This document shows positions 1 through 64,000 of a stretch of 64,000 nt of DNA, one piece after another (within the stretch, counting starts at the first letter, position 1; each line of letters opens with the position of its first letter). Made by a program: the position numbers and the translations under genes. The notes below the pieces were generated by a model, which made no database searches, was not told the DNA's origin, and saw only the letters and a program-made list of their open reading frames with translations. Origin of the DNA: Marisa cornuarietis (lineage: Eukaryota; Mollusca; Gastropoda; Architaenioglossa; Ampullariidae); contig SMMW01000585.1 of assembly GCA_004794655.1 (NCBI GenBank), forward strand, positions 2,250,001 through 2,314,000, in the 5' to 3' direction.

Positions 1-997
1 GTAGTTTGCAAGGCAACCAGCTTCACTTGTCACTTTTAGATCATTGTCCGTCTCAAAAACGAGTAGCAACGCATTTCGAATTTCAGCCGTTTGATAGCGT
101 ACGGCTTTCACGCTCTCAATGCGACATTCCCATCTTGCTTTTGGTGTAAGAAACGGGACATTTTCTTTTAATATCTTCCACCTGCCAGGGCAACTTGCAA
201 AGACACAGTGTATTCTCTGCAACACACCGAAGAACATAATTATCAAGGCTTGAGGATTGCATTTCGCCATGTCCCCCAAAAGAAGGTTAAGGTTGTGACC
301 TCCACAGGGCATGTACAAAGCACGGCGACTTATTTGCAGTATTCGAGCTTGAACACCTTAATTGATGCTTGGCTTTTATGTTTGCTCCATTATCATTGCC
401 TTGACCTCTGCAGTTTTCGATTTGTTGCCCATGTTTTGGAAGTGCTTCAAGCAGAGTGTCTGTCAACCCTTTGCCAGTGGAATCTTCGACATGTAAAAAT
501 TTGATGAAGTGTTCTGACACTTCTATACATCCTAATTGTCACTCACATCGACAAATCGCAGCACTAAACTCATTTGTTCTTTATCACTCACGTCGGGAGT
601 ACTTTGCTTTTTGCACCTTCTCTAATATCTTCTTCTGAGCTTCTGATGACATTAGTCGAATCAACTCGTCTTGAATCTGATGGCCCAAGTAGTGGTCAAA
701 TATTTCTTCGTTTTTGATTCTATGACTGTGTTCTTTCATTGTGGGATCATACTTTGCTAGCATCTCCATTAAGCCCAGAAAAGGACCATTTTGGGGGTTT
801 CCAAGTCTCTCTCTTGTGCCCCGCAACGCCATATTGTAGGATGCAAGATATTTTACTTTTTTTTTTTTTTTTTTTTTAGAATTTCAAGAAAATTACGGAC
901 TGTTTCATCCTGAGGGTGAACTTGCTAGCGCGGGGCCCCTATCAGGCGCGGGGCCGTGGGCGGTCGCCCTGCTCGCCCTACCCTAACGCCGGCTCTG
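1..997 (-). pseudogene. Decayed hAT-type transposase (ZMYM1/TTF-type-like), one end outside the window
   Basis: Minus-strand reading shows FLGLMEMLAKYDPTMKEH, IFDHYLGHQIQDELIRL, EHFIKFLHVEDSTGKGLT and CRGQGNDNGANI, hallmarks of the DUF4371/hAT transposase found in ZMYM1-like proteins. Further left comes a ...RWKILKENV... region. The reading frame changes between blocks and has stops, so it is inactive. The outer end looks like a terminal repeat: minus-strand CAGAGCCGGCGTTAGGG begins at 997. A poly-T run (856-877) lies inside. Confidence 0.82.
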
Positions 998-2080
998 ATA
1001 GAGGGAATGGCACAAGGTGATTGTAAAAAGACTACTAAAGATTCTCACCAAGACAGGTCAACACAAGTAAGACTTCAGTCATCGAAGACAGTACTAGTCA
1101 ATTAATCTGGCAACACAGAGCCTGATCTCAAGAATGGATGCAATTATGTCATATCCCTTGCAAAGAATGGAAACTGTAAACAGTGCCCAAACTACAAAAC
1201 CATAAGCCAAATCAGCCACCCAAGCAAAGTGATCCTGAAAGTAAGCCTGAATCACATCAAAACCACTGCTGAAGAACTGCTAGCAAAAAAATAGGCTTGT
1301 TTCAAACAGGAATGAGCACAGCTGAACAGATCTTCAACTGTCACATTCTGATAAAAAACAGCAATAAAAAAGCCGAGATCTACATGTAGTACATCTGCAT
1401 TAGAATTCCATCCGCAACAGCAGCAATGGCCACACTGAACAGGACCTGGCGCTACCAAATACAGACTGTACAAGTCCCTCATAGTTCCCACAGGCGGTCC
1501 AGTAGTGCAGATCTCATCTCAGGCATGCTACTACTCCTGCTGGGGAACCTATTTACAGGGCTGGCTGCTTGCCTGTTTAGCTGCTGGCTTGGTATAAAAC
1601 ACCAACCCTCATAGTTCCACCCAACTGTGCAGATGTGAGACGTAACCTTTGCTAGCCATTAAGGAAAGGAGAAACCAGGCATTCAAGAAAGCTGCTCCAA
1701 ATATCCTACATGGAATACAGAACCAACGACTTTGTACTGAACTTGTTTGCCACTCTCAAGGGACACCAGGAACCTCTTCTCACAAGTAAAAGATGCAAAC
1801 TGGACTGATTTGACCATCTGAAAAAACTCTGACCATTATTTGGGGTAACTTGAAGGGATGGGGGTCAAAGCTAAGGTGGACAAAGGAAGAACTGGTTTGC
1901 AAAGTTAAGGAGGTGGACTGGTCATTCCATACAGTACTTGCTCATTACCACTCAAGACAGGGCAAAGTGCTGCTATCCTGTCTATCCATTTATACTCACT
2001 GAGGACCAGTACTGGCAGACCAGCATGACTGTTTGTCAACTGGTACCAGTCAATGCATGAATGAATGGATGAAAAATTAT
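998..2080 (+). mobile_element. RTE-like LINE fragment, heavily degraded
   Basis: Plus-strand translation gives NGNCKQCPNYKTISQISHPS and a HIKTTAEELLA stretch (about 1160-1300), matching the conserved thumb-side region of RTE-type reverse transcriptases. It is followed by late C-terminal motifs such as NDFVLNLFATLKGH near 1725. Frameshifts and stops throughout. The hAT relic abuts its left side. Confidence 0.7.
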
Positions 2081-2805
2081 AGTGTTACCCAGGAATGCTT
2101 ATAAAACACACTTTTTACATATAAATGCACAGATATAAACGATACTGCAAAATGAAGACACGTCCAACTAACTGCTGCTGCTGAAGACCTCTTCCCCCAA
2201 CTGATCCCTAGAACATGGGGATGCCAACACTGGAGCCCCACCTGAGAGGTTAGTCAAAGTAACATTCTTACCAAGAAATGATCGAGGTAATAAAAATTAA
2301 GTCAAAATGGGGGATGTGGAGATGCAAGTGAAGCAATGATGTTTGGGAAGAAAGCAAGTCTCACCTTGCCTAAATCAGGCAAACCCTTCTCCAGAGATCT
2401 AGATCCCACTGTAGGAGGTTCGTCACACCATACCTGCATCCACTGCTTTTCATGAAAATAAAGGGACTTGAGCCAACAGAGCAACACAAAAGCCCCACAA
2501 AGCAAAGAGACAAATTTTCTTTGTTTCGACTTTGCCTGATAAACGTTTCAAACCTACAGACTATATTGAAAGAAGTCTTCAGTTTACCACTACCAAAATT
2601 TGGTGACAGCAACCAGTGACTAGAACAGAAGCAAGCATGAAGCAGCAACTGGCGACCGATAGCTGGACCCAGCACACAGACTAGTTCAGCACCTGGCTTA
2701 AAATCAGAGAAAATTCATGCAAGAGTTCAGTATATTAGTGGTGATGGTAGCACCATCAGAAGGATTAGATGTCAGTACCAAAGAGAATTAAGAGAGCTTA
2801 CTCAC

Positions 2806-2952
2806 TGTTGCCTAATGTGTGATCCACAATAGGTCTTGCAGTTCCATTTATGTTTGTTCCTTGAACACGTATCCATTTGAAGACATCAGAGGAATCCTGC
2901 ACCCATAAGCAGTTGCCAGTCTCAAAGGTGCAGTCATACTGAGACTGAGATT
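2806..2952 (-). CDS. Second MAM gene, exon 2: MAM domain N-terminal half
   Basis: A 147-bp phase 1-1 exon, acceptor TTTTCTAG, donor GTGAGT. Encodes SQSQYDCTFETGNCLWVQ, SSDVFKWIRVQG and VDHTLGN, the standard start of a MAM domain with both cysteines. No further exon of this gene could be found between here and the left edge, so the rest must lie outside the window or be too divergent to see. Confidence 0.88.
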
Positions 2953-3177
2953 CTAGAAAACATGTATAAAAAAAATTAATGGAAATGAGGAACTATAAAC
3001 AAATGCTGCAGATAGATTTTGTGGAGACTTGGCTAGATGTATTATAGAAGCTATTTCCCTGTGATGAGTAAAGATATATATATATATATATGCCTCCGGC
3101 TACTTTCTGACCGAGTGTGTCGTGCAATCAGGTCATATTGCGCTACATGCTGATGGAAGCTACAGTTAAATACACTG

Positions 3178-3312
3178 CAGTGGCGTAGGAACCGGGGGGG
3201 GGGCAAGGGGGGCAGCTAAATAAAATGCTGGGAAGGCAAGAATGTGAACGTCGTTCATTGTCAGCATGGAACTTGCCCCCCCCCCAAAGCCAAGCATCTT
3301 CCTACGCCACTG
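3178..3312. mobile_element. MITE copy 1 (CAGTGGCGTAGGAA ends)
   Basis: 135 bp bounded by CAGTGGCGTAGGAA and its inverted complement, with G-run and C-run arms inside. It lies in intron 1 of the second MAM gene and is in the opposite orientation to copy 2. Confidence 0.85.
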
Positions 3313-4004
3313 CACTTATATTGTTTTACCAAAAACTTACTTCCATAAAGCAACGCTACACACACATACACGTACACACATGAAAGAGCAATTAAGCTCG
3401 ACCAGCGCAGGCCAAACGGCTGAGATGATAAAGATTTAATAAAAATCCACTTATTTCGTGGCCGAATTCTCGCATAGATGATGTGGTTGAATCGACTATA
3501 GGCAGTGGTCGAATGGACTATTGGCTTTAATCGTCGTCGAATCGACCATGGGTGGTGGTCAAATTGGCCACTGGGCGAATCGACTGCCAGTCACCTTCCA
3601 CGCATTAATCTGCCTCTCAATTAAGTGATTTTAGCGAGAGCAAAAAACCGCGAAATCCTCATCCTCATTCTGTCTTCCTCTTGAAAACTTTAAATCGCAA
3701 CACATGAAGGTTCAAAACGTGTTCTCCAGTTGATACATCGTTGGAATTGTTATGACAGCTGTGCTCACAGCCACCATACATGCACATCACATATCTATAT
3801 AATACGTACATATAGTGTTGTAGTGTGGCTACCTGTGCTCGAAAACTGTGCATTTTTCCCAGACATGTGCCTACAGCAGGAGCAAAAGCTATAATTAATT
3901 CTATTCGATCACAACCACTGTAAATATAATAATTAAGCGACCTCATAAGACTAGCAGCACCATGCAATAATTAAAGCATCATCATCAGACAGAAGGAGTC
4001 TTAC

Positions 4005-4056
4005 CTGCAAGGGAAACAAGAAAAACCAGATAAAATGCAAGAATCCTTCCCTCCAT
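4005..4056 (-). CDS. Second MAM gene, exon 1: start codon and signal peptide
   Basis: ATG at 4056-4054 opens MEGRILAFYLVFLVSLA, a typical signal peptide (charged start, hydrophobic core, small residues at the cleavage site), ending at donor GTAAGA in phase 1. The next exon upstream of a MAM start joins in phase, giving cleavage just before the mature N-terminus. Transcribed in the same direction as the large gene, whose 3' end is about 4 kb away. Confidence 0.85.
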
Positions 4057-4782
4057 GGGAAAGATGTTTGGAAGACGTGGCACTGAATCTATAACACAGC
4101 TCCCATTCAGTGCAGTAATATGTAGTATGTGCAGGTTCTGCAAGCGGAGAAAGTACAATGCACATATACAAATGCATTTAATCAAATCGGATCTGAACTG
4201 TGGGCACACACGATACATCGGATAAAGCAATTCAGTCGCACATCATATAGTATCTTAGGGATCTGTTTAAATGAGATGTTCTAGTGTAGGTACAATGTTG
4301 GGACAAGAATAAACTAATTCGCAAAAAAGGGAGATAAAATGATCAAACTATAACTTTAATGTGTTTTAAAGTATAAACGACAGACTTAAAAAACAAGTGA
4401 ATTTCTTTTAATAGTTTGATCCCTTAATTTAGGAGAAGAAAAAGTGTAGTAGGAGGTAAAAAACCGATTACATGGTTTAGACTTCCCCATTCACTGCAAC
4501 TGAAGAATAAAAGAAACAAAGATGGTGACGTGTTTGGTGAGAAAGAGTTGTGTAAGTACCACGATGCGTTTGATAAAATAAAAAGGTCGAAACCCTTTGG
4601 TCTGAAAACCAAAATAATAACAAAGGTCATGCAGCAGCTGTACAACAGAGAAACTAGGATTACAGTGCTCATTATCAAGGAGACACATGGTGAAAAACTA
4701 GTGACTGTTATCACCATCTGCCGGGTACGTATCACTAAAGTGTGCACTGAAAGGTGAACAAGTGATAGCTGAACATTTTAAA

Positions 4783-5010
4783 GGTAAAAAAGGTAAAGGT
4801 CATCCCATAACCTTTTCAGATCATTGGGAAGTGAGGTGTTAGAGACCCCACTTTTCTAGGGGCCAGCTTTTACATGAGGGTGGTGCCAATCTCCTCTCCC
4901 TCGCTTCCTTACCTTCCCCAACCCTCTAAGGAGTCAGGTACCCCGTCAGCTGGGTACTCGGCCATCCGCTTCCCCGCTGAACATTTTGTGTCCATACGAC
5001 TCGCAGTTTA
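4783..5010 (-). mobile_element. SINE-like element, copy 1
   Basis: Minus strand shares the block AAAAGCTGGCCCC...AAAAGTG and the end GACCTTTACC with the plus-strand sequence at 41966-42205. Its head (GCGGATGGCCGAGTACCC) resembles a tRNA box A region. Confidence 0.65.
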
Positions 5011-6019
5011 CACATGTAATGTTCAAACTACGAGAATTGGATATAACGCGTTATACATGGTTTGAAAAAGAAATAGATGTGAACAACAACAAAACTGACC
5101 TGAACCCAAGCGATATCCGGTGATACGCCAGTATATACTGGGGTCCAGCTGATGGGAGGTGGGGATAGCGAAGTGTTCTAAAAACGAAGTATAGACGTCC
5201 ACTTGTAAATATTCGTTATCTGCTTCTTTTTCTCTCATTGACGAGTGTTACACAGTGATGTACCAAAGGTTTTTAGCGCCCGTCACAGCGATTTTTTTTT
5301 TTTTTTAGTATGCCACCAGATATACAGTACTTGTTCATTCTGTACAAAACAAATAAACGGAACTTGAAAGACGAAACTATAATAATCGTCATTAACTGAT
5401 AAATATGATGCGGTCAAAAGTATTGTTGTGAGAATATGAAACTTGAGGATAGTCATGCAGGTATTAATGAACATATGTGTTTTAATAAAAAGAATAATCG
5501 ATTATGATTTTTATTGTTGTTGTAAATGGATAATGGCTAAAATTACGGCAACGAATTTAACTTAAATCTGATATATGCGCTAACCTGATTAACGATTCTC
5601 GATAGTACATTTCTAAAATTGTATCCCCAAGTGAGGGATGCCACAGGAGTCACTAAAGCCATTTGATCCTTGTGGCCAACTTGCAAATAACGGGAAGTTA
5701 ATTGTCTTGCAGGGGAAGCCTGTCGATCGTCTTCGTTGCGCGTTCGTTGACATATCGTTATCGTTTGTTTTTTTTTAAATTCTTTTGCCTGCATCAACTT
5801 CTATCAACGTCCGTATGGTCACCGTATACTGGATCCTGCCGCCGTTAAAAGTTTCTGTGTTGTATCCTTTGTTTATAAACAGTTCAATTTCTGGACACCG
5901 GATGACAACTATAATTCATCATAGACTGTCATCTATAGAATAGATGTAAACATCTGTATCTCAGTGGACTTGTTAATTCGAGTTTTCATCTCCCAGTGCA
6001 TTCAGAGGACTCGGGATTC

Positions 6020-6134
6020 ATTGTGCCATCACGTCGGGCAGCTCACGGCTACGTATACGTGATAGTAGATACGATCGAGAGTGTTCCCGGGTTCGAATCT
6101 CTCGCCGGGAGACACCATCGACCATCGTCTTATC
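6020..6134 (+). repeat. tRNA-like SINE head
   Basis: Contains GGGCAGCTCACGG (box A-like) and CCCGGGTTCGAATCTC (box B-like) about 50 bp apart, but no convincing cloverleaf. MITE copy 2 is inserted directly after it. Confidence 0.5.
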
Positions 6135-6274
6135 CAGTGGCGTAGGAAGATGCTCGGTTTTGGGAGGGGGGGGGGAAGCTCCATGCTGACAATGAATAAC
6201 GTTTACATTCTTGCCTTCCCAGCATCTTTTTTTTTGGGGGGGGGGCGGCTGCCCCCCCGGTTCCTACGCCACTG
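6135..6274. mobile_element. MITE copy 2, with TTATC flanking duplication
   Basis: 140 bp with the same terminal inverted repeats as copy 1, interior in reverse orientation. Flanked by TTATC on both sides (6130-6134 and 6275-6279), a likely target-site duplication. It sits right after a tRNA-like sequence. Confidence 0.85.
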
Positions 6275-7499
6275 TTATCCGTTGTTTAATTAATAGTTAG
6301 TTAGTTTGATAATAAATATATTAACTGTTGCTTGGGCCTTTTGTTGAAAAACGACTTATGCATGGGTGCATTATAATTGTTTATAGCGTGAGCGTGGTCA
6401 CAGGTTCATATCCACTCATGCTCCGTACACAAACACTTGAATACCCCCATCTAAAAGGTCAGAGGCCACAGCGTAGATAGTACGGCCCTACATCATGGCT
6501 GTATGACGTTTTTAATGGTTTCTTCACTCGGTTCGAGACACATGAGTCCTCAAAGATAGAAGAAGTGGTCAGCTCTCTCTCCCGTCTAGAGGATTGTGAT
6601 ATGTCAAGAACAAATAGCAGTGATGTCTAAAGGAGAGAGGATGAACAAATAAGGCGACTGACCCCTCGCGCTGCGTGGAGCAAGGAGCAGACTGTAGGAT
6701 TTGGTTGGCTGCTGCAAATGCGTTATGGTATTGTTGATTGCTGTTGTACTGTGGCTGTATGCCTCGTTTCCTTATAAAGCTGCATGCTACCATTTAATTG
6801 CCCTCCGAGATAAATTGTTGTATTTCTTTATTTCTGTGCTTGTAAACTGTAACCGATATTACTGAGGGAGTTTGTATATATTTCTAAGCGGAATTTATAC
6901 AACATTTACAGTTTGAATGCTGTTTAGTCGGATGAGTGGAAACTTCATATAAGTCGCCAAAATTTAAAACTGTGGCCAGAAAGGTGCATATTGTTTGGAG
7001 ACTATATGAAACAGCACTCAGTGTCATATTCCTCTCCACTTAGGTATACCACTTATGAAGTACTATACCTTCTAATATGGTTTACCAGATGCCTATGTTA
7101 AATCCCCAAAACGTCACAAAAAGTTCAAAGTAAAGATTCAAGCAGTCTCAATTGTCAATTAACATGTAATTTACCTTTTGACATTGCAAACATTACCAAA
7201 ATCAAGGTCTGTCCTTATACAGAACTGGCAGTCATCTGTTGGTCAATGGTTGTCCTAACTGCTGGTGCTTCTGGCTACCAGGCAAGGAGCGTATCAGAGC
7301 AATGCATGGCATCGACCCTAGCATCAGGTTCTTGTATTTGTTAGTTTTTTTCTTATCTTCCGTACCTATAGATAGGCATGCAGCACCATCAGCAATGGTT
7401 AATACTTGCAAGTACTTTCATGACAACCATTTAGTTTTCTTTCCTAATGAGCCTTTGAAAACTTCACTGCCAAAAATGACATTGTTTTCCCCAGAAGCC

Positions 7500-8040
7500 A
7501 AAGAATGAAACAATGTAATTCTGTTTGCGTGTGAGAGAGAGACTGTAGACACTAGACACTTCTAAGTGATCCACACAGACTTCACAGAGTTCTGGGTTAC
7601 AAGATAACCCTCACCATTAGGTCAATACAAGACCTCAGTCATCAAAGGCAGCTGCCTTTTCCCAAAAAGCACTGCTGTAATCTACTGATGGACTCAATAT
7701 TGAAAGGACCTGTACAGTTTCCAGCTGAAGACAGATGCTAACATTTCTTCAAAACAACCAGACTAGAACCAGCAAATCTGTAGACCTACCAGTCCCAGGG
7801 GAGGAGCAGTATGCAGTCTGAAGGAGGAAAGTCCCTTGGTGTTGACTAAATCCCACCTGAGCTGCTCAAGTAAGGACGGGATGAAATAGCAAAGACCCTC
7901 ACTGCTCTGCATCAAAGAGTCTGGGCACGCAAAGAATGGCCCAAAGAATGCGCACAGTTGCTAATCATACCCCTTCCAAAAAAAAAAAAAGGAACAGCAA
8001 ACAGTGCCAGAACTAAAGAACAATTTTGAGATCAATTAAT
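7500..8040 (+). mobile_element. RTE-like LINE fragment downstream of the large gene
   Basis: Degraded plus-strand reading recalls the RTE block before the RT core (a KDG...SPG region, WPKEW and KKRNSKQCQN-like residues near 7930-8020). It shares AGGTCAA-ACAAG--CTCAGTCATC sequence with the fragment at about 1050, so both come from one family. It lies beside the poly(A) signal of the large gene. Confidence 0.6.
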
Positions 8041-8096
8041 AGAAACCATACTTTTAAGATAAAACATTCAAACTCAAATTGGTCTTTTATAAGCTG

Positions 8097-8102
8097 TTTA
8101 TT
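8097..8102 (-). terminator. Poly(A) signal AATAAA of the MALRD1-like gene
   Basis: Minus-strand AATAAA about 50 nt past the stop codon, with degraded LINE sequence just beyond. It implies a short 3' UTR. Confidence 0.8.
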
Positions 8103-8150
8103 AAAATTTCTTTCCACCAGCAACATATTATAATACTGATACACAAATTA

Positions 8151-8207
8151 TCAAGTTTCTGTGTCAAGGGGAGTGTCAACTGATCCAGTTGTGCTGTATG
8201 TAGTCGT
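8151..8207 (-). CDS. Window exon 47: terminal coding exon, Thr/Ser-rich tail end
   Basis: Acceptor TTTTGTTTTTCAG. Encodes [18 protein letters not shown] and the TGA stop at 8151-8153. An AATAAA signal lies 49 nt beyond the stop, so this is the gene's 3' end. Confidence 0.9.
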   Translation of the reverse strand, partial: TTTYSTTGSVDTPLDTET

Positions 8208-11200
8208 CTGAAAAACAAAACATTTAATGAATAAACAGAGTTGCATTAGGTAAGGAAAGTTAACTAAAGCTTTAACAAAAATATTTACAGATCAGTGGGT
8301 TTAATTTATTATAAGATATTAATGTCCAATATCAGAGCAAAAGGCTATACTCCCTTAGGCAAGATATGATCCTCTGAACATCACAAGTTTCATCTAGATT
8401 TTGAAAACAGTTCAAGACTATCTTTCCTATGCTTCAAAACCAGGATTGCTCATAGCTATCACACTGACTGTGATATCAGTAGGCAAAATTTATGTCAAGT
8501 TTTGTAACAAAATAATGACAGTCATGTTCTGATAATCTACCAGTAGCTATAAGCTTAATTTTGATTAGAGGATCAGGTCAAGTTTTGGAATAAAATAATG
8601 ACAGAGCCAAGTTCTTTTAATATTAGTAACTTAATTTTGTTTTACTCAGGTTAACATTTATACCTTTTTTCTGGATTTCAGTTTTTGGGTTATGCAGAAG
8701 ACAAAACGACAGATCTACTGTCTGTTGACTGGAGTCTTATAACCTTGTGAATGTAGCCTAGAAGAGCCACTCAAACCTTGACTATTAAAGTCTTGTGAAT
8801 CTTGGACAACTGGGATGGATGCTATAGACACGAATTTATTTAAGGTTGTTTTCTTACAGGATCACAAAGCTGTTGACATTCTCGTTATGAGATGAAGTTT
8901 AAAGCCTTCATAAGACCTCATTAGACAAACTAATTGCTCCTGTGTGCACCAGCGAGTGTCCCTGTTGTCACATCTAAAATCATAATCTACAATATTCTCA
9001 AATCTCTTCTTTCTTGTTTTCTGATTACTAACAGGGGGGAAAAAGTAAATCTTCGCTCTTTAATAACTTTCTTCCACTCACCCACCCTCCATCCCCTAAA
9101 CAAATATTAAGTAAATGTATATAATATATACATCAGTGTCATCTGTGCCATGGTCAAAAATGGGATTGGTCATGGTTGTGCTTCGTCTGGTCCAATGGTG
9201 GCGCTGAAATGCTAATGGAAGCCTCAGGCCAGATCTGACAAACAGTAAAAATACAATGACCAACAATGATGTTCTGTTTAAAAAAAAAAAAGTTTGTCAC
9301 CATCTTCTTAAGTGGAGTAGGAGCAAACTGAAAATTCTGGAAACAATTCATGTTTAAAAAGCAACAAAGCCAGATTTGTATAAATGTTTTTCAACTGTTC
9401 ATTTGCACAAAAAATCACTAGAATTGTTTTACTTCAGCAAAACAAATCCACTTATAATTTAGTTGCATTATTCTTCTTAACAGATCTCTTTGTTATTCCA
9501 GTGATAGAATATTCACCCCCTATTTCTTCTGATAAAAAACACAGCTGTTCCAAGGGTTGCTGCAACACCAACGAGTCCCAAAGTTACACCCACAGGTGTT
9601 TCCCAGCTCTCTGTGTGACAAATAGAAACAGTTATTCATTACCTGATTCTGACAAACTGAAAACACTTCAGAGCACTCTGTCGGGCAATATTATCAAGAA
9701 TAAAATATTAATATGAAACCGCAGATGAAAATGTATGAAATAAAAAAGAAATTTATGTTTTACTTCTATTTTGTTGGCTTGACTCGCCAAGTCCTGTTGG
9801 TGTATTGCAGTAGAGGCCAGTGTAGTTGTTGACACAACTAGGACACAGAACACAATGGTTACATCCCTCAGAATGTCTGCTGAAAACTTATGTCATCTTT
9901 ATAATTCATTGTCGAATTTTCTTAATTCTGTAACTATGTATGACTCAAATGTCAGTGACATATTGTAAGGTCTGACTTCTTTATTTTGTGATTCTTTTAT
10001 ACCTAAATGTTAAATGCTACTCTATTACTATCAAGCACTAGTAGTTCTAAATGAAGCTAACCAGAAAAAAGGGAGGAAAGCTTGGAATAAAGCAAAAGAA
10101 GAATTTAAGGCTAGTCTCATTATGCCAGTTGTCAACTATCTATATGCCTTCTAAGGTACCAGATAGTCCTGCTAATTACAGAAGAAAATAAAATTAAGTT
10201 TTAACTAAAGATTTGTGGGCAAAGAATTTTGTTGAAACTCCTTCAAAAGTGTAAATACCAACAGACATTTAAATTAATTTGACCGTTGAAGTAGTAATCA
10301 AAATATAAGATTTTGATTATTACCCCACCATAAAATTAATTCAAAACAGTCCATAGATTGTGTACCACAGTGCCTGCTTTATAGATTGACTTTACTGCTC
10401 CCTAAATCATTCTTTCACTATATCTCAGTTAATTAATGCTCACATGCATGTTGGTCCTGCACCAGCCTTAATCAAGCAGTGACCACCATTAAAGCAAAAT
10501 CCAGAATAACACGCTGAAAAAAAAAAAGGTTTTCAACAATTACCACCGATAGTATGACTGAATACAATCAAAAAAAAACCAACCCCAGTCTATGTTAAAA
10601 ATATGAGCACCTAAAATATTTGTCACAAAAGAAATGTTACTGCTCTTGTCAGGGCAGTCTTTATTCAGTCATGATGTGATATGCATGATAACCAGGCAGT
10701 GACAGCTGGTTAGCCTTTGGTTTAATGAGAAACACACTGTTTAGCATGTTTTTACATATTCTGCTTTTACCATTTCTTGAGCTTCTGCTAGAACATAAAT
10801 GCCATTATGAGGTTATAAACAAACTCACAGCACTTGGACTTTGCTTCATCACTTCCATCAGGACAGTCATTCTTATTATCACACAGCTGTGCGTTGGTGT
10901 AACACTGTCGCCTGTTGTCACACTCCAACTCAATGCTATTGCATATTTTTGTTGTTGGAGTCACCGGATTAACTGTTGTGGCAACTGGCAATGGTAGCAA
11001 GTTTGTGTCACTGTGTCGGCAATCAGGTGTAAAAGACACATCATCAACAGCAATGGCTTGATCGGCCATGGCCACATATGCTTCAATAATGATCTGGAAA
11101 GGTATGTCAATACTGATGAGGGGTGAGGCTTCCTGCCAGTTGGGGCCCTGCTGACCAGCGCTTGTCCAGATCTGTCCATCAGGAGGCCCAGCATTGTGTG

Positions 11201-14200
11201 TGCGGTACAGGATGCTGAGACGATGCACACTGCTGCCAAAGATGTAGAAGAAAAGCTTCATCTGGCAGTTCTGTCCTACTGTGGCTTCAAATGGCCGAGA
11301 AATAAGCCAGGCTGTGTCTCCAGGGTTGTGAGACCTTACAAACAAGAAATGTCCGGAGGATTTTCTAGTGGTGTGGTCTGCATCTGGAAGTCCGGAAAGA
11401 GTGGCACTGCTTGGTTGTCCAATCTGCCAGTCAGTCTTATCCTCTATGCCTGTGTGACCTTGGGTAAATTCACCAAAGCTGGAACTCTCAAAATTGAAGC
11501 GTAGGTACAAGACACACCCTGGATCATTTTCATCTGATGCATTCTCATCACCACAGTCATAGGATGCATCACATTTCTTATCTGAGTCGATGCAAAAGCC
11601 ATTGGTGCACTTGAATTTGTTATTGGAACAGTCTGCATCATACACAAATAAAAATTAAATCAATCAAGCAACAAGTTGAATGCAGCTCTTTCAAAGACAT
11701 TACAATCCCAAAATACTGACGAACGTTTCCACGTTAAAATATTTATTCTTTCTGTAAATCCATATAAATTATGAAATTGCTGAAAAAATCTTGAAATATA
11801 TTGTTAAAAAATCAATAAAGACTAAATTGTTGATTTTAAACATGCAAAATACTCAAATTATTGTCTTACCACATGCAAGTTCATCTGAGGAGTCAGGGCA
11901 ATCACTGACACCATCACATCGACTTCCGTTGCTGATGCACATCCTGTTGATGATACATAAGTACTGGTTACTTGTACAGGCTGGAGGAGGTGTGGTGGGT
12001 GGGGTTACTGGTAGCGCTGGCAATGGACTGCCACTGACAGAGCAGCCAGGGCTGAAGGAAAGGTCATCAATGGCTACACCATAGCTGCTGCCCCTTAGCT
12101 GACCTTCGATGATGACCTGGAATGGCTGGGAGACGGTAATCTGTGTGGATGCTCTTTGCCATATGGCTCCATAACTGCTACTCACTGACCATACAACTTG
12201 GTCAGCTGGTCCATTGCGATGTGTACGGTACATGATGTTGATCTGATGTCCATTGCTGCCATAAATATAGTAAAAGAAGTGCAGTGAACAAGGTTTGTCT
12301 GAGGTGGAGGCTTGGAAGGGTACAGATATCAGCCATGCTCTGTCACCAACACGAGTTGTGCTGGAGGCCCAGAGGTAGATGTACTGTCCATAGTGGGTGC
12401 CTGTTGTGTGATCCATGGTGGGAAGGCCAGATGCATTGTTTCCTTTGTACAGTGACCAGTCTTGTTGGTCGTCAATGTCATCCAGCCCCTGAGTTAAATC
12501 GTCAAGATTTTTTGGGTTTTCATCAAAGTCATACATTTTGTACTGAGCACATACATTGTAAGTTTCATCAGAATTATCTCCGCAATCATCCATGTGATCA
12601 CAGATGAGACTGTTGTCAATACAAGCATGGTTTGTACAAGTGAACAAGTCTGCTTGACACTCTGAAACAGGCATTGGTAGTCCACAGTTAGAAAATTCAA
12701 TGTTATCTATGGCAATAGTTCCTGACATATTAAGTGCATTTAAGTGTTCAAACTGAAGTGAAAACATGTTTCTCCTTCGGTCAATTCCAACGATTTCTGT
12801 GACCCACTGATAGGATGTTATGCTGACTGACTGCCACAGAGTGCTGTTCACAGAAGATGAAAAGATTGAGAGAGCTAGAGTTCCTGGGTTAGATCCCTGT
12901 ATGAAGTAGGAGAACTGAATCTTGCACTCTCCAGCACACCTGCTATACACTGGACTCATTAGTTTGTCTGTCTGGCCATTGGTGTTACTATTTTGAGTGT
13001 CCTGTAGGTACAGAAAATAGCCATTGCTTGACCCATCACCATCTTTCTGTGGCGCAGTTGGGACATTGTGAATATCACTAGGCCTCACACGCTGCCAGTC
13101 TATTGAATCAGGAATGTATTTTGTCCATCCACAAAAGGAGGCTAAGAAAGTACAGGTACCAATGGTGAAACATGACATTTCATCACTGTTGTCAGGACAG
13201 TCTGTGTTAAAGTCACACTGGTTTTCTCCTGGGATGCAAATGCCTGTGGATGCACACTGGAACTGACCAGCCTGGCATGGTGGGAAAAGTGAGGTAGTAG
13301 AGGACTGTGTCACTGTTGTAGATGGTGTTGGAGGAGGAGTAGGTGATCCTATGCCACATCCTGGTGTGAAAGAGACATCATCGATTGCTATGATACTTAG
13401 GTACCCCACCCCTACAACTCCTTCTATGATTGCTGCAAATGGCTGCTGTGTGTCAAATTTGACCTCTGACTTCTGCCACTGGCTGCCATGGTTTGATGAT
13501 AAGGTTGTATACAAAATATTTTTACCTGATGCATCTCGACTATAGATATTAAGGCTCCCTGAATGAGCTCCAGTCATGTAGTACCACAAACGCATGCTGC
13601 ACTGCAAACCAGGTGTGGGTGCTGGTAGATAGTAAGCTAGACGAGCTTTGTCATTCAGCTGCTGTGGAGGGGAAGACTCAATATATAAATAGTATCCAGA
13701 TGTAGAATCAGTTGTGTGATCTTGTGAGAGACCTGTTCCAGATGTCCCTGTTGGACCCCGATGATGTGTCCAATTAAAATTGTCATCAGTCAGCTGCACA
13801 AAGCCACCCAAGTTTTGCTCAAAATCAATTTTTTTATATGCATAGCATTGGTAAAGAGACTCATCAGTTTCATCACAGCAGTCTGACTGCATGTCGCATA
13901 CCACAGATTGAGTTATGCACTGCCCACTTTGGCATTCAAACTCCCATTCAAATACATCCGCATCACAACCATCTGGGGGCATGCTCCAAACAGGCACTCC
14001 ACAGTTCTCAAAAGAATAATCATCAAGGGCAGCATAACCATTTCTCAGCCCCTGCAGCTCAAAGACAAGCTGAAATTCCGATACACAAAATGGAATAAAT
14101 GCAGTAGCATTGTGCCAAATATTTGGTGCAGGTTGTCCAGAAGGCAGGGCCCAGATTTGTTGATCTATACCACCAGACCTCACAAACAGGAGAAGGTTCT

Positions 14201-17200
14201 TTACACCAGAGCCACCATGCATATACCAGAAATTAAATGTGCAAAAACGACCAGAATTTCTATAAAAGTGAGACACCAGCCGTGAACTGCCATACAATGA
14301 CTGTGTGATGGGAAATACAGCTGAAACAAAATGTCCTGATGCTGTCCCTGGATTGTGATCTACAGCAGCATAGCTAAAAGACACAGGGGTCCTTAAAATC
14401 CAGTTTGCTGCATTGCCTTCAGGTTGATTGGTCCACCCACACATTGGGACATATTGTGTCTCAAAATCACAAACTGAAGGGCACTGAGTTTCATCTGAAC
14501 CATCTTCACACTGAGGATTAAAGTCACAGCGAATAATATCTGGATAGCATTGTGAGTCAAAACCACAGAAAAATGTTCCTGCTGGACAATGACTGTTGTT
14601 GCCAGGCAAAGTGGTGATGGCTACAAATGGTGGAAGACTTGCACCTACTGCTAGCTTACAGCCTGGTGTGAAAGAGATATCATCCAATCCTATATCACCA
14701 AGGTCACTGGCACCTGTCGTCCCTTCGATCACAACCCTAAAGTTATATGCACTAACAATGCTGAGGATGGTCTTGCGCCACTCATCACCCTGCTGACCAT
14801 GAATAGACAGCAGCAGTGCTCTGGAGCCTTGTTCTGCTCCTTCTATGTAGATGTTAAGAGCATTGATGTCCTTTCCAAGCATGTGATGAAAAAATCGCAT
14901 GTAGCATTGACCTTCTGATGCTGGTTGGAAAATCAGGCTTTTTAACCTGGCAGTGTCATTAGGTTTTCTGTTGGAACTCTTCAAGTACAAGTATGTTCCA
15001 GTCTCAGTACCTAGTGTGTGATCTCTGTCAGGGCCGGTGCCTGCTGTGGTGGTAGAACCTGATTTTCTAGTCCAGTCAAATACATCTGTCTGATCCTGAA
15101 TCCAGTTGCACAAATCTACCTCAAAGTTGCAGCGCTCGACATAGCTAGAGCAATTCTTTTCATCTGAGTTGTCACCACAGTCATTAGCGAAATCACAAAC
15201 CTTGGTCTCATCTACACAGATGTGGTTATCACAGTGGTACTGGTCTGATGCACATTTACTCATGTTAGAGCCAAGAGCACAGCTGGGACTGAACGTAATA
15301 TCATCAAGAGCAATATCACCATTTTTTGTACTAAAAATTCCTTCAAAAACAAGTCTGTAACCTGGGGGACGTGCCCCTAAACCAGCTGTAGCACTGGTCC
15401 AGTTACTTCCCAGTGCTGCTGAAGCTTGCCACACTTGGATACGCTGGCCATCATATGGACTCTGTCCTGGAGGAACCAGGTACAGACTCAGGAATGCAGA
15501 AGTCTTCTTGTGCACCCAGAAGCTGATTACACAACCAGCACCAAAAGCACCATACATGGGTGATACCATTAATGCCTTCCCATAGTCATCTGCTGCAGTT
15601 GAGTCCACATAAATGTAGTTTCCAGTGTTCTCCCCTGTGGTGTGATCTGTGTTTGGTCCTGAAATGGCAGAAGCTGTGGAGCCATTGTGTCGTTCCCACA
15701 CATATTTATCAACACTGATGTCCTGCCAACCACACATACCCTGCTGGAAATCACATGCCCCACAGTTGGCTTCATCTGAGTCATCAGTACACTGGGTAAC
15801 AAAATCACACACCTGAGATCTGGATATACAACTTGAAGGATTTAAACATTGAAAGTAAACACTGGGGTCACCACAAGGTGAAGGTGTTGTGACTGAAGAG
15901 CCTGCTGTGCCTATGGGGAAGTCCGTTGTCAGAAGTTTGCATGCTGGAGTGAAGACGGTGTCATCTATTCCTATATCTCCCAAAGAAGAATTGTGCAAGA
16001 TTGCCTCTATTATGATTTGGAAAGGTTTTGTGTCATAGATAGGAACCACAGAGCTCACCCAGTAATTGCCTATCTCACCAGATCTGCTGAACCTTTTAAC
16101 AAGTGGACCATTGAAAGAGTTTCGAGTGTAAACTGTCAGGCTGCCTGTTGTACTGCCATAGAGGTAGCAGAAAAATTTCAACTGACAGTATGGAGCTGAC
16201 ACAGAAGCTTGAAAGGCACGGCTAATAATCCTGGCTGTGGATCCTTCTTTTTGAGGGTCAGAGCTTTTTACGTAGATGTAATGTCCTGAGCTGGTACCCA
16301 GGGTGTGGTCGTGCAAAGGGCCGGTGCCTGGTGTAGGGGTGGGCCCTGCAAGTCGACTCCAGTCCAGATTGTCTGTAACATCTTGATCCCACCCACACAT
16401 GCTTGTCTCAAAGTCACAACGAATATAATCATCACAGGTGTAATCAAGTTCATCAGTACCATCTCCACAGTCATCAACAAAGTCACATACATTCTGTGTT
16501 GGAACACAAGCCTGGCTGAGGCATCTAAAGGTGCTGAATGAAGTGCAGCTGGTGGCTGGGTCTGGGAAGGAACAGTGCTGGAAAAATATGTCGTCAATGG
16601 CAATGTCACCAAGAACATTAAATGATCTTGTGGATCCAATCAAAAGAGTGAAAGGTGAGGCCATTCGTCCAACTGGAATAACTGCCTGATACCATCGATT
16701 GCCATGGTCACCACTAGTTTTCCACAAGTAAGTTTTTATGACACCTTCCTCCTTCATGACATAAAGATCTCCCATCCCCCTTCCAAACATGTGGTACCAG
16801 AGGCTTAGCTGGCATGTGGCTGAAGAGCTCTGAAACAGTGGGCTCTGAAGGAGAGCCTGGTCATAACGTGTTCCATTAGAGGCATCTGTGTACAAATAAA
16901 AGCCCAGGCCAGAGTTAGTCGTGTGATCTCTGTCTGGTCCTGTGTTGGAATCAGGGGTGGCACCACGGTATTTTGTCCAGACATAGGTTCCTTCACTGTT
17001 GCTGACCCAGTGGCAAGTCTGATTGTCAAAGTTGCAGTTGTAGCCACAAGCTGTTTCCTCCTCTCCATGGGGACAGTCAGAAACAAAATCACAGACTTTG
17101 TTGCGAGCAATGCATGTGGTTGATCCAGGACAGGTGAAGGCACACTGCTGTGCAGACACTGAGGGCAATACACTGCAGTTCCCTGTCTGCACTGAGATGT

Positions 17201-20200
17201 CATCAATGGCAACAGCGCTGAATCCTTCTGCAATGATGTACTCAAGTACAATGCGGTAAGATAAAATTATGTTGGCGATGGTCACTCTTACCATCTGCCA
17301 GTATGCCCCCTCCTGCAACAAAAGCCCATGAACTGTGAAAAGTACAAGATCATAAAATAAAAGTTATGAGCAAATATAGCAAAAGTAAAGGAATGATGAC
17401 AAAAGCTAACAAAAGCCATGCAAAACTTAATGAAATATTAATTTCAGTTTAACACAAGATCATGTATATCACGTGTATGTATGCACACAAAATATAGGAT
17501 CTTAACAGTTTAAACATGAAGGCTATATACCTGTGTAATGCTGACTATCTTCCTCTGATAACCAGTTGACAAGATCAGCACATTAATGTTAATGGTGCTT
17601 TTTGTAGCCATCATGTACCATAATGTCAGACAGAGAGCTGTAGAGTTGTCAAAAGAAGGTGAAATGAACCAAGCTTTCTCACCAGGTAGAAGGGGGAAAG
17701 CTGAGTCAGTGTACATATAAATACCATAAGCTGTGTTCATTGTGTGGTCAAGAACCAGGCCTGGGAAACCTTTCAGTGCTACATTCTGCCCTTGTAGCCA
17801 GTCAAAGTTATCTCCCACAGCAGTGTTCTTCCAGGTACAAAGGTTCTCCTCAAAGTCACAGTTACCTTCGCCAGGACAAGCACCAGGCTGAACAATAATG
17901 TCATCTATACAGATAGAGCTGAAGATTCCATTTCCAATTATACCTTCAAACGTGACCTTAAATGGGACAGTGCTGTAAAGAGTAGCCTGACCAATGTCCC
18001 ACTCAACGCCCTGTTCTCCAGTGCGAGTGAAAATGGCATTACTAAGAGCGCCATCACTATGGGTGTACACATTCAGTGTCCCTACTCTTGCTCCCTGTAC
18101 ATTGTACCCGTGCATATTGAACCAAAACTGCAAACAGGAGCCTGAGGTTGCATCCAGCAAGGGACTGTCCAGTCGTGCAAAGCTGCCAGGTGATAAATAG
18201 GCAGAAGATCTGATGTACATGTAATGTCCTTGTAGGGTTCCCAAAGTGTGATCTGTGGAGGGGCCAATGGCTCTGGTGCTAACTGTGCCAGCCTTCAAGG
18301 TCCAGTCAAAATTATCATCATATGCCTGGCTGTATCCACACTGACCATCTTCAAAGTCACAAAGTGCCCCTGCTGGACAGTGACCAACATTTAAAGAAAT
18401 ATCATCAACTGCAGTACAGCCGTCTGCATCATAACCTGGTTGTCCCTCTAAGATGATTATCATAGATCCAGAAATGTTGATGTGCACCTGGTTATACTTC
18501 CACTGTAGGCCTTGATTTCCTGTGCGAGTCCACAGCTTATGCAACAATCAAAAAAAAAAAATCTTAAAATGTAGTTTACATATCTAGACAAAAACAAAAT
18601 GTTTAAATGTATTTCATGTACAAATATACTGTTTAACATTGTATGATGTTAATTATATTGCAACTATTAATATCCAAATTCTGATTTTTAAAGCAAAAAA
18701 TTAAGAAGCCTTTAGCTACTTACTGTTTGGATTGTGTTGTTGCTTTCTACCAGCAGCGAGAATTGTTTAATGGAGCTTCCAAACATAAAGTACCAGAACT
18801 TGAAGCAAGCACCTTGGCGTCCAGCTGTTAATAATGGGCTGAGCAGGCGACCAGTAATGTTTCTACCATTAGGTGATGAATCAATATACGCAAAGTGTCC
18901 CTGGCCAGTACTATAGGTGTGGTCAGCTGTGGGACATGTTCCTGAAAATGATGTTCTGCCAACATCAACATCCCAGTCTAATTGATCATTGTAGTCTTGG
19001 TGCCAGTTACAGATGTCTGACTCAAAATCACAATCTATGGAGGTAGGAGGGTATGTCACTGGTGATGTTAAAACACTTGAAGGAGCTGTAGTCTGGGACA
19101 TGCTAAAACAGCGATAAGATGATATTGATATGTCATCAATGGCAATATCTCCTGTAGTATTGCCTCCATAAACACCTTCAAAGATGATCTCAAATGAGTT
19201 GTTGGTCAGTATAGGAGCTCTACCTGAGTTCCACACATTGCCCTGGTTGCTGCTTAGAGACCAGATGAGAGTCAAGTTATGAGTGGATGCAGACCATGTG
19301 TAGACATTCAGGGTGCCTATTCCCACCCCATACAAGTGATAATAGAAGGTAAGACATCCCCCTGTTGAACTTCTAGGAGGTGGCACAGTCTCACTAACAA
19401 GCCATGCTTTCTGCCCTGTTGTTAAGTTGGCGCCAATAGTTTCCAGGTACATGTAGAACCCAGCTGATGTGTGGCGTGTGTGGTCAGTAGATGGACCCAA
19501 TGTGCGACTTGATGATTTCCCACTTCCTCTCTGCCAGTCAAAGTCATCACCAGTAAGCGCATTAGAGTAAGAACATGTATCAGCTTCAAAACTGCAGCTA
19601 CCTAACGGACAATCTCCATTGTTGAAGATGATATCATCAACAGCAATGTTTTCTTGCTGACCACCAGTGCTGATGCCTTGCATTAGGATCCTGAACTGCT
19701 GATTGCTCAGATAGGGGAGACTGACTGCAGCATGCTTCCACTGATCTCCTTGGTCTCCCTGTATGCTCCACACATACTGAGGTGGCAAAGTTCCATTTAT
19801 AGTGACAGATATATTCAGTGACCCTGTATGTTGTCCATGCATGTAATACCAGAACTGTAGGCAAAATAATGAAACACTGTTAAGCAATGTGCTGGTAAGA
19901 ACTGCTTTATCTCCAGATCTGCTTCCATGTAGAAACAAAAAGTGGCCTGAGTCTGAACCAAATGTGTGATCTAATCTTGGTCCTGTTCCCAAGGTTGTGG
20001 AACCACTGGTGCCTAGAGTCCAGTTGATGTTACCCATACTGCTCTGTGTCCATGAACATGTGTCCTCTTCAAAGTTACAAGATGGTGTAAGAGAACAAGG
20101 TCCCCTTGAGGATGAGATGTCATCTATAGCAATGTCACCAAGGTAACCCCCTGAAAAAGCCTGGAAAAAAAGGGAGTATTCTGTAGTGCAAGTGACAGTG

Positions 20201-23200
20201 CGCTGGGCTTGTCTCCACTGGTCACCCTGAGGTCCACGCTTAGACCACAATGTCTGCACACCCTGTGGCATCAATAAGCTGAGTGTAAGATTACCCACAG
20301 TTGATCCAAACATGTAATACCAGAAAGTTAGACAGTAACCAGCAGAATCAGTAGGTGGAAGCCATGGAGTTTGTAGGACTGCTGAATCACCTGGTCTTGT
20401 TGGTGATGATGTTTCAATGTATGCATAGTAGCCTGCACCTGTATCATGATCACCAGATGGGCCAGTGTGTGCAGTTGGTGTTGAGCCCTGGTGTCTTAAC
20501 CAGTCCATCTGGTCATTGGTGCTCTGATTCCAGATACAGAATCCAGTCTCAAACGTGCAGCTGATAGTGGGAGGTAGCTGTGTTGGATTGCAGTAAGTAA
20601 AGGTAATGTCATCTATTGCCACATCAGCAGAGTTGTTGACAAGAGCTCCTTGGCCAGGCATCACACGAAATTCAAGATGAGAGCCTGCTGGCAGACCACC
20701 TAATCTGCCTATGTACACATCCAGGGACTTCCAGTCTGACTCAACATTATAAGACAAGCTATACATGGGTCTAAACGAATCATTAACAGTCATTCCCACT
20801 AGAAGGGAACCAAACTGGTGACTTGAAATATAGTAAAAGACAGTTATAATGCAGTTAGTAGAAAGTGCTGGCAATGGAGGGCTTTGCAGTCTGGCCACTT
20901 GTTGAAACACTCCTCTGTCACCCTCCACATAAACATAGTGACCCTGTCTATTTCCCAGAGTGTGATCTGAAGCTGGGCCCACCACCCCCATCAAAGCTGG
21001 GTAGCTCAGTGTCCAGTTGTAGCGTCCAACACTTAAATCTTTGTAGCCACACAGTCCTGCTTCAAAACTGCAGACACCACATATCAACTCATCAGAGCCA
21101 TCTAAACAATCCTTGGAGAAGTCACAATAGCGAGACTGGTCTATGCAGTCACCATTTGCACACTGGTACTGGCTCATTGCACACACTCTGGGAGTTGTGG
21201 CAGTTACCGTGTAACCAGCTGTGGGGAGAGTATTTTGTGAAAATCTACAGCCTGCTGACAACACAATGTCATCCACAGCTAAGTCACTATAATAGCCAGA
21301 GCCAATCACATTTTCAACTATAACAGAAAATGGTTGAGTAGAAACAAGAGGCCGTGAATCTCGTACCCACACAGGACCAAGGTCACCTGAGCGATGAATC
21401 AAAGTGCTAGGGTAACCATTTGATGATGTTTGCATGTAGACATTAAGGTCGCCCATAGTTCTACCATTCATGTTGTAGTAGACAACGAGATAGCAGTTGT
21501 CACTGGCTGTAGTAGGCTGGATTACTGGACTAAGTAGTCTTGCCTTTTGACCAGGGCGACGTGGTGCTGAGGACTCTGTGTAAACATAATGTCCTGTCAC
21601 AAGACCTGTTGTGTGGTCACGGAAGGGACCTGTGTCTGGAGTAGGGGTCTGACCACTCATGATCACCCAGTCAAAATCATCTGTGACATCCTGAGTCCAG
21701 TCACAGAGTGAGTGCTCAAAGTCACACATGTGGGCAGCTGTACAGGTGGCTTCATCACTATTATCCTGCTGACCACAGTCCTTCTCCCCATCACACACCT
21801 GATCCTTTTTAATACATGATCCCATCTGGCACTGAAAGGAACCAGGAGGGCAATATGCTTGTGGTGAGATGTATCCACAGTTAAGGAGCTGAACATCATC
21901 TATGACAAGGCTACCATATGACAGAAATCTCTTGGCTTCTATGTAAATCTGGAAGTCGCCATTAAAAGCACCTATGTCTGCCACAGCAAATAGCCACTGG
22001 TTAGTAACAGAGCTGCTACGTAGCTGCCAGATGATGGTTTTGGTTTCTCCAGTCATGACAGAAACCTGAAGCTGACCAGCACCAGGACTACCAATGATGA
22101 AGTAGTAGAAATACAGCTGGCAGGATGGAGAAGACTGATGAAGCAGAGGACTTGCTAATGTGGCCAGAGAGTTGAAGGTTCCTTGGCTTGTGTCCACATA
22201 CAGCAGATATCCATTGCTTTTGTTGTAAGAATGGTCAAATGGAATTGGAAGACTCTTTGTGGAGGTAGCATTACTGGTACGCAGGTACCTAAAGGAGCCT
22301 TGGCTAATGTCCATGTATCCACAAAGATCTGCATCAAAGGTACAGTTTCCACACTGAATCTCATCACTGCCATCAGAACAGTCCTTCACAAAGTTGCATA
22401 CTTTGTCACTAGTCACAGTCTGCTGATTTCTGCAGGTAAATGTTGATGGCTGACTACTGGAAGAGCAGTCTTCATCTGTCAGACTGACATCATCAATGGC
22501 CATGTCACTGAGGTAGGAACTGCCAACCACACCCTCAAAGACCAGCATAAACTCTTCTTTGTTGTCTTTAACAGGGACTGAGGCTTTCTGCCACTGAACT
22601 CCCTGGTCTCCACTCTGTGTCCAGAGCTGATTAAGTCCTGATGGTCCAGTGACTAGGTCCTTGTACACAGAGAGGGTACCCATGCCAGCACCATGCATAC
22701 TGTACCAGAAGGTCAGGCACTGGGGATGTGAAGTGTTGTTCAGAATCTCTGAGTGTAGTCGAGCTTTGTCTCCTGTTTTCCTTGGCTGAGATGCCTCTAT
22801 GTACATGTAGTGACCTGTGCATCAAATTTTACATTAAGCTTTTACATTCTTTAATGATATATATGTTCAGAGTGTAGCTTCTTACTTTCTATCCCACCTC
22901 TCTCTCTCTTCTTCACTCCTGCATACCCATGCACACACACATCTGTACAATAAGAATATGCGAAATGGTGACCTTGATCAAATCCAACATATATAGCACA
23001 CAACTATTGTATCTCAATCAAAACCCACTGCCTTTAGATTGTTAAAACTAACCTTTAATGTTCTGCAGAGTATGGTCACTTGTAGGCCCAGTATTTGCAG
23101 TGATGGTGGAGCCCTGAGAGCGAATCCAGTCAAAGTCATCACCAGAGTTGTCATTGCTCCAGGCACACTGTCCCTGTTCAAAGTCACATGAGGCTGGTGG

Positions 23201-26200
23201 TGGACAGAGACCATTGAGAAGCTTTACATCGTCAATGGCGATATCACTTAATGAAGTGCTGCCTCGAATAGCTTGAAATGCTACCTGTAGGAATAAGAGG
23301 TGTGAACTCTTCTGTGAATGTAAATAATGATTGCAGCATGCATGGCTAGAGAGATAAGTGAATTTAGACCATAAAGTCTCTCCCACATAATCAGTCTCCT
23401 GAAAACCATGAATTTTTTACTTTATTTGCAGATAATTGTTAAAAATTGTACCCTTTATTTTTACAAAATGTCTACATCATTCAACACACACATATATTCC
23501 AGCACTTCATGTACTTAATATCCAGATTCTTCTGGAACAATCTTTTGGTCGCAGTTAATGATGCACTTATGTTATAGATCTTTATCAAACTGCTTCCCAG
23601 TTTCCCTATTTCTAAACCTTCTACTCCACTTATAAACTTATCGGAGTGATAGACATCAATCACCAAATTAAACTCTCATTTGCTGATACACTTCAGTACA
23701 TTTTGTATCCAATGTTTTGCTTTGATGTAAAATCTCACCAAGCCTGATGGCAGTCTTAGGTAAACCATTATGGCACAGCAGCTACTAACTATGATTAGAG
23801 CCACAAATCTGGTTCTAGAGACTTTGTAACCAGACTGATCCATTTCACAGTGTACTTATGTAGAGGGTGGCCGGTAGGCTGGGATTTGTTGTTAGTTTAA
23901 GTATTGGTGCTCAATACACACCAGCGCAGACCTGCTGGAGAATCACGAAAAAGTGTGCTTGGCAGTAACTGGCTACAGGGTTCTTGCTCCAAATTGCTGT
24001 GGCCATACAGGAGCATCATGGAAAGTTAAGCCCATCAAGGGGTATATAAGGGTAGAGCTGAGATGGGATGGAGAGACAGACAGGCTGCGACTAGAAGAGC
24101 AACACAATCTAGTTGAGAAGAGACAGCTTCGTTGTTCATCAAGCCCATTCATTAAAGGGTCATATACTTGCTGGCTTTTTCCTGCTGCTGTTTGAGTGTG
24201 TGGGAGAAAGTTTGCTGACACACCGTAGTGCCACCATTCATTTACACTTATATCTAATAAATCTCAAGACAATGGCTAAGAATAATCAGAGCTGTGTATG
24301 TTTTATCTGTTTGGAAGACCAACTAAATCATGTGGCCTGGGTCTGCAAAGATCATTCAAAATGCAGCAAGTATGTCATAAAATGTCATAATCTCTGTAAA
24401 AGTGCAAAGTTCATTATGTAATGCTGATCAAGAACTTTATGCTGTTAAGGTTTCAGAGAAATACTAAAGACAGCATATTGATATATATATATATGTGACC
24501 ATTTTTGCCAAGGGAAAAAAAGGTATTATACACTTATTATTGTATACAGTTATTTACTCTGCCTCTTGAAAACCTAAACATGCAGAGAGTAAGAAGTTTT
24601 CTCAGTAATGCTGCACTTGACATCTACCTGGTACTGAAAGTTAGAGTTGATGGAGACTTGTGCTGTATGCCACACATCACCCTGGTCTGAAAAGCGGCGC
24701 CAGAGGACAGTGTTTACAGCCTGGGCCCTGATGGACACCATGAGTGTTCCCATCCCTGTACCACTCATGTGGTAGTAAAAGTGCAGGCACTTTCCTGTTG
24801 TGGCAGGCTGTACAGGACTTAACAGGCTCGCAGTCTCCCCAGGATTTGCACCAGATGCTTCTGTGTACATGTAGTATCCTTGAAGGCAACGGACAGAAAA
24901 CATGAAGAATGTAGTGCCAATAAATTATAGAGATCAGTTACATACAAAACTATTGGTATAGCAATTTTTTATGCTTAACACTAGGTCCTGTGTCCAACTA
25001 TAGTCATCATGTGACCTTTGGTCGTTGCATGTCAATACAATAGTGGTCAAAATTATACAGTAAAACACCTGTCCAGTGAGTTAATGATAGTATCTGGAGA
25101 AAAGAAAGCAAATAAAGGGAAGTACTAATGAAGTGAGAGAGGAAACAACATTGGTAACTTATGTCTTCACAAATTACATCACAACAACACTTACTCTTGA
25201 AATGCATGATGGATCACCTCACATGACAAATTTCTAGAGACAAAGATGAAAACTGCACAAATCTAGCCTCAACCTGCCTTCCACTCATTGTGTCATAGGT
25301 ATGATCTGTTACACTGTGACAACGCTTGTACTTGAAATTCATGATGTTATTGTTATAATACACATAATAAAAGAACACATCACTTGAAATATAGAGGAAC
25401 ACTACACAAATCTAGCCTGGAGTTGCTTACCACTCATTGTGCCATAGGTATGATCTGTGGCCGGCCCTGTTCCTGTGCTTGGTGTGTGACCCATTTGCCT
25501 AGTCCAGTCATAATTGCCACTTGCTTCTTGAATGTACCCACAAATGTCTTCCAACTCAAAATCACAAGTCACTGAAGAAGTGAATGCATTTTCAAGTTAC
25601 CCATACATGTTGTATTAATGAGACTTTTTTCTAATTGTTTTTCTACTTTTCAGTCAAGAAAGTGTCACTGAAAATGAAGTAAAAATAAAAGAAAACAGAA
25701 AGAAAAAAGTTGGTAGAACACTGATTGCAAGTTATGCTCACACAGTTATTTGTCCATGTCATGAACAGGTGTCACTAAATTACATTCTCAGGACATTCTT
25801 TCAACAGCAACAAAGCAATTGCCTTTTGGGTTCCCAGGCTGTGATATATATCTTGGATGAAGGACTTTGGACAGGACAATATGGGCTGGGCCTGAGCATC
25901 ATTTACCTCCAGATTCTACACAAGTTAATTCTACTGGTGGAGCACTGGTAACTAGGACACAGGCTCAAACTTCCTGCTCTGAAGACGTGAGTGGAGTGGA
26001 AAGTAGAATGGCAACCGAAGAAAAAGGGGAAATGGACACCAAAATAGTTTCTAAAGGGATGCTATAAGTAATTTGACATAGTGATAAGAAGTACCATTAG
26101 GTCAGGCACAAGCAGGGAAGGTAAGGGGAAAAATTTGGATGATGCGATGTTTATTTCTTGGAATTCATCCGTGAGCAGTAAAAAAGCAGCTACCCAAGCT

Positions 26201-29200
26201 GTATAGATCTGCCCTACCTAGCTTGTAACTTACATGAAATTAGGTTTTAGCATATGGCAATACTTTCAAAGTGGTTCTCAAATGTTATAATGCTAATGAT
26301 AAAATTTTAATTTTCGCTATGATTTTTGCAGATATTTGAAAATTCATTTCATCCACAATAAGTCCACCACTTAAGTGTAAGTCAAGAAATTTCAAAATGT
26401 TGAGATAAACGGTTCAGGTTTTATAAACTTTGGTTGGGGTACGTATGGATCCCAGCGGCCATTAAAGGGTTAACAAATACACTGGTCACTATGAATTTGA
26501 GACCATTCTTTTAACCCTTTGTACCTCCTGTGGTAGTACATTTCTTCCCTTCTTAGTTAGAACAACATATAACATATCTCAAGTTTTGGTCTGACATGGA
26601 CTGGTCTATGGCAGTCAAATAATAGCCGAAGATCATGCAGTTATACAGTCTCTTTAAAGGGTTTAGAACGCTCAATCTTTGACTGAAAAGCTTAGACAAC
26701 AAAAGGGAATTAATGGATATTTGTATTATTATTTCAGTTTCAGGAATGTTTCTGATACTCTGTTTATAGTCTGATGTGACAAATAGCTATACCTATTCCT
26801 GCTTAAGAGGTATATCAGAAAGCAAGAAAATGCACCTGATCTAGGGCAGTTGCCATCATTGAAGAAAATATCATCCAGTGCTATATCACCTTGGTAACCC
26901 CCAGTAAGCACACCTTCAAAGACAATCTGAAAAAACACTCATAATTACCAACATATGCATAAACGAATTAATGAAAGTACACTTAAAATCCTTAAATGTC
27001 TATCAAATTTACTATAATAATAATAATAATAATAATAGTGAAGATTTTTATAGCGCATATTCACACTCATAGAGAGCATGCTCTTATAGCGCTTAAAACG
27101 AGGAAGAGACGTGGACTAAGTAGATACAGAACAAAGGGGACGAAAGAAAACGACAGTACTGACGAAACAGAAAACAAAAGGCATCAAGTAACAGGAACAG
27201 AAAAATATAGTGATTCTGCAAGAAAGATGGGTAAAGTAGCAAGAGGGAAGGGGTTGGGGTTAAGAAGGACTAGCATTGTGTGGACTGTGTTAGGAGTAAT
27301 GCTCAAGGAAGAGGTGCGTTTTCAGTGCAGATTTGAAAGATTCAGTTGTAGGAAGGTGGCGGATATGGAAAGGAAGAGAGTTCCATTGTTTTGCAGCACA
27401 GTAGCCAAAAGTCCTGTGACCATATGTTGTTGTTCTGGTGACAGGAACAGGATACGGTCGTCAGACGAAGAGCGTAGTTGTCTGGACGGAGAGTAAGGGA
27501 TGAGAAGTTCAGTGAAATAGTCAGGACAGGAGCCAGCAAAGAAATTAAAACACAGCACAGACAGTTTGTACTGAATGCGAGAACGGACGGGTAGCCAGTG
27601 TAGAAAACGAAGGAGAGGAGTGACATGGTCCCGTTTCCTTGCTCTAAGCACCAGACGCGCAGCAGAGTTCTGTACTCTCTGGAGTCTCTGAATGAGGTAG
27701 TCAGGGCAGCCTGCCAGCAAGGAGTTGCAGTAGTCAAGTCGAGAAAGAACAAACGCACAGACAAGAGTGTTGGTAGCCCGTGTAGAGAGAAAGTGACGGA
27801 TAGCACTGATCTTAGGAATCTCATAATAGGCAGACCGACAGACAGATGCTACATGTCTATCGAGTGTCATGTCATCAGTGACAATAAATCCCAGATTCCT
27901 AACAGATGACGTGAAGGTGATGTTGCTGTCGCCCACCTTGATGTGATTGGGCAGACTGACGAGTGAAGGTTGATGTCTTCTTCTATGGCACAAGAGGGCT
28001 TCCGTTTTATCATCATTTAGTTTAAGCTTGTTTTTTACCATCCAGCCCTTGACATCGCTGATACAAGCTTCTATAGAGCTAATAGCAGAGTGAGACTCAG
28101 CCGGCGGAGTGCAACAGTAAAGCTGCGTGTCATCAGCATAGGATTGATGAGAAACCTGGTGAGACCGGATGCATGATGAAAGGGGCTTAGTATACAGGAT
28201 GAACAGAACTGGGCCAAGTACTGAGCCTTGGGGAACACCACAGAAAAGTGAAGCAGGGCGAGATATCTGACCATCAACTAACACAGTCTGGGTCCTATCA
28301 GTGAGATAGGAGTTGAACCATGAGAGGGCAGGTCCAGAAATCCCGTAGAGGGTGTGGAGTCTGTGAAGAAGCAGAGAGTGGTCTATAGTGTCAAATGCAG
28401 CAGACAGGTCCAGTAGGGTTAATGGAGAGACATCACCACTGTCAAGAGCAGATAATATGTCTGTTGTTACTTTAATAAGAGTGGTCTCGGTGCTGTGGAA
28501 AGGTCTATACGCCGACTGAGCTTGTGGGATAAGATGGTGCTTTTGTAAGTATGCCCAGAGCTGTGTCAAAACTATATTTTCTCTATGATCTTAGAGAGAA
28601 AAGACAAGTTGGAAACTGGACGGTAGTTGTTCAGGACATTGACGTCAAGCGTGGATTTCTTTAGAAGTGGCCTCACCACCGCATTTTTGAACAAAGATGG
28701 GAAAACACCTGACGACAGGCTGACATTTACAATATTTGTGATGGCAGGAAGTAGAGTATCTAGGCACTCGAGCAGAAGGCTTGTGGGCATCGGATCTAAC
28801 TCGCAAGTTGTTGGTTTAGCTTTTAGAATAACCGCTTTCACATCGGTCTCAGAGACTGGTAGGAACTTGGACATGGAGCATCCTGGGTGGACATCACAGG
28901 AGATGCTGTCAAGCGCCGACACAGAGTCTAAAGATGATCGAATGTCCGATATCTTGCTGGTGAAATAATCACTAAAAACTTGCGGCAGCAGTGAAGCAGG
29001 GTAGGCAGTAGGCAGTGGTGTTGCTGTCTTAGATCCAGTCATTTGAGTGCAGATGGCAAAGAGCTTTTTGGAGGAGGTGCAGTTAATTATTTGGCCCTGA
29101 AGATATGATGCTTTAGCCGCATAAATGCATTTTGCAACGCTTCGCTTTGCGGCATTATAAATTTCTTTGTGGATGGCGAGTCCAGTCTTCCGCCAAAGAC

Positions 29201-32200
29201 GTTCAGCACGCCGGCGCGTGCGCTTCAGGTCACGGAGTTCAACGCGGATCTGTGAATACCAAGGCGCACATTTAGACTGGCGCATCAGACGTCGAGACAC
29301 TGGGGCGTGGTCATCAACTACTCTACGCAAAACACAGTCAAGTTGCTCGGCAGAGGGTGGTTGGAGGAGCGCCATCTGCAGCTGTGCTTTGAATGCTAGT
29401 CTATCCACATTTTGTAATGACCGAGTGGGTCTGAAAACTGGCGCCGATGATGGGCATTTGCGATCCAGTTCGATTAGTACTGAGTAGTGGTCAGATGAGA
29501 GATCATGGGAAACATCAACTGACTGGACTAAGTGGTCATCAGGTCGATGTATGACCCAGTCCAGGATGTGATCTCTTTTGTGAGTTGGTTGCGACACGGA
29601 CTGGACAAAACGAAAGGTGTGCAACATTTCGGACAGTTTGACAGTGTCAGGGTGAGAACTGTTGTCGAAGTGTACATTAACATCTCCGAGGAGAATTGCG
29701 GGTCCAATTAGTGCATTGCTATAATCCAAGAGATCATGGAATTCTGAGAAAAATGTAGAGGCTGTAAGTTTGTTCCTGGCGCTAGGAGGAGGTCTGTAGA
29801 TGCAGAGCAGGTGCATCGAGCAATGAGGAGCCGAAGAGGAGACTTGTACAAATTCAAAAGACGTGTGAGGGAACGATACGGCAGTAGTAAAAGACAGGTA
29901 CTTGGCAAGTGATGATCTGTAGATTATAGCAATACCACCACCACGTGTAGGGCGGGGGAAAGATTTCAGGCAGTAGCCCACTGGAGTAAGATCGACACAC
30001 ACGCTCTCGTCGCCATGCTGTTTAAGCCACGTCTCAGTGATGATGAAAATATCAAGGCGGCGGTCTATGACAAATTCTACGATTTCAGCTCGCTTCAGTG
30101 ACTGTTGTGCAGACGATACAGACTGGGCGTTGAAAAGCCCAACGTGGAGGCGAGTGTTCAGTTGTCGTGTGCAGGAAACTTGGCAGTCTCCTGTTCTCAG
30201 ACGACCATGTTGGTTTGGTGTAAAGTTATTCGACCCAACTGGTTCACTCTCATCACGTCCACGCTGACGCTGATGCTGCTGTGTAGGGGAAACATGATTC
30301 AGCAGAGAGTTGACACACAGCGAAGCTTTCACAAAACCGGAGTCAGACTCAAAATCAGGTGAAGGGGGGCACGAGACAGAATAACTACGAGTAGCAGAGC
30401 AGGTGATGGATTTTTTCAAAGGACGCTGCTTACGGTGACCAGCACGATAGCGACGGATTCGAATCTGTTGTTTCAATGGGCAGTCAACATTAATAGAATC
30501 ATAATAAAGGGAAAATCTTCTCAAAGTGTCAACTAAACAGGCTGGAAGTGGAAGAGTTGCAAGGGGATTCAATAATGATAATTGAGTTGTCGAGTAGACA
30601 AACTGTCTTGTCATAATTCTATGACATAAAAATAAAATGCAGCACGAGTTCAAAAAATACAATAAGACGAAAACGATAAAAGATATGAAAACTGATAAGG
30701 ATTTAAAGTTGAGCTAACTTCAGAGAAGGATAAACAGAACAAGCAACAGGAAAGCGAGATAAAGAATAAGATCTAAAATTTAAATGGCTGAGAACGTAAC
30801 CGTTAAAAGTAAAGTCCGCAACAAAAACATAAAAGCGAGGCAATTACAGATAGTAAAACAATAACAGAGGAAAGCTTAAGAGAAACAAATACAACTTGCA
30901 ACTATAAGAAACCTATGGGTACGAAGAACAAAGACGTTGCACGAGAAAATGGAAAAATTCACAGGAGAACAAAGCAACTCAGCCTATACACTTCTCCAAT
31001 GATAGAAATCACAAAGATATTTGCCTTTTAAAATTTAACTATGTCTTATGTATACTAATAGATGCAAAGTCACAATCCCATGAACTGCTCCTGTGTACAC
31101 ACATTTGTATATACATTTGCATGCATTTATGGATGTGCAAAAATATCGGCCAGATTATCCAAATCTTCTCCATACCTTCTTATAACACAATTTGAAATAA
31201 GAGGCAAATAAAGAGAATCCAAAATTTACCTGTACAAGGGTTGGCTGACTCTGAGGAGGGGACAAAGCTTGAGGTGTGAGGAACAGAGTTGCACTGATCC
31301 ACTTGTCTCCTTGTTCACCTGATCTTGTCCAGAGGGCGTTTCCCAGGTTCTGGCCTGTACAGAATGAAACCATAGGGGAATGGTAGGATGGCAAATGAGA
31401 AACTATCTTCTTCCTCTATTTTTACACTTTTCTGAAATACATCCCTGTATTTAAGATATATGCACATACATGAAGGAATAAATTTAAATATACAAAAGAA
31501 AAATAACATTTTGTATGGTTAAACAATATACTCCCCTTGTTATACAAATACTTTTAGAGGATCAGAAATTCAGGGGCATCTAATGTATACAATGAGACCA
31601 TGGCTAAAGTCTTGAAATGTGCAAAAAAAAGTGCCAAAATAATTGTAAAGGATGCAGGCACTACATCTTATAAATAGAATGTAGTGATGTTTGTGTGTGT
31701 GTGTGTGTTTTCAAACGGTGAGCAACAGTTAAAATAAATGTCATCAAATTTGTGCCATGAGTCCAATTACTACCAAAACTGACTGAATATTTTATTGGTT
31801 ATTGATTATTGCTTGGTTGTGGACTATTTTTTGTAGGTGTATGTTGCTCCATCCATGTTTATTTTCCTCCATTCTAAGATGCTTACCAGTGACTCCAAAG
31901 AAAAAAAATATTATGCAGAAGAAATTGCAGCATTCCTCTACTATGCTAAACAAACATGGACATTGCAGGAATTTGAGACAGAACGAATGAAAGAGAGAAA
32001 GAAAGGGTGTAGGGGTAGCATGGCAGTGGGTGACAGTCACAAAGAGAGGGGGGAGATGGCAAAGTCTGCAGGCTAGTTGCATGTCTGCTGGTACCACAGC
32101 AGTTTTTATTTCCCTATTCACTCAAAACATTGTGAGCATGTTGCTGAACATGAATTGTTAAATAAATAAAGGAATATGAGGAGTCCAAGGGCTTCACTAT

Positions 32201-35200
32201 ATCAGTACACCAAGGCCGTGCATGAATGAGCTTGACTCAAATAGAATAGAAGATCAAAAGCTGACAATAAAATCACAGCTGGAAGAGTTTGCCATGCAAA
32301 TTACCCATATGATATACCCTGTACCATTGATTTTTCTACATTCTTGGACCTCTTCAAAAGGAAAAATGTAGACATGCAAGACAGCATAAAGCCCTGTACC
32401 TTGCTGAGCGTAAACATTAAGAGTTCCAATCTTGCTGCCATACATGTGGAACCAGAAGTGAACACATGTACCAACATCACTTATGGTCATACTCTGGCTG
32501 ATGATGCGGGCGGTAGCATTGGCTGGCTGATTGGAAGCTTCAGTGTATATATAGTAACCTGCACATAAACACACAATTAAGTTACAAGTAGATATCTGCA
32601 CACATATAGTCATACCAAGAAGTATGGTTGCATGTAAATGAAAGCAGGTGCATGAACACATACACACAGAAGTATCCTGAATATTGAAGAAGAAGAATTC
32701 ATTTATTGGCCAAGTGATATTGTAGGAAGATCACATGATAATTGTTGCCAATCACATGCACCCACACTCACAGATGCCATTACAGACATACTATTGTATG
32801 TACACCCAAGAAATGAAATTCAAAAAAAAAAAAAGAAAATTCTTTTCCTCGTGCCCACACGTGGCATGCACTCCTTCCACATACACATGCAAATATATGC
32901 ACAAACACCCACCCATACACCCACACATACCCACTATTTCTCTCTTTTACCTCCACTTTACATTACCCACACATTTGACTTTGTGCATAGAAATACTCAG
33001 ACTTACCTGCGACCATGCCCATATGCATGCACGAATATTCACTTATAGACTAATTTGTGTTGCAGAAGAGTTCATGAGGGTACTGCTTTGTCAAAGGAAC
33101 TCTTTCTCAGGTGGGATGCTTGGTCCTGGAGATATCTATACCTGACCCAGAGAACATGCAGCAATAGGCCATTGGACGGGTGGAGATGTGTCAACCACAA
33201 TATTATGTTCACTGCACAAACTGTGCTGGGTATAGATTGTGCTTACAGAGGGGAGGTCACAGCCAGCAGGGCTGCTAACTACAGGCACCATCTACTTGAG
33301 TCAGACTTTCTGTTTCTGAGGGGCGGTGTTGTACCAGATGTTGATTAAAAATGTCAGAGAAAATCAATCTGGACTAGAATGTCCCTCTTTAGGACAAACG
33401 TTTTAAGCTAGTGCAGAAAATAGTCATTGTTAGGCCTTCTTGATAATTGACACCACATTGTTTTCACAGTTTTAATAGATATATATATATATATATAATA
33501 TGACACATATAATATGCCATAAGTTCCTTCTTCTAAAAAGTGCAGAATACACCACAAAATATCTGTAACTCATGGCTGCTTCTCATGTCTCACAGCAACA
33601 AAGCTACTGATTTTGGTAAGTCCCAATACAGAGGTCAGGCGCTGGTTGCACAACATGTTTCTAAACCTTAAACCTGTTCTAAAGATGCAAAATCTCTTCT
33701 CTGCCATTTAGATGCATTGCACAAGATCATACAAAAAATTGTACTGACAGGACGGAAAGTCAGACTTAACTTTATTTTACTTAAAACAGTTTTAGTTGTT
33801 AAAATTCTATAATTGTGGTGTGCACTTTAAACTGATTATCTAAATAGATTTAAGGCCTAAAAGTGTTTAAAATTAGAAATGTGTTGTGCAACTGGCCCCA
33901 GACTTTTTCTTCTTTTTTTGTTTGAGCATCATTTGCTCTGTGTGCTAAGTAAATTTTTTTTTTTTTTACAAACAAGAGCTTTCTTTCCTCTAAAATATTC
34001 TCATTAAAAAATATATATATATATATTGCTAATGTAACACCCATGACAAATTTTCTAATTTGTCATGTGTATTTACACACTTTTTATAATTTGTTTTGGT
34101 AATTTTGATTTATTATTTTATTTTGTGTATATTCATTTTGATGTGGTCTTGCACTACGTGATCTAAACCAAGATCAGATGAGGGGAAGTAACAGTACTCT
34201 CCTGGTCCCCCACGTTCTTTCTTTTATGTGAGAGACACCGTCAGGGTGGGTCCGGATGGGTCCTGGGACGAGTTTGTCCTAATTCAGGGCAAACGTTTTT
34301 TCCAAACATCCCCCTCTCTCTTTCCTTTTTTTTCCTTTACCCAGGTTTCCCTTTTTTCCTTTGTTCCCCTTATTGTATTTTCGTTTCCGCGTCTTTTGCC
34401 CCTTGTTTGATGATGTAATAAATAAAGATGAAGAAAGAAGACCATGCCATTTCCGATTATTGCCTGTGTTCTGGTATGGCATCAAGTGTCTTCTCCCCAC
34501 CATACACACTCACCAGTTTGCTCCAGTCTACACTAAGCTGAGCCTCTGAGTGATACTCGGATACTGAATTGTTAAGCATGAATAATGTGTTCTGGGTTAG
34601 TGAAAACACTGAGCTCATATCCAATATCCTATATAATACTTTGACCATTGATTATTCACTAACTCATAACCAGTAATAATAAATCATACTTATCACATGC
34701 TATATCTCTGTAAATACTCAAAGCACACAAAAAAGCAAAAATACAGCACACATTGCAAAAAATCAATCCAGGATACACCTGCACCCAATACACTTCAGGC
34801 AAAAGGTTTGCAAAAAAAATGCTTTTTAAGCTGCTGATTGAAAGTGAGTAGAACAGACTAAAGTGAAGTAGATGTAAATTCACAGTGGCGTATAAACCTG
34901 GGGGAGAAGGGTGACAGCTGCCCCTTCAAAACATGAGACTAAGGAGGCAAGACTGAAAACTTTGTTCACTGTCAGCATCTTCCTATGCCAGTGTGGTGCC
35001 TGATACTTCTGGCCTCTAGAAAGTTAAAAATCAGAGGATGATAAGTGCAAGGGAAAGCTATAGTGTGAACAAACTGGTACCTTCTATACAAAGTATTCCT
35101 AATATTGCGGCCCTACCATCTGTGTTTTGCTGTGTGTGGTCATAGTTAGGTCCTGTTAGGAGTGTTGTTGTTGCACCATGGTGCAGGGTCCAGTTTAAGT

Positions 35201-38200
35201 AGTCCGTGGCATCCTGAGTCCATGTGCAAATGTTGGATTGATCAAAGTTGCAGTCATACTTTGTTGGAGCTGCAAATCAAGCAATAGAAACTGCAGACTT
35301 TTATGGAAATGCAATCTTCTATTAATGCTCTGCGCAGAAGTAATTGAGGAAGAGATAGTTTTTAGTGACAACGGAAGCAGAAAGCTTCATGACATTAATT
35401 ATTAGAACAGACAGCTGGCACTGAAGTAATAAGGACAATTTTTTCATAAGCACATGTAACATCCTGGTAGGTTGTTGCCTGTAGATTAGGCCCTTTTCAT
35501 ATATTTATGATTTTTTTAATCATGTACCATATGCTCCTAAGTACTAAGATTATGCAATGGGTCAGGTGGTCTGAGGGGTCAGTAGGCCAAGCAGGTTTGA
35601 CAGGAGAAGTTCAATGTTATCCAAATGGGGGTGTTGCATAAGAGGTGAGACAAAGGAAAGGGTATATCTAACTTATGGTCACCTAACATCTGTAATGTAG
35701 GAATACAGTCTATGATACAATACAGGGGTTTTATATATATATATATATGGAAAGATATATATATATATATGAAAAGTACTAAATCTCCTGTTAACAAGGT
35801 GTTATACTTTTTGTGTCTTGGTTATTTTGAAATGAACATTATTAAATGGAGGAAAAAAAAACAGTTATGTGCTCACGATATGTTGTTTCTGAAATTCCAG
35901 GAGTGTCAGTGGCAGAAGGTGGGCCAGTACAGTTCCCTTGTCTCACTGACACATCATCAATAGCAATATCTCCTCGGGTTCCATTACCTACTGTGCCTTC
36001 AAACTTCAGCTGAAAGGTCAAGCACAATCAAGAAGATAACATGAAAAATGTCAAAATGTTGGTTTTGTGATTCATCCTATCAGTGGAAATTTTTCTTCGA
36101 AATACAAGTCAGTAGGGTGTAGTGATGTCAGCGATTTAGATGCACATTTCAGGTTTTGTGCAATTCATTATCCTTTATTTCAAATATGAAAAAATGTTGC
36201 TCTGCCATAAGCAGAACACCTTATTATCATAAGAAATGTTCTTCAGTCAGAATTTTGATTTGCTATGTTTACTTGAAATGTTTTGTAGTTAAAATCATTA
36301 TTTTTTGCATGACCTAAAGTTGTTTTTATTTCATTAATGGATACTTCTTTGTTGTAGATGCTTATTGATGACATAATATTACACTATTACCAATTCAGTG
36401 CATTTGCCAGGAAATTAATGTGACATCACACATAGCAATAACCAGTGAGCGATACAGTGAGATATAAAGTAACTGAATAGGACAGTGAGATACATCTACA
36501 GTGGATGAATAGAACGATAGTAAAACTGTCAAGTAAGAACTTCATACTGGTCGCCCTTTGTACTGGTTCATTTGCTGAGCTTCCATTTCACCAGCTTTGC
36601 AAAACACTCATTGGTCTAGCTGAAGGACCCACACTGTGGAAAGAACCAAGTGGAAATGCATTGGCTAATTGTGCATCATTGCCACTTTTTGCAGAACTCA
36701 TTACCGACGGTGATCCTCTTCCAGAAATCGACATCAGTGAACTTATTAATGACCAAATCTACCTGTACAAAATGATCACAGCTATTATAAGTGGATGCAT
36801 TGGTTATGATTTACTGCAGGAAAAGCCTAAGCCTATGCCGATGGCCAGATGCCTCACAACTGCTAGCAGGAGATGTTAGCTGTATGTGGCAACAGTGCAA
36901 CCAAGTAACATTTAAACTGTATTCCCTGACACACTTCACTGTTTGCTTCTATGGGCCTACATATGGTGCATCAAGTGCTGCCCAAGAAGCACTGAAGGAC
37001 CAAAGCACTTGCTTCAACAAATTAAGCAACAGAGTTTGTTAACATCAGCCTGCAGGAATATAACATGGCCCATAGTGCAACGGAACTCATACTGGATTCA
37101 TCAGGAAAAAGTTCTTTTGTTGATGATTGGAGATGATGATAAGTCAAGAGGAAGGCAGCAGTGGACATAATAAAGACCATTCGCCAAGCAAGCTGGTGGG
37201 TCTTGACAGCAAGTCAGAGAATTTCGACCTCCCAAACTAAAGGAGAATGCTCAAACATTGCACTCACACTGGAACCACCTCTCACAAAGCACCTCTCAGA
37301 TGAAGAACTCCACCAGCTTAATATTGTCACTCAGTCCTTCATCAGTCAGATGCTTGCCACTCTCAGGAAGTCAAACACTGTGTCAGGACAGTGAGTGAAG
37401 CATCAAAACCAGTCTATTGGATGGTTGCAAAGGATGGATACATTCAAGCTGTCATAAAGTCAAGAGACGATATGCTGTCATTTCAGACTAAGCAAGATTT
37501 TCGTTTACCATGTGACTAGAAATGAAAACCGGTGCCTGTACTATTTATATTGTCTGACAGTGCAAATATTATCAGAAACTGATCTTTTCTTGCAGTCAAT
37601 TATACTAGTATGGAGCAGGACACGCATTCCCCCCCCCCCACACACACACACGCATGCACAAGCATAGAGAGAGAGGCGACATACACTGGCCGGGTGGCTA
37701 CCTTCTGACCGAAAGAGTGCGGGAGGGGGTCGCATGGAGAAAAGCTATACTGGTCGCGCGGCCACCCGACCAAAACAGAGCGGCAGGAGGTCGCCTAAAA
37801 AAAGGATAGGAGGTGCGGGGGTCAGGGTTCCAGAAAAGTCAGATGGCAGGGGATAAGAGGGTGGGGAAGAGAGAGGGGAGGGCAGTTGGAACGAGAGCGC
37901 ACAGGTGGGAGCATATAGCGCCACCAAGGAGTTATAAGGATGTTTTTCTGGTGTACAATTCGCCTAAGCCAGTACCATGCATCAACTGGCAGTAAAGTAC
38001 CTGAAACCCATGACAGTGTTACGTTTGTTATTGCAGTGAGAGTGGGCAAATTACCCCCATCTACCCTGTTACACAATAAATATAGAACTTTTGACAAAAA
38101 ATGGAATCATTTAGTTTAAAAAACATGATTTTTTGCATGATTTTGGACTGAGAAAAGTACGTGGTGTTCTGCTCATTGCAGATTTCTTTGCTATACATTT

Positions 38201-41200
38201 TTTTAACTCAGCATTGAATTGTACAAAACCCCAAATGTGATTGTTGATCTGTTGCAATTCATTTGATGATGCTAAACCCTAACAGGTAAGTGCATAGAAG
38301 TTATCAGAAGTTATAGAAGTCATCACTCAAACAAAAGAACATGATTCTCTCATTCTTCTATATATATATATATACTGCAATAGGTATACCCAGGAGTAAA
38401 AGTCACAGCTTGTAGAGATCTCCCAGTAGTGCCAAAAATTGCCCTGGTCTCCCGTGATGTTTACAAGATTAACAGTCTGTTCAGATTCAACCAGATACAG
38501 CCGCAGGGAATCCTCATCTGTTGACAGAGAAATTTATGATATGAAAATAGCTGAGCTAGTGCAATGTCAACAAGTCACAAATAACAGTGTGACTTGTAAA
38601 CATTCCACTGAGTTAAAAGTATAGTAATCAATGTTATGACATAGAGAACAACAATATTGTTTACAAATACACAATAAACATTTAACAACAATAAATCCAT
38701 GAAAATAGGTGAAAAAAACTAACGAATAAAGTGCTTTACTTCAGAAATTTATTGACTAGAAAAAGCTGTATAGATAGTAGAAAGAAAATTAGGGTTCCAC
38801 AACAATTCTGATTAACTCTTTTATTGTACTGTAGATAATGGATAGTCATAAAACCATATTTACAATATGTGCGAGCAGGTATAACTGCAAAGAGCTAAGA
38901 GACAAAAAACAAAATCGTCTAAATTATGAGCTTGGTGTGGTGAGGGTAGTGATGGAGGAATCTTAGTGCTATTGTGCATTTACTGTCCAGTTCTTGGATC
39001 TTGCTGTACAGAACCAGTCCTATATTGCCACCTAAAGACTGTTGTGAAGCAGCCTCCATTTTTAGTGGACAATATTCATTTATGATAAAAATTTGCATTT
39101 ATACCAATAATTCATTTTCATATCATGACTTCAGGCTATATAACTGATTTTTTCACATGTTTATAGTAGCTTTGAAATGCTGCTCAAATATTAAAATGTC
39201 TGATTTATTATAAAAGATACCATTACCATCTTCAAGACTTAGTTTTTTGAATAAAATAACAATGGATTTTGTTTTACTTCATTTTGAAAACAGGAGGTTG
39301 CTACGCTCCAATTTTGGTGACAAGGTTAAGAATGTACGATGACTAAAAAAACGCATTTCACAAACGAGCAAAAACCAATCATTTAATGGTAAAGATCCCC
39401 CAAATTTTTTACTCTGTCTGCATTTTGCAGGTGTTTGCTGGTCAGAAGCTGGTTTGTGTTAGAAGTCAATCTGTTGAGACCAAAAGTGTCCCAAGATGGG
39501 AGGAGTTTGCTGGTCATAGGGTCCAGACACTGGAAGTTTTACAATAATGGTATATGTGCAATGTATACCGATCAAGACTGATCACTGTATATCAAAAGTC
39601 TATCATTGTATGGCTATGGTGAGTGATAAGGTAGGAACTTGCTGGTGTCTTTACCTGCTCACACTACACGAAAAAGAGATGAAGCTTGACATCATTGACA
39701 AGGTACTTACTTTGGCCATACATGTGATACCAGAAGCTGATGCAAATCAAAGGGCTTGGAGGGATGGGAGAACTGTACAACTGTGCATGTTGCCCTAGAC
39801 TGTCATAGGTTGTTTCCATGTACATGTAAAATCCTGCAAGAAGATTGCAAGCATTGACACAAAGTGAAGGAAAACCTTGTAAAACGCTTGTTCAAGAAGC
39901 TTACAAACTAAGAATGGAAAACAGAAAAAATGACCCTTTTTCCAACCTGCATCAGAGTCAGATGTGTGATCAACTGCCGGACCAGTGCCAGCAACAACAG
40001 TCCTGCCTGCTGAGCGAAGCCAGTCAAAGTCATCCAGGCCCTGAATGTTGATGTAGCCACAGGTATCAATCTCAAAGTTACAGGTGCCAGGTGGAAGGCA
40101 GTCACCTTGTTGTACCTTAACATCATCAATGGCAATGGCCCCAGCACCACCTTGTCCAACAACGCCTTCAAACATGATCTGAAATGTTTGATATGGAAGA
40201 TAATTTTGTCTGATATTCCCGTTCAAAGTAAGGATTCTTTGTAATGAAACTGAATTAAGGCTCTTCCCAAATACTTAAATTACTTACCTGTAAGGGTACA
40301 TAAACAGCTAAGAAGACACACAGAGGTAAAGAAGAGTTTTACCAATTTAGGTGTAGTTTTAAATTGTGGATTGTACACGCATATGTATGTAAAACTTTAG
40401 TCTTTGAAAGCAACTGCTCAGAGAAGGAGGTAAAAGACATCGGCACTACTCTTACTATAAAAGTATTCTTACAACACACTCTAAGGGACTTGATGACTGT
40501 GAAGACATGTGGATGTAAGCACAAAACACTAATGGTGGACAAATCACAAATTTATTGATGTACCTTTTGAAATTTCATATGCAAGAATACATGCTAGATA
40601 TTTCTGAGACACATGGTAAACAAAAGAATGACTGTGATAATCAAAGAATGGATGCCAAAAGAAAGAAGAAAAAAAGCTAAAATACATACCAGTTATAGTC
40701 GTGTGACCATAAAATAGGCTTTACCTGCCATGGAGCAGACTGTTGCTGCAAAGTGATGGAACCCTGGATCCAGTTCTGATGTTGGCCTTGCTGCTGACTA
40801 AATGCAGGTGATGATAGAAGAATTCCATTTGAAATGATATATGCATGAAGTTGACCAACACTGTTGTTAGGCAGGAAGTACCAAAAAGTTAAACACTGGC
40901 TGATTGCAGATGGTTGCTTAGCAGAACTTGTGATGATGGCACGGTCACCTGGATGATGTGGGGCTGAAGTGTTGATACAAGCAAAGAAGCCTAAAGAGAA
41001 GGCAACAAATGATGATCAACAAAACACTCTCTGAATCTGTGAAAAATATGCCCATATTTGTCTTCACATAAAGAAAATATCTTCTTTGATTTAAAAATAG
41101 TCATTTATTAAGGTCTCCAGACATGCGTCCTGCAATGAACTATGATATGTATCTGAGTCAAGAACGTGAGACCAGTCGTAGCTCAAGATATGTTATCTCA

Positions 41201-44200
41201 GAAAAAAAATTCAGCAGGTAAATCAAGTCTGACCATCTAATATGCTACTCTTATTTCCATAACATCAAGTCTGTTCTAATTAACAATCTGAGCCTTTACT
41301 GGATACACACCAGAAAATTGAAGTTCCTTTTTCATAAACAAGAACTAACCATTCCCATTGCCTGTGGTATGATCTGTGAATGGGCCTGTGCCAGCAGATG
41401 AAGGGATGTTTGCTTGACGAATCCAGTCAAACTGATCATCTGTGTTCTGGGTGTAGTCACAGAAATCTATCTCAAAGTCACACACTGCTGCAAATGATGA
41501 CCAAGGTTCTATGAGGTTCAGTCTTCAAAATATCACAACACTATGTATATTTTAACAAAGTATTTGTTTTGCACATTCTGTTTGCAGATATTGTGAAATA
41601 ATTTTTTTTACATTTCTGTCTCATAGCCTACTTTTTTTCATCATTGAATGAGATAAAATGAGTCATCATACACAAATGAGGACAAGCGCCATCCATGAGT
41701 GAGACATCATCTATGGCAATGTCACCCCGGTAGCTTACATCCACTGTTCCTTCAAAGACAATCTGTAATAAGTATTCAACAAATGCAACTTCTTTCAGTT
41801 TGTAACATTTCAATTCTGTCTTAAACTCTGTATACTGACAGATACAGACAGATAATTTTTTATTTGTAACAATGGATCTATAAATTTTACATCTGAATAA
41901 TTTTGTTTTTGGTTTGTGCCTTCAAAGTTTAAGTATTTTTAGAATTTATGGTAGAGAAAAGAGTATGGATAGCTGAGTGGTTAGAACAGTGGTATATGAA
42001 CATAGAGACATATGCCAGTTTGGTACTCATGTGGCAAAGTGAACTTTCCCTAGTCAACCCAGCTGTTGGAAATAGGTACCTAAGGGTTGGGAAAAGGTAA
42101 AGAAGCAAATAAAAAGCTGGCCCCAAGAAAAGTGTAATCTCTGGCACCTCACCCTCAAATATGACCTCAAAAAGTTTAGGGAATGACCTTTACCATTTTA
42201 TGGGAGAGAAAAAGTGCAAGATAAAAATGAAATTCTGGAACGAAGCATAAATAATAAAGAAATTTCTCACTGACTGCATGCATTATTATTATTTTAATTT
42301 GTCCCCAATAGGGTTGCATGACTGCTTGGAATGGTTGCTAATTTGATAGTTTCGTATAATTATCATTACATGTGTGTAACATTTATGCACTAAGAATCAA
42401 AATACGGTTGTTTCTTGCTAACAACCAGTACATATTGCTACATAAAGCTCATTTTTTGGCCAATAATAAAGTAATGAGATTACACTATTGTCATCAATCT
42501 GTCTCAAGTAAAAAAAAAAAAAAGCCATTGCCAGATAAGTAACATGCTCATGCACTGATATCATAGACATGTTAACAGACATGCATGATTATTGTCTCGT
42601 AGAAAGTCACCTTGAAAGGCTGATGACTGATGATGAGACGCATGTCTTGTTGCCAGACATTGTCCTGTGTGTTTGACTGACTCCATAATAGCGTACGATT
42701 TGACTCTTGCTGCAGGAAGATTTTGAGTGTTTCTACATGAGCACCATATATATGATACCAGAAAATTAGACACATTCCCATAGGACCTGTTGGTGGCTGC
42801 ACAAAAAACAAGCTATGCATTGGTTATTTTTAAAGTCATGTCTAATACATATGAAATTATAGCAATATATGTACGGAAAACAAATGAACTGGATTTTATA
42901 GAAATAGTGACAGAATTTTTCATCAATATACTGATATGAAAGTACTCAAAAATTTGTTTTGGAAAATATCTTCCATTTTCATATTGTACACAGCAAAACA
43001 ACATAAGCATTCATCTGATTTTCATATGTATTCTTACAAACTTAATTGTATGTATCTGTACTCTCCACAATGCATATTTATATGCATATGCATGCATGGT
43101 TACACATATTTGCATGTGTGTGTGAATGGGTAGAGAAAGTGAGTTGCATGACCATGCTTGAGTATGGGCATTTATGCATGTTAATCCCAAAAATATGTTG
43201 ACAATAGTATATATAATAGCAACATTGAAAAAAATGGAAACAAAAACTGTAAAGTCATCGTTGATGACATAAAACATAAAACACTCATACCTGCAGACCT
43301 GATGAGAGGTCAGATATGTCACCATGTTTCTGAGGCGGTGATGTCTCAATGTACATATAATATCCTGTGCCTGATGTGTGGTCACGACCAGGCCCAGTTC
43401 CTACTGCTGGTGTACTCTGGTTAGTCCAGATCCAATCAAAGTCATCTGTGTGGACTTGAAAAAAACCGCACAATCCAAAGTCGAATGTGCAGTTAATGCT
43501 GAAATCTGTAAAAATCTTTATGGTTAAAATACTGCAAAAGTTGGATTTATATGCAAAACATGGTTGCAAATGAAAGATCAACATGAAACAGAGTAGCTAC
43601 CACGTACTCCTGCCATCATCGTTACATGGTAATGTTAAATTGATTTGACAATGAAAAAAACATTCAAAATTAATTCTGTAACAAAGTTTATTTATAATTC
43701 TAATGACCAAAACTGACACTGATGGGTCGAATTTTATATATTATTTTAGAATGGACAATGTGAGGAATGTGACTTAGCACTGATTGATATTTTGTGGGTG
43801 TGTGTGTGTGTGTTTTCTGTAAAAACTCAGAAATTGTTTTATCCTAAAACTCTTACATATTCTTGACATTTATACATGAAATCGCTTATTCACTTAAAAC
43901 TAGTGAAAGTATATGTACAACAAGCTTGCCTCCTTTAAAACAATAGAATATGATCTTTCTTGAACTAAAAATCAATCAATGATTACTTTAAAATTATGTT
44001 TAGTCTGCTCTCACTACTGCAATTTGAAACTAAAACAATAAGAGGTAGCTGCTCAGCAAATGGAAAATCTTCACCTTGCTTCTTTTTTCAACTTGTACAC
44101 CACCTACTATTTACCTGTGCCATTAAGAATGAGATCAGACTGGCAATCCTCAAAGTCAATGTCATCTACTGCCACATCAAATGAACCGAGCCCAGGATTT

Positions 44201-47200
44201 GGCAGAGAAGCAAATGTAATCTGCAAATTATAAATTCCTTGCAATTATATATATGAATAGACTGAAACGAAGTCTTCTGGATACTGATGCCTATTGTCAA
44301 TCTGGAGAGGTTAAAAGTAGACATAGCACATTCACAGGGGTAGAATTTTTCTCCTTTGTTGTCATTTATAACATAAGAATTTAACGTACTTGAACCAGTT
44401 TTATCTGATCACATTTTCACAGATCTGTATCTTCATTGCTACTGATCCAAACATGACTGACAACAATAAAAATAGTTCCTAAATTAACTGAGCTAAGTTG
44501 TTTTTCATTTAATATATTTCTTATCCTGTTGGAATCCTTGTGTCAAAAAAGCACACCTTTGTTGACTCAGGTCTGATGTCACCTACATTGTTCAAGACTG
44601 AATGTGGATGTGCCACTAATGATTTAAATGGTTTAAAATGTTTCAGCCTTTCACTTCTGGTTCAAAATGGTTCAAAAGATCCTTTCACATAGATCTTCTG
44701 CTGAGACATAGTCACAAGGTAATGACATCCACTTCCGTTTTACAATAAGAGAACATTGGGAACAATAGAGGTACTCACCACAAAGGGATAGTCTATCTGC
44801 CCTATGTCAACTGAGCGCAAATGCCAAGTATTGCCAGCATTGCCTGTGTAGTGCCACAAACCAATCCCAGTGTTTGTGCTGATGTCCACTGCTTTCTGGA
44901 GAAGAATCATAAGGCTGCCTGCAAACATATACATCATTGCATGTAATCTAAGTTGAATGGCTACAAAATAAAAATGTTATCAAAATAACAAATATTTAGG
45001 AGGTAAATGGTCATATCCAATTAATTAAACAACAAAGTATGCTGTAAGAATGCAATAATCAATTTCAATATCTTAGCAAATTCATGTTTATGTTCTCGTA
45101 CCTGCACTATCTCCAAACAGGTGATATTTAAAACTCATATGGCATGTGGTACCAGAAGCATTGAATACAGGAGACACCAGTCTGGCACGGTCCTGTGTCA
45201 CACCCATAGTGGGCTGAACTCGCATGTACTGTCCACCTGCATGCAGGATAAACATGACCTATATTACAATAGAACAAATGCAGCACTAATTATCATGAAA
45301 ACATCATACAATATACGTTTGCAATTTCTTTGCCAGCAATAGTTCCAGTACCATATTATCTCACTTTACTTCTGAAAGCAAATAGATTTATTCACATGCA
45401 TGATTGCAAAGTTGTGTTGTGTTGAGATGCCAGTTTTTTATTTTTCACATATCTTGTAATTGTTGATGAAAAACACCTTTTTCTTTGTGGTCAGGTGGGA
45501 CCCCATTCTCATTTCCTCTTCATCATCATTATCCTTTGTAATAATTTTGCTTTGTATGTTATGAACTAGCAGTTTATACATGTTAAAACTAAGTTCATGA
45601 GAATAAATAATAAATCATTTAAGCTACCTAAAAGCACAAAAATGAGAAGAATACATTTACTTCATCTAGGCTGGAACATATGTACCTCCTGCCAGGTTAT
45701 CTGCATCAGAAGTAGGGCCACCAGTTAATGCACTGTCATTAGAAGACTTCCTGACCCAGGCAAACTGTCCTGTGCTATGATCCCTCCATCCACAGAGGTC
45801 ATTTTCAAATGTGCAGTCACCTGATGAGAACAATTTCCAGGTTTTTACAAAAAAGTTACTTTTTAGCATTTAAGCAAAAGCAGTCTTGTAAGACTGTAAG
45901 CCCATAAAGACACATATTAGATATGCTATCTTTTCTTTGGCTCTACCAACATACACCTGATACCAGACTGATTGGATGCTTGTGGACTTACCACACATGA
46001 GCTCATCACTGCCATCAGTGCACTGCTGTTGGAAGTCACACACTTGGGTTTGTGGGATGCAGCGGTTGCCATCACAGGCAAACTGATTTGCTGAACATGG
46101 AATAGGCTGAGTAGGTAGAGGAGGTGAGCCAGTGGGAAATGGATCTACATTTACAAAAGACAGCAGAAGGTAATCTCAATGTGCTTCATTAATATGTCTA
46201 GAAGAATGCAAACAAGAAAACTAAAACTGAAACATACTGCTGAATATAAATTTGACTGTTCCAACAGGACAACAGGACTAAATAAGATGATATACAAACT
46301 GTGGATCAGAATGTTCCAAATTCTTCTAGACTGACTGATATGCCAAACACAGAAAAATCAAAGAAAAAGAAAATTACACAAATATTTAAAAACAGTTGGC
46401 ACAAAAAAAACATCAGGACTTGAAAACTCCCATGATATATATTCTCAAAACAAGAAAAACTTAAAAATTTCAATATGTACCATTTGACACTTGACAGCCT
46501 GATGTCATGCTGATATCATCGATGCCAATGTCTCCTTGGTCACCATTTCCAGTGACTCCTTCAATGATGACCTGAGATAAAAATAAAGTACTGAGCAAAA
46601 TTTCATTTAAACCAGTTTTTGTTTCATTATTAGATGCCTGTGACAATGCAAGACCCTCTCTTGTACTTTTTTTTTATCAATAGTCTTGTAAAAAGGTATA
46701 TTTGGAAACAACTATTTAGTCACTATTGGGGCAGTGGTCTGCCTCTTTTTTATTTAACTCATTGATTTCAGTACTGCATCTATACCTCCTTGGCTTGGCC
46801 AAATATAAAACTTATTCCTTGAGTTGAAAAGGGTACAAATATAATAAATAAGACATAAAACATAGGACAAGAATATAAGAACTCTTTAATCATGCATAGC
46901 ATAGTAAACAAAACACACACACACACACACATGCACACAAAAGTTAGAAATAAATTTGTGTGTGTGTAAATTATCATCATCACTTACCAGATGACATCCA
47001 GTTGCATTCACTTCAAACCACCATCTACCTATCCTTTTAAAATTCCAAGGACAAGACAGGCAGTATTTATACAGTTAAGGTAGTTTTCCCTATAAAATGG
47101 TAAATCCTTGAGGATACCAATACTGCAATTATGGGAGAAGATATTTTTCTCACCAAAAAATATCATTACATGATGGCAAACAAAATCCTATTGGCAGTAA

Positions 47201-50200
47201 AGAGACCAAATCTTTCTGTTCCCGTAGGGCAGTCAACAAAGACAACAGCATTCCAGACTTCCTTGACTTCCAGCACTCTCATATGGGTCCAAAGAAAAGG
47301 AGGAGATTACTGAGTTTTTTGCCTATCTTGTGTTCAAAGGGTAAAAAAAAGCATTATCCTCCTTGAGTGAGCCAGGACAGATCCATCCATTTCTGTAAAT
47401 GATGTGTGTTTCTTTTGCTTCACTATTAGTGGCTGGGGCTTAGCTTCTGTGGTTATAGGAATCTGCCAGGGATTCAGGGTGACAGCACTCTCTCATCAAG
47501 ACAGAAAATTTGTATGGTTACTTTAGTAGTTATTAGTAACTTTGCAGTGTTATCTGGTAAACTCAACAAAAAAATAACAAATCACACAAGGTCTTTGCCA
47601 GACATAAATGGAACATAAAAGGTAATACATACCTGTTTTCAAAGCACTATCAATAAAATAATAGTAAGCAAGCTATTAACTTTGTTAATCCCTTCATAAA
47701 ATATTTGAAATCATACTGAAACAGCATTTTCAAGCATTGATACCCATAAAATATTTTTAAAAATCTCCACCTCACCTGGAATAAATCAGTCTCTTGAAAT
47801 GTGACATCTCTGCGCATCCATGCATCAGCATAACTTCCAGAAAGAGACAGAATCTGCTTCAAGTCCCCAAGAAGGGATATACGGGTATACACATTAAGAC
47901 TGCCAATGTTTGTTCCATACATGTGGTAGTAGAATCGCAGCTGAAAGATAATAGAAATAGAAGATAGCCAACTTTTATCTGCCATTAAAGAAATTGCACT
48001 AAATGGATATTAATTCATATTACACATCAATACACATTTATGAATAGGTAGATGTGTATCAATGAAAGAAGTGCATGAATGCATGAGTTTGCAGTGCATG
48101 GGCATTTGTGAGCATATGACAATGACAATGACAATTCTTTATTAAGTAGAGGTAAAGTTAGCAAAACATGGTTTTTTCCATTTAGCCCTTGCCCTTATGG
48201 GGGAAAGAATAAGCTAAGTAATTATAAGTACTAAAAGAATAAGCAGTAATAATATGGTAATATATCAAAAGAGAGTGGAAGGTGAAAATATACAAAAGTG
48301 GTGGTTAAAACAGATATTTACAAGGATCCTGGAGTTGGGCGGTATCTCTAATGCTTATGGTTTAGAAATCTTTGTTGGAGGAAACCTTATCTAGTCTTTC
48401 TGCATATATTTTAGTAACTGGCGTCAAACGCCATTCCAGAAGTTCCACAGCACACTCCCTGAGTATTTCAGACTGGATTTGAAAAGGTCTATTCTAGGAA
48501 TGAGAATATTAAGTTTTACAGAAGTTCGAGTGTTGTTTGAGGAAAATAGAAGAAAGAGTCTGGGGGACAGTTTATCCATCAGAATTTTATAAATGAAGTT
48601 GTGTTTGTTGAATTTTAGTCTTTCAGAGGAAGGACTCACAGAGAGGCGAAGTCATTTGGCTGTATTTTCGGTTTGAGTTAAACTGCTTTAATTACTTGCC
48701 TCTGAACACTTGCTAGAGGCTTCATGGAAGGTCTACTACAGGAAGAGAGACAATGATCATGATTTAATTGAGCGAGATAGATGCATGTATTTCTAAAATT
48801 TACAATTGTGCAAACATTTCAAATATTTACAAAAGTCTTCAAAATAAAATGTATGAATTTTATTTTAGCTCTGTGCAGTAATGATGAAAATTATAAATAA
48901 GATAAACAAAACCTACTACACATGTTGATCCCAACGTTGGGTTAAAGGCATCACTGCTCACAAGCCAAGCTTTATCACCTGGTTTCCTAGGTAAAGAACT
49001 TTCTATGTAAACATAGTAACCTGAAAAATATGGAAATTGTTCAATGGTTTAATGGCTCAAATATGCCAGTCTCACCTGATCCTAAATAAAAATGTGTATC
49101 TGCATGTATTCAAAAAAAATTTCATGCACGTGAAAACCAAAGCATGTCTTTCTAACTTAAATTTTTTTTAAAAGAAAGATTAGTAGACATGACTAGCATG
49201 GAAACTAACTTCTTACCATTATTCTCAAAGGTATGAACATAAGCTATTAAAATATAAGACACAGTGTCTCATAAACCTAAAGCAGTCTACATCTACTGAA
49301 GTAAAGACTTGCATATGATGGCTACTGGGAAAATGCAAACTCACCAGTGGAACTTCCTCTACTGTGGTCACGGGAAGGTCCAGTTCCAGTTGTACTGATT
49401 GAGCCATGTGTACGGGTCCAGTCAAAGTTATCTGATCCAGAATGGTCATTGTACCAGATACCAAGGCTCTGCTCAAAGTCTGTGCGTGATGGATAAGTGT
49501 CTGAAGAAGGTACACAAAGAGAGGTCAAGGAATCAAGGTTGCAGGTCTCATTTGTATTTAAATGAAATATCATGAGAAAGGCATCACATTTCTTGTGCAG
49601 CTATACAGATACATACTCTGCAAAGAATTAAGCTCAAGAAATTCTTGGCAAGAAAATTTTATGTTTTCCATTGTTTTCTGTTTTATTTACAACTGATTTT
49701 ATTGTCATATTTTGCTCATAGATGAAAAGATGCTTGATAGACAATTCAAAAGATATAATGACTCACCACAAGAAATTTCATCACTGCCATCACCACAATC
49801 ATCAGTGAAGTCACAAACTGCCATCATAGGGATGCAGGCAGTGCTCTTGCAGTGGAAGAGATTCTGGCTGCTGTCACAATTACCTGGTGCTTAAAACACA
49901 CATTACAAACAATCACAGAAAATACTCTCTTCTATTAGAATGTTTTAAAGTTTTCCAGTTAAAATCCAAGTAAATACTTAAGTCAGAACAACAACAGCTG
50001 CTTCATGAATCACACGCAGCTCATCAACCTTTGATGAGAATCCTTGAACCATTTTAAACACAGTTATTCACCACTTTAACTTTGAATTAGAACTAATTAC
50101 TTACATTTCAGTATGCATAAATGAAAAGTATTACAGTCTGGTGATCAAATAATATTTTAAAATAATACAAACAATACAATCAACCAAAAATAGCTTAAAA

Positions 50201-53200
50201 CGCATTCTTATTAAAGTGACAATTTAGAAAAATTTTGTTATTAATCTGAGTGACAGTACAAGAATTACCTGGAAAATTGCAATTAATAAACTGAACATCA
50301 TCTACTGCCACAGTGGTATGAAATGGAGAAGTGGGATCAGCATATCCTTGAATGTGTATCTACAAACAAGCAGGAGTACAAATTGGAATATGCTACATCT
50401 AAGCATCTGCTATTCCTCTATTCATAAACACTTTGACTGATAAATGGTATTCATGGTAAGATTAAATATCTTGTAGGCACCCCATAATCTTAGCACATAA
50501 TGTTTTTCACAAAATATTAGGATGTTAAATATCTGAAGAGTCCATGAAGAGTCCTTTACTCATTAATTATGATTGTGCACTTTGATAATTTATTGCTTAA
50601 AGCCTGAGACCTGTCTAGAGACAATGGAAAAGGGAACAATTGTGTGGGGTAGTCAGGAATATCAGAAGACAAGGAACATAAAAAAACATCAATGTTTGCC
50701 ATTTTGCTCTCCTAGTTCTGTTAAGCTGTTAGTGAATATTTGAAAACTGCCTTTAACAAAAGTCTGGAAGTGATCCAACTGATGAAGCATACAGTAAATA
50801 AAGGAAACAAACTCTCATTTCAGAGAAATTACGTTGAAAAACTTAACAAACAGTCTTTTTTTCTAACCCTGAATGATGTTGCGATGCGTAGAACATAAAC
50901 TGTGGCTTGCACCCACTTGTCAGTATCTTGTCCATTAGTTGTCCATAGGACTGTCTTTTCTTCACCTTGCTCCAGCAAGACTCTAACTTGTGAGGCTGAA
51001 ATAAAACGAAAATCTAAAATACTAATGCATTCTATATACATGGATGCAAGGACAGAAAGATATTGACATGCCCCTTACAAAAGTAAGGTTGCTTTGATCT
51101 TTTGCAACACTTTTAAATGTATGTTGTTTGTGTTTAACGCGGTGCCAGCAACTAGGGCTATATCACAGTGATCCAACATTTAAAGCACAAAAATAATGTC
51201 AAAAGATGGCTTAATATAAGAACTTCATTTGGCAGAATTCGTTCAAAATATTAAAGCACAAGAAACATCAAAAATTCTTTTTTGTAAGTTAATTGCTGAA
51301 CATAATCTACCAACAACAGTTGCCACTTACTTTCCTTTAGCTGAAAAATCTGATGACTGCAGCACCAAAATATTTGACATTCATGATTCATTATCCAAGA
51401 AAATACTATGTATAGTGAGTATGGATGAATTATAAATGATCAGATAATTATCCATGACTTATCACTGCATTCAAGTTGTATATTTTTCAATATAAATAAA
51501 TACAAAAATATATAAACACAAATAAAAATAAATACATACACACTTGCACCTACGGTCTTTTACTTCAGAAACAAATCATCCACCAACCTTGTCCAGAAAT
51601 GTAAAAGAACAGCAATATTTGACATGTTGAACTGCAAGGACCAAAGAGAACACTGTACATGTCAGAGAAAGTACTTTGTGCACCAAAGCCTCTGGTTAGA
51701 TATAGGAAACTTTCTGAAAAGCAAGCAACAAAACAATTTTGACATTCTGATTCAGTGACCACCATAGGAAAGAACTTAAATCCTCCTGCATGTTTGGGGG
51801 CCTATTACTGTAACATTTATTTACTCTCATGTATTTTACGTATGCCTAATAAAATGTAGAAAGCTTCTGACATTACCAGTACAAGGCATCTAGAAGTAGC
51901 ATTCAAAGCTTATCAACTTTTCATCTTTTAGAAAAATTAATCAAAACTATAAAAGATAAAAAAAGAGTTAAATATTGATTTAATAGTGAAAGATATGAAG
52001 AAAATGAATGTGTCTACCTCATTTTTCTAATGAAAATTGCTTTTCACTTAGTTTTAGGAAACATACAAATAACCATGCATTTCTTAGGAAATCTTTTCAA
52101 GATATTCCTTCCTAAGAAAACACCTAGGTTGAGTTGAGTAAAGATGAGAATCACCACAAAGCTTAATACACTGTAATGAGTCAATCCTTCGCAACTGAAC
52201 TCACCCTTACCTACTGCATATTATCTATCTGCAAATTTACAGACTTAATTACTAATATGTAGCAGATGAATTTTTTTTACAAAGACATATCTTTACGTTT
52301 TTATATCAGTACAATAGTGTGTTTGTGGGGTAGAGCTTCAGATGAATTTAACCCTTTAATTTAATAGCTTTCTTCTATTACTTGCACATAAAATGATTGT
52401 TAGTTTAACCTGTGGGACTGCCATTGTGGTCATACATAGGAGCAGATCGGTTGGGGTGAGACTGGCCGCTGCCCAGTGTCCATTGCCAAATGCTGCTACT
52501 GTTGTCTGTCCACTGGCAGTAACTATTCTGGAAGCTACACTCACCTGCATAATAGGAAATGTTTGTTAGAATAAAGTTTTTTTAATTGTTATTTACAGTT
52601 AAATCTTTATTTCTAGAAGGGAATGATTCAGGAAGAGTACATATAATTTTAAAATTGCATCATATAATGACCACCATATTAAACCTGTTTCATCGATGTC
52701 CATGTGTACACTGTCAGATATTATCTTATTTGAGTCATCCAATAAAAGTATATCAATATCCACCCTTTAAAAATAGTATTACAACAAAACCATCAGATAA
52801 AAAATATTTTAAAAAATGATTTAATAGTTTAAAAAATGTGATTTTTTTCTACCTTAATATTCTTTTATTAGTAGTTACAATGGAAAAGAGTTATATGAAG
52901 CCATTAATACATTAAAATAGTAGGCATACCACAGTTGACTTCATCCAGATATGGTGGTGGGCAGTCTCTAATAAAGTTGCAGACTTTGTCTTGTGTAATT
53001 GTTGTGTTGGCTGCATCGTTACACATGAAGAGACTAGATAAAGCAATCATCTGTTTGGCTAAATGAAAAGATAAAAACAAATACAAGAAAAAAATTAAAC
53101 TTTTGCATTAAACCTGTAAAAACTTGTTAGAATTTGTGACATTTTAATTCCATATATAAGAAGGCAGAAATTTGTCGTAGCTTTACACAAATATTGTAAG

Positions 53201-56200
53201 CATGAACAAGGCATTAATTATCTCTGACCTAAATATAGATCCTATCTTTATAAAATAAAAGAACAAAGTAAATTTCAAAGGAAAATGACTACATCTTTTT
53301 TATGCAAAAGTATGATTTATTATTAAATGATCTAACTGAAATCCCATCTCAAAAGTTCCCTTTCTTGATTATCACCCACCCACACAATAAATCTTTTTGA
53401 TGTCAATAATTTGTAACATCCATGCATTTTAGAAGTCTTGTCATGTTAAGCCCAAAATCAAGATATTAGGAATATAAATAATATCAAACAATGTTTCTTT
53501 TACATCTACAACAGACTAGTTAAAGCCCATCTCTACTGTTATTCTGATAAGCATGTACTGTTTCTGCATTGTAGCTATTATTTAAACTGATAATGCTCTT
53601 CTTCTCATCTAGGGCCAATGGCAGTATTAAGCTGACAAAAAGCACAGGTCACTTCTGTACAGTACTGAACAATACTGATCAATATTGACAAAATAATTTC
53701 GATGTAATATTTCTATTACTCAAAAATCATTGCAATTTTCCACCACCAGTCCTTCAACATGAGTTATGCATATAACCACCAAAAGATCACCTTCAGAGCA
53801 TTTGAAAGGATAAAGTCTGAAGTCATCTAGAACAATGACATTGTGGCCGCCATTTTCAATTGTTCCAGTTACAGCCATCTGTGGACATTAGACAAGTCAT
53901 ATACATCATGAACAACTTAAGATTAGTGATATATATATATATATACGTGTGATAAAGGGTGGCGTAGAGCCAGCTGAAGACCAGTTGGTGGGCAGCGCTG
54001 GTCAGTAGAGCATATTTGGCACACAAGTTTGTGATGTCCAGTGGGAATGGAGGAGGCCATGGGGAGAAGGAGGGGTTTCCCACTAGGCCAGGTGTGAAGA
54101 ACCTTTTTTCCTCCAAGAGCCATTCTGATATTTAAAACATCATTCGTGGGCCATACAAAATTATCTACGTAAAAAATTAGCCTGTTCTGTTTGGGGAAGC
54201 CAACCACAGTATCTTAACACTTTTGCAATGTGTACAAGCTCAGCCTGCCTGGTACTGCTGTCCTCTGAATCATCACAGTTCACCTTTTTGTAATTAAGTG
54301 CCTGAAAATTATGCCCTGTCACTCTGGAAAGCAAAGCAAAACATCTGTTTGGAATCTATAAAATATATTTTTTATAATTAGAAAGTTTCTATAGGATCAG
54401 AGTATACTTTTACAGTAAACCATTTTCCTAATTCATAAATTTCTGCTTCTGATTGTGCAGTAAAAGTACATTAATAATAATAAAGCTAGAACTGTCAGCT
54501 GTCAAATGACGTACCATAACACAGATGCAAATAACTCTAGTGCTTCCGAAAATGAACTAGCGCCATCTGTTGCAAAAATTGCATCATGACTTTTCTGACA
54601 ACCCAATATATAAAACAATAATTCAAATAATTTCTTAAATTATAATTTTGTATTTATTCTGCATGAGCTTTTTTGTTTGTCTTCTTATTTTATCTAGTGA
54701 CTATAGAGATCTGATTGCAATAAACAAAATTCACAAAAATGGGCAACTACCAGCTATCTAACAGCACTTAGCAGAGTAATTATCTACTACTATAACAGAA
54801 AAAGTCTGCCAAAGTGAGAAAATTTAGTGTAAAATAATTATAGTGGACCTATTTATTTTCCCCTTTTCTTAGTTAACTGTTCTTGCAAGGTGTGCTGAAT
54901 ACCAGTTACCAGACCACACATATATGAGCAGAATGTAAGCAACCATAAATGTTATGCTCCATGCATATGTGATTTATGTAAGCAGTGACTTAAAGGATAC
55001 TCATATAGACATACCGTGAAAGAAGTTGATTCCACAAATACATCCATAAATTCTTCAGTCCATGTGTTTCCTTGACTGCCATTAAGAAAGATGTCAGTGT
55101 TGGGATCTGAATCAAGTCGATACCAGCTGACAGAGAGAGTAGCAGGTGTGGAAGCCTGCATGTAGTACCAAAATGTAAAACAGTAGTAGAGGTGATCAGG
55201 GTTGTAGGAGATTGACTGAGATGTTAGCACTGCTGCACCTCCAGTTTGGCTCGCTTTCAGATAGATGTATTCACCTGGAAGAACAAAACTATCAGCAAAC
55301 ATACAGCAATTGGCCTATGTGATAATCAAAACTGCATATATCATATAAAATGTTTGTAAAGATAGAAAAAAAGGGAGTAGTATTTATTGTCCTTGAAAGG
55401 ATGGAGGATTATTTCTTGAAAGATCAGTTATTAACTCTCTCTCACGCACGCACGCATGCATATGTTGTGAAAATGGCTTCACTCTTTGTATGGCAAGATA
55501 AACAAAGCCAGATGATTCTCACCAATTAATTGCATGTTTATTGACTTACTTTATGACTCTCACACACATACATATATGCAGCTAGAATTCTATACCCTGT
55601 ATACTTTTATCTATTTAGGTAACCAAAGGCAGCACACCAGATCTGTGGTACAGCTATATGTCTCTTTTCTTCAATCTATCACTACGCTCTGCTTTTATTT
55701 TCATGCACTCCAGCCTATCCCTCTCCCGTCTAAACAAGGGCTGTATCTGCTTCATTGACAAACTTCGATCCCTGACAGTCCCTATGCTGCTCTATGCCAA
55801 TGAATCCCAGCAATTTCCCCCCAGTGATGCTAAATTAGTTCCTAAGTCTTAATCTGCTACAGTGACTGAAAAATAGTAGTCAATCATGATCATCATCAAT
55901 TTCTTTGAAAAATATTTTTTGCCAGTAAATGGCTCACCACTTTGTGTACCAGTTGTGTGGTCACTTGCAGGTCCAGAGTCCAAATAACCTATTTCTGCGC
56001 TGTTTACAAGCCAATCTAAATCATCACTGTTACTCTGAGTCCAGCTGCAGATACCACCCTGCTCAAAATCACAGTCTGCCAGTTCAAGACAGGTTGTAGG
56101 TGTCATAAGGATATCATCCAATGCAATGCCACCTGAGGTGCCATCCCCAACAAATCCTACAAACTCCACCTGCAAAATATAACTTTTTACATTATTATAA

Positions 56201-59200
56201 TGCATGTAAACTTCCTGTTTATCTATAAAATTAATGTGTTACCTAGGTCTATAATAAAATTTTAAAGTAAATTATCCATTTTCAAGACTTAACAGTTGAC
56301 AAGAATGTTGCAGTGTCCTGTTCAGGCTCCACCTCATTCACACTAGCAGGTACATGTACACCCAGTGAGTGCTGCCTCTAGATGATGAGATAGGTGGCAA
56401 ATGCTCCCTAGAAGCCATACGTCCAGTATGGATCATCTTCAGCAGTGAAAAACCTCCTCATATTCATTCTTATAACCAGTTTTAATTACAACTGTGGTCA
56501 AGCCAACCATATATCTCACACAACACTCCTTCTTCCCAGACCATGGCATCACAGAAGTTAGAATTAATCATCATGAGACAAGTTTTAAAACTAGTTTCAC
56601 GCAGCATTTGCACATCACAATATTCTCCTGTTTCAAACAAAACAGCCCCAGTTTTCCTAGGTGACCACAGCATATCATCTGGATTCCACTACCCACATAC
56701 CTCAATTGCATGTCTATTCATGCTCCTAACAGCTTATGGATAACAAGAGTGTCATATGACCTACCATTATTGTCAGTCAGCTACATTGTCCTCAATGCCT
56801 AAACCCTATGTGCACTGTCAGCTTTCCTCTCTTAAAATGGATGTTAAGCTAGACAAAGGCATAGCTAACTTTGCTATTACTTCCACAATTACTGTGTGCT
56901 CTCACCCCTATGTGACCTACCTGGTAAGGTTCTTTCCTCACTTTCACTAAGGTCTGTCAATGTTTGACAGACAAGTATACCAAAACTTTATAGTGCTTTT
57001 CAAAAAAAGACTCCAGGCCTTGTATGCAGGAAGCCCTGATTGGACTATCATCACAACAGCGCATACAAATTTTGATATAGGGGCCCCCAATAGCCGGCTA
57101 TTGTACATTACTGAATTGCAACCGGGGCCCCTGCATCAGAACTGGGGCTTCCTGCATATGAGGCTTTGCTGTCTTTGATGCAAGGTCTATACCACTACCA
57201 AAATGATGTCATATTTTAGATGCAAAAATGATCTTGAGACAAGTGACAAAGGGTGGTTTGCTTAACTCAGCAAGGTTTTAAATGTCAAGTTCACCCATAC
57301 TGCTAATCTAGACAGGATCTATAGGTTTTAACTATTGGAAAAACTGTGGAGAAAAAGAATTTACATAAAGAACTGGAGATATGATATTAAAGGATGTACT
57401 TTTGTTTGGCAGGGAAGAATTTTGTGTACAACTCACAATTCTTTATCATCAATTTTTAAGAAGCACAGGATTGCAGGGTTCATCAGTTAATTATTCAGAA
57501 TTACTGCTTAAGAGAATCACTCCCCAGATGTATACAGCAGCATGCAAACAGCATCACTTACACAGTTATTTGCCAAATAGAGGAATATACTGCAATTATT
57601 CTTTAACTCTATTTTGGAGACAATGATGGCTTGGCAGTATAGTTTCATGATTTCATTACTCACCTGGAATCTCTCAATGCTTTTAATGTTGATGAGAGCC
57701 AAATGCCACTGTGGACCTTGGTCATCATTTAATGACCACAATGTTGATTTGGTTTGTAATGGCTGTCCTACAATCCTGATGTAGACATACAGTATACCCA
57801 CATTCTCTCCTTCCATGTAATACCAGAAAGAGAGGCAGCTACCATAGGTAGGACTGTATGGCTTGCTCAGCAAGTGTGCTTCATCACCAGACTGTTGTGG
57901 ACTAGTTGTTTGGAAGTACATAAAGTGACCTGCCAAGACAAAAAGGGTTGATAAGTATTCTTTCCATTTATTTGTATTTAACTCTTTCAAGTTGTAAAGA
58001 ATTTTTATGCCTTTATGTATTTCTTGCTAATCTGGCAATTTGACAATGTAATCAAACCTCATCATCATCATCATTCCTTGTTACTCTTCAAGGAGCATTG
58101 GGCCACAACAACACCTCGCCAGCAGACCCGGTTTTGGGCAGCCCTCCTCAGCTGGGCCCATGTGGTTCCAGGGTCTTACTGCGGAGGGATAATGCTCGGG
58201 AGTTCCAGATGGGGCGTAGGGTGTTAAAAGCATGCCTGGCCTTGTTTATGCGTCGTCCACTCCACCGTCCTTGCTGACAATGCTCTCCAGATATATGAAG
58301 CCGTCTGTTTCCAGGATGTTCTCTCCTTGAAGATGGATTGGAAGTTCCTGCTTGTAACATCGCTTCAGTCTTCTTTCTGTTGATCTTTAAGCCGGTCTTC
58401 TCTGCTTCCTCTAATAGCTTACTCAGTTTGGTTTGTGAATGCTACTGCCGATGAGATATGTGACTAATGTCATCTGCAAAGTTCAGGTCCTCTAGCTGTT
58501 TGGTGAAGATCCACTGGATACCGGTGTTGTTGTCTTGGGTCGTCTTACGCATAATCCAGTCTATGACCATCAGGAAGATTGTCGGCAATAATATGCAATC
58601 CTGTCTTACGCCAGTCTTCATTACAAAAGGTTTAGTGAGTTTGCCGTTATGGATAACTTGGCAGGCAGGATGAGTCTTCGTAAATCCCTGGATAATGTTT
58701 ATGAATACCATAGATGGAATACCATAGTGGTTCATCAGGCTCCAGATGACGTCCCTGTCTACACTGCAAAAGGCCTTCTCAAAATCCACAAAAGTTATAT
58801 AAAGGGAGGATTGCCATTCGATAGACTGCTCAATGATGATACTGAGGGTAGCAATGTGGTCAGTGCATGACTTATCTTGGCGAAACCCTGCTTGTTCTGG
58901 TCTCAGTCTCTTGTCTAGGGCCTTCTTCGTTCTCTCTAGTATTATCCTTGTCAGGACTTTGCTGGGGATGGAGAGCAGCATGATCCTCCGCCAGTTGTTG
59001 CACTGGGAGAGGTCTCCTTCCTTTGGTAGTTTGACCAAGTGGGCTAATTTCCAGTCTGTTGGGACTAACTTTTGTTCCCATGTCTTGTGTAGGAGGGGCT
59101 GTAAAATTGTTGTTTCTGGGTCTGCCTTTAGTCTTCTGAGGGTATGACGTCCGGGCCTGCTGCTTTGCCACTTTTGATGCTTTTGATAGCTTTGATGATT

Positions 59201-62200
59201 TCTGTCTTGGTGGGAGGGCTGGTGTTAACGTGAAGTTGTTCAGTTGCTGGTAGTATGTAAGGTAAGGGGGTAGATAAGGTCGATTCAGCATCTCTTCTAA
59301 GTGCTCGATCCAGGGGTCTCTTTGTCCTGCATCTGTTATAGTCTTGCCATCTTTGTCTTTAACTGGCTTGTCTCCTTGTTCTTGAGGTACTGAGTATTGA
59401 ACTTGTGGTGTGAAGTCGATGAAGGACTTCAGTTTGATCTTGACGACTATTAGAAGGTGGTGGTCTGAAGCAGCGGAAGTGACAATACCTGCAGGGTGCA
59501 TATCATGGGCAAGCATGGAATTGGAACCATCAATGACAACGGAGAGAGACTGCCAGACTTTTGTGAAGAAAACAATCTACTGATTGGAGGCACACTCTTC
59601 CAACACAAAGACAATCATAAGGCAACGTGGACATCACCAGACGGGATCACAAAGAACCAGATATACCATGTCATCATCAACCGAAGATGGAGGAGCTCAC
59701 TTCAAGATGTCAGAGCCTACAGAGGAGCAGACATTGCCAGTGACCACACTCTTGTGATAGCCGCAGTTTCTCTGAAGCTACGCCGATCGCGAGGAAAACA
59801 GGCACGTCAGCAGAGAGTGGACTCCGGCAGACTGTAGGACCCAGCCACCAAACGGGCCTCTGTAGTGGAAGTTAAGAACAGGTTCCAGGCACTAGGGGAC
59901 CAACAGGAGATGACCTTAGAGGACTTCAATCGAGTCTTACAGGAAACAGGTGAGAAAATACTGGGCTTCCAACGAAAAAAAAAGAACAGTGGATCAGAGA
60001 AGAGACATGGAAAAGGAAAAAAGAGAGAAAGTCAACCAAGCAGAAAATCAACAACACCAGATCTGAACTTCTGAAGGAACAACACAGACAAAGATATACA
60101 GAAATAAACAAAGAGGTAAAGAGGATGATCAAAACCGACAAAAGGGACTACATAGAGAAACTGGCAGATGAAGCAGAAGAAGCAGCACGAAAAAATGACC
60201 TGAAGACACTGTATAAAATCAATAAACAGCTAAACAACAGGTTCAAAAACAGTGAGGTACCAGTGAAAGACATAAACGGAAATGTTGTCCAGGGAGAGGC
60301 AGAAAAACTACAGCGCTGGAGGGAACATTTTGAGTCGGTTCTGAACAGGCCAGACCCCCCTCAGCTTGCAGACATCCAGCCAGCTGATACAGACCTTGAC
60401 ATCTGCACAGACCCGCCAAGCCTGGAAGAAGTGACAGCAGCAATCAAGGCAATGAAAAGCGGCAAAGCACCAGGGGTAGATGGAATAACAGCAGAGATGT
60501 TGAAAGCAGATGTGAATGTGACAGCTCCCATGTTGACTGAAATCTTCAGGCAAGTTTGGGAATCAGGACAGATCCCCGATGCGTGGAAGACAGGGCTCAT
60601 CTTCAAGTTACCCAAGAAAGGAGATCTTGGAGACTGTAAAAACTGGAGGGGTATAACACTTCTTTCCATCACCAGCAAGGTCTTCAGCAAGATTGTTTTG
60701 TCAAGACTGACAGCAACCGTTGAGAAAGACCTCCGGCCTCAGCAAGCAGGATTTCGCCCTGGGCGATCCTGCTCTGAACTTATTTTCACTCTGCATCAGA
60801 TTCTGGAGCAGAGAAATGAGTGAAACGCACCGCTGTACATCAACTTCATCGAACTGGAGAAGGCTTTTGACAGCATCCACCGCGAGTCCTTATGGAAGAT
60901 CCTGAGGCATTACGGAGTCTCTGCGAAACTTGTCCAGGTCGTTGGAATGCTGTACAACGATTTCAAATCTTAGGTGGTCTGTGACATGGAGCTCACAGCC
61001 CCCTTCAACGTCAGCACTGGGGTGAAGCAGGACTGGATTTTGTCGCCGTTCCTTTTCATCCTGGCCATGGACTGGATCATGAAGAATTCCACCGACAGAG
61101 AGAGGAGAGGGATCAAATGGACCATGACTATGACAGCAACAACAATGCTGGAAGATTTGGACTTTGCTGATGACATTGCCTTGTTGTTACACCGCCACCA
61201 AGACATGCAGGAGAAAACAAATGCCTTCTCAGAAACAGCTGGAAACCTTGGCTTGAAGGTCAGCGCAAAGAAAACAAAAAGTATGAGAGTGAACGCCAGA
61301 GTCCAAGAAAACATCAAACTAAATGGAGAAGAGATTGAGGAAGTTGACAGTTTTACCTGTCTTAGGTCCAAGATGTCAAACACCGGGGATTTAGAGGTGG
61401 AGATTCGAGCCCGACTGGCGAAAACAAGCCAAGCCTTCGCCTCACTCAGGAGCACATAAAAGGCAAAAAACATCAGCCAGAAGACCAAGCTGAGAATCTT
61501 CAAGTCAAATGTGATCAGCACCCTCCTTTATGGATCAGAAACATGGAAGATGACCAAAAACATCGGTAACAGGCTTGACGTCTTCCAAAACAGATGCCTC
61601 AGGCCGCCCAAAGGAAACCTGAAAAGAACAGTGGAAAGGGAGATGAAAGGAAAGGGCTGGACATGGGGTCGCCTGTCGAGCGGGTTTCAGCCGATCGACA
61701 TCAGTGGCGGGCTCTGGTTGAGGCCTTATGTGCAAATAGCACGAAGAGGATGATTGATTTGATTGATTGATTGGTCCGAAGCAGCATCTGCTCCTCTTCT
61801 CAATCTAACATCTTGGAGACTCCTTCTCCACTTTCGAGCAACCGTTATATGGTCGATCTGGCTTTTCGTCTGGACATCTGGGAAAGTTCACGTTGTCTTC
61901 TGAATATTTTTGAGTGGGAACACAGTGCCACCTATGACGTGGTCATTGAAAGCGCAGAAGTCTGTGAAGAGCTCCGTTTTCGTTGCAGGAGCCGATGCCA
62001 TGTCTTCCCATGATGAGCTCCCTGCTGGTGCTGTCATCTCCCACTTTGGCATTTAGGTCTCCCATAATGATATTCAGATCTCTTCTTGGTGTGCAGTCAA
62101 GCTGAGACTGCAAGGAGCTATAGAATTCTTCTTTTTTCCTCTTCATCTGGTGAATTTTTTCGGTGCATAGCATTGGATGATGATCTTCCTTCCTTTAGCA

Positions 62201-64000
62201 TTGAATCTTGCTGACACGAGCCGTGATGAGACTGATTCCCAGGCCATCAGTGCCTTTGTTGCCTCTGTTGACATCAGCAGTGCTACTTCCTGGGTATAGT
62301 CATGGTTCAGGTCTTTGTGGCCAGAGTAAATAATGGTTTCTCCTGATGTTAGTCTGGTTTGGCTACTTCCATTCCTTCTGGTTTCACATAACCCGAGAAG
62401 CCTGATGTTGTATTTTCTCATTTCACTTGCCACTTGTGCTGACTTGCCACTTTTATAGAGAGTTCTGATGTTCCAGGTCCCTATCTTGATTTTTGCCTTG
62501 GTTGTCAGAAGATGAGTCGGCAAGCTGGCTTCCCTAGGGCTTTCACCAGCAGGCATCATAAGCTCTTCTTGAGAGAAATCTTCCCAACCAAGCGCTGTTG
62601 TGATACTGTTGCAGTTTCTGTAACAGCTTGTGTTTTACATGAATGGGTTGTTAGCCCAAAATAAAACCCCCAGCCTGGAGGGCCAGGGTGCAACATTTTA
62701 GTCTGGCCTCTACCCTGACAGACTTGTTCGGGTTGGTTGGACCTGCCAGGAGCACAATGCTCCTGCTGACATAGCTCTGTGGATCGACGAGGCACACAAC
62801 CACCACACCACTACAAGGTAAGTTGCACCAATTTGTAGTGGTACACCAATTGGTGGTGGAATCAAACATCACCACTTAAAAATTACTATTTATACAAAAA
62901 TGGCATGTGTGTGTGTGTGTGTGTGTGTTTTAAGTTTTAACTTCTTTTATAAATTTTTTCATAACTTTTACTGACCTTGCTTTGAGCCATAAGTGTGATC
63001 ACCTGCAGGACATGAGGCTGAAGCTGGAATTGATCCACAGTTAAGTGACCAGTCAAACATGTCATCAGTATCTTGCACAAATCCACAAGTCTGTGTATCT
63101 TCAAAGTCACAAAATGCTGCAAAATGTAAGGTTTTCAGTGACTGCAGTTAAAAAGAAAACAATCTTTCATTAGTAAGATTATGAGTTAAGATTAACTCAA
63201 TTAACGAACAGCTGGCCTGTATTAAATCAGCAAGAATTCTTACCTGGTGCAGGGCAGGAGCCATTCAGTATGCTGATGTCATCCAGTGCTATATCTCCCA
63301 CATAGTCCTTGCCACAAACAGCTTCAAATACAAGCTGGTACAAAGAAAAAAATCACAGATGATATACAAATGTATGTCTGATGAAAATGCAATGTACAGA
63401 AAACAATAGTAATCATAATTTTTACAGCAGCTCTCCAGGGCATTTCTATTATTTCTATTCATTGTTAGTCTTGCACTGTCTAGATAAGAACTAAGTGACA
63501 CATGGTTGACCCAGCATTCTAAATTTTATCATTAAGGTACGGCTTATACATGCAGAACCATGGAATCAAATCAACCAAACATTTATTTATCATGTCAAGG
63601 GACTAGACAGATCCTTAAATTTGCTTGGGGACTCCCTACAAAGACCCCTTCTTAACACTACTTACTTGTGAAGAAGAAACAGCTCCTATTTCAACCTCTG
63701 CATACATCCACATGAAGCCCTGGCTGCCAGACCTTGTCCAGATTCTGCTCCCCAGTTGTCCAGGGCTCCCAAGGTACAAGTTCAGCTGGTTCACTTTAAT
63801 TCCATACATGTGATACCAAAAGGTTGCGCATGTTGATCCTGTGGTGCTGAATGTGGGACTGCGAAGGCGGGCTGAATCATTGGTATCATGCTGAGAGGGT
63901 TCAATGTATACATAGTACCCTGACAGAACAAAACAACTTGGAAATCATATGTGGAAATAAAATTCTAGAAATCTATAGAGGTTTCTATACAAACATAAAA
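8151..64000 (-). CDS. MALRD1-like: Giant MAM/LDLa single-pass membrane protein gene (MALRD1/Diet1-like), 47 exons, 5'-incomplete
   Basis: Seen: 47 exons with GT/AG boundaries on the minus strand join into one open frame of 5,882 residues ending at TGA 8151-8153. The product has about 30 MAM and 17 LDLa domains, then an EGF-like domain (window residues about 5751-5785), a transmembrane helix (about 5803-5827) and a tail of about 57 residues. The right edge cuts inside a MAM domain, so the signal peptide and start are outside the window. Known: this domain order matches MALRD1 (Diet1), an enterocyte protein linked to FGF15/19 and bile-acid control in mammals, and resembles the endosomal MAMDC4/endotubin. 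Inference: a very large cell-surface or endocytic receptor-like protein. Its function here is unknown, and orthology to MALRD1 rather than MAMDC4 is not proven. Each exon is listed separately below. Confidence 0.93.
8208..9131. other. Last intron of the large gene
   Basis: AT-rich, with no open reading frame that fits the tail's phases and no repeat recognised. Confidence 0.5.
9132..9234 (-). CDS. Window exon 46: cytoplasmic tail with NPIF motif
   Basis: A 103-bp exon, acceptor CTGTTTGTCAG, donor GTATAT. Encodes a basic, His-rich start ([10 protein letters not shown]) and then [20 protein letters not shown] resembles the NPxY/NPxF endocytic sorting motifs of LDL-receptor-family tails; its use here is inference. 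Phase 2 in, 0 out, which fits both neighbours exactly. Confidence 0.9.
9517..9610 (-). CDS. Window exon 45: transmembrane helix
   Basis: A 94-bp exon, acceptor TTTGTCACACAG, donor GTGAAT. Encodes the stalk SWETP, then a hydrophobic helix [15 protein letters not shown] / TAVFFI, then the stop-transfer basic cluster RRNR. If the donor is not used, the frame reaches TGA (9513-9515) immediately, which would remove the cytoplasmic tail. Confidence 0.93.
9764..9837 (-). CDS. Window exon 44: EGF-like domain, second half, and juxtamembrane linker
   Basis: A 74-bp exon, acceptor GTGTCCTAG, donor GTAAAA. Encodes [10 protein letters not shown] (EGF cysteines 5 and 6) followed by a short hydrophilic stalk [14 protein letters not shown]. 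Confidence 0.92.
10444..10513 (-). CDS. Window exon 43: EGF-like domain, first half
   Basis: A 70-bp exon, acceptor T-tract-CAG, donor GTGAGC. Encodes [12 protein letters not shown] and AGAGPTC, the first four EGF cysteines. Too short for a simple ORF scan; found from domain logic and phase. Joining to the next exon gives C-x4-C-x5-C-x9-C-x-C-x8-C, a canonical EGF spacing. Confidence 0.92.
10829..11632 (-). CDS. Window exon 42: LDLa - MAM 30 - LDLa
   Basis: An 804-bp phase 1-1 exon. LDLa ([10 protein letters not shown], about 11514-11632), MAM 30 (about 11017-11505, first cysteine pair missing: [11 protein letters not shown]), then the last LDLa (DCPDGSDE, about 10830-10945), whose final cysteine runs straight into the EGF domain. 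Acceptor TATGATGCAG, donor GTGAGT. Confidence 0.95.
11870..17312 (-). CDS. Window exon 41: 5.4-kb exon, end of MAM 21 to MAM 29 alternating with nine LDLa
   Basis: A 5,443-bp exon (residues about 3669-5482) starting at acceptor TTTGTTGCAG and ending at GTAAGA. After the end of MAM 21, LDLa and MAM alternate strictly. LDLa: 17047-17150, 16436-16550, 15764-15877, 15145-15258, 14481-14590, 13846-13971, 13171-13280, 12548-12662, 11872-11980. MAM: 16570-17039, 15936-16421, 15277-15757, 14656-15134, 14000-14472, 13354-13836, 12681-13158, 12043-12540. MAM 27 (13354) and MAM 29 (12043) lack the first cysteine pair. The LDLa at 13846 has a seventh cysteine. The LDLa at 17047 has PHGEEE in place of the calcium-site DGSDE. 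Thr/Pro linkers follow MAM 27 and MAM 29. Confidence 0.97.
17531..18535 (-). CDS. Window exon 40: end of MAM 19, MAM 20, most of MAM 21
   Basis: A 1,005-bp phase 0-0 exon. The acceptor is CATAAG after a T-tract; the donor is GTATAT after CAG. Encodes [12 protein letters not shown] (end of MAM 19, to about 18378), MAM 20 ([10 protein letters not shown], about 17874-18364) and the start of MAM 21 ([10 protein letters not shown], from 17868). Both flanking introns (188 and 218 bp) sit in phase 0 at places other MAM repeats do not use. Confidence 0.93.
18724..22814 (-). CDS. Window exon 39: 4.1-kb exon, MAM 12-19 with three LDLa domains
   Basis: One uninterrupted 4,091-bp exon (window residues about 1970-3333), acceptor GATGCACAG, donor GTAAGT. 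Approximate order: rest of MAM 12 (22470-22814); LDLa (22352-22472); MAM 13 (21885-22347); LDLa (21739-21853); MAM 14 (21248-21726); LDLa (21077-21184); then five MAM domains without LDLa between them: MAM 15 (20590-21073), 16 (20095-20564), 17 (19606-20083), 18 (19110-19600) and the first part of 19 (from 19036). Each MAM shows the C-x-FE...C start, the FWYYM-type strand and the IAIDDI core. No intron interrupts any domain, unlike the upstream half of the gene. Confidence 0.96.
23053..23284 (-). CDS. Window exon 38: end of MAM 11 fused to start of MAM 12
   Basis: A 232-bp exon, the third of this size. Encodes [18 protein letters not shown], then [27 protein letters not shown] and DHTLQNIKG. 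Confidence 0.93.
23285..24627. other. Intron between window exons 37 and 38
   Basis: About 1.3 kb. A stretch near 23870-24240 is less AT-rich and may be a dispersed repeat, unassigned. A short TA repeat lies near 24480-24495. Confidence 0.4.
24628..24878 (-). CDS. Window exon 37: MAM domain 11, central part
   Basis: A 251-bp exon, phase 1 in and 0 out. Encodes [35 protein letters not shown] and a [12 protein letters not shown] segment. Confidence 0.92.
25250..25315 (-). pseudogene. Decayed duplicate of the 3' half of window exon 36
   Basis: The plus-strand string ACAAATCTAGCCT...CCACTCATTGTG-CATAGGTATGATCTGT occurs here and again at 25403-25460, spanning the exon's donor. In this copy the donor GTAAGC has become GAAGG, and the rest of the exon is missing, so it cannot be spliced. 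Confidence 0.75.
25431..25571 (-). CDS. Window exon 36: MAM domain 11, N-terminal exon
   Basis: A 141-bp phase 1-1 exon. Encodes [28 protein letters not shown] and [10 protein letters not shown] at donor GTAAGC. A decayed copy of its 3' half lies about 150 bp downstream. Confidence 0.92.
25572..26835. other. Intron between window exons 35 and 36
   Basis: About 1.26 kb. No coding exon, repeat end or RNA gene seen. Confidence 0.5.
26836..26926 (-). CDS. Window exon 35: MAM domain 10, C-terminal exon
   Basis: A 91-bp exon, acceptor TTTTTTCAG, donor GTGCAT. Encodes [19 protein letters not shown] and GNCP. Confidence 0.92.
27322..28571 (-). pseudogene. LINE ORF, 3' part: reverse transcriptase core and C-terminus
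   Basis: A 415-residue open stretch with RT motifs [26 protein letters not shown], the catalytic YADD and [15 protein letters not shown], and a long C-terminal region. In frame with the 5' part only if the 2-base insertion near 28575 is ignored. Confidence 0.86.
28572..30662 (-). pseudogene. LINE ORF, 5' part: endonuclease and start of reverse transcriptase
   Basis: A 696-residue open stretch. The endonuclease motifs FNAQSV, ITETWL, CIYRPP, GDVNVH and SDHYSVL are all present, followed by the RT entry [18 protein letters not shown]. It ends at TAG 28572-28574. The next stretch continues the family sequence in another frame. An extra TA at this point explains the break. Confidence 0.85.
31230..31354 (-). 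CDS. Window exon 34: MAM domain 10, third exon
   Basis: A 125-bp exon, phase 1 in and 0 out. Encodes [18 protein letters not shown] and a long loop ending TLVQ at donor GTAAAT. It marks the canonical phase-1 position upstream of LWTRSG, useful for comparison with the intron at 18536-18723. Confidence 0.91.
32400..32558 (-). CDS. Window exon 33: MAM domain 10, second exon
   Basis: A 159-bp phase 1-1 exon. Encodes [38 protein letters not shown] and ends QQ at donor GTACAG. Confidence 0.92.
32559..35116. other. Intron between window exons 32 and 33
   Basis: Contains AT microsatellites (about 33479-33499 and 34009-34026), MITE copy 3, and a TGTAACACCC-started segment near 34034 with a pyrimidine-rich body. 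No coding sequence of the host gene seen. Confidence 0.6.
34883..34993. mobile_element. MITE copy 3, degraded
   Basis: About 111 bp starting CAGTGGCGTATAAACC and ending ATCTTCCTATGCCAGTG, with the internal CACTGTCAGCAT block of the other two copies. The long G and C runs are eroded, so it is older. Confidence 0.75.
35117..35269 (-). CDS. Window exon 32: MAM domain 10, N-terminal exon
   Basis: A 153-bp phase 1-1 exon. Encodes [28 protein letters not shown] and [10 protein letters not shown]. Confidence 0.92.
35731..35770. repeat. Interrupted (AT)n microsatellite
   Basis: Two AT runs separated by GGAAAG, in the intron between window exons 31 and 32. Confidence 0.9.
35877..36009 (-). CDS. Window exon 31: MAM domain 9, C-terminal exon plus linker
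   Basis: A 133-bp exon, phase 0 in and 1 out. Encodes [20 protein letters not shown], the closing GNC, and a Thr/Pro linker before donor GTGAGC. Confidence 0.91.
36480..37510 (+). pseudogene. Decayed plus-strand ORF of unknown family
   Basis: A run of overlapping open stretches in different frames reads like one former protein: [73 protein letters not shown], then a region near 37430-37500 with [11 protein letters not shown]. No intron is visible. It recalls uncharacterised multi-copy invertebrate proteins that are probably transposon-derived, but I cannot name the family. Confidence 0.55.
37680..38085. other. GC-rich unassigned segment, possibly an LTR-like repeat
   Basis: Base composition differs sharply from the surrounding intron. 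Its minus strand starts TGTAACAGGGTAGA, as many LTRs do, and the GGCTAC-TTCTGACCGA string near 37694 recurs near 3096. No matching second end or coding sequence was found. Confidence 0.3.
38390..38517 (-). CDS. Window exon 30: MAM domain 9, third exon
   Basis: A 128-bp exon (phase 1 in, 0 out), acceptor TCTGTCAACAG, donor GTATAC. Encodes [27 protein letters not shown] and ends FYSW. Confidence 0.86.
38518..39710. other. Intron between window exons 29 and 30
   Basis: About 1.2 kb, AT-rich. No domain, repeat end or RNA gene recognised. Confidence 0.5.
39711..39833 (-). CDS. Window exon 29: MAM domain 9, second exon
   Basis: A 123-bp phase 1-1 exon. Encodes [17 protein letters not shown] and [11 protein letters not shown]. 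The donor must be GTAAGT after CAAA; cutting one base later would create a stop across the junction. Confidence 0.9.
39947..40178 (-). CDS. Window exon 28: end of MAM 8 fused to start of MAM 9
   Basis: A 232-bp exon. The first part encodes [10 protein letters not shown] and AIAIDDVKV; the second encodes [26 protein letters not shown] and [10 protein letters not shown]. The length is again 91 plus 141. Confidence 0.93.
40725..40990 (-). CDS. Window exon 27: MAM domain 8, central part
   Basis: A 266-bp exon (phase 1 in, 0 out). Encodes [35 protein letters not shown] and a QNWIQGSI segment. Two ancestral exons are fused. Confidence 0.9.
41350..41487 (-). CDS. Window exon 26: MAM domain 8, N-terminal exon
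   Basis: A 138-bp phase 1-1 exon. Encodes [26 protein letters not shown] and [11 protein letters not shown] at donor GTTAGT. Confidence 0.92.
41672..41762 (-). CDS. Window exon 25: MAM domain 7, C-terminal exon
   Basis: A 91-bp exon, phase 0 in and 1 out. Encodes [19 protein letters not shown] and GACP. Donor GTATGA was chosen because it alone gives the phase needed by the next exon. Confidence 0.9.
41966..42205 (+). mobile_element. SINE-like element, copy 2
   Basis: The head GGATAGCTGAGTGGTTAGAA resembles a tRNA-Ser/Leu-type box A, followed by a degraded box B-like region, then the shared AAAAGCTGGCCCC block and the GACCTTTACC tail. It lies in the intron between window exons 24 and 25. Confidence 0.68.
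42611..42796 (-). CDS. Window exon 24: MAM domain 7, third part
   Basis: A 186-bp phase 0-0 exon, acceptor TTTTGTGCAG, donor GTGACT. Encodes [32 protein letters not shown] and ends QPFK. Confidence 0.9.
43291..43505 (-). CDS. Window exon 23: MAM domain 7, first two ancestral exons fused
   Basis: Begins at acceptor TTTTTACAG (phase 1); a nearby GATTTCAG at 43499 would break the phase rule and is not preferred. Encodes [37 protein letters not shown] and ends LQ at donor GTATGA. The usual phase-1 intron after the DHT segment is absent. Confidence 0.88.
44115..44220 (-). CDS. Window exon 22: MAM domain 6, C-terminal exon
   Basis: A 106-bp exon, phase 0 in and 1 out. Encodes [23 protein letters not shown] and a short linker. 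Confidence 0.9.
44779..44918 (-). CDS. Window exon 21: MAM domain 6, third exon
   Basis: A 140-bp exon (phase 1 in, 0 out). Encodes [24 protein letters not shown] and ends YPFV at donor GTGAGT. Confidence 0.9.
45102..45236 (-). CDS. Window exon 20: MAM domain 6, second exon
   Basis: A 135-bp phase 1-1 exon, acceptor GCATGCAG, donor GTACGA. Encodes [20 protein letters not shown] and [15 protein letters not shown]. Confidence 0.9.
45686..45820 (-). CDS. Window exon 19: MAM domain 6, N-terminal exon
   Basis: A 135-bp phase 1-1 exon, acceptor TTCTCATCAG, donor GTACAT. Encodes [17 protein letters not shown] and FAWVRKSS, with ADNLAG where DHT usually stands. Confidence 0.9.
45992..46144 (-). CDS. 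Window exon 18: proline-rich linker and LDLa domain C
   Basis: A 153-bp phase 1-1 exon. A linker [15 protein letters not shown] precedes a full LDLa ([24 protein letters not shown], final C) ending at donor GTAAGT. Confidence 0.92.
46481..46571 (-). CDS. Window exon 17: MAM domain 5, C-terminal exon
   Basis: A 91-bp exon, phase 0 in and 1 out. Encodes [19 protein letters not shown] and SGC. Confidence 0.92.
46572..47775. other. Intron between window exons 16 and 17
   Basis: About 1.2 kb. A (CA)n microsatellite at about 46913-46931; otherwise nothing recognisable. Confidence 0.5.
47776..47940 (-). CDS. Window exon 16: MAM domain 5, third exon
   Basis: A 165-bp phase 0-0 exon. Encodes [18 protein letters not shown] and an AWMRRDVTF segment, ending LFQ at donor GTGAGG. 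The intron before it sits at a different place from the usual phase-1 MAM intron. Confidence 0.9.
48116..48780 (-). mobile_element. 5'-truncated LINE remnant with (TTGTCA)n tail
   Basis: Minus-strand reading shows the C-terminal LINE pattern [23 protein letters not shown], [19 protein letters not shown], then stops, then an AATAAAGAATTGTCATTGTCA tail with three repeats. Only the last few hundred bases of an element remain. Confidence 0.68.
48920..49020 (-). CDS. Window exon 15: MAM domain 5, second exon
   Basis: Acceptor TTTTTCAG, phase 1 in. Encodes [19 protein letters not shown] and ends at GSTC. The donor may be GTAGTA after TGT (end 48920) or GTAGGT one codon later (end 48917). Either keeps the frame; the inner cut gives a C-x-F spacing and the outer C-x-x-F, and both occur in other repeats. 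Confidence 0.85.
49345..49500 (-). CDS. Window exon 14: MAM domain 5, N-terminal exon, first disulfide lost
   Basis: Phase 1-1, acceptor CTTCTTCAG, donor GTGAGT. Encodes [23 protein letters not shown] and a [13 protein letters not shown] end. The usual CDFE...LCGW cysteines are Thr and Gly, so both partners of the first MAM disulfide are missing together. Confidence 0.9.
49767..49889 (-). CDS. Window exon 13: LDLa domain B
   Basis: Phase 1-1. A complete six-cysteine LDLa: [24 protein letters not shown] and a final SC before donor GTGAGT. The acceptor could be TTTTAAG at 49890 or CACCAG six bases further in; both keep the frame. Confidence 0.9.
50269..50359 (-). CDS. Window exon 12: MAM domain 4, C-terminal exon
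   Basis: A 91-bp exon (phase 0 in, 1 out), acceptor GTTTGTAG, donor GTAATT. Encodes [18 protein letters not shown] and the closing cysteine. Confidence 0.89.
50868..50995 (-). CDS. Window exon 11: MAM domain 4, third exon
   Basis: A 128-bp exon (phase 1 in, 0 out), acceptor TTTATTTCAG, donor GTTAGA. Encodes [17 protein letters not shown] and [10 protein letters not shown], the strand and tryptophan segment of a MAM. It has the same length as the equivalent exon at 38390-38517. Confidence 0.88.
51588..51713 (-). CDS. Window exon 10: MAM domain 4, second exon
   Basis: A 126-bp phase 1-1 exon, acceptor GCTTTTCAG, donor GTTGGT. Encodes [10 protein letters not shown] and [13 protein letters not shown], matching the strand that normally reads CLxFWYHMYG. 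Weakly conserved; accepted because phase, order and both neighbours fit. Confidence 0.78.
52410..52544 (-). CDS. Window exon 9: MAM domain 4, N-terminal exon
   Basis: A 135-bp phase 1-1 exon, acceptor TATTATGCAG, donor GTTAAA. Encodes [18 protein letters not shown] and a YDHNG stretch in place of the usual DHT. Divergent but with both cysteines of the first MAM disulfide. Confidence 0.88.
52930..53058 (-). CDS. Window exon 8: degenerate LDLa domain A
   Basis: A 129-bp phase 1-1 exon, acceptor TTCATTTAG, donor GTATGC. It carries only four of the six LDLa cysteines: the positions equivalent to C1 and C3 are absent. The usual calcium-site DGSDE is replaced by [15 protein letters not shown] and VNC remain recognisable. 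Still spliced in frame, so probably a folded but non-canonical module. Confidence 0.82.
53791..53878 (-). CDS. Window exon 7: MAM domain 3, C-terminal exon
   Basis: An 88-bp exon, one codon shorter than the usual 91. Encodes [10 protein letters not shown] then VIVLDDFRL and ends KCSE at donor GTGATC. The AIDD core is changed to VLDD, so this is a divergent copy. Confidence 0.85.
53879..55014. other. Intron between window exons 6 and 7
   Basis: Holds an AT repeat (about 53931-53945) and then a segment (about 53946-54190) whose composition suggests a dispersed repeat. I could not assign it. The rest is AT-rich with nothing recognisable. Confidence 0.4.
55015..55274 (-). CDS. Window exon 6: MAM domain 3, central part
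   Basis: Phase 1 in, 0 out. Encodes [26 protein letters not shown] and NGSQGNTW. The donor is GTATGT directly after the SFT codons. Confidence 0.92.
55938..56169 (-). CDS. Window exon 5: end of MAM 2 fused to start of MAM 3
   Basis: A 232-bp exon, phase 0 in and 1 out. The first 91 bases encode the [10 protein letters not shown] / GGIALDDIL strand that closes MAM 2. The rest encodes [12 protein letters not shown] and DDLDWLVNS, the start of MAM 3. The length equals the 91-bp plus 141-bp exons used elsewhere. Confidence 0.93.
56170..57663. other. Intron between window exons 4 and 5
   Basis: About 1.5 kb with no coding match, no terminal repeats and no LINE motif that I can see. Confidence 0.5.
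57664..57929 (-). CDS. Window exon 4: MAM domain 2, central part
   Basis: A 266-bp exon (phase 1 in, 0 out) encoding [28 protein letters not shown] and a QGPQW segment before the phase-0 boundary at ERFQ. It has the same length as the exon at 40725-40990, which supports both models. Two ancestral exons are fused. Confidence 0.93.
58442..59038 (-). pseudogene. Outer LINE: reverse transcriptase fragment
   Basis: 198 residues with [55 protein letters not shown] and the catalytic FADD. The glycine of the usual RQGC motif is Asp. The flanking frames are broken. Confidence 0.82.
60125..60823 (+). pseudogene. Inner LINE: linker and first part of reverse transcriptase
   Basis: 232 residues including the [15 protein letters not shown] and [18 protein letters not shown] blocks and [13 protein letters not shown]. 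It ends at TGA 60821-60823 in the middle of the RT domain. Confidence 0.85.
60974..61459 (+). pseudogene. Inner LINE: RT catalytic core and thumb
   Basis: 161 residues with [20 protein letters not shown], the catalytic FADD within [13 protein letters not shown], then [16 protein letters not shown]. Between it and the previous block, [20 protein letters not shown] is readable in a third frame, so at least two frame breaks separate the pieces. Confidence 0.84.
62906..62929. repeat. (GT)n microsatellite
   Basis: Twelve GT units just outside the 5' side of the outer LINE and 47 bp before the donor of window exon 3. Confidence 0.9.
62976..63116 (-). CDS. Window exon 3: MAM domain 2, N-terminal exon
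   Basis: A 141-bp exon, phase 1-1, acceptor TTTTGCAG, donor GTCAGT. Encodes [11 protein letters not shown], then DDMFDW and the [10 protein letters not shown] end. Both cysteines of the first MAM disulfide are present. The following intron carries the nested LINEs. Confidence 0.93.
63244..63334 (-). CDS. Window exon 2: MAM domain 1, C-terminal exon
   Basis: A 91-bp exon, phase 0 in and phase 1 out. Encodes LVFEAV followed by GDIALDDIS and the closing GSCP cysteine. The same 91-bp size and phase recur at 26836, 41672, 46481 and 50269. Confidence 0.92.
63666..63919 (-). CDS. Window exon 1: MAM domain 1, central part
   Basis: Acceptor CTGTCAG, donor GTAAGTAG. Enters in phase 1 and leaves in phase 0. 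Begins YYVYIEPSQ, contains the hallmark FWYHMYG and the tryptophan-rich IWTRSGSQG segment, and ends just before the conserved VFE strand. Two of the ancestral MAM exons are fused here. The amino-terminal exon of this domain lies beyond the right edge. Confidence 0.9.

Follow-up and report, generated by a model that had tools for sequence, protein, structure and literature searches.

The window analysed here, a 64,000-nucleotide stretch of the genome of the snail Marisa cornuarietis, holds the 3' half of a giant gene for a type I membrane protein of the MALRD2/MALRD1 kind. The gene lies on the minus strand, as do all features given below, and continues upstream beyond the window edge. The protein is built of MAM and LDL-receptor class A (LDLa) repeats, EGF and a transmembrane helix; the part encoded in the window comes to about 5,860 residues with 30 MAM domains by HMM placement, and its closest named relative is a MALRD2-like protein of Pomacea (76%). 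The gene model is a dynamic-programming exon chain that combines codon usage, splice-site weights and MAM/LDLa HMM pieces; it was partly trained on the large open reading frames (ORFs) themselves, and its small upstream exons 27, 31 and 34 are shaky. The first exons visible (62976..63919; exon chain and HMM) carry MAM1, the start of MAM2 and the tail of a further unit. At the other end, small 3' exons (9123..10526, approximate edges, from the exon chain and tblastn) encode two EGF pieces (about 10526-10446 and 9839-9756, edges again approximate), the transmembrane helix (9610-9517) and the cytoplasmic tail (about 9205-9123). The presence of the C-terminal EGF, helix and short tail was established by tblastn with the C-termini of four relatives, that of Batillaria being the clearest.

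Exons and introns of the window copy

Between these ends lie four large exons. E1 (18724..22814, 4,091 bp, phase 1 in and 0 out) encodes the end of MAM12, MAM13-18 and the start of MAM19; E2 (17531..18535, 1,005 bp, phase 0/0) the end of MAM19, MAM20 and the start of MAM21; E3 (11870..17312, 5,443 bp, phase 0 in and 1 out) the end of MAM21, MAM22-29 and LDLa modules; and E4 (10829..11632, 804 bp, phase 1/1) an LDLa module, MAM30 and a further LDLa module. MAM (PF00629) is found in all four large ORFs and LDLa (PF00057) in three, E2 being without any. The intron before E1 (22815..23052) occupies the canonical MAM position A, in phase 1. The E1/E2 intron (18536..18723, 188 bp, GT-AG, 22% GC) falls inside MAM19, the E2/E3 intron (17313..17530, 218 bp, GT-AG) inside MAM21, and the E3/E4 intron (11633..11869, 237 bp, phase 1) follows an LDLa module, at a conserved position. 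Thus, this independent model returns the same four exon sizes as the first-pass annotation, and their sum of 11,343 bp, 64.5% of exons 1-45 in the exon chain, agrees with the share of about 64% claimed there. The mean size of the upstream exons (153.7 bp, against about 155 bp) also agrees, but we count 40 of them and not 38. HMM placement bears out that MAM13-18, 20 and 22-30 contain no intron; among MAMs 13-30 only MAM19 and MAM21 are interrupted, once each. The introns said to be kept among the last small exons are likewise present, these exons continuing to about 9.1 kb. Upstream, by contrast, an intron B (HMM position about 127-139, phase 0) splits 11 of 11 MAMs (MAMs 1-11), and an intron A (about 43-46, phase 1) splits 10 of 11 (MAMs 2-12, with MAM7 the one lacking it), nine of these being scored by HMM placement and MAM10 by the end of exon 33 in the exon chain. 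Two Pomacea gene models, of 1,270 and 1,037 aa, each match single large exons of the window gene, an example of how gene models of such giant genes can be fragmented.

The gene is present in at least six tandem copies in this genome. Both inner introns occur in six of six copies, no stop interrupts E1, E2 or E3 in any of the 18 cases, and the exons of these diverged copies, with dN/dS of 0.20-0.40, are under purifying selection. That the large exons are an artefact of assembly or annotation, through mis-joined introns or cDNA contamination, is a reading for which we found no supporting evidence; with six diverged copies open across E1-E3 and constrained at these ratios, and with the same exon in other animals (see below), its probability is negligible. 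A retrogene was also considered and rejected, the gene keeping introns on both sides and lying within a tandem array. The window copy is a mosaic among the tandem copies, which indicates gene conversion between them; such conversion seems to act on this gene at the DNA level.

The giant exon in other animals

From three listings of the best 120 matches each we picked and aligned 42 ORFs, whose taxa were assigned by similarity and tree and whose exon structures were read solely from the translated ORFs. Ten of them, nine bivalve and one placed by the tree outside the molluscs, run in a single frame from residue 1-44 to residue 3512 of the window's E1-E3 product. Four lie on contigs of 757 kb to 3.58 Mb (P0136, P0138, P0141 and P0144) and six on contigs of 10.8-15.5 kb (P0140, P0142 and P0145-P0148). 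In these unspliced ORFs, E1-E3 form one exon of about 3,500 codons, or about 10.5 kb, and in the non-molluscan ORF the unbroken stretch begins no later than residue 39 and extends to the E3 donor. Two gastropod ORFs, P0031 and P0033 (contigs of 437 and 379 kb), also span both inner junctions without either intron. Reading through introns of this sort in an ORF is impossible, because all 12 intron intervals in the six copies carry stops in all three frames. For MAM13-30 a single offset is clearly the best against the bivalve ORF, P0142, Haliotis, Aplysia and amphioxus, so that domain order is collinear.

The ends of the exon left footprints in the ORFs. Of 18 whose alignment reaches or passes residue 3512, 16 read through the E3 donor, with [GR][KE] directly after 3512, a dipeptide class with a background of 0.8%, and a stop 2-86 residues further on, as read-through of a GTRAG donor gives. 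On the other side, seven ORFs carry sequence ahead of residue 1, and in five of them this flank is not MAM and closes with [STL]G, as read-through of a YAG acceptor gives. What these data show best is that the bivalve giant exon appears to end where the snail's three exons do, at an acceptor at position A of MAM12 (that of E1) and a phase-1 donor after the LDLa module following MAM29 (that of E3). P0010 and P0014 run past 3512 to a transmembrane tail and lack the donor footprint, and P0172 and P0294 have MAM sequence upstream of residue 1; these four may represent transcripts, paralogues or some other structure. Three more, P0003, P0009 and P0132, might also be transcripts, and in the tree the oddly placed rows of Pecten, Solemya, Owenia, Paramuricea and Antedon are probably paralogues. 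The giant exon has not gone untouched, because several ORFs break inside it: those of oysters end near 3407-3409, P0150-P0152 near 3431-3433, at the canonical position B of MAM29, where an intron could be a retained old one, and P0031 and P0033 near 2392, while the start of P0004 lies near 1961. A placozoan-like ORF of 1,532 codons (P0057, 25.6-kb contig) and an arthropod-like one of 2,961 codons (P0041) would make the exon older, but are weaker evidence, P0057 standing apart from Trichoplax in the tree despite 73% identity to it. Vertebrate MALRD1 is intron-rich, with many small exons, which argues against the giant exon being universal among animals.

Gain of the two inner introns

Judged from these reading frames, the intron-poor state of the E1-E3 region is ancestral. 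A recent intron loss in the snail is rejected, because bivalves appear to have the same stretch as a single exon. This bears directly on the first-pass annotation, which had taken the one-sided loss of introns as the mark of gene conversion by a partial, 3'-biased cDNA, or else of an array grown from units already intronless, and had itself named intron-poor outgroups as grounds against its proposal. The adjacent introns are indeed missing en bloc and on one side only, as such a conversion in the snail lineage would leave them. However, the ten outgroup ORFs cross the whole region in one frame, so that bivalves and at least one lineage outside the molluscs have the same and even larger exon; the structure is common to all six tandem copies; and the 3' bias is contradicted by the retention of the E3/E4 and later introns, together with the footprint of the E3 donor in 16 of the 18 ORFs that reach it. 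Since the outgroups are equally or more intron-poor, a recent or lineage-specific cDNA conversion does not explain the pattern, and we regard it as highly improbable.

Intron gains are generally hard to polarise, and a coding exon that is free of introns in outgroups makes later introns datable gains. For the E1/E2 intron, parsimony requires one gain against four losses on 23 leaves (3 with the intron, 20 without), and the same on a stricter set of 20 leaves; P0010, P0172, P0198, P0233, P0255 and P0293, kept outside the count, all cross the E1/E2 point and would add intron-less leaves. Three ORFs, P0209, P0210 and P0211, break off at the donor of this intron. We infer a single gain, common to the caenogastropods sampled. 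The E2/E3 point is crossed without interruption by 29 of the 42 ORFs, a set that includes paralogues or possible transcripts and no other caenogastropod, and its intron is probably a gain as well. A genome-wide search for a source of the E1/E2 intron (transposon, introner or local duplication) matched only the intron itself (one match), and a transposon origin was rejected for this reason; within the window, the search returned one weak match of 33 bp and shorter ones.

Nine-MAM units and the origin of the giant exon

The protein repeats with a period of nine MAMs, offset 9 scoring 47.9 and the others at most 22.0 (offset 18). The repeat defines unit B (MAM4-12, 22477..52544), which is intron-rich, unit C (MAM13-21, 17190..22344), intron-free except for the two putative gains, and unit D (MAM22-30, 11028..17036), intron-free except for the intron before E4. 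Units B and C are paralogues in register (35.7% identity, against 28.2-32.9% when shifted), whereas for B and D the in-register value (31.0%) does not exceed the range of the shifted ones (27.7-31.4%). By permutation, no signal emerged for Haliotis, Nematostella or Trichoplax (p 0.26, 0.28 and 0.33). The intron-rich units thus provide an internal control within the same gene, and unit B, in register with unit C, presents the intron-bearing homologous state that an ancient block loss calls for. The pairing of intron-rich B with intron-free C favours such a loss. The opposite polarity, in which the ancestral array was free of introns and units A and B acquired theirs by parallel insertion at favoured sites, draws on P0150-P0152, whose end at position B of MAM29, in the absence of that intron from relatives, suggests that position B may be hit again. 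It would require, however, about twenty parallel hits, unlikely given introns of the same phases in 11 of 11 (B) and 10 of 11 (A) scorable split MAMs, and we consider it improbable.

E1-E3 are, very probably, the parts of one ancestral giant exon, the snail's two introns being secondary. That exon would predate the mollusc radiation, and perhaps also the divergence of the protostome phyla. About 35 introns within domains (A and B of MAM13-29, B of MAM12) would have been removed to form it, along with those at domain boundaries, while the in-register upstream unit kept its own. Reverse-transcriptase-mediated intron loss by cDNA recombination predicts clean block loss of adjacent introns, and RNA-mediated recombination of a spliced copy would be the simplest mechanism; unlike such losses, the present one would be ancient and internal, with introns kept on both sides and no trace of the event. 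The giant exon would be handled as an ordinary internal exon in the message, and the snail would later have gained E1/E2, and probably E2/E3, inside it. Of the direction that the first-pass annotation had proposed, what stands is intron loss as an old event, through cDNA or through the spread of intronless units; a recent or lineage-specific conversion is rejected. Old block intron loss is likely on these comparisons, perhaps via cDNA.

The array may instead have grown by duplication of a nine-MAM unit that was already intronless, a single loss being inherited by C and D. The two units are adjacent, both lack introns, and both are old: the unit D sequences from snail, bivalve, P0142 and amphioxus fall in one clade with a support of 100. 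Unit C is not, however, clearly nearer to D than to intron-rich B: its identities to D and B are 31.1% and 35.7% in the window, 38.3 and 40.8 in the bivalve, 42.5 and 41.9 in P0142 and 40.0 and 39.7 in amphioxus. Moreover, a single tract across C and D explains the pattern too. We hold this duplication to be a genuine possibility without favouring it. We are a little more hesitant still about a wider form of the block-loss reading, offered tentatively: one or a few RNA-mediated events, before the protostome phyla or even before the placozoan split, would have removed dozens of neighbouring introns from two of the nine-MAM units, leaving an exon of about 10.5 kb whose donor persisted in bivalves, in gastropods and in one lineage outside the molluscs. 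Re-split variously by different lineages, that exon would act as a recorder of intron gain.

Comparison with known systems

Animal genes of the MALRD1 (Diet1)/MALRD2-like kind have the domain make-up of the window gene and name its nearest database relatives. An amphioxus protein is collinear with it in units C and D, and a horse protein has 9 MAMs against the 30 in the window. Judged by titles and abstract openings, searches of the open-licence literature brought up no report on the exon structure of this gene. A MAM-bearing cadmium-binding meprin of scallop was considered and, from the part of its description used here, is a different protein (PMC12357810). A close parallel is with the hemocyanin genes of molluscs, which, according to the sections of that study used here, are large and repetitive, have few inner introns in Vetigastropoda and gained inner introns stepwise and by lineage in caenogastropods, Pomacea among them; their linker introns are conserved in phase 1, and large exons were proposed as insertion targets (PMC8599328). 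The window gene is alike in being large and repetitive and in its caenogastropod intron gain. On the same sections, it differs in that hemocyanin units are bounded by conserved linker introns, whereas about 17 MAMs with LDLa modules share one exon here, and in having in-register intron-rich units as well. In the dystroglycan gene, lineage-specific introns secondarily split a large 3' exon in several groups of animals; the gene has no long array of the present kind, and the portion of the account drawn on mentions no intron-rich paralogous unit beside the exon (PMC5216574).

Results

The window gene lies on the minus strand, and its exon chain, built independently by combining HMM pieces with codon usage and splice-site weights, contains four large exons of 4,091 bp (E1, 18724-22814), 1,005 bp (E2, 17531-18535), 5,443 bp (E3, 11870-17312) and 804 bp (E4, 10829-11632). 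These are the sizes claimed by the first-pass annotation, as is, closely, their share of the coding sequence (64.5% of exons 1-45, against about 64%); its upstream mean of about 155 bp also stands (153.7 bp), but the upstream exons number 40 and not 38. Of the 30 MAM domains placed, MAMs 13-30 are split only in MAM19 (the 188-bp E1/E2 intron) and MAM21 (the 218-bp E2/E3 intron), leaving 13-18, 20 and 22-30 intronless, as had been noticed. The split MAMs carry an intron at canonical position B (phase 0) in 11 of 11 cases and at position A (phase 1) in 10 of 11. The 3' end of the gene, near 9.1 kb, encodes EGF pieces followed by a transmembrane helix and a tail; a minus-strand MAM exon at 2806-2952, ending at canonical intron A, is therefore probably part of another gene, most likely the 5' portion of the next copy in the array. 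The intron separating exon 36 from exon 37 contains a LINE-like element, with endonuclease and reverse-transcriptase ORFs at 27322-30713 (minus strand), and the one separating exons 3 and 4 contains reverse-transcriptase ORFs of further elements (58442-59224, minus strand; 59954-60823, plus strand).

This giant MAM/LDLa gene occurs in at least six tandem copies on its contig of the 534-Mb assembly (C460:2137001-2925500; window at C460:2250001-2314000; 150 of 749 candidates scored), the window copy at about 2261-2273 kb. All six have E1-E4. Pairwise dN/dS in E1, E2 and E3 is 0.20-0.40, none of the 18 E1/E2/E3 exons has a stop codon, and the copies are under purifying selection. Between copies lie two more single MAM ORFs, 344 and 333 aa long and similar to E4 in size (L019, C460:2366501-2370500; L020, C460:2853501-2858500), perhaps remnants of lost copies.

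Compared with the others in 300-bp bins, the window copy shows a mosaic pattern (window 17100-18900 and adjoining bins): it is 2-4% different in places, with many E1 and E3 bins at 2-10%. Over 3901-5700 of the span, six bins running from the end of E1 through E2 and both introns to the start of E3, it is 14-37% diverged, while the other copies differ among themselves by 7-14%; it is also high at 1801-2100 (20%) and 8101-9000 (23-25%). For the same pairs, its dS is 0.635-0.699 in E2 against 0.21-0.31 in E1 and E3. The E1/E2 and E2/E3 introns fall inside the longest diverged segment. The pattern points to DNA-level conversion between tandem copies in limited tracts.

Among named proteins, E3 is closest to a MALRD2-like model of Pomacea canaliculata (76%) and E1 to a different Pomacea model (85%), with protein P0023 more distant (35-38% to E1). 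The Pomacea models P0001 and P0208, entered in the database as two proteins, one MALRD2-like and one MALRD1-like, resemble pieces of giant genes of this kind. Vertebrate MALRD1 itself is intron-rich. Three protein searches also returned gene-called ORFs from public contigs, and 42 that we selected were aligned to the window protein (residues numbered on the E1-E3 product). Ten (P0136, P0138, P0140, P0141, P0142 and P0144-P0148) stay in a single frame between residue 1-44, at or slightly inside the start of E1, and residue 3512, the end of E3; four of them come from contigs 757 kb to 3.58 Mb in length, too large to be transcripts. The E1/E2 point is crossed uninterrupted by 26 of the 42 ORFs and the E2/E3 point by 29, some being paralogues or possible transcripts. 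Since all 12 intron intervals in the six tandem copies have stops in all frames, an ORF could not read through such snail-like introns.

Residue 3512 is reached or passed by 18 ORFs. In 16 the next residues are [GR][KE], a dipeptide with a background frequency of 0.8%, and a stop lies at most 86 residues on, as expected if a GTRAG donor were read through. P0010 and P0014 instead continue to a transmembrane tail; they may be transcripts, or their genes may lack the intron at this point. Seven ORFs have sequence ahead of residue 1. In five (P0140, P0141, P0147, P0149, P0209) it is a non-MAM flank whose last residues are [STL]G, as predicted for a YAG|G acceptor; in P0172 and P0294 it is MAM. Judged by these donor and acceptor flanks, molluscs have conserved both ends of the giant exon (E1-E3 as one).

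A 56-row tree (P0211 left out) places nine of the ten giant-exon ORFs beside Saccostrea and Dreissena within a bivalve clade (support 1.000). P0031/P0033 are joined to Candidula, a land snail; Pomacea, Batillaria, the window and P0209/P0210 form another group (support 1.000), and P0142 and P0012 lie outside molluscs (that branch 1.000; gastropod node 0.595). P0209, P0210 and P0211 terminate at the E1/E2 donor. Over 23 leaves, three with this intron and 20 without, parsimony takes one gain against four losses, as it does for 20 leaves with stricter evidence. The E2/E3 intron is not present in those outgroups and occurs in all six tandem copies, its caenogastropod state being read in the window genome alone. 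Other lineages have interruptions of their own near residue 1961 (P0004), 2392 (P0031/P0033) and 3407-3409 (oyster ORFs). In P0150-P0152, which form a clade of bivalves, the giant exon stops at 3431-3433, canonical position B of MAM29, which on its placement is an intron at the old site, re-gained or retained. The arthropod-like P0041 and placozoan-like P0057, weaker evidence, suggest an older giant exon.

Discussion

The MAM series has a period of nine (mean double-centred score 47.9 at offset 9; next 22.0 at 18 and 15.9 at 2), giving units B (MAMs 4-12, intron-rich), C (13-21) and D (22-30). In permutations, MAMs 4-12 match the nine-shifted register of P0142 and the bivalve ORF P0136 (p of 1 in 5001 each), amphioxus (0.0008), Aplysia (0.005) and Strongylocentrotus (0.024), with no signal for Haliotis (a partial protein; 0.26), Nematostella (0.28) or Trichoplax (0.33). 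Identity in register exceeds that of shifted comparisons for B-C (35.7% vs 28.2-32.9%) and C-D (31.1% vs 27.2-29.2%), with no in-register excess for B-D (31.0% vs 27.7-31.4%). The unit tree unites the D units of snail, bivalve, P0142 and amphioxus in a clade (support 100) and groups C of the first three (69); support for the position of amphioxus C is as low as 29, and the identity of this unit to other C units (39.6-50.2%) is higher than to its own D (40.0%) except with the fast-evolving snail. On this grouping and these identities, the separation of C and D probably predates the divergence of protostomes and deuterostomes.

The intron-split and the intronless units are paralogous, and positions A and B are common to the former; from this we infer that the intronless units were derived by loss from an intron-rich ancestor. 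The loss may have come about through a single cDNA tract spanning C and D, or an intronless unit may have been copied.

Inner introns of caenogastropod hemocyanin genes are described as gained stepwise (PMC8599328), and dystroglycan as having a large 3' exon with lineage-specific introns (PMC5216574). The window gene is a further case, unusually large and with a control inside the gene itself.
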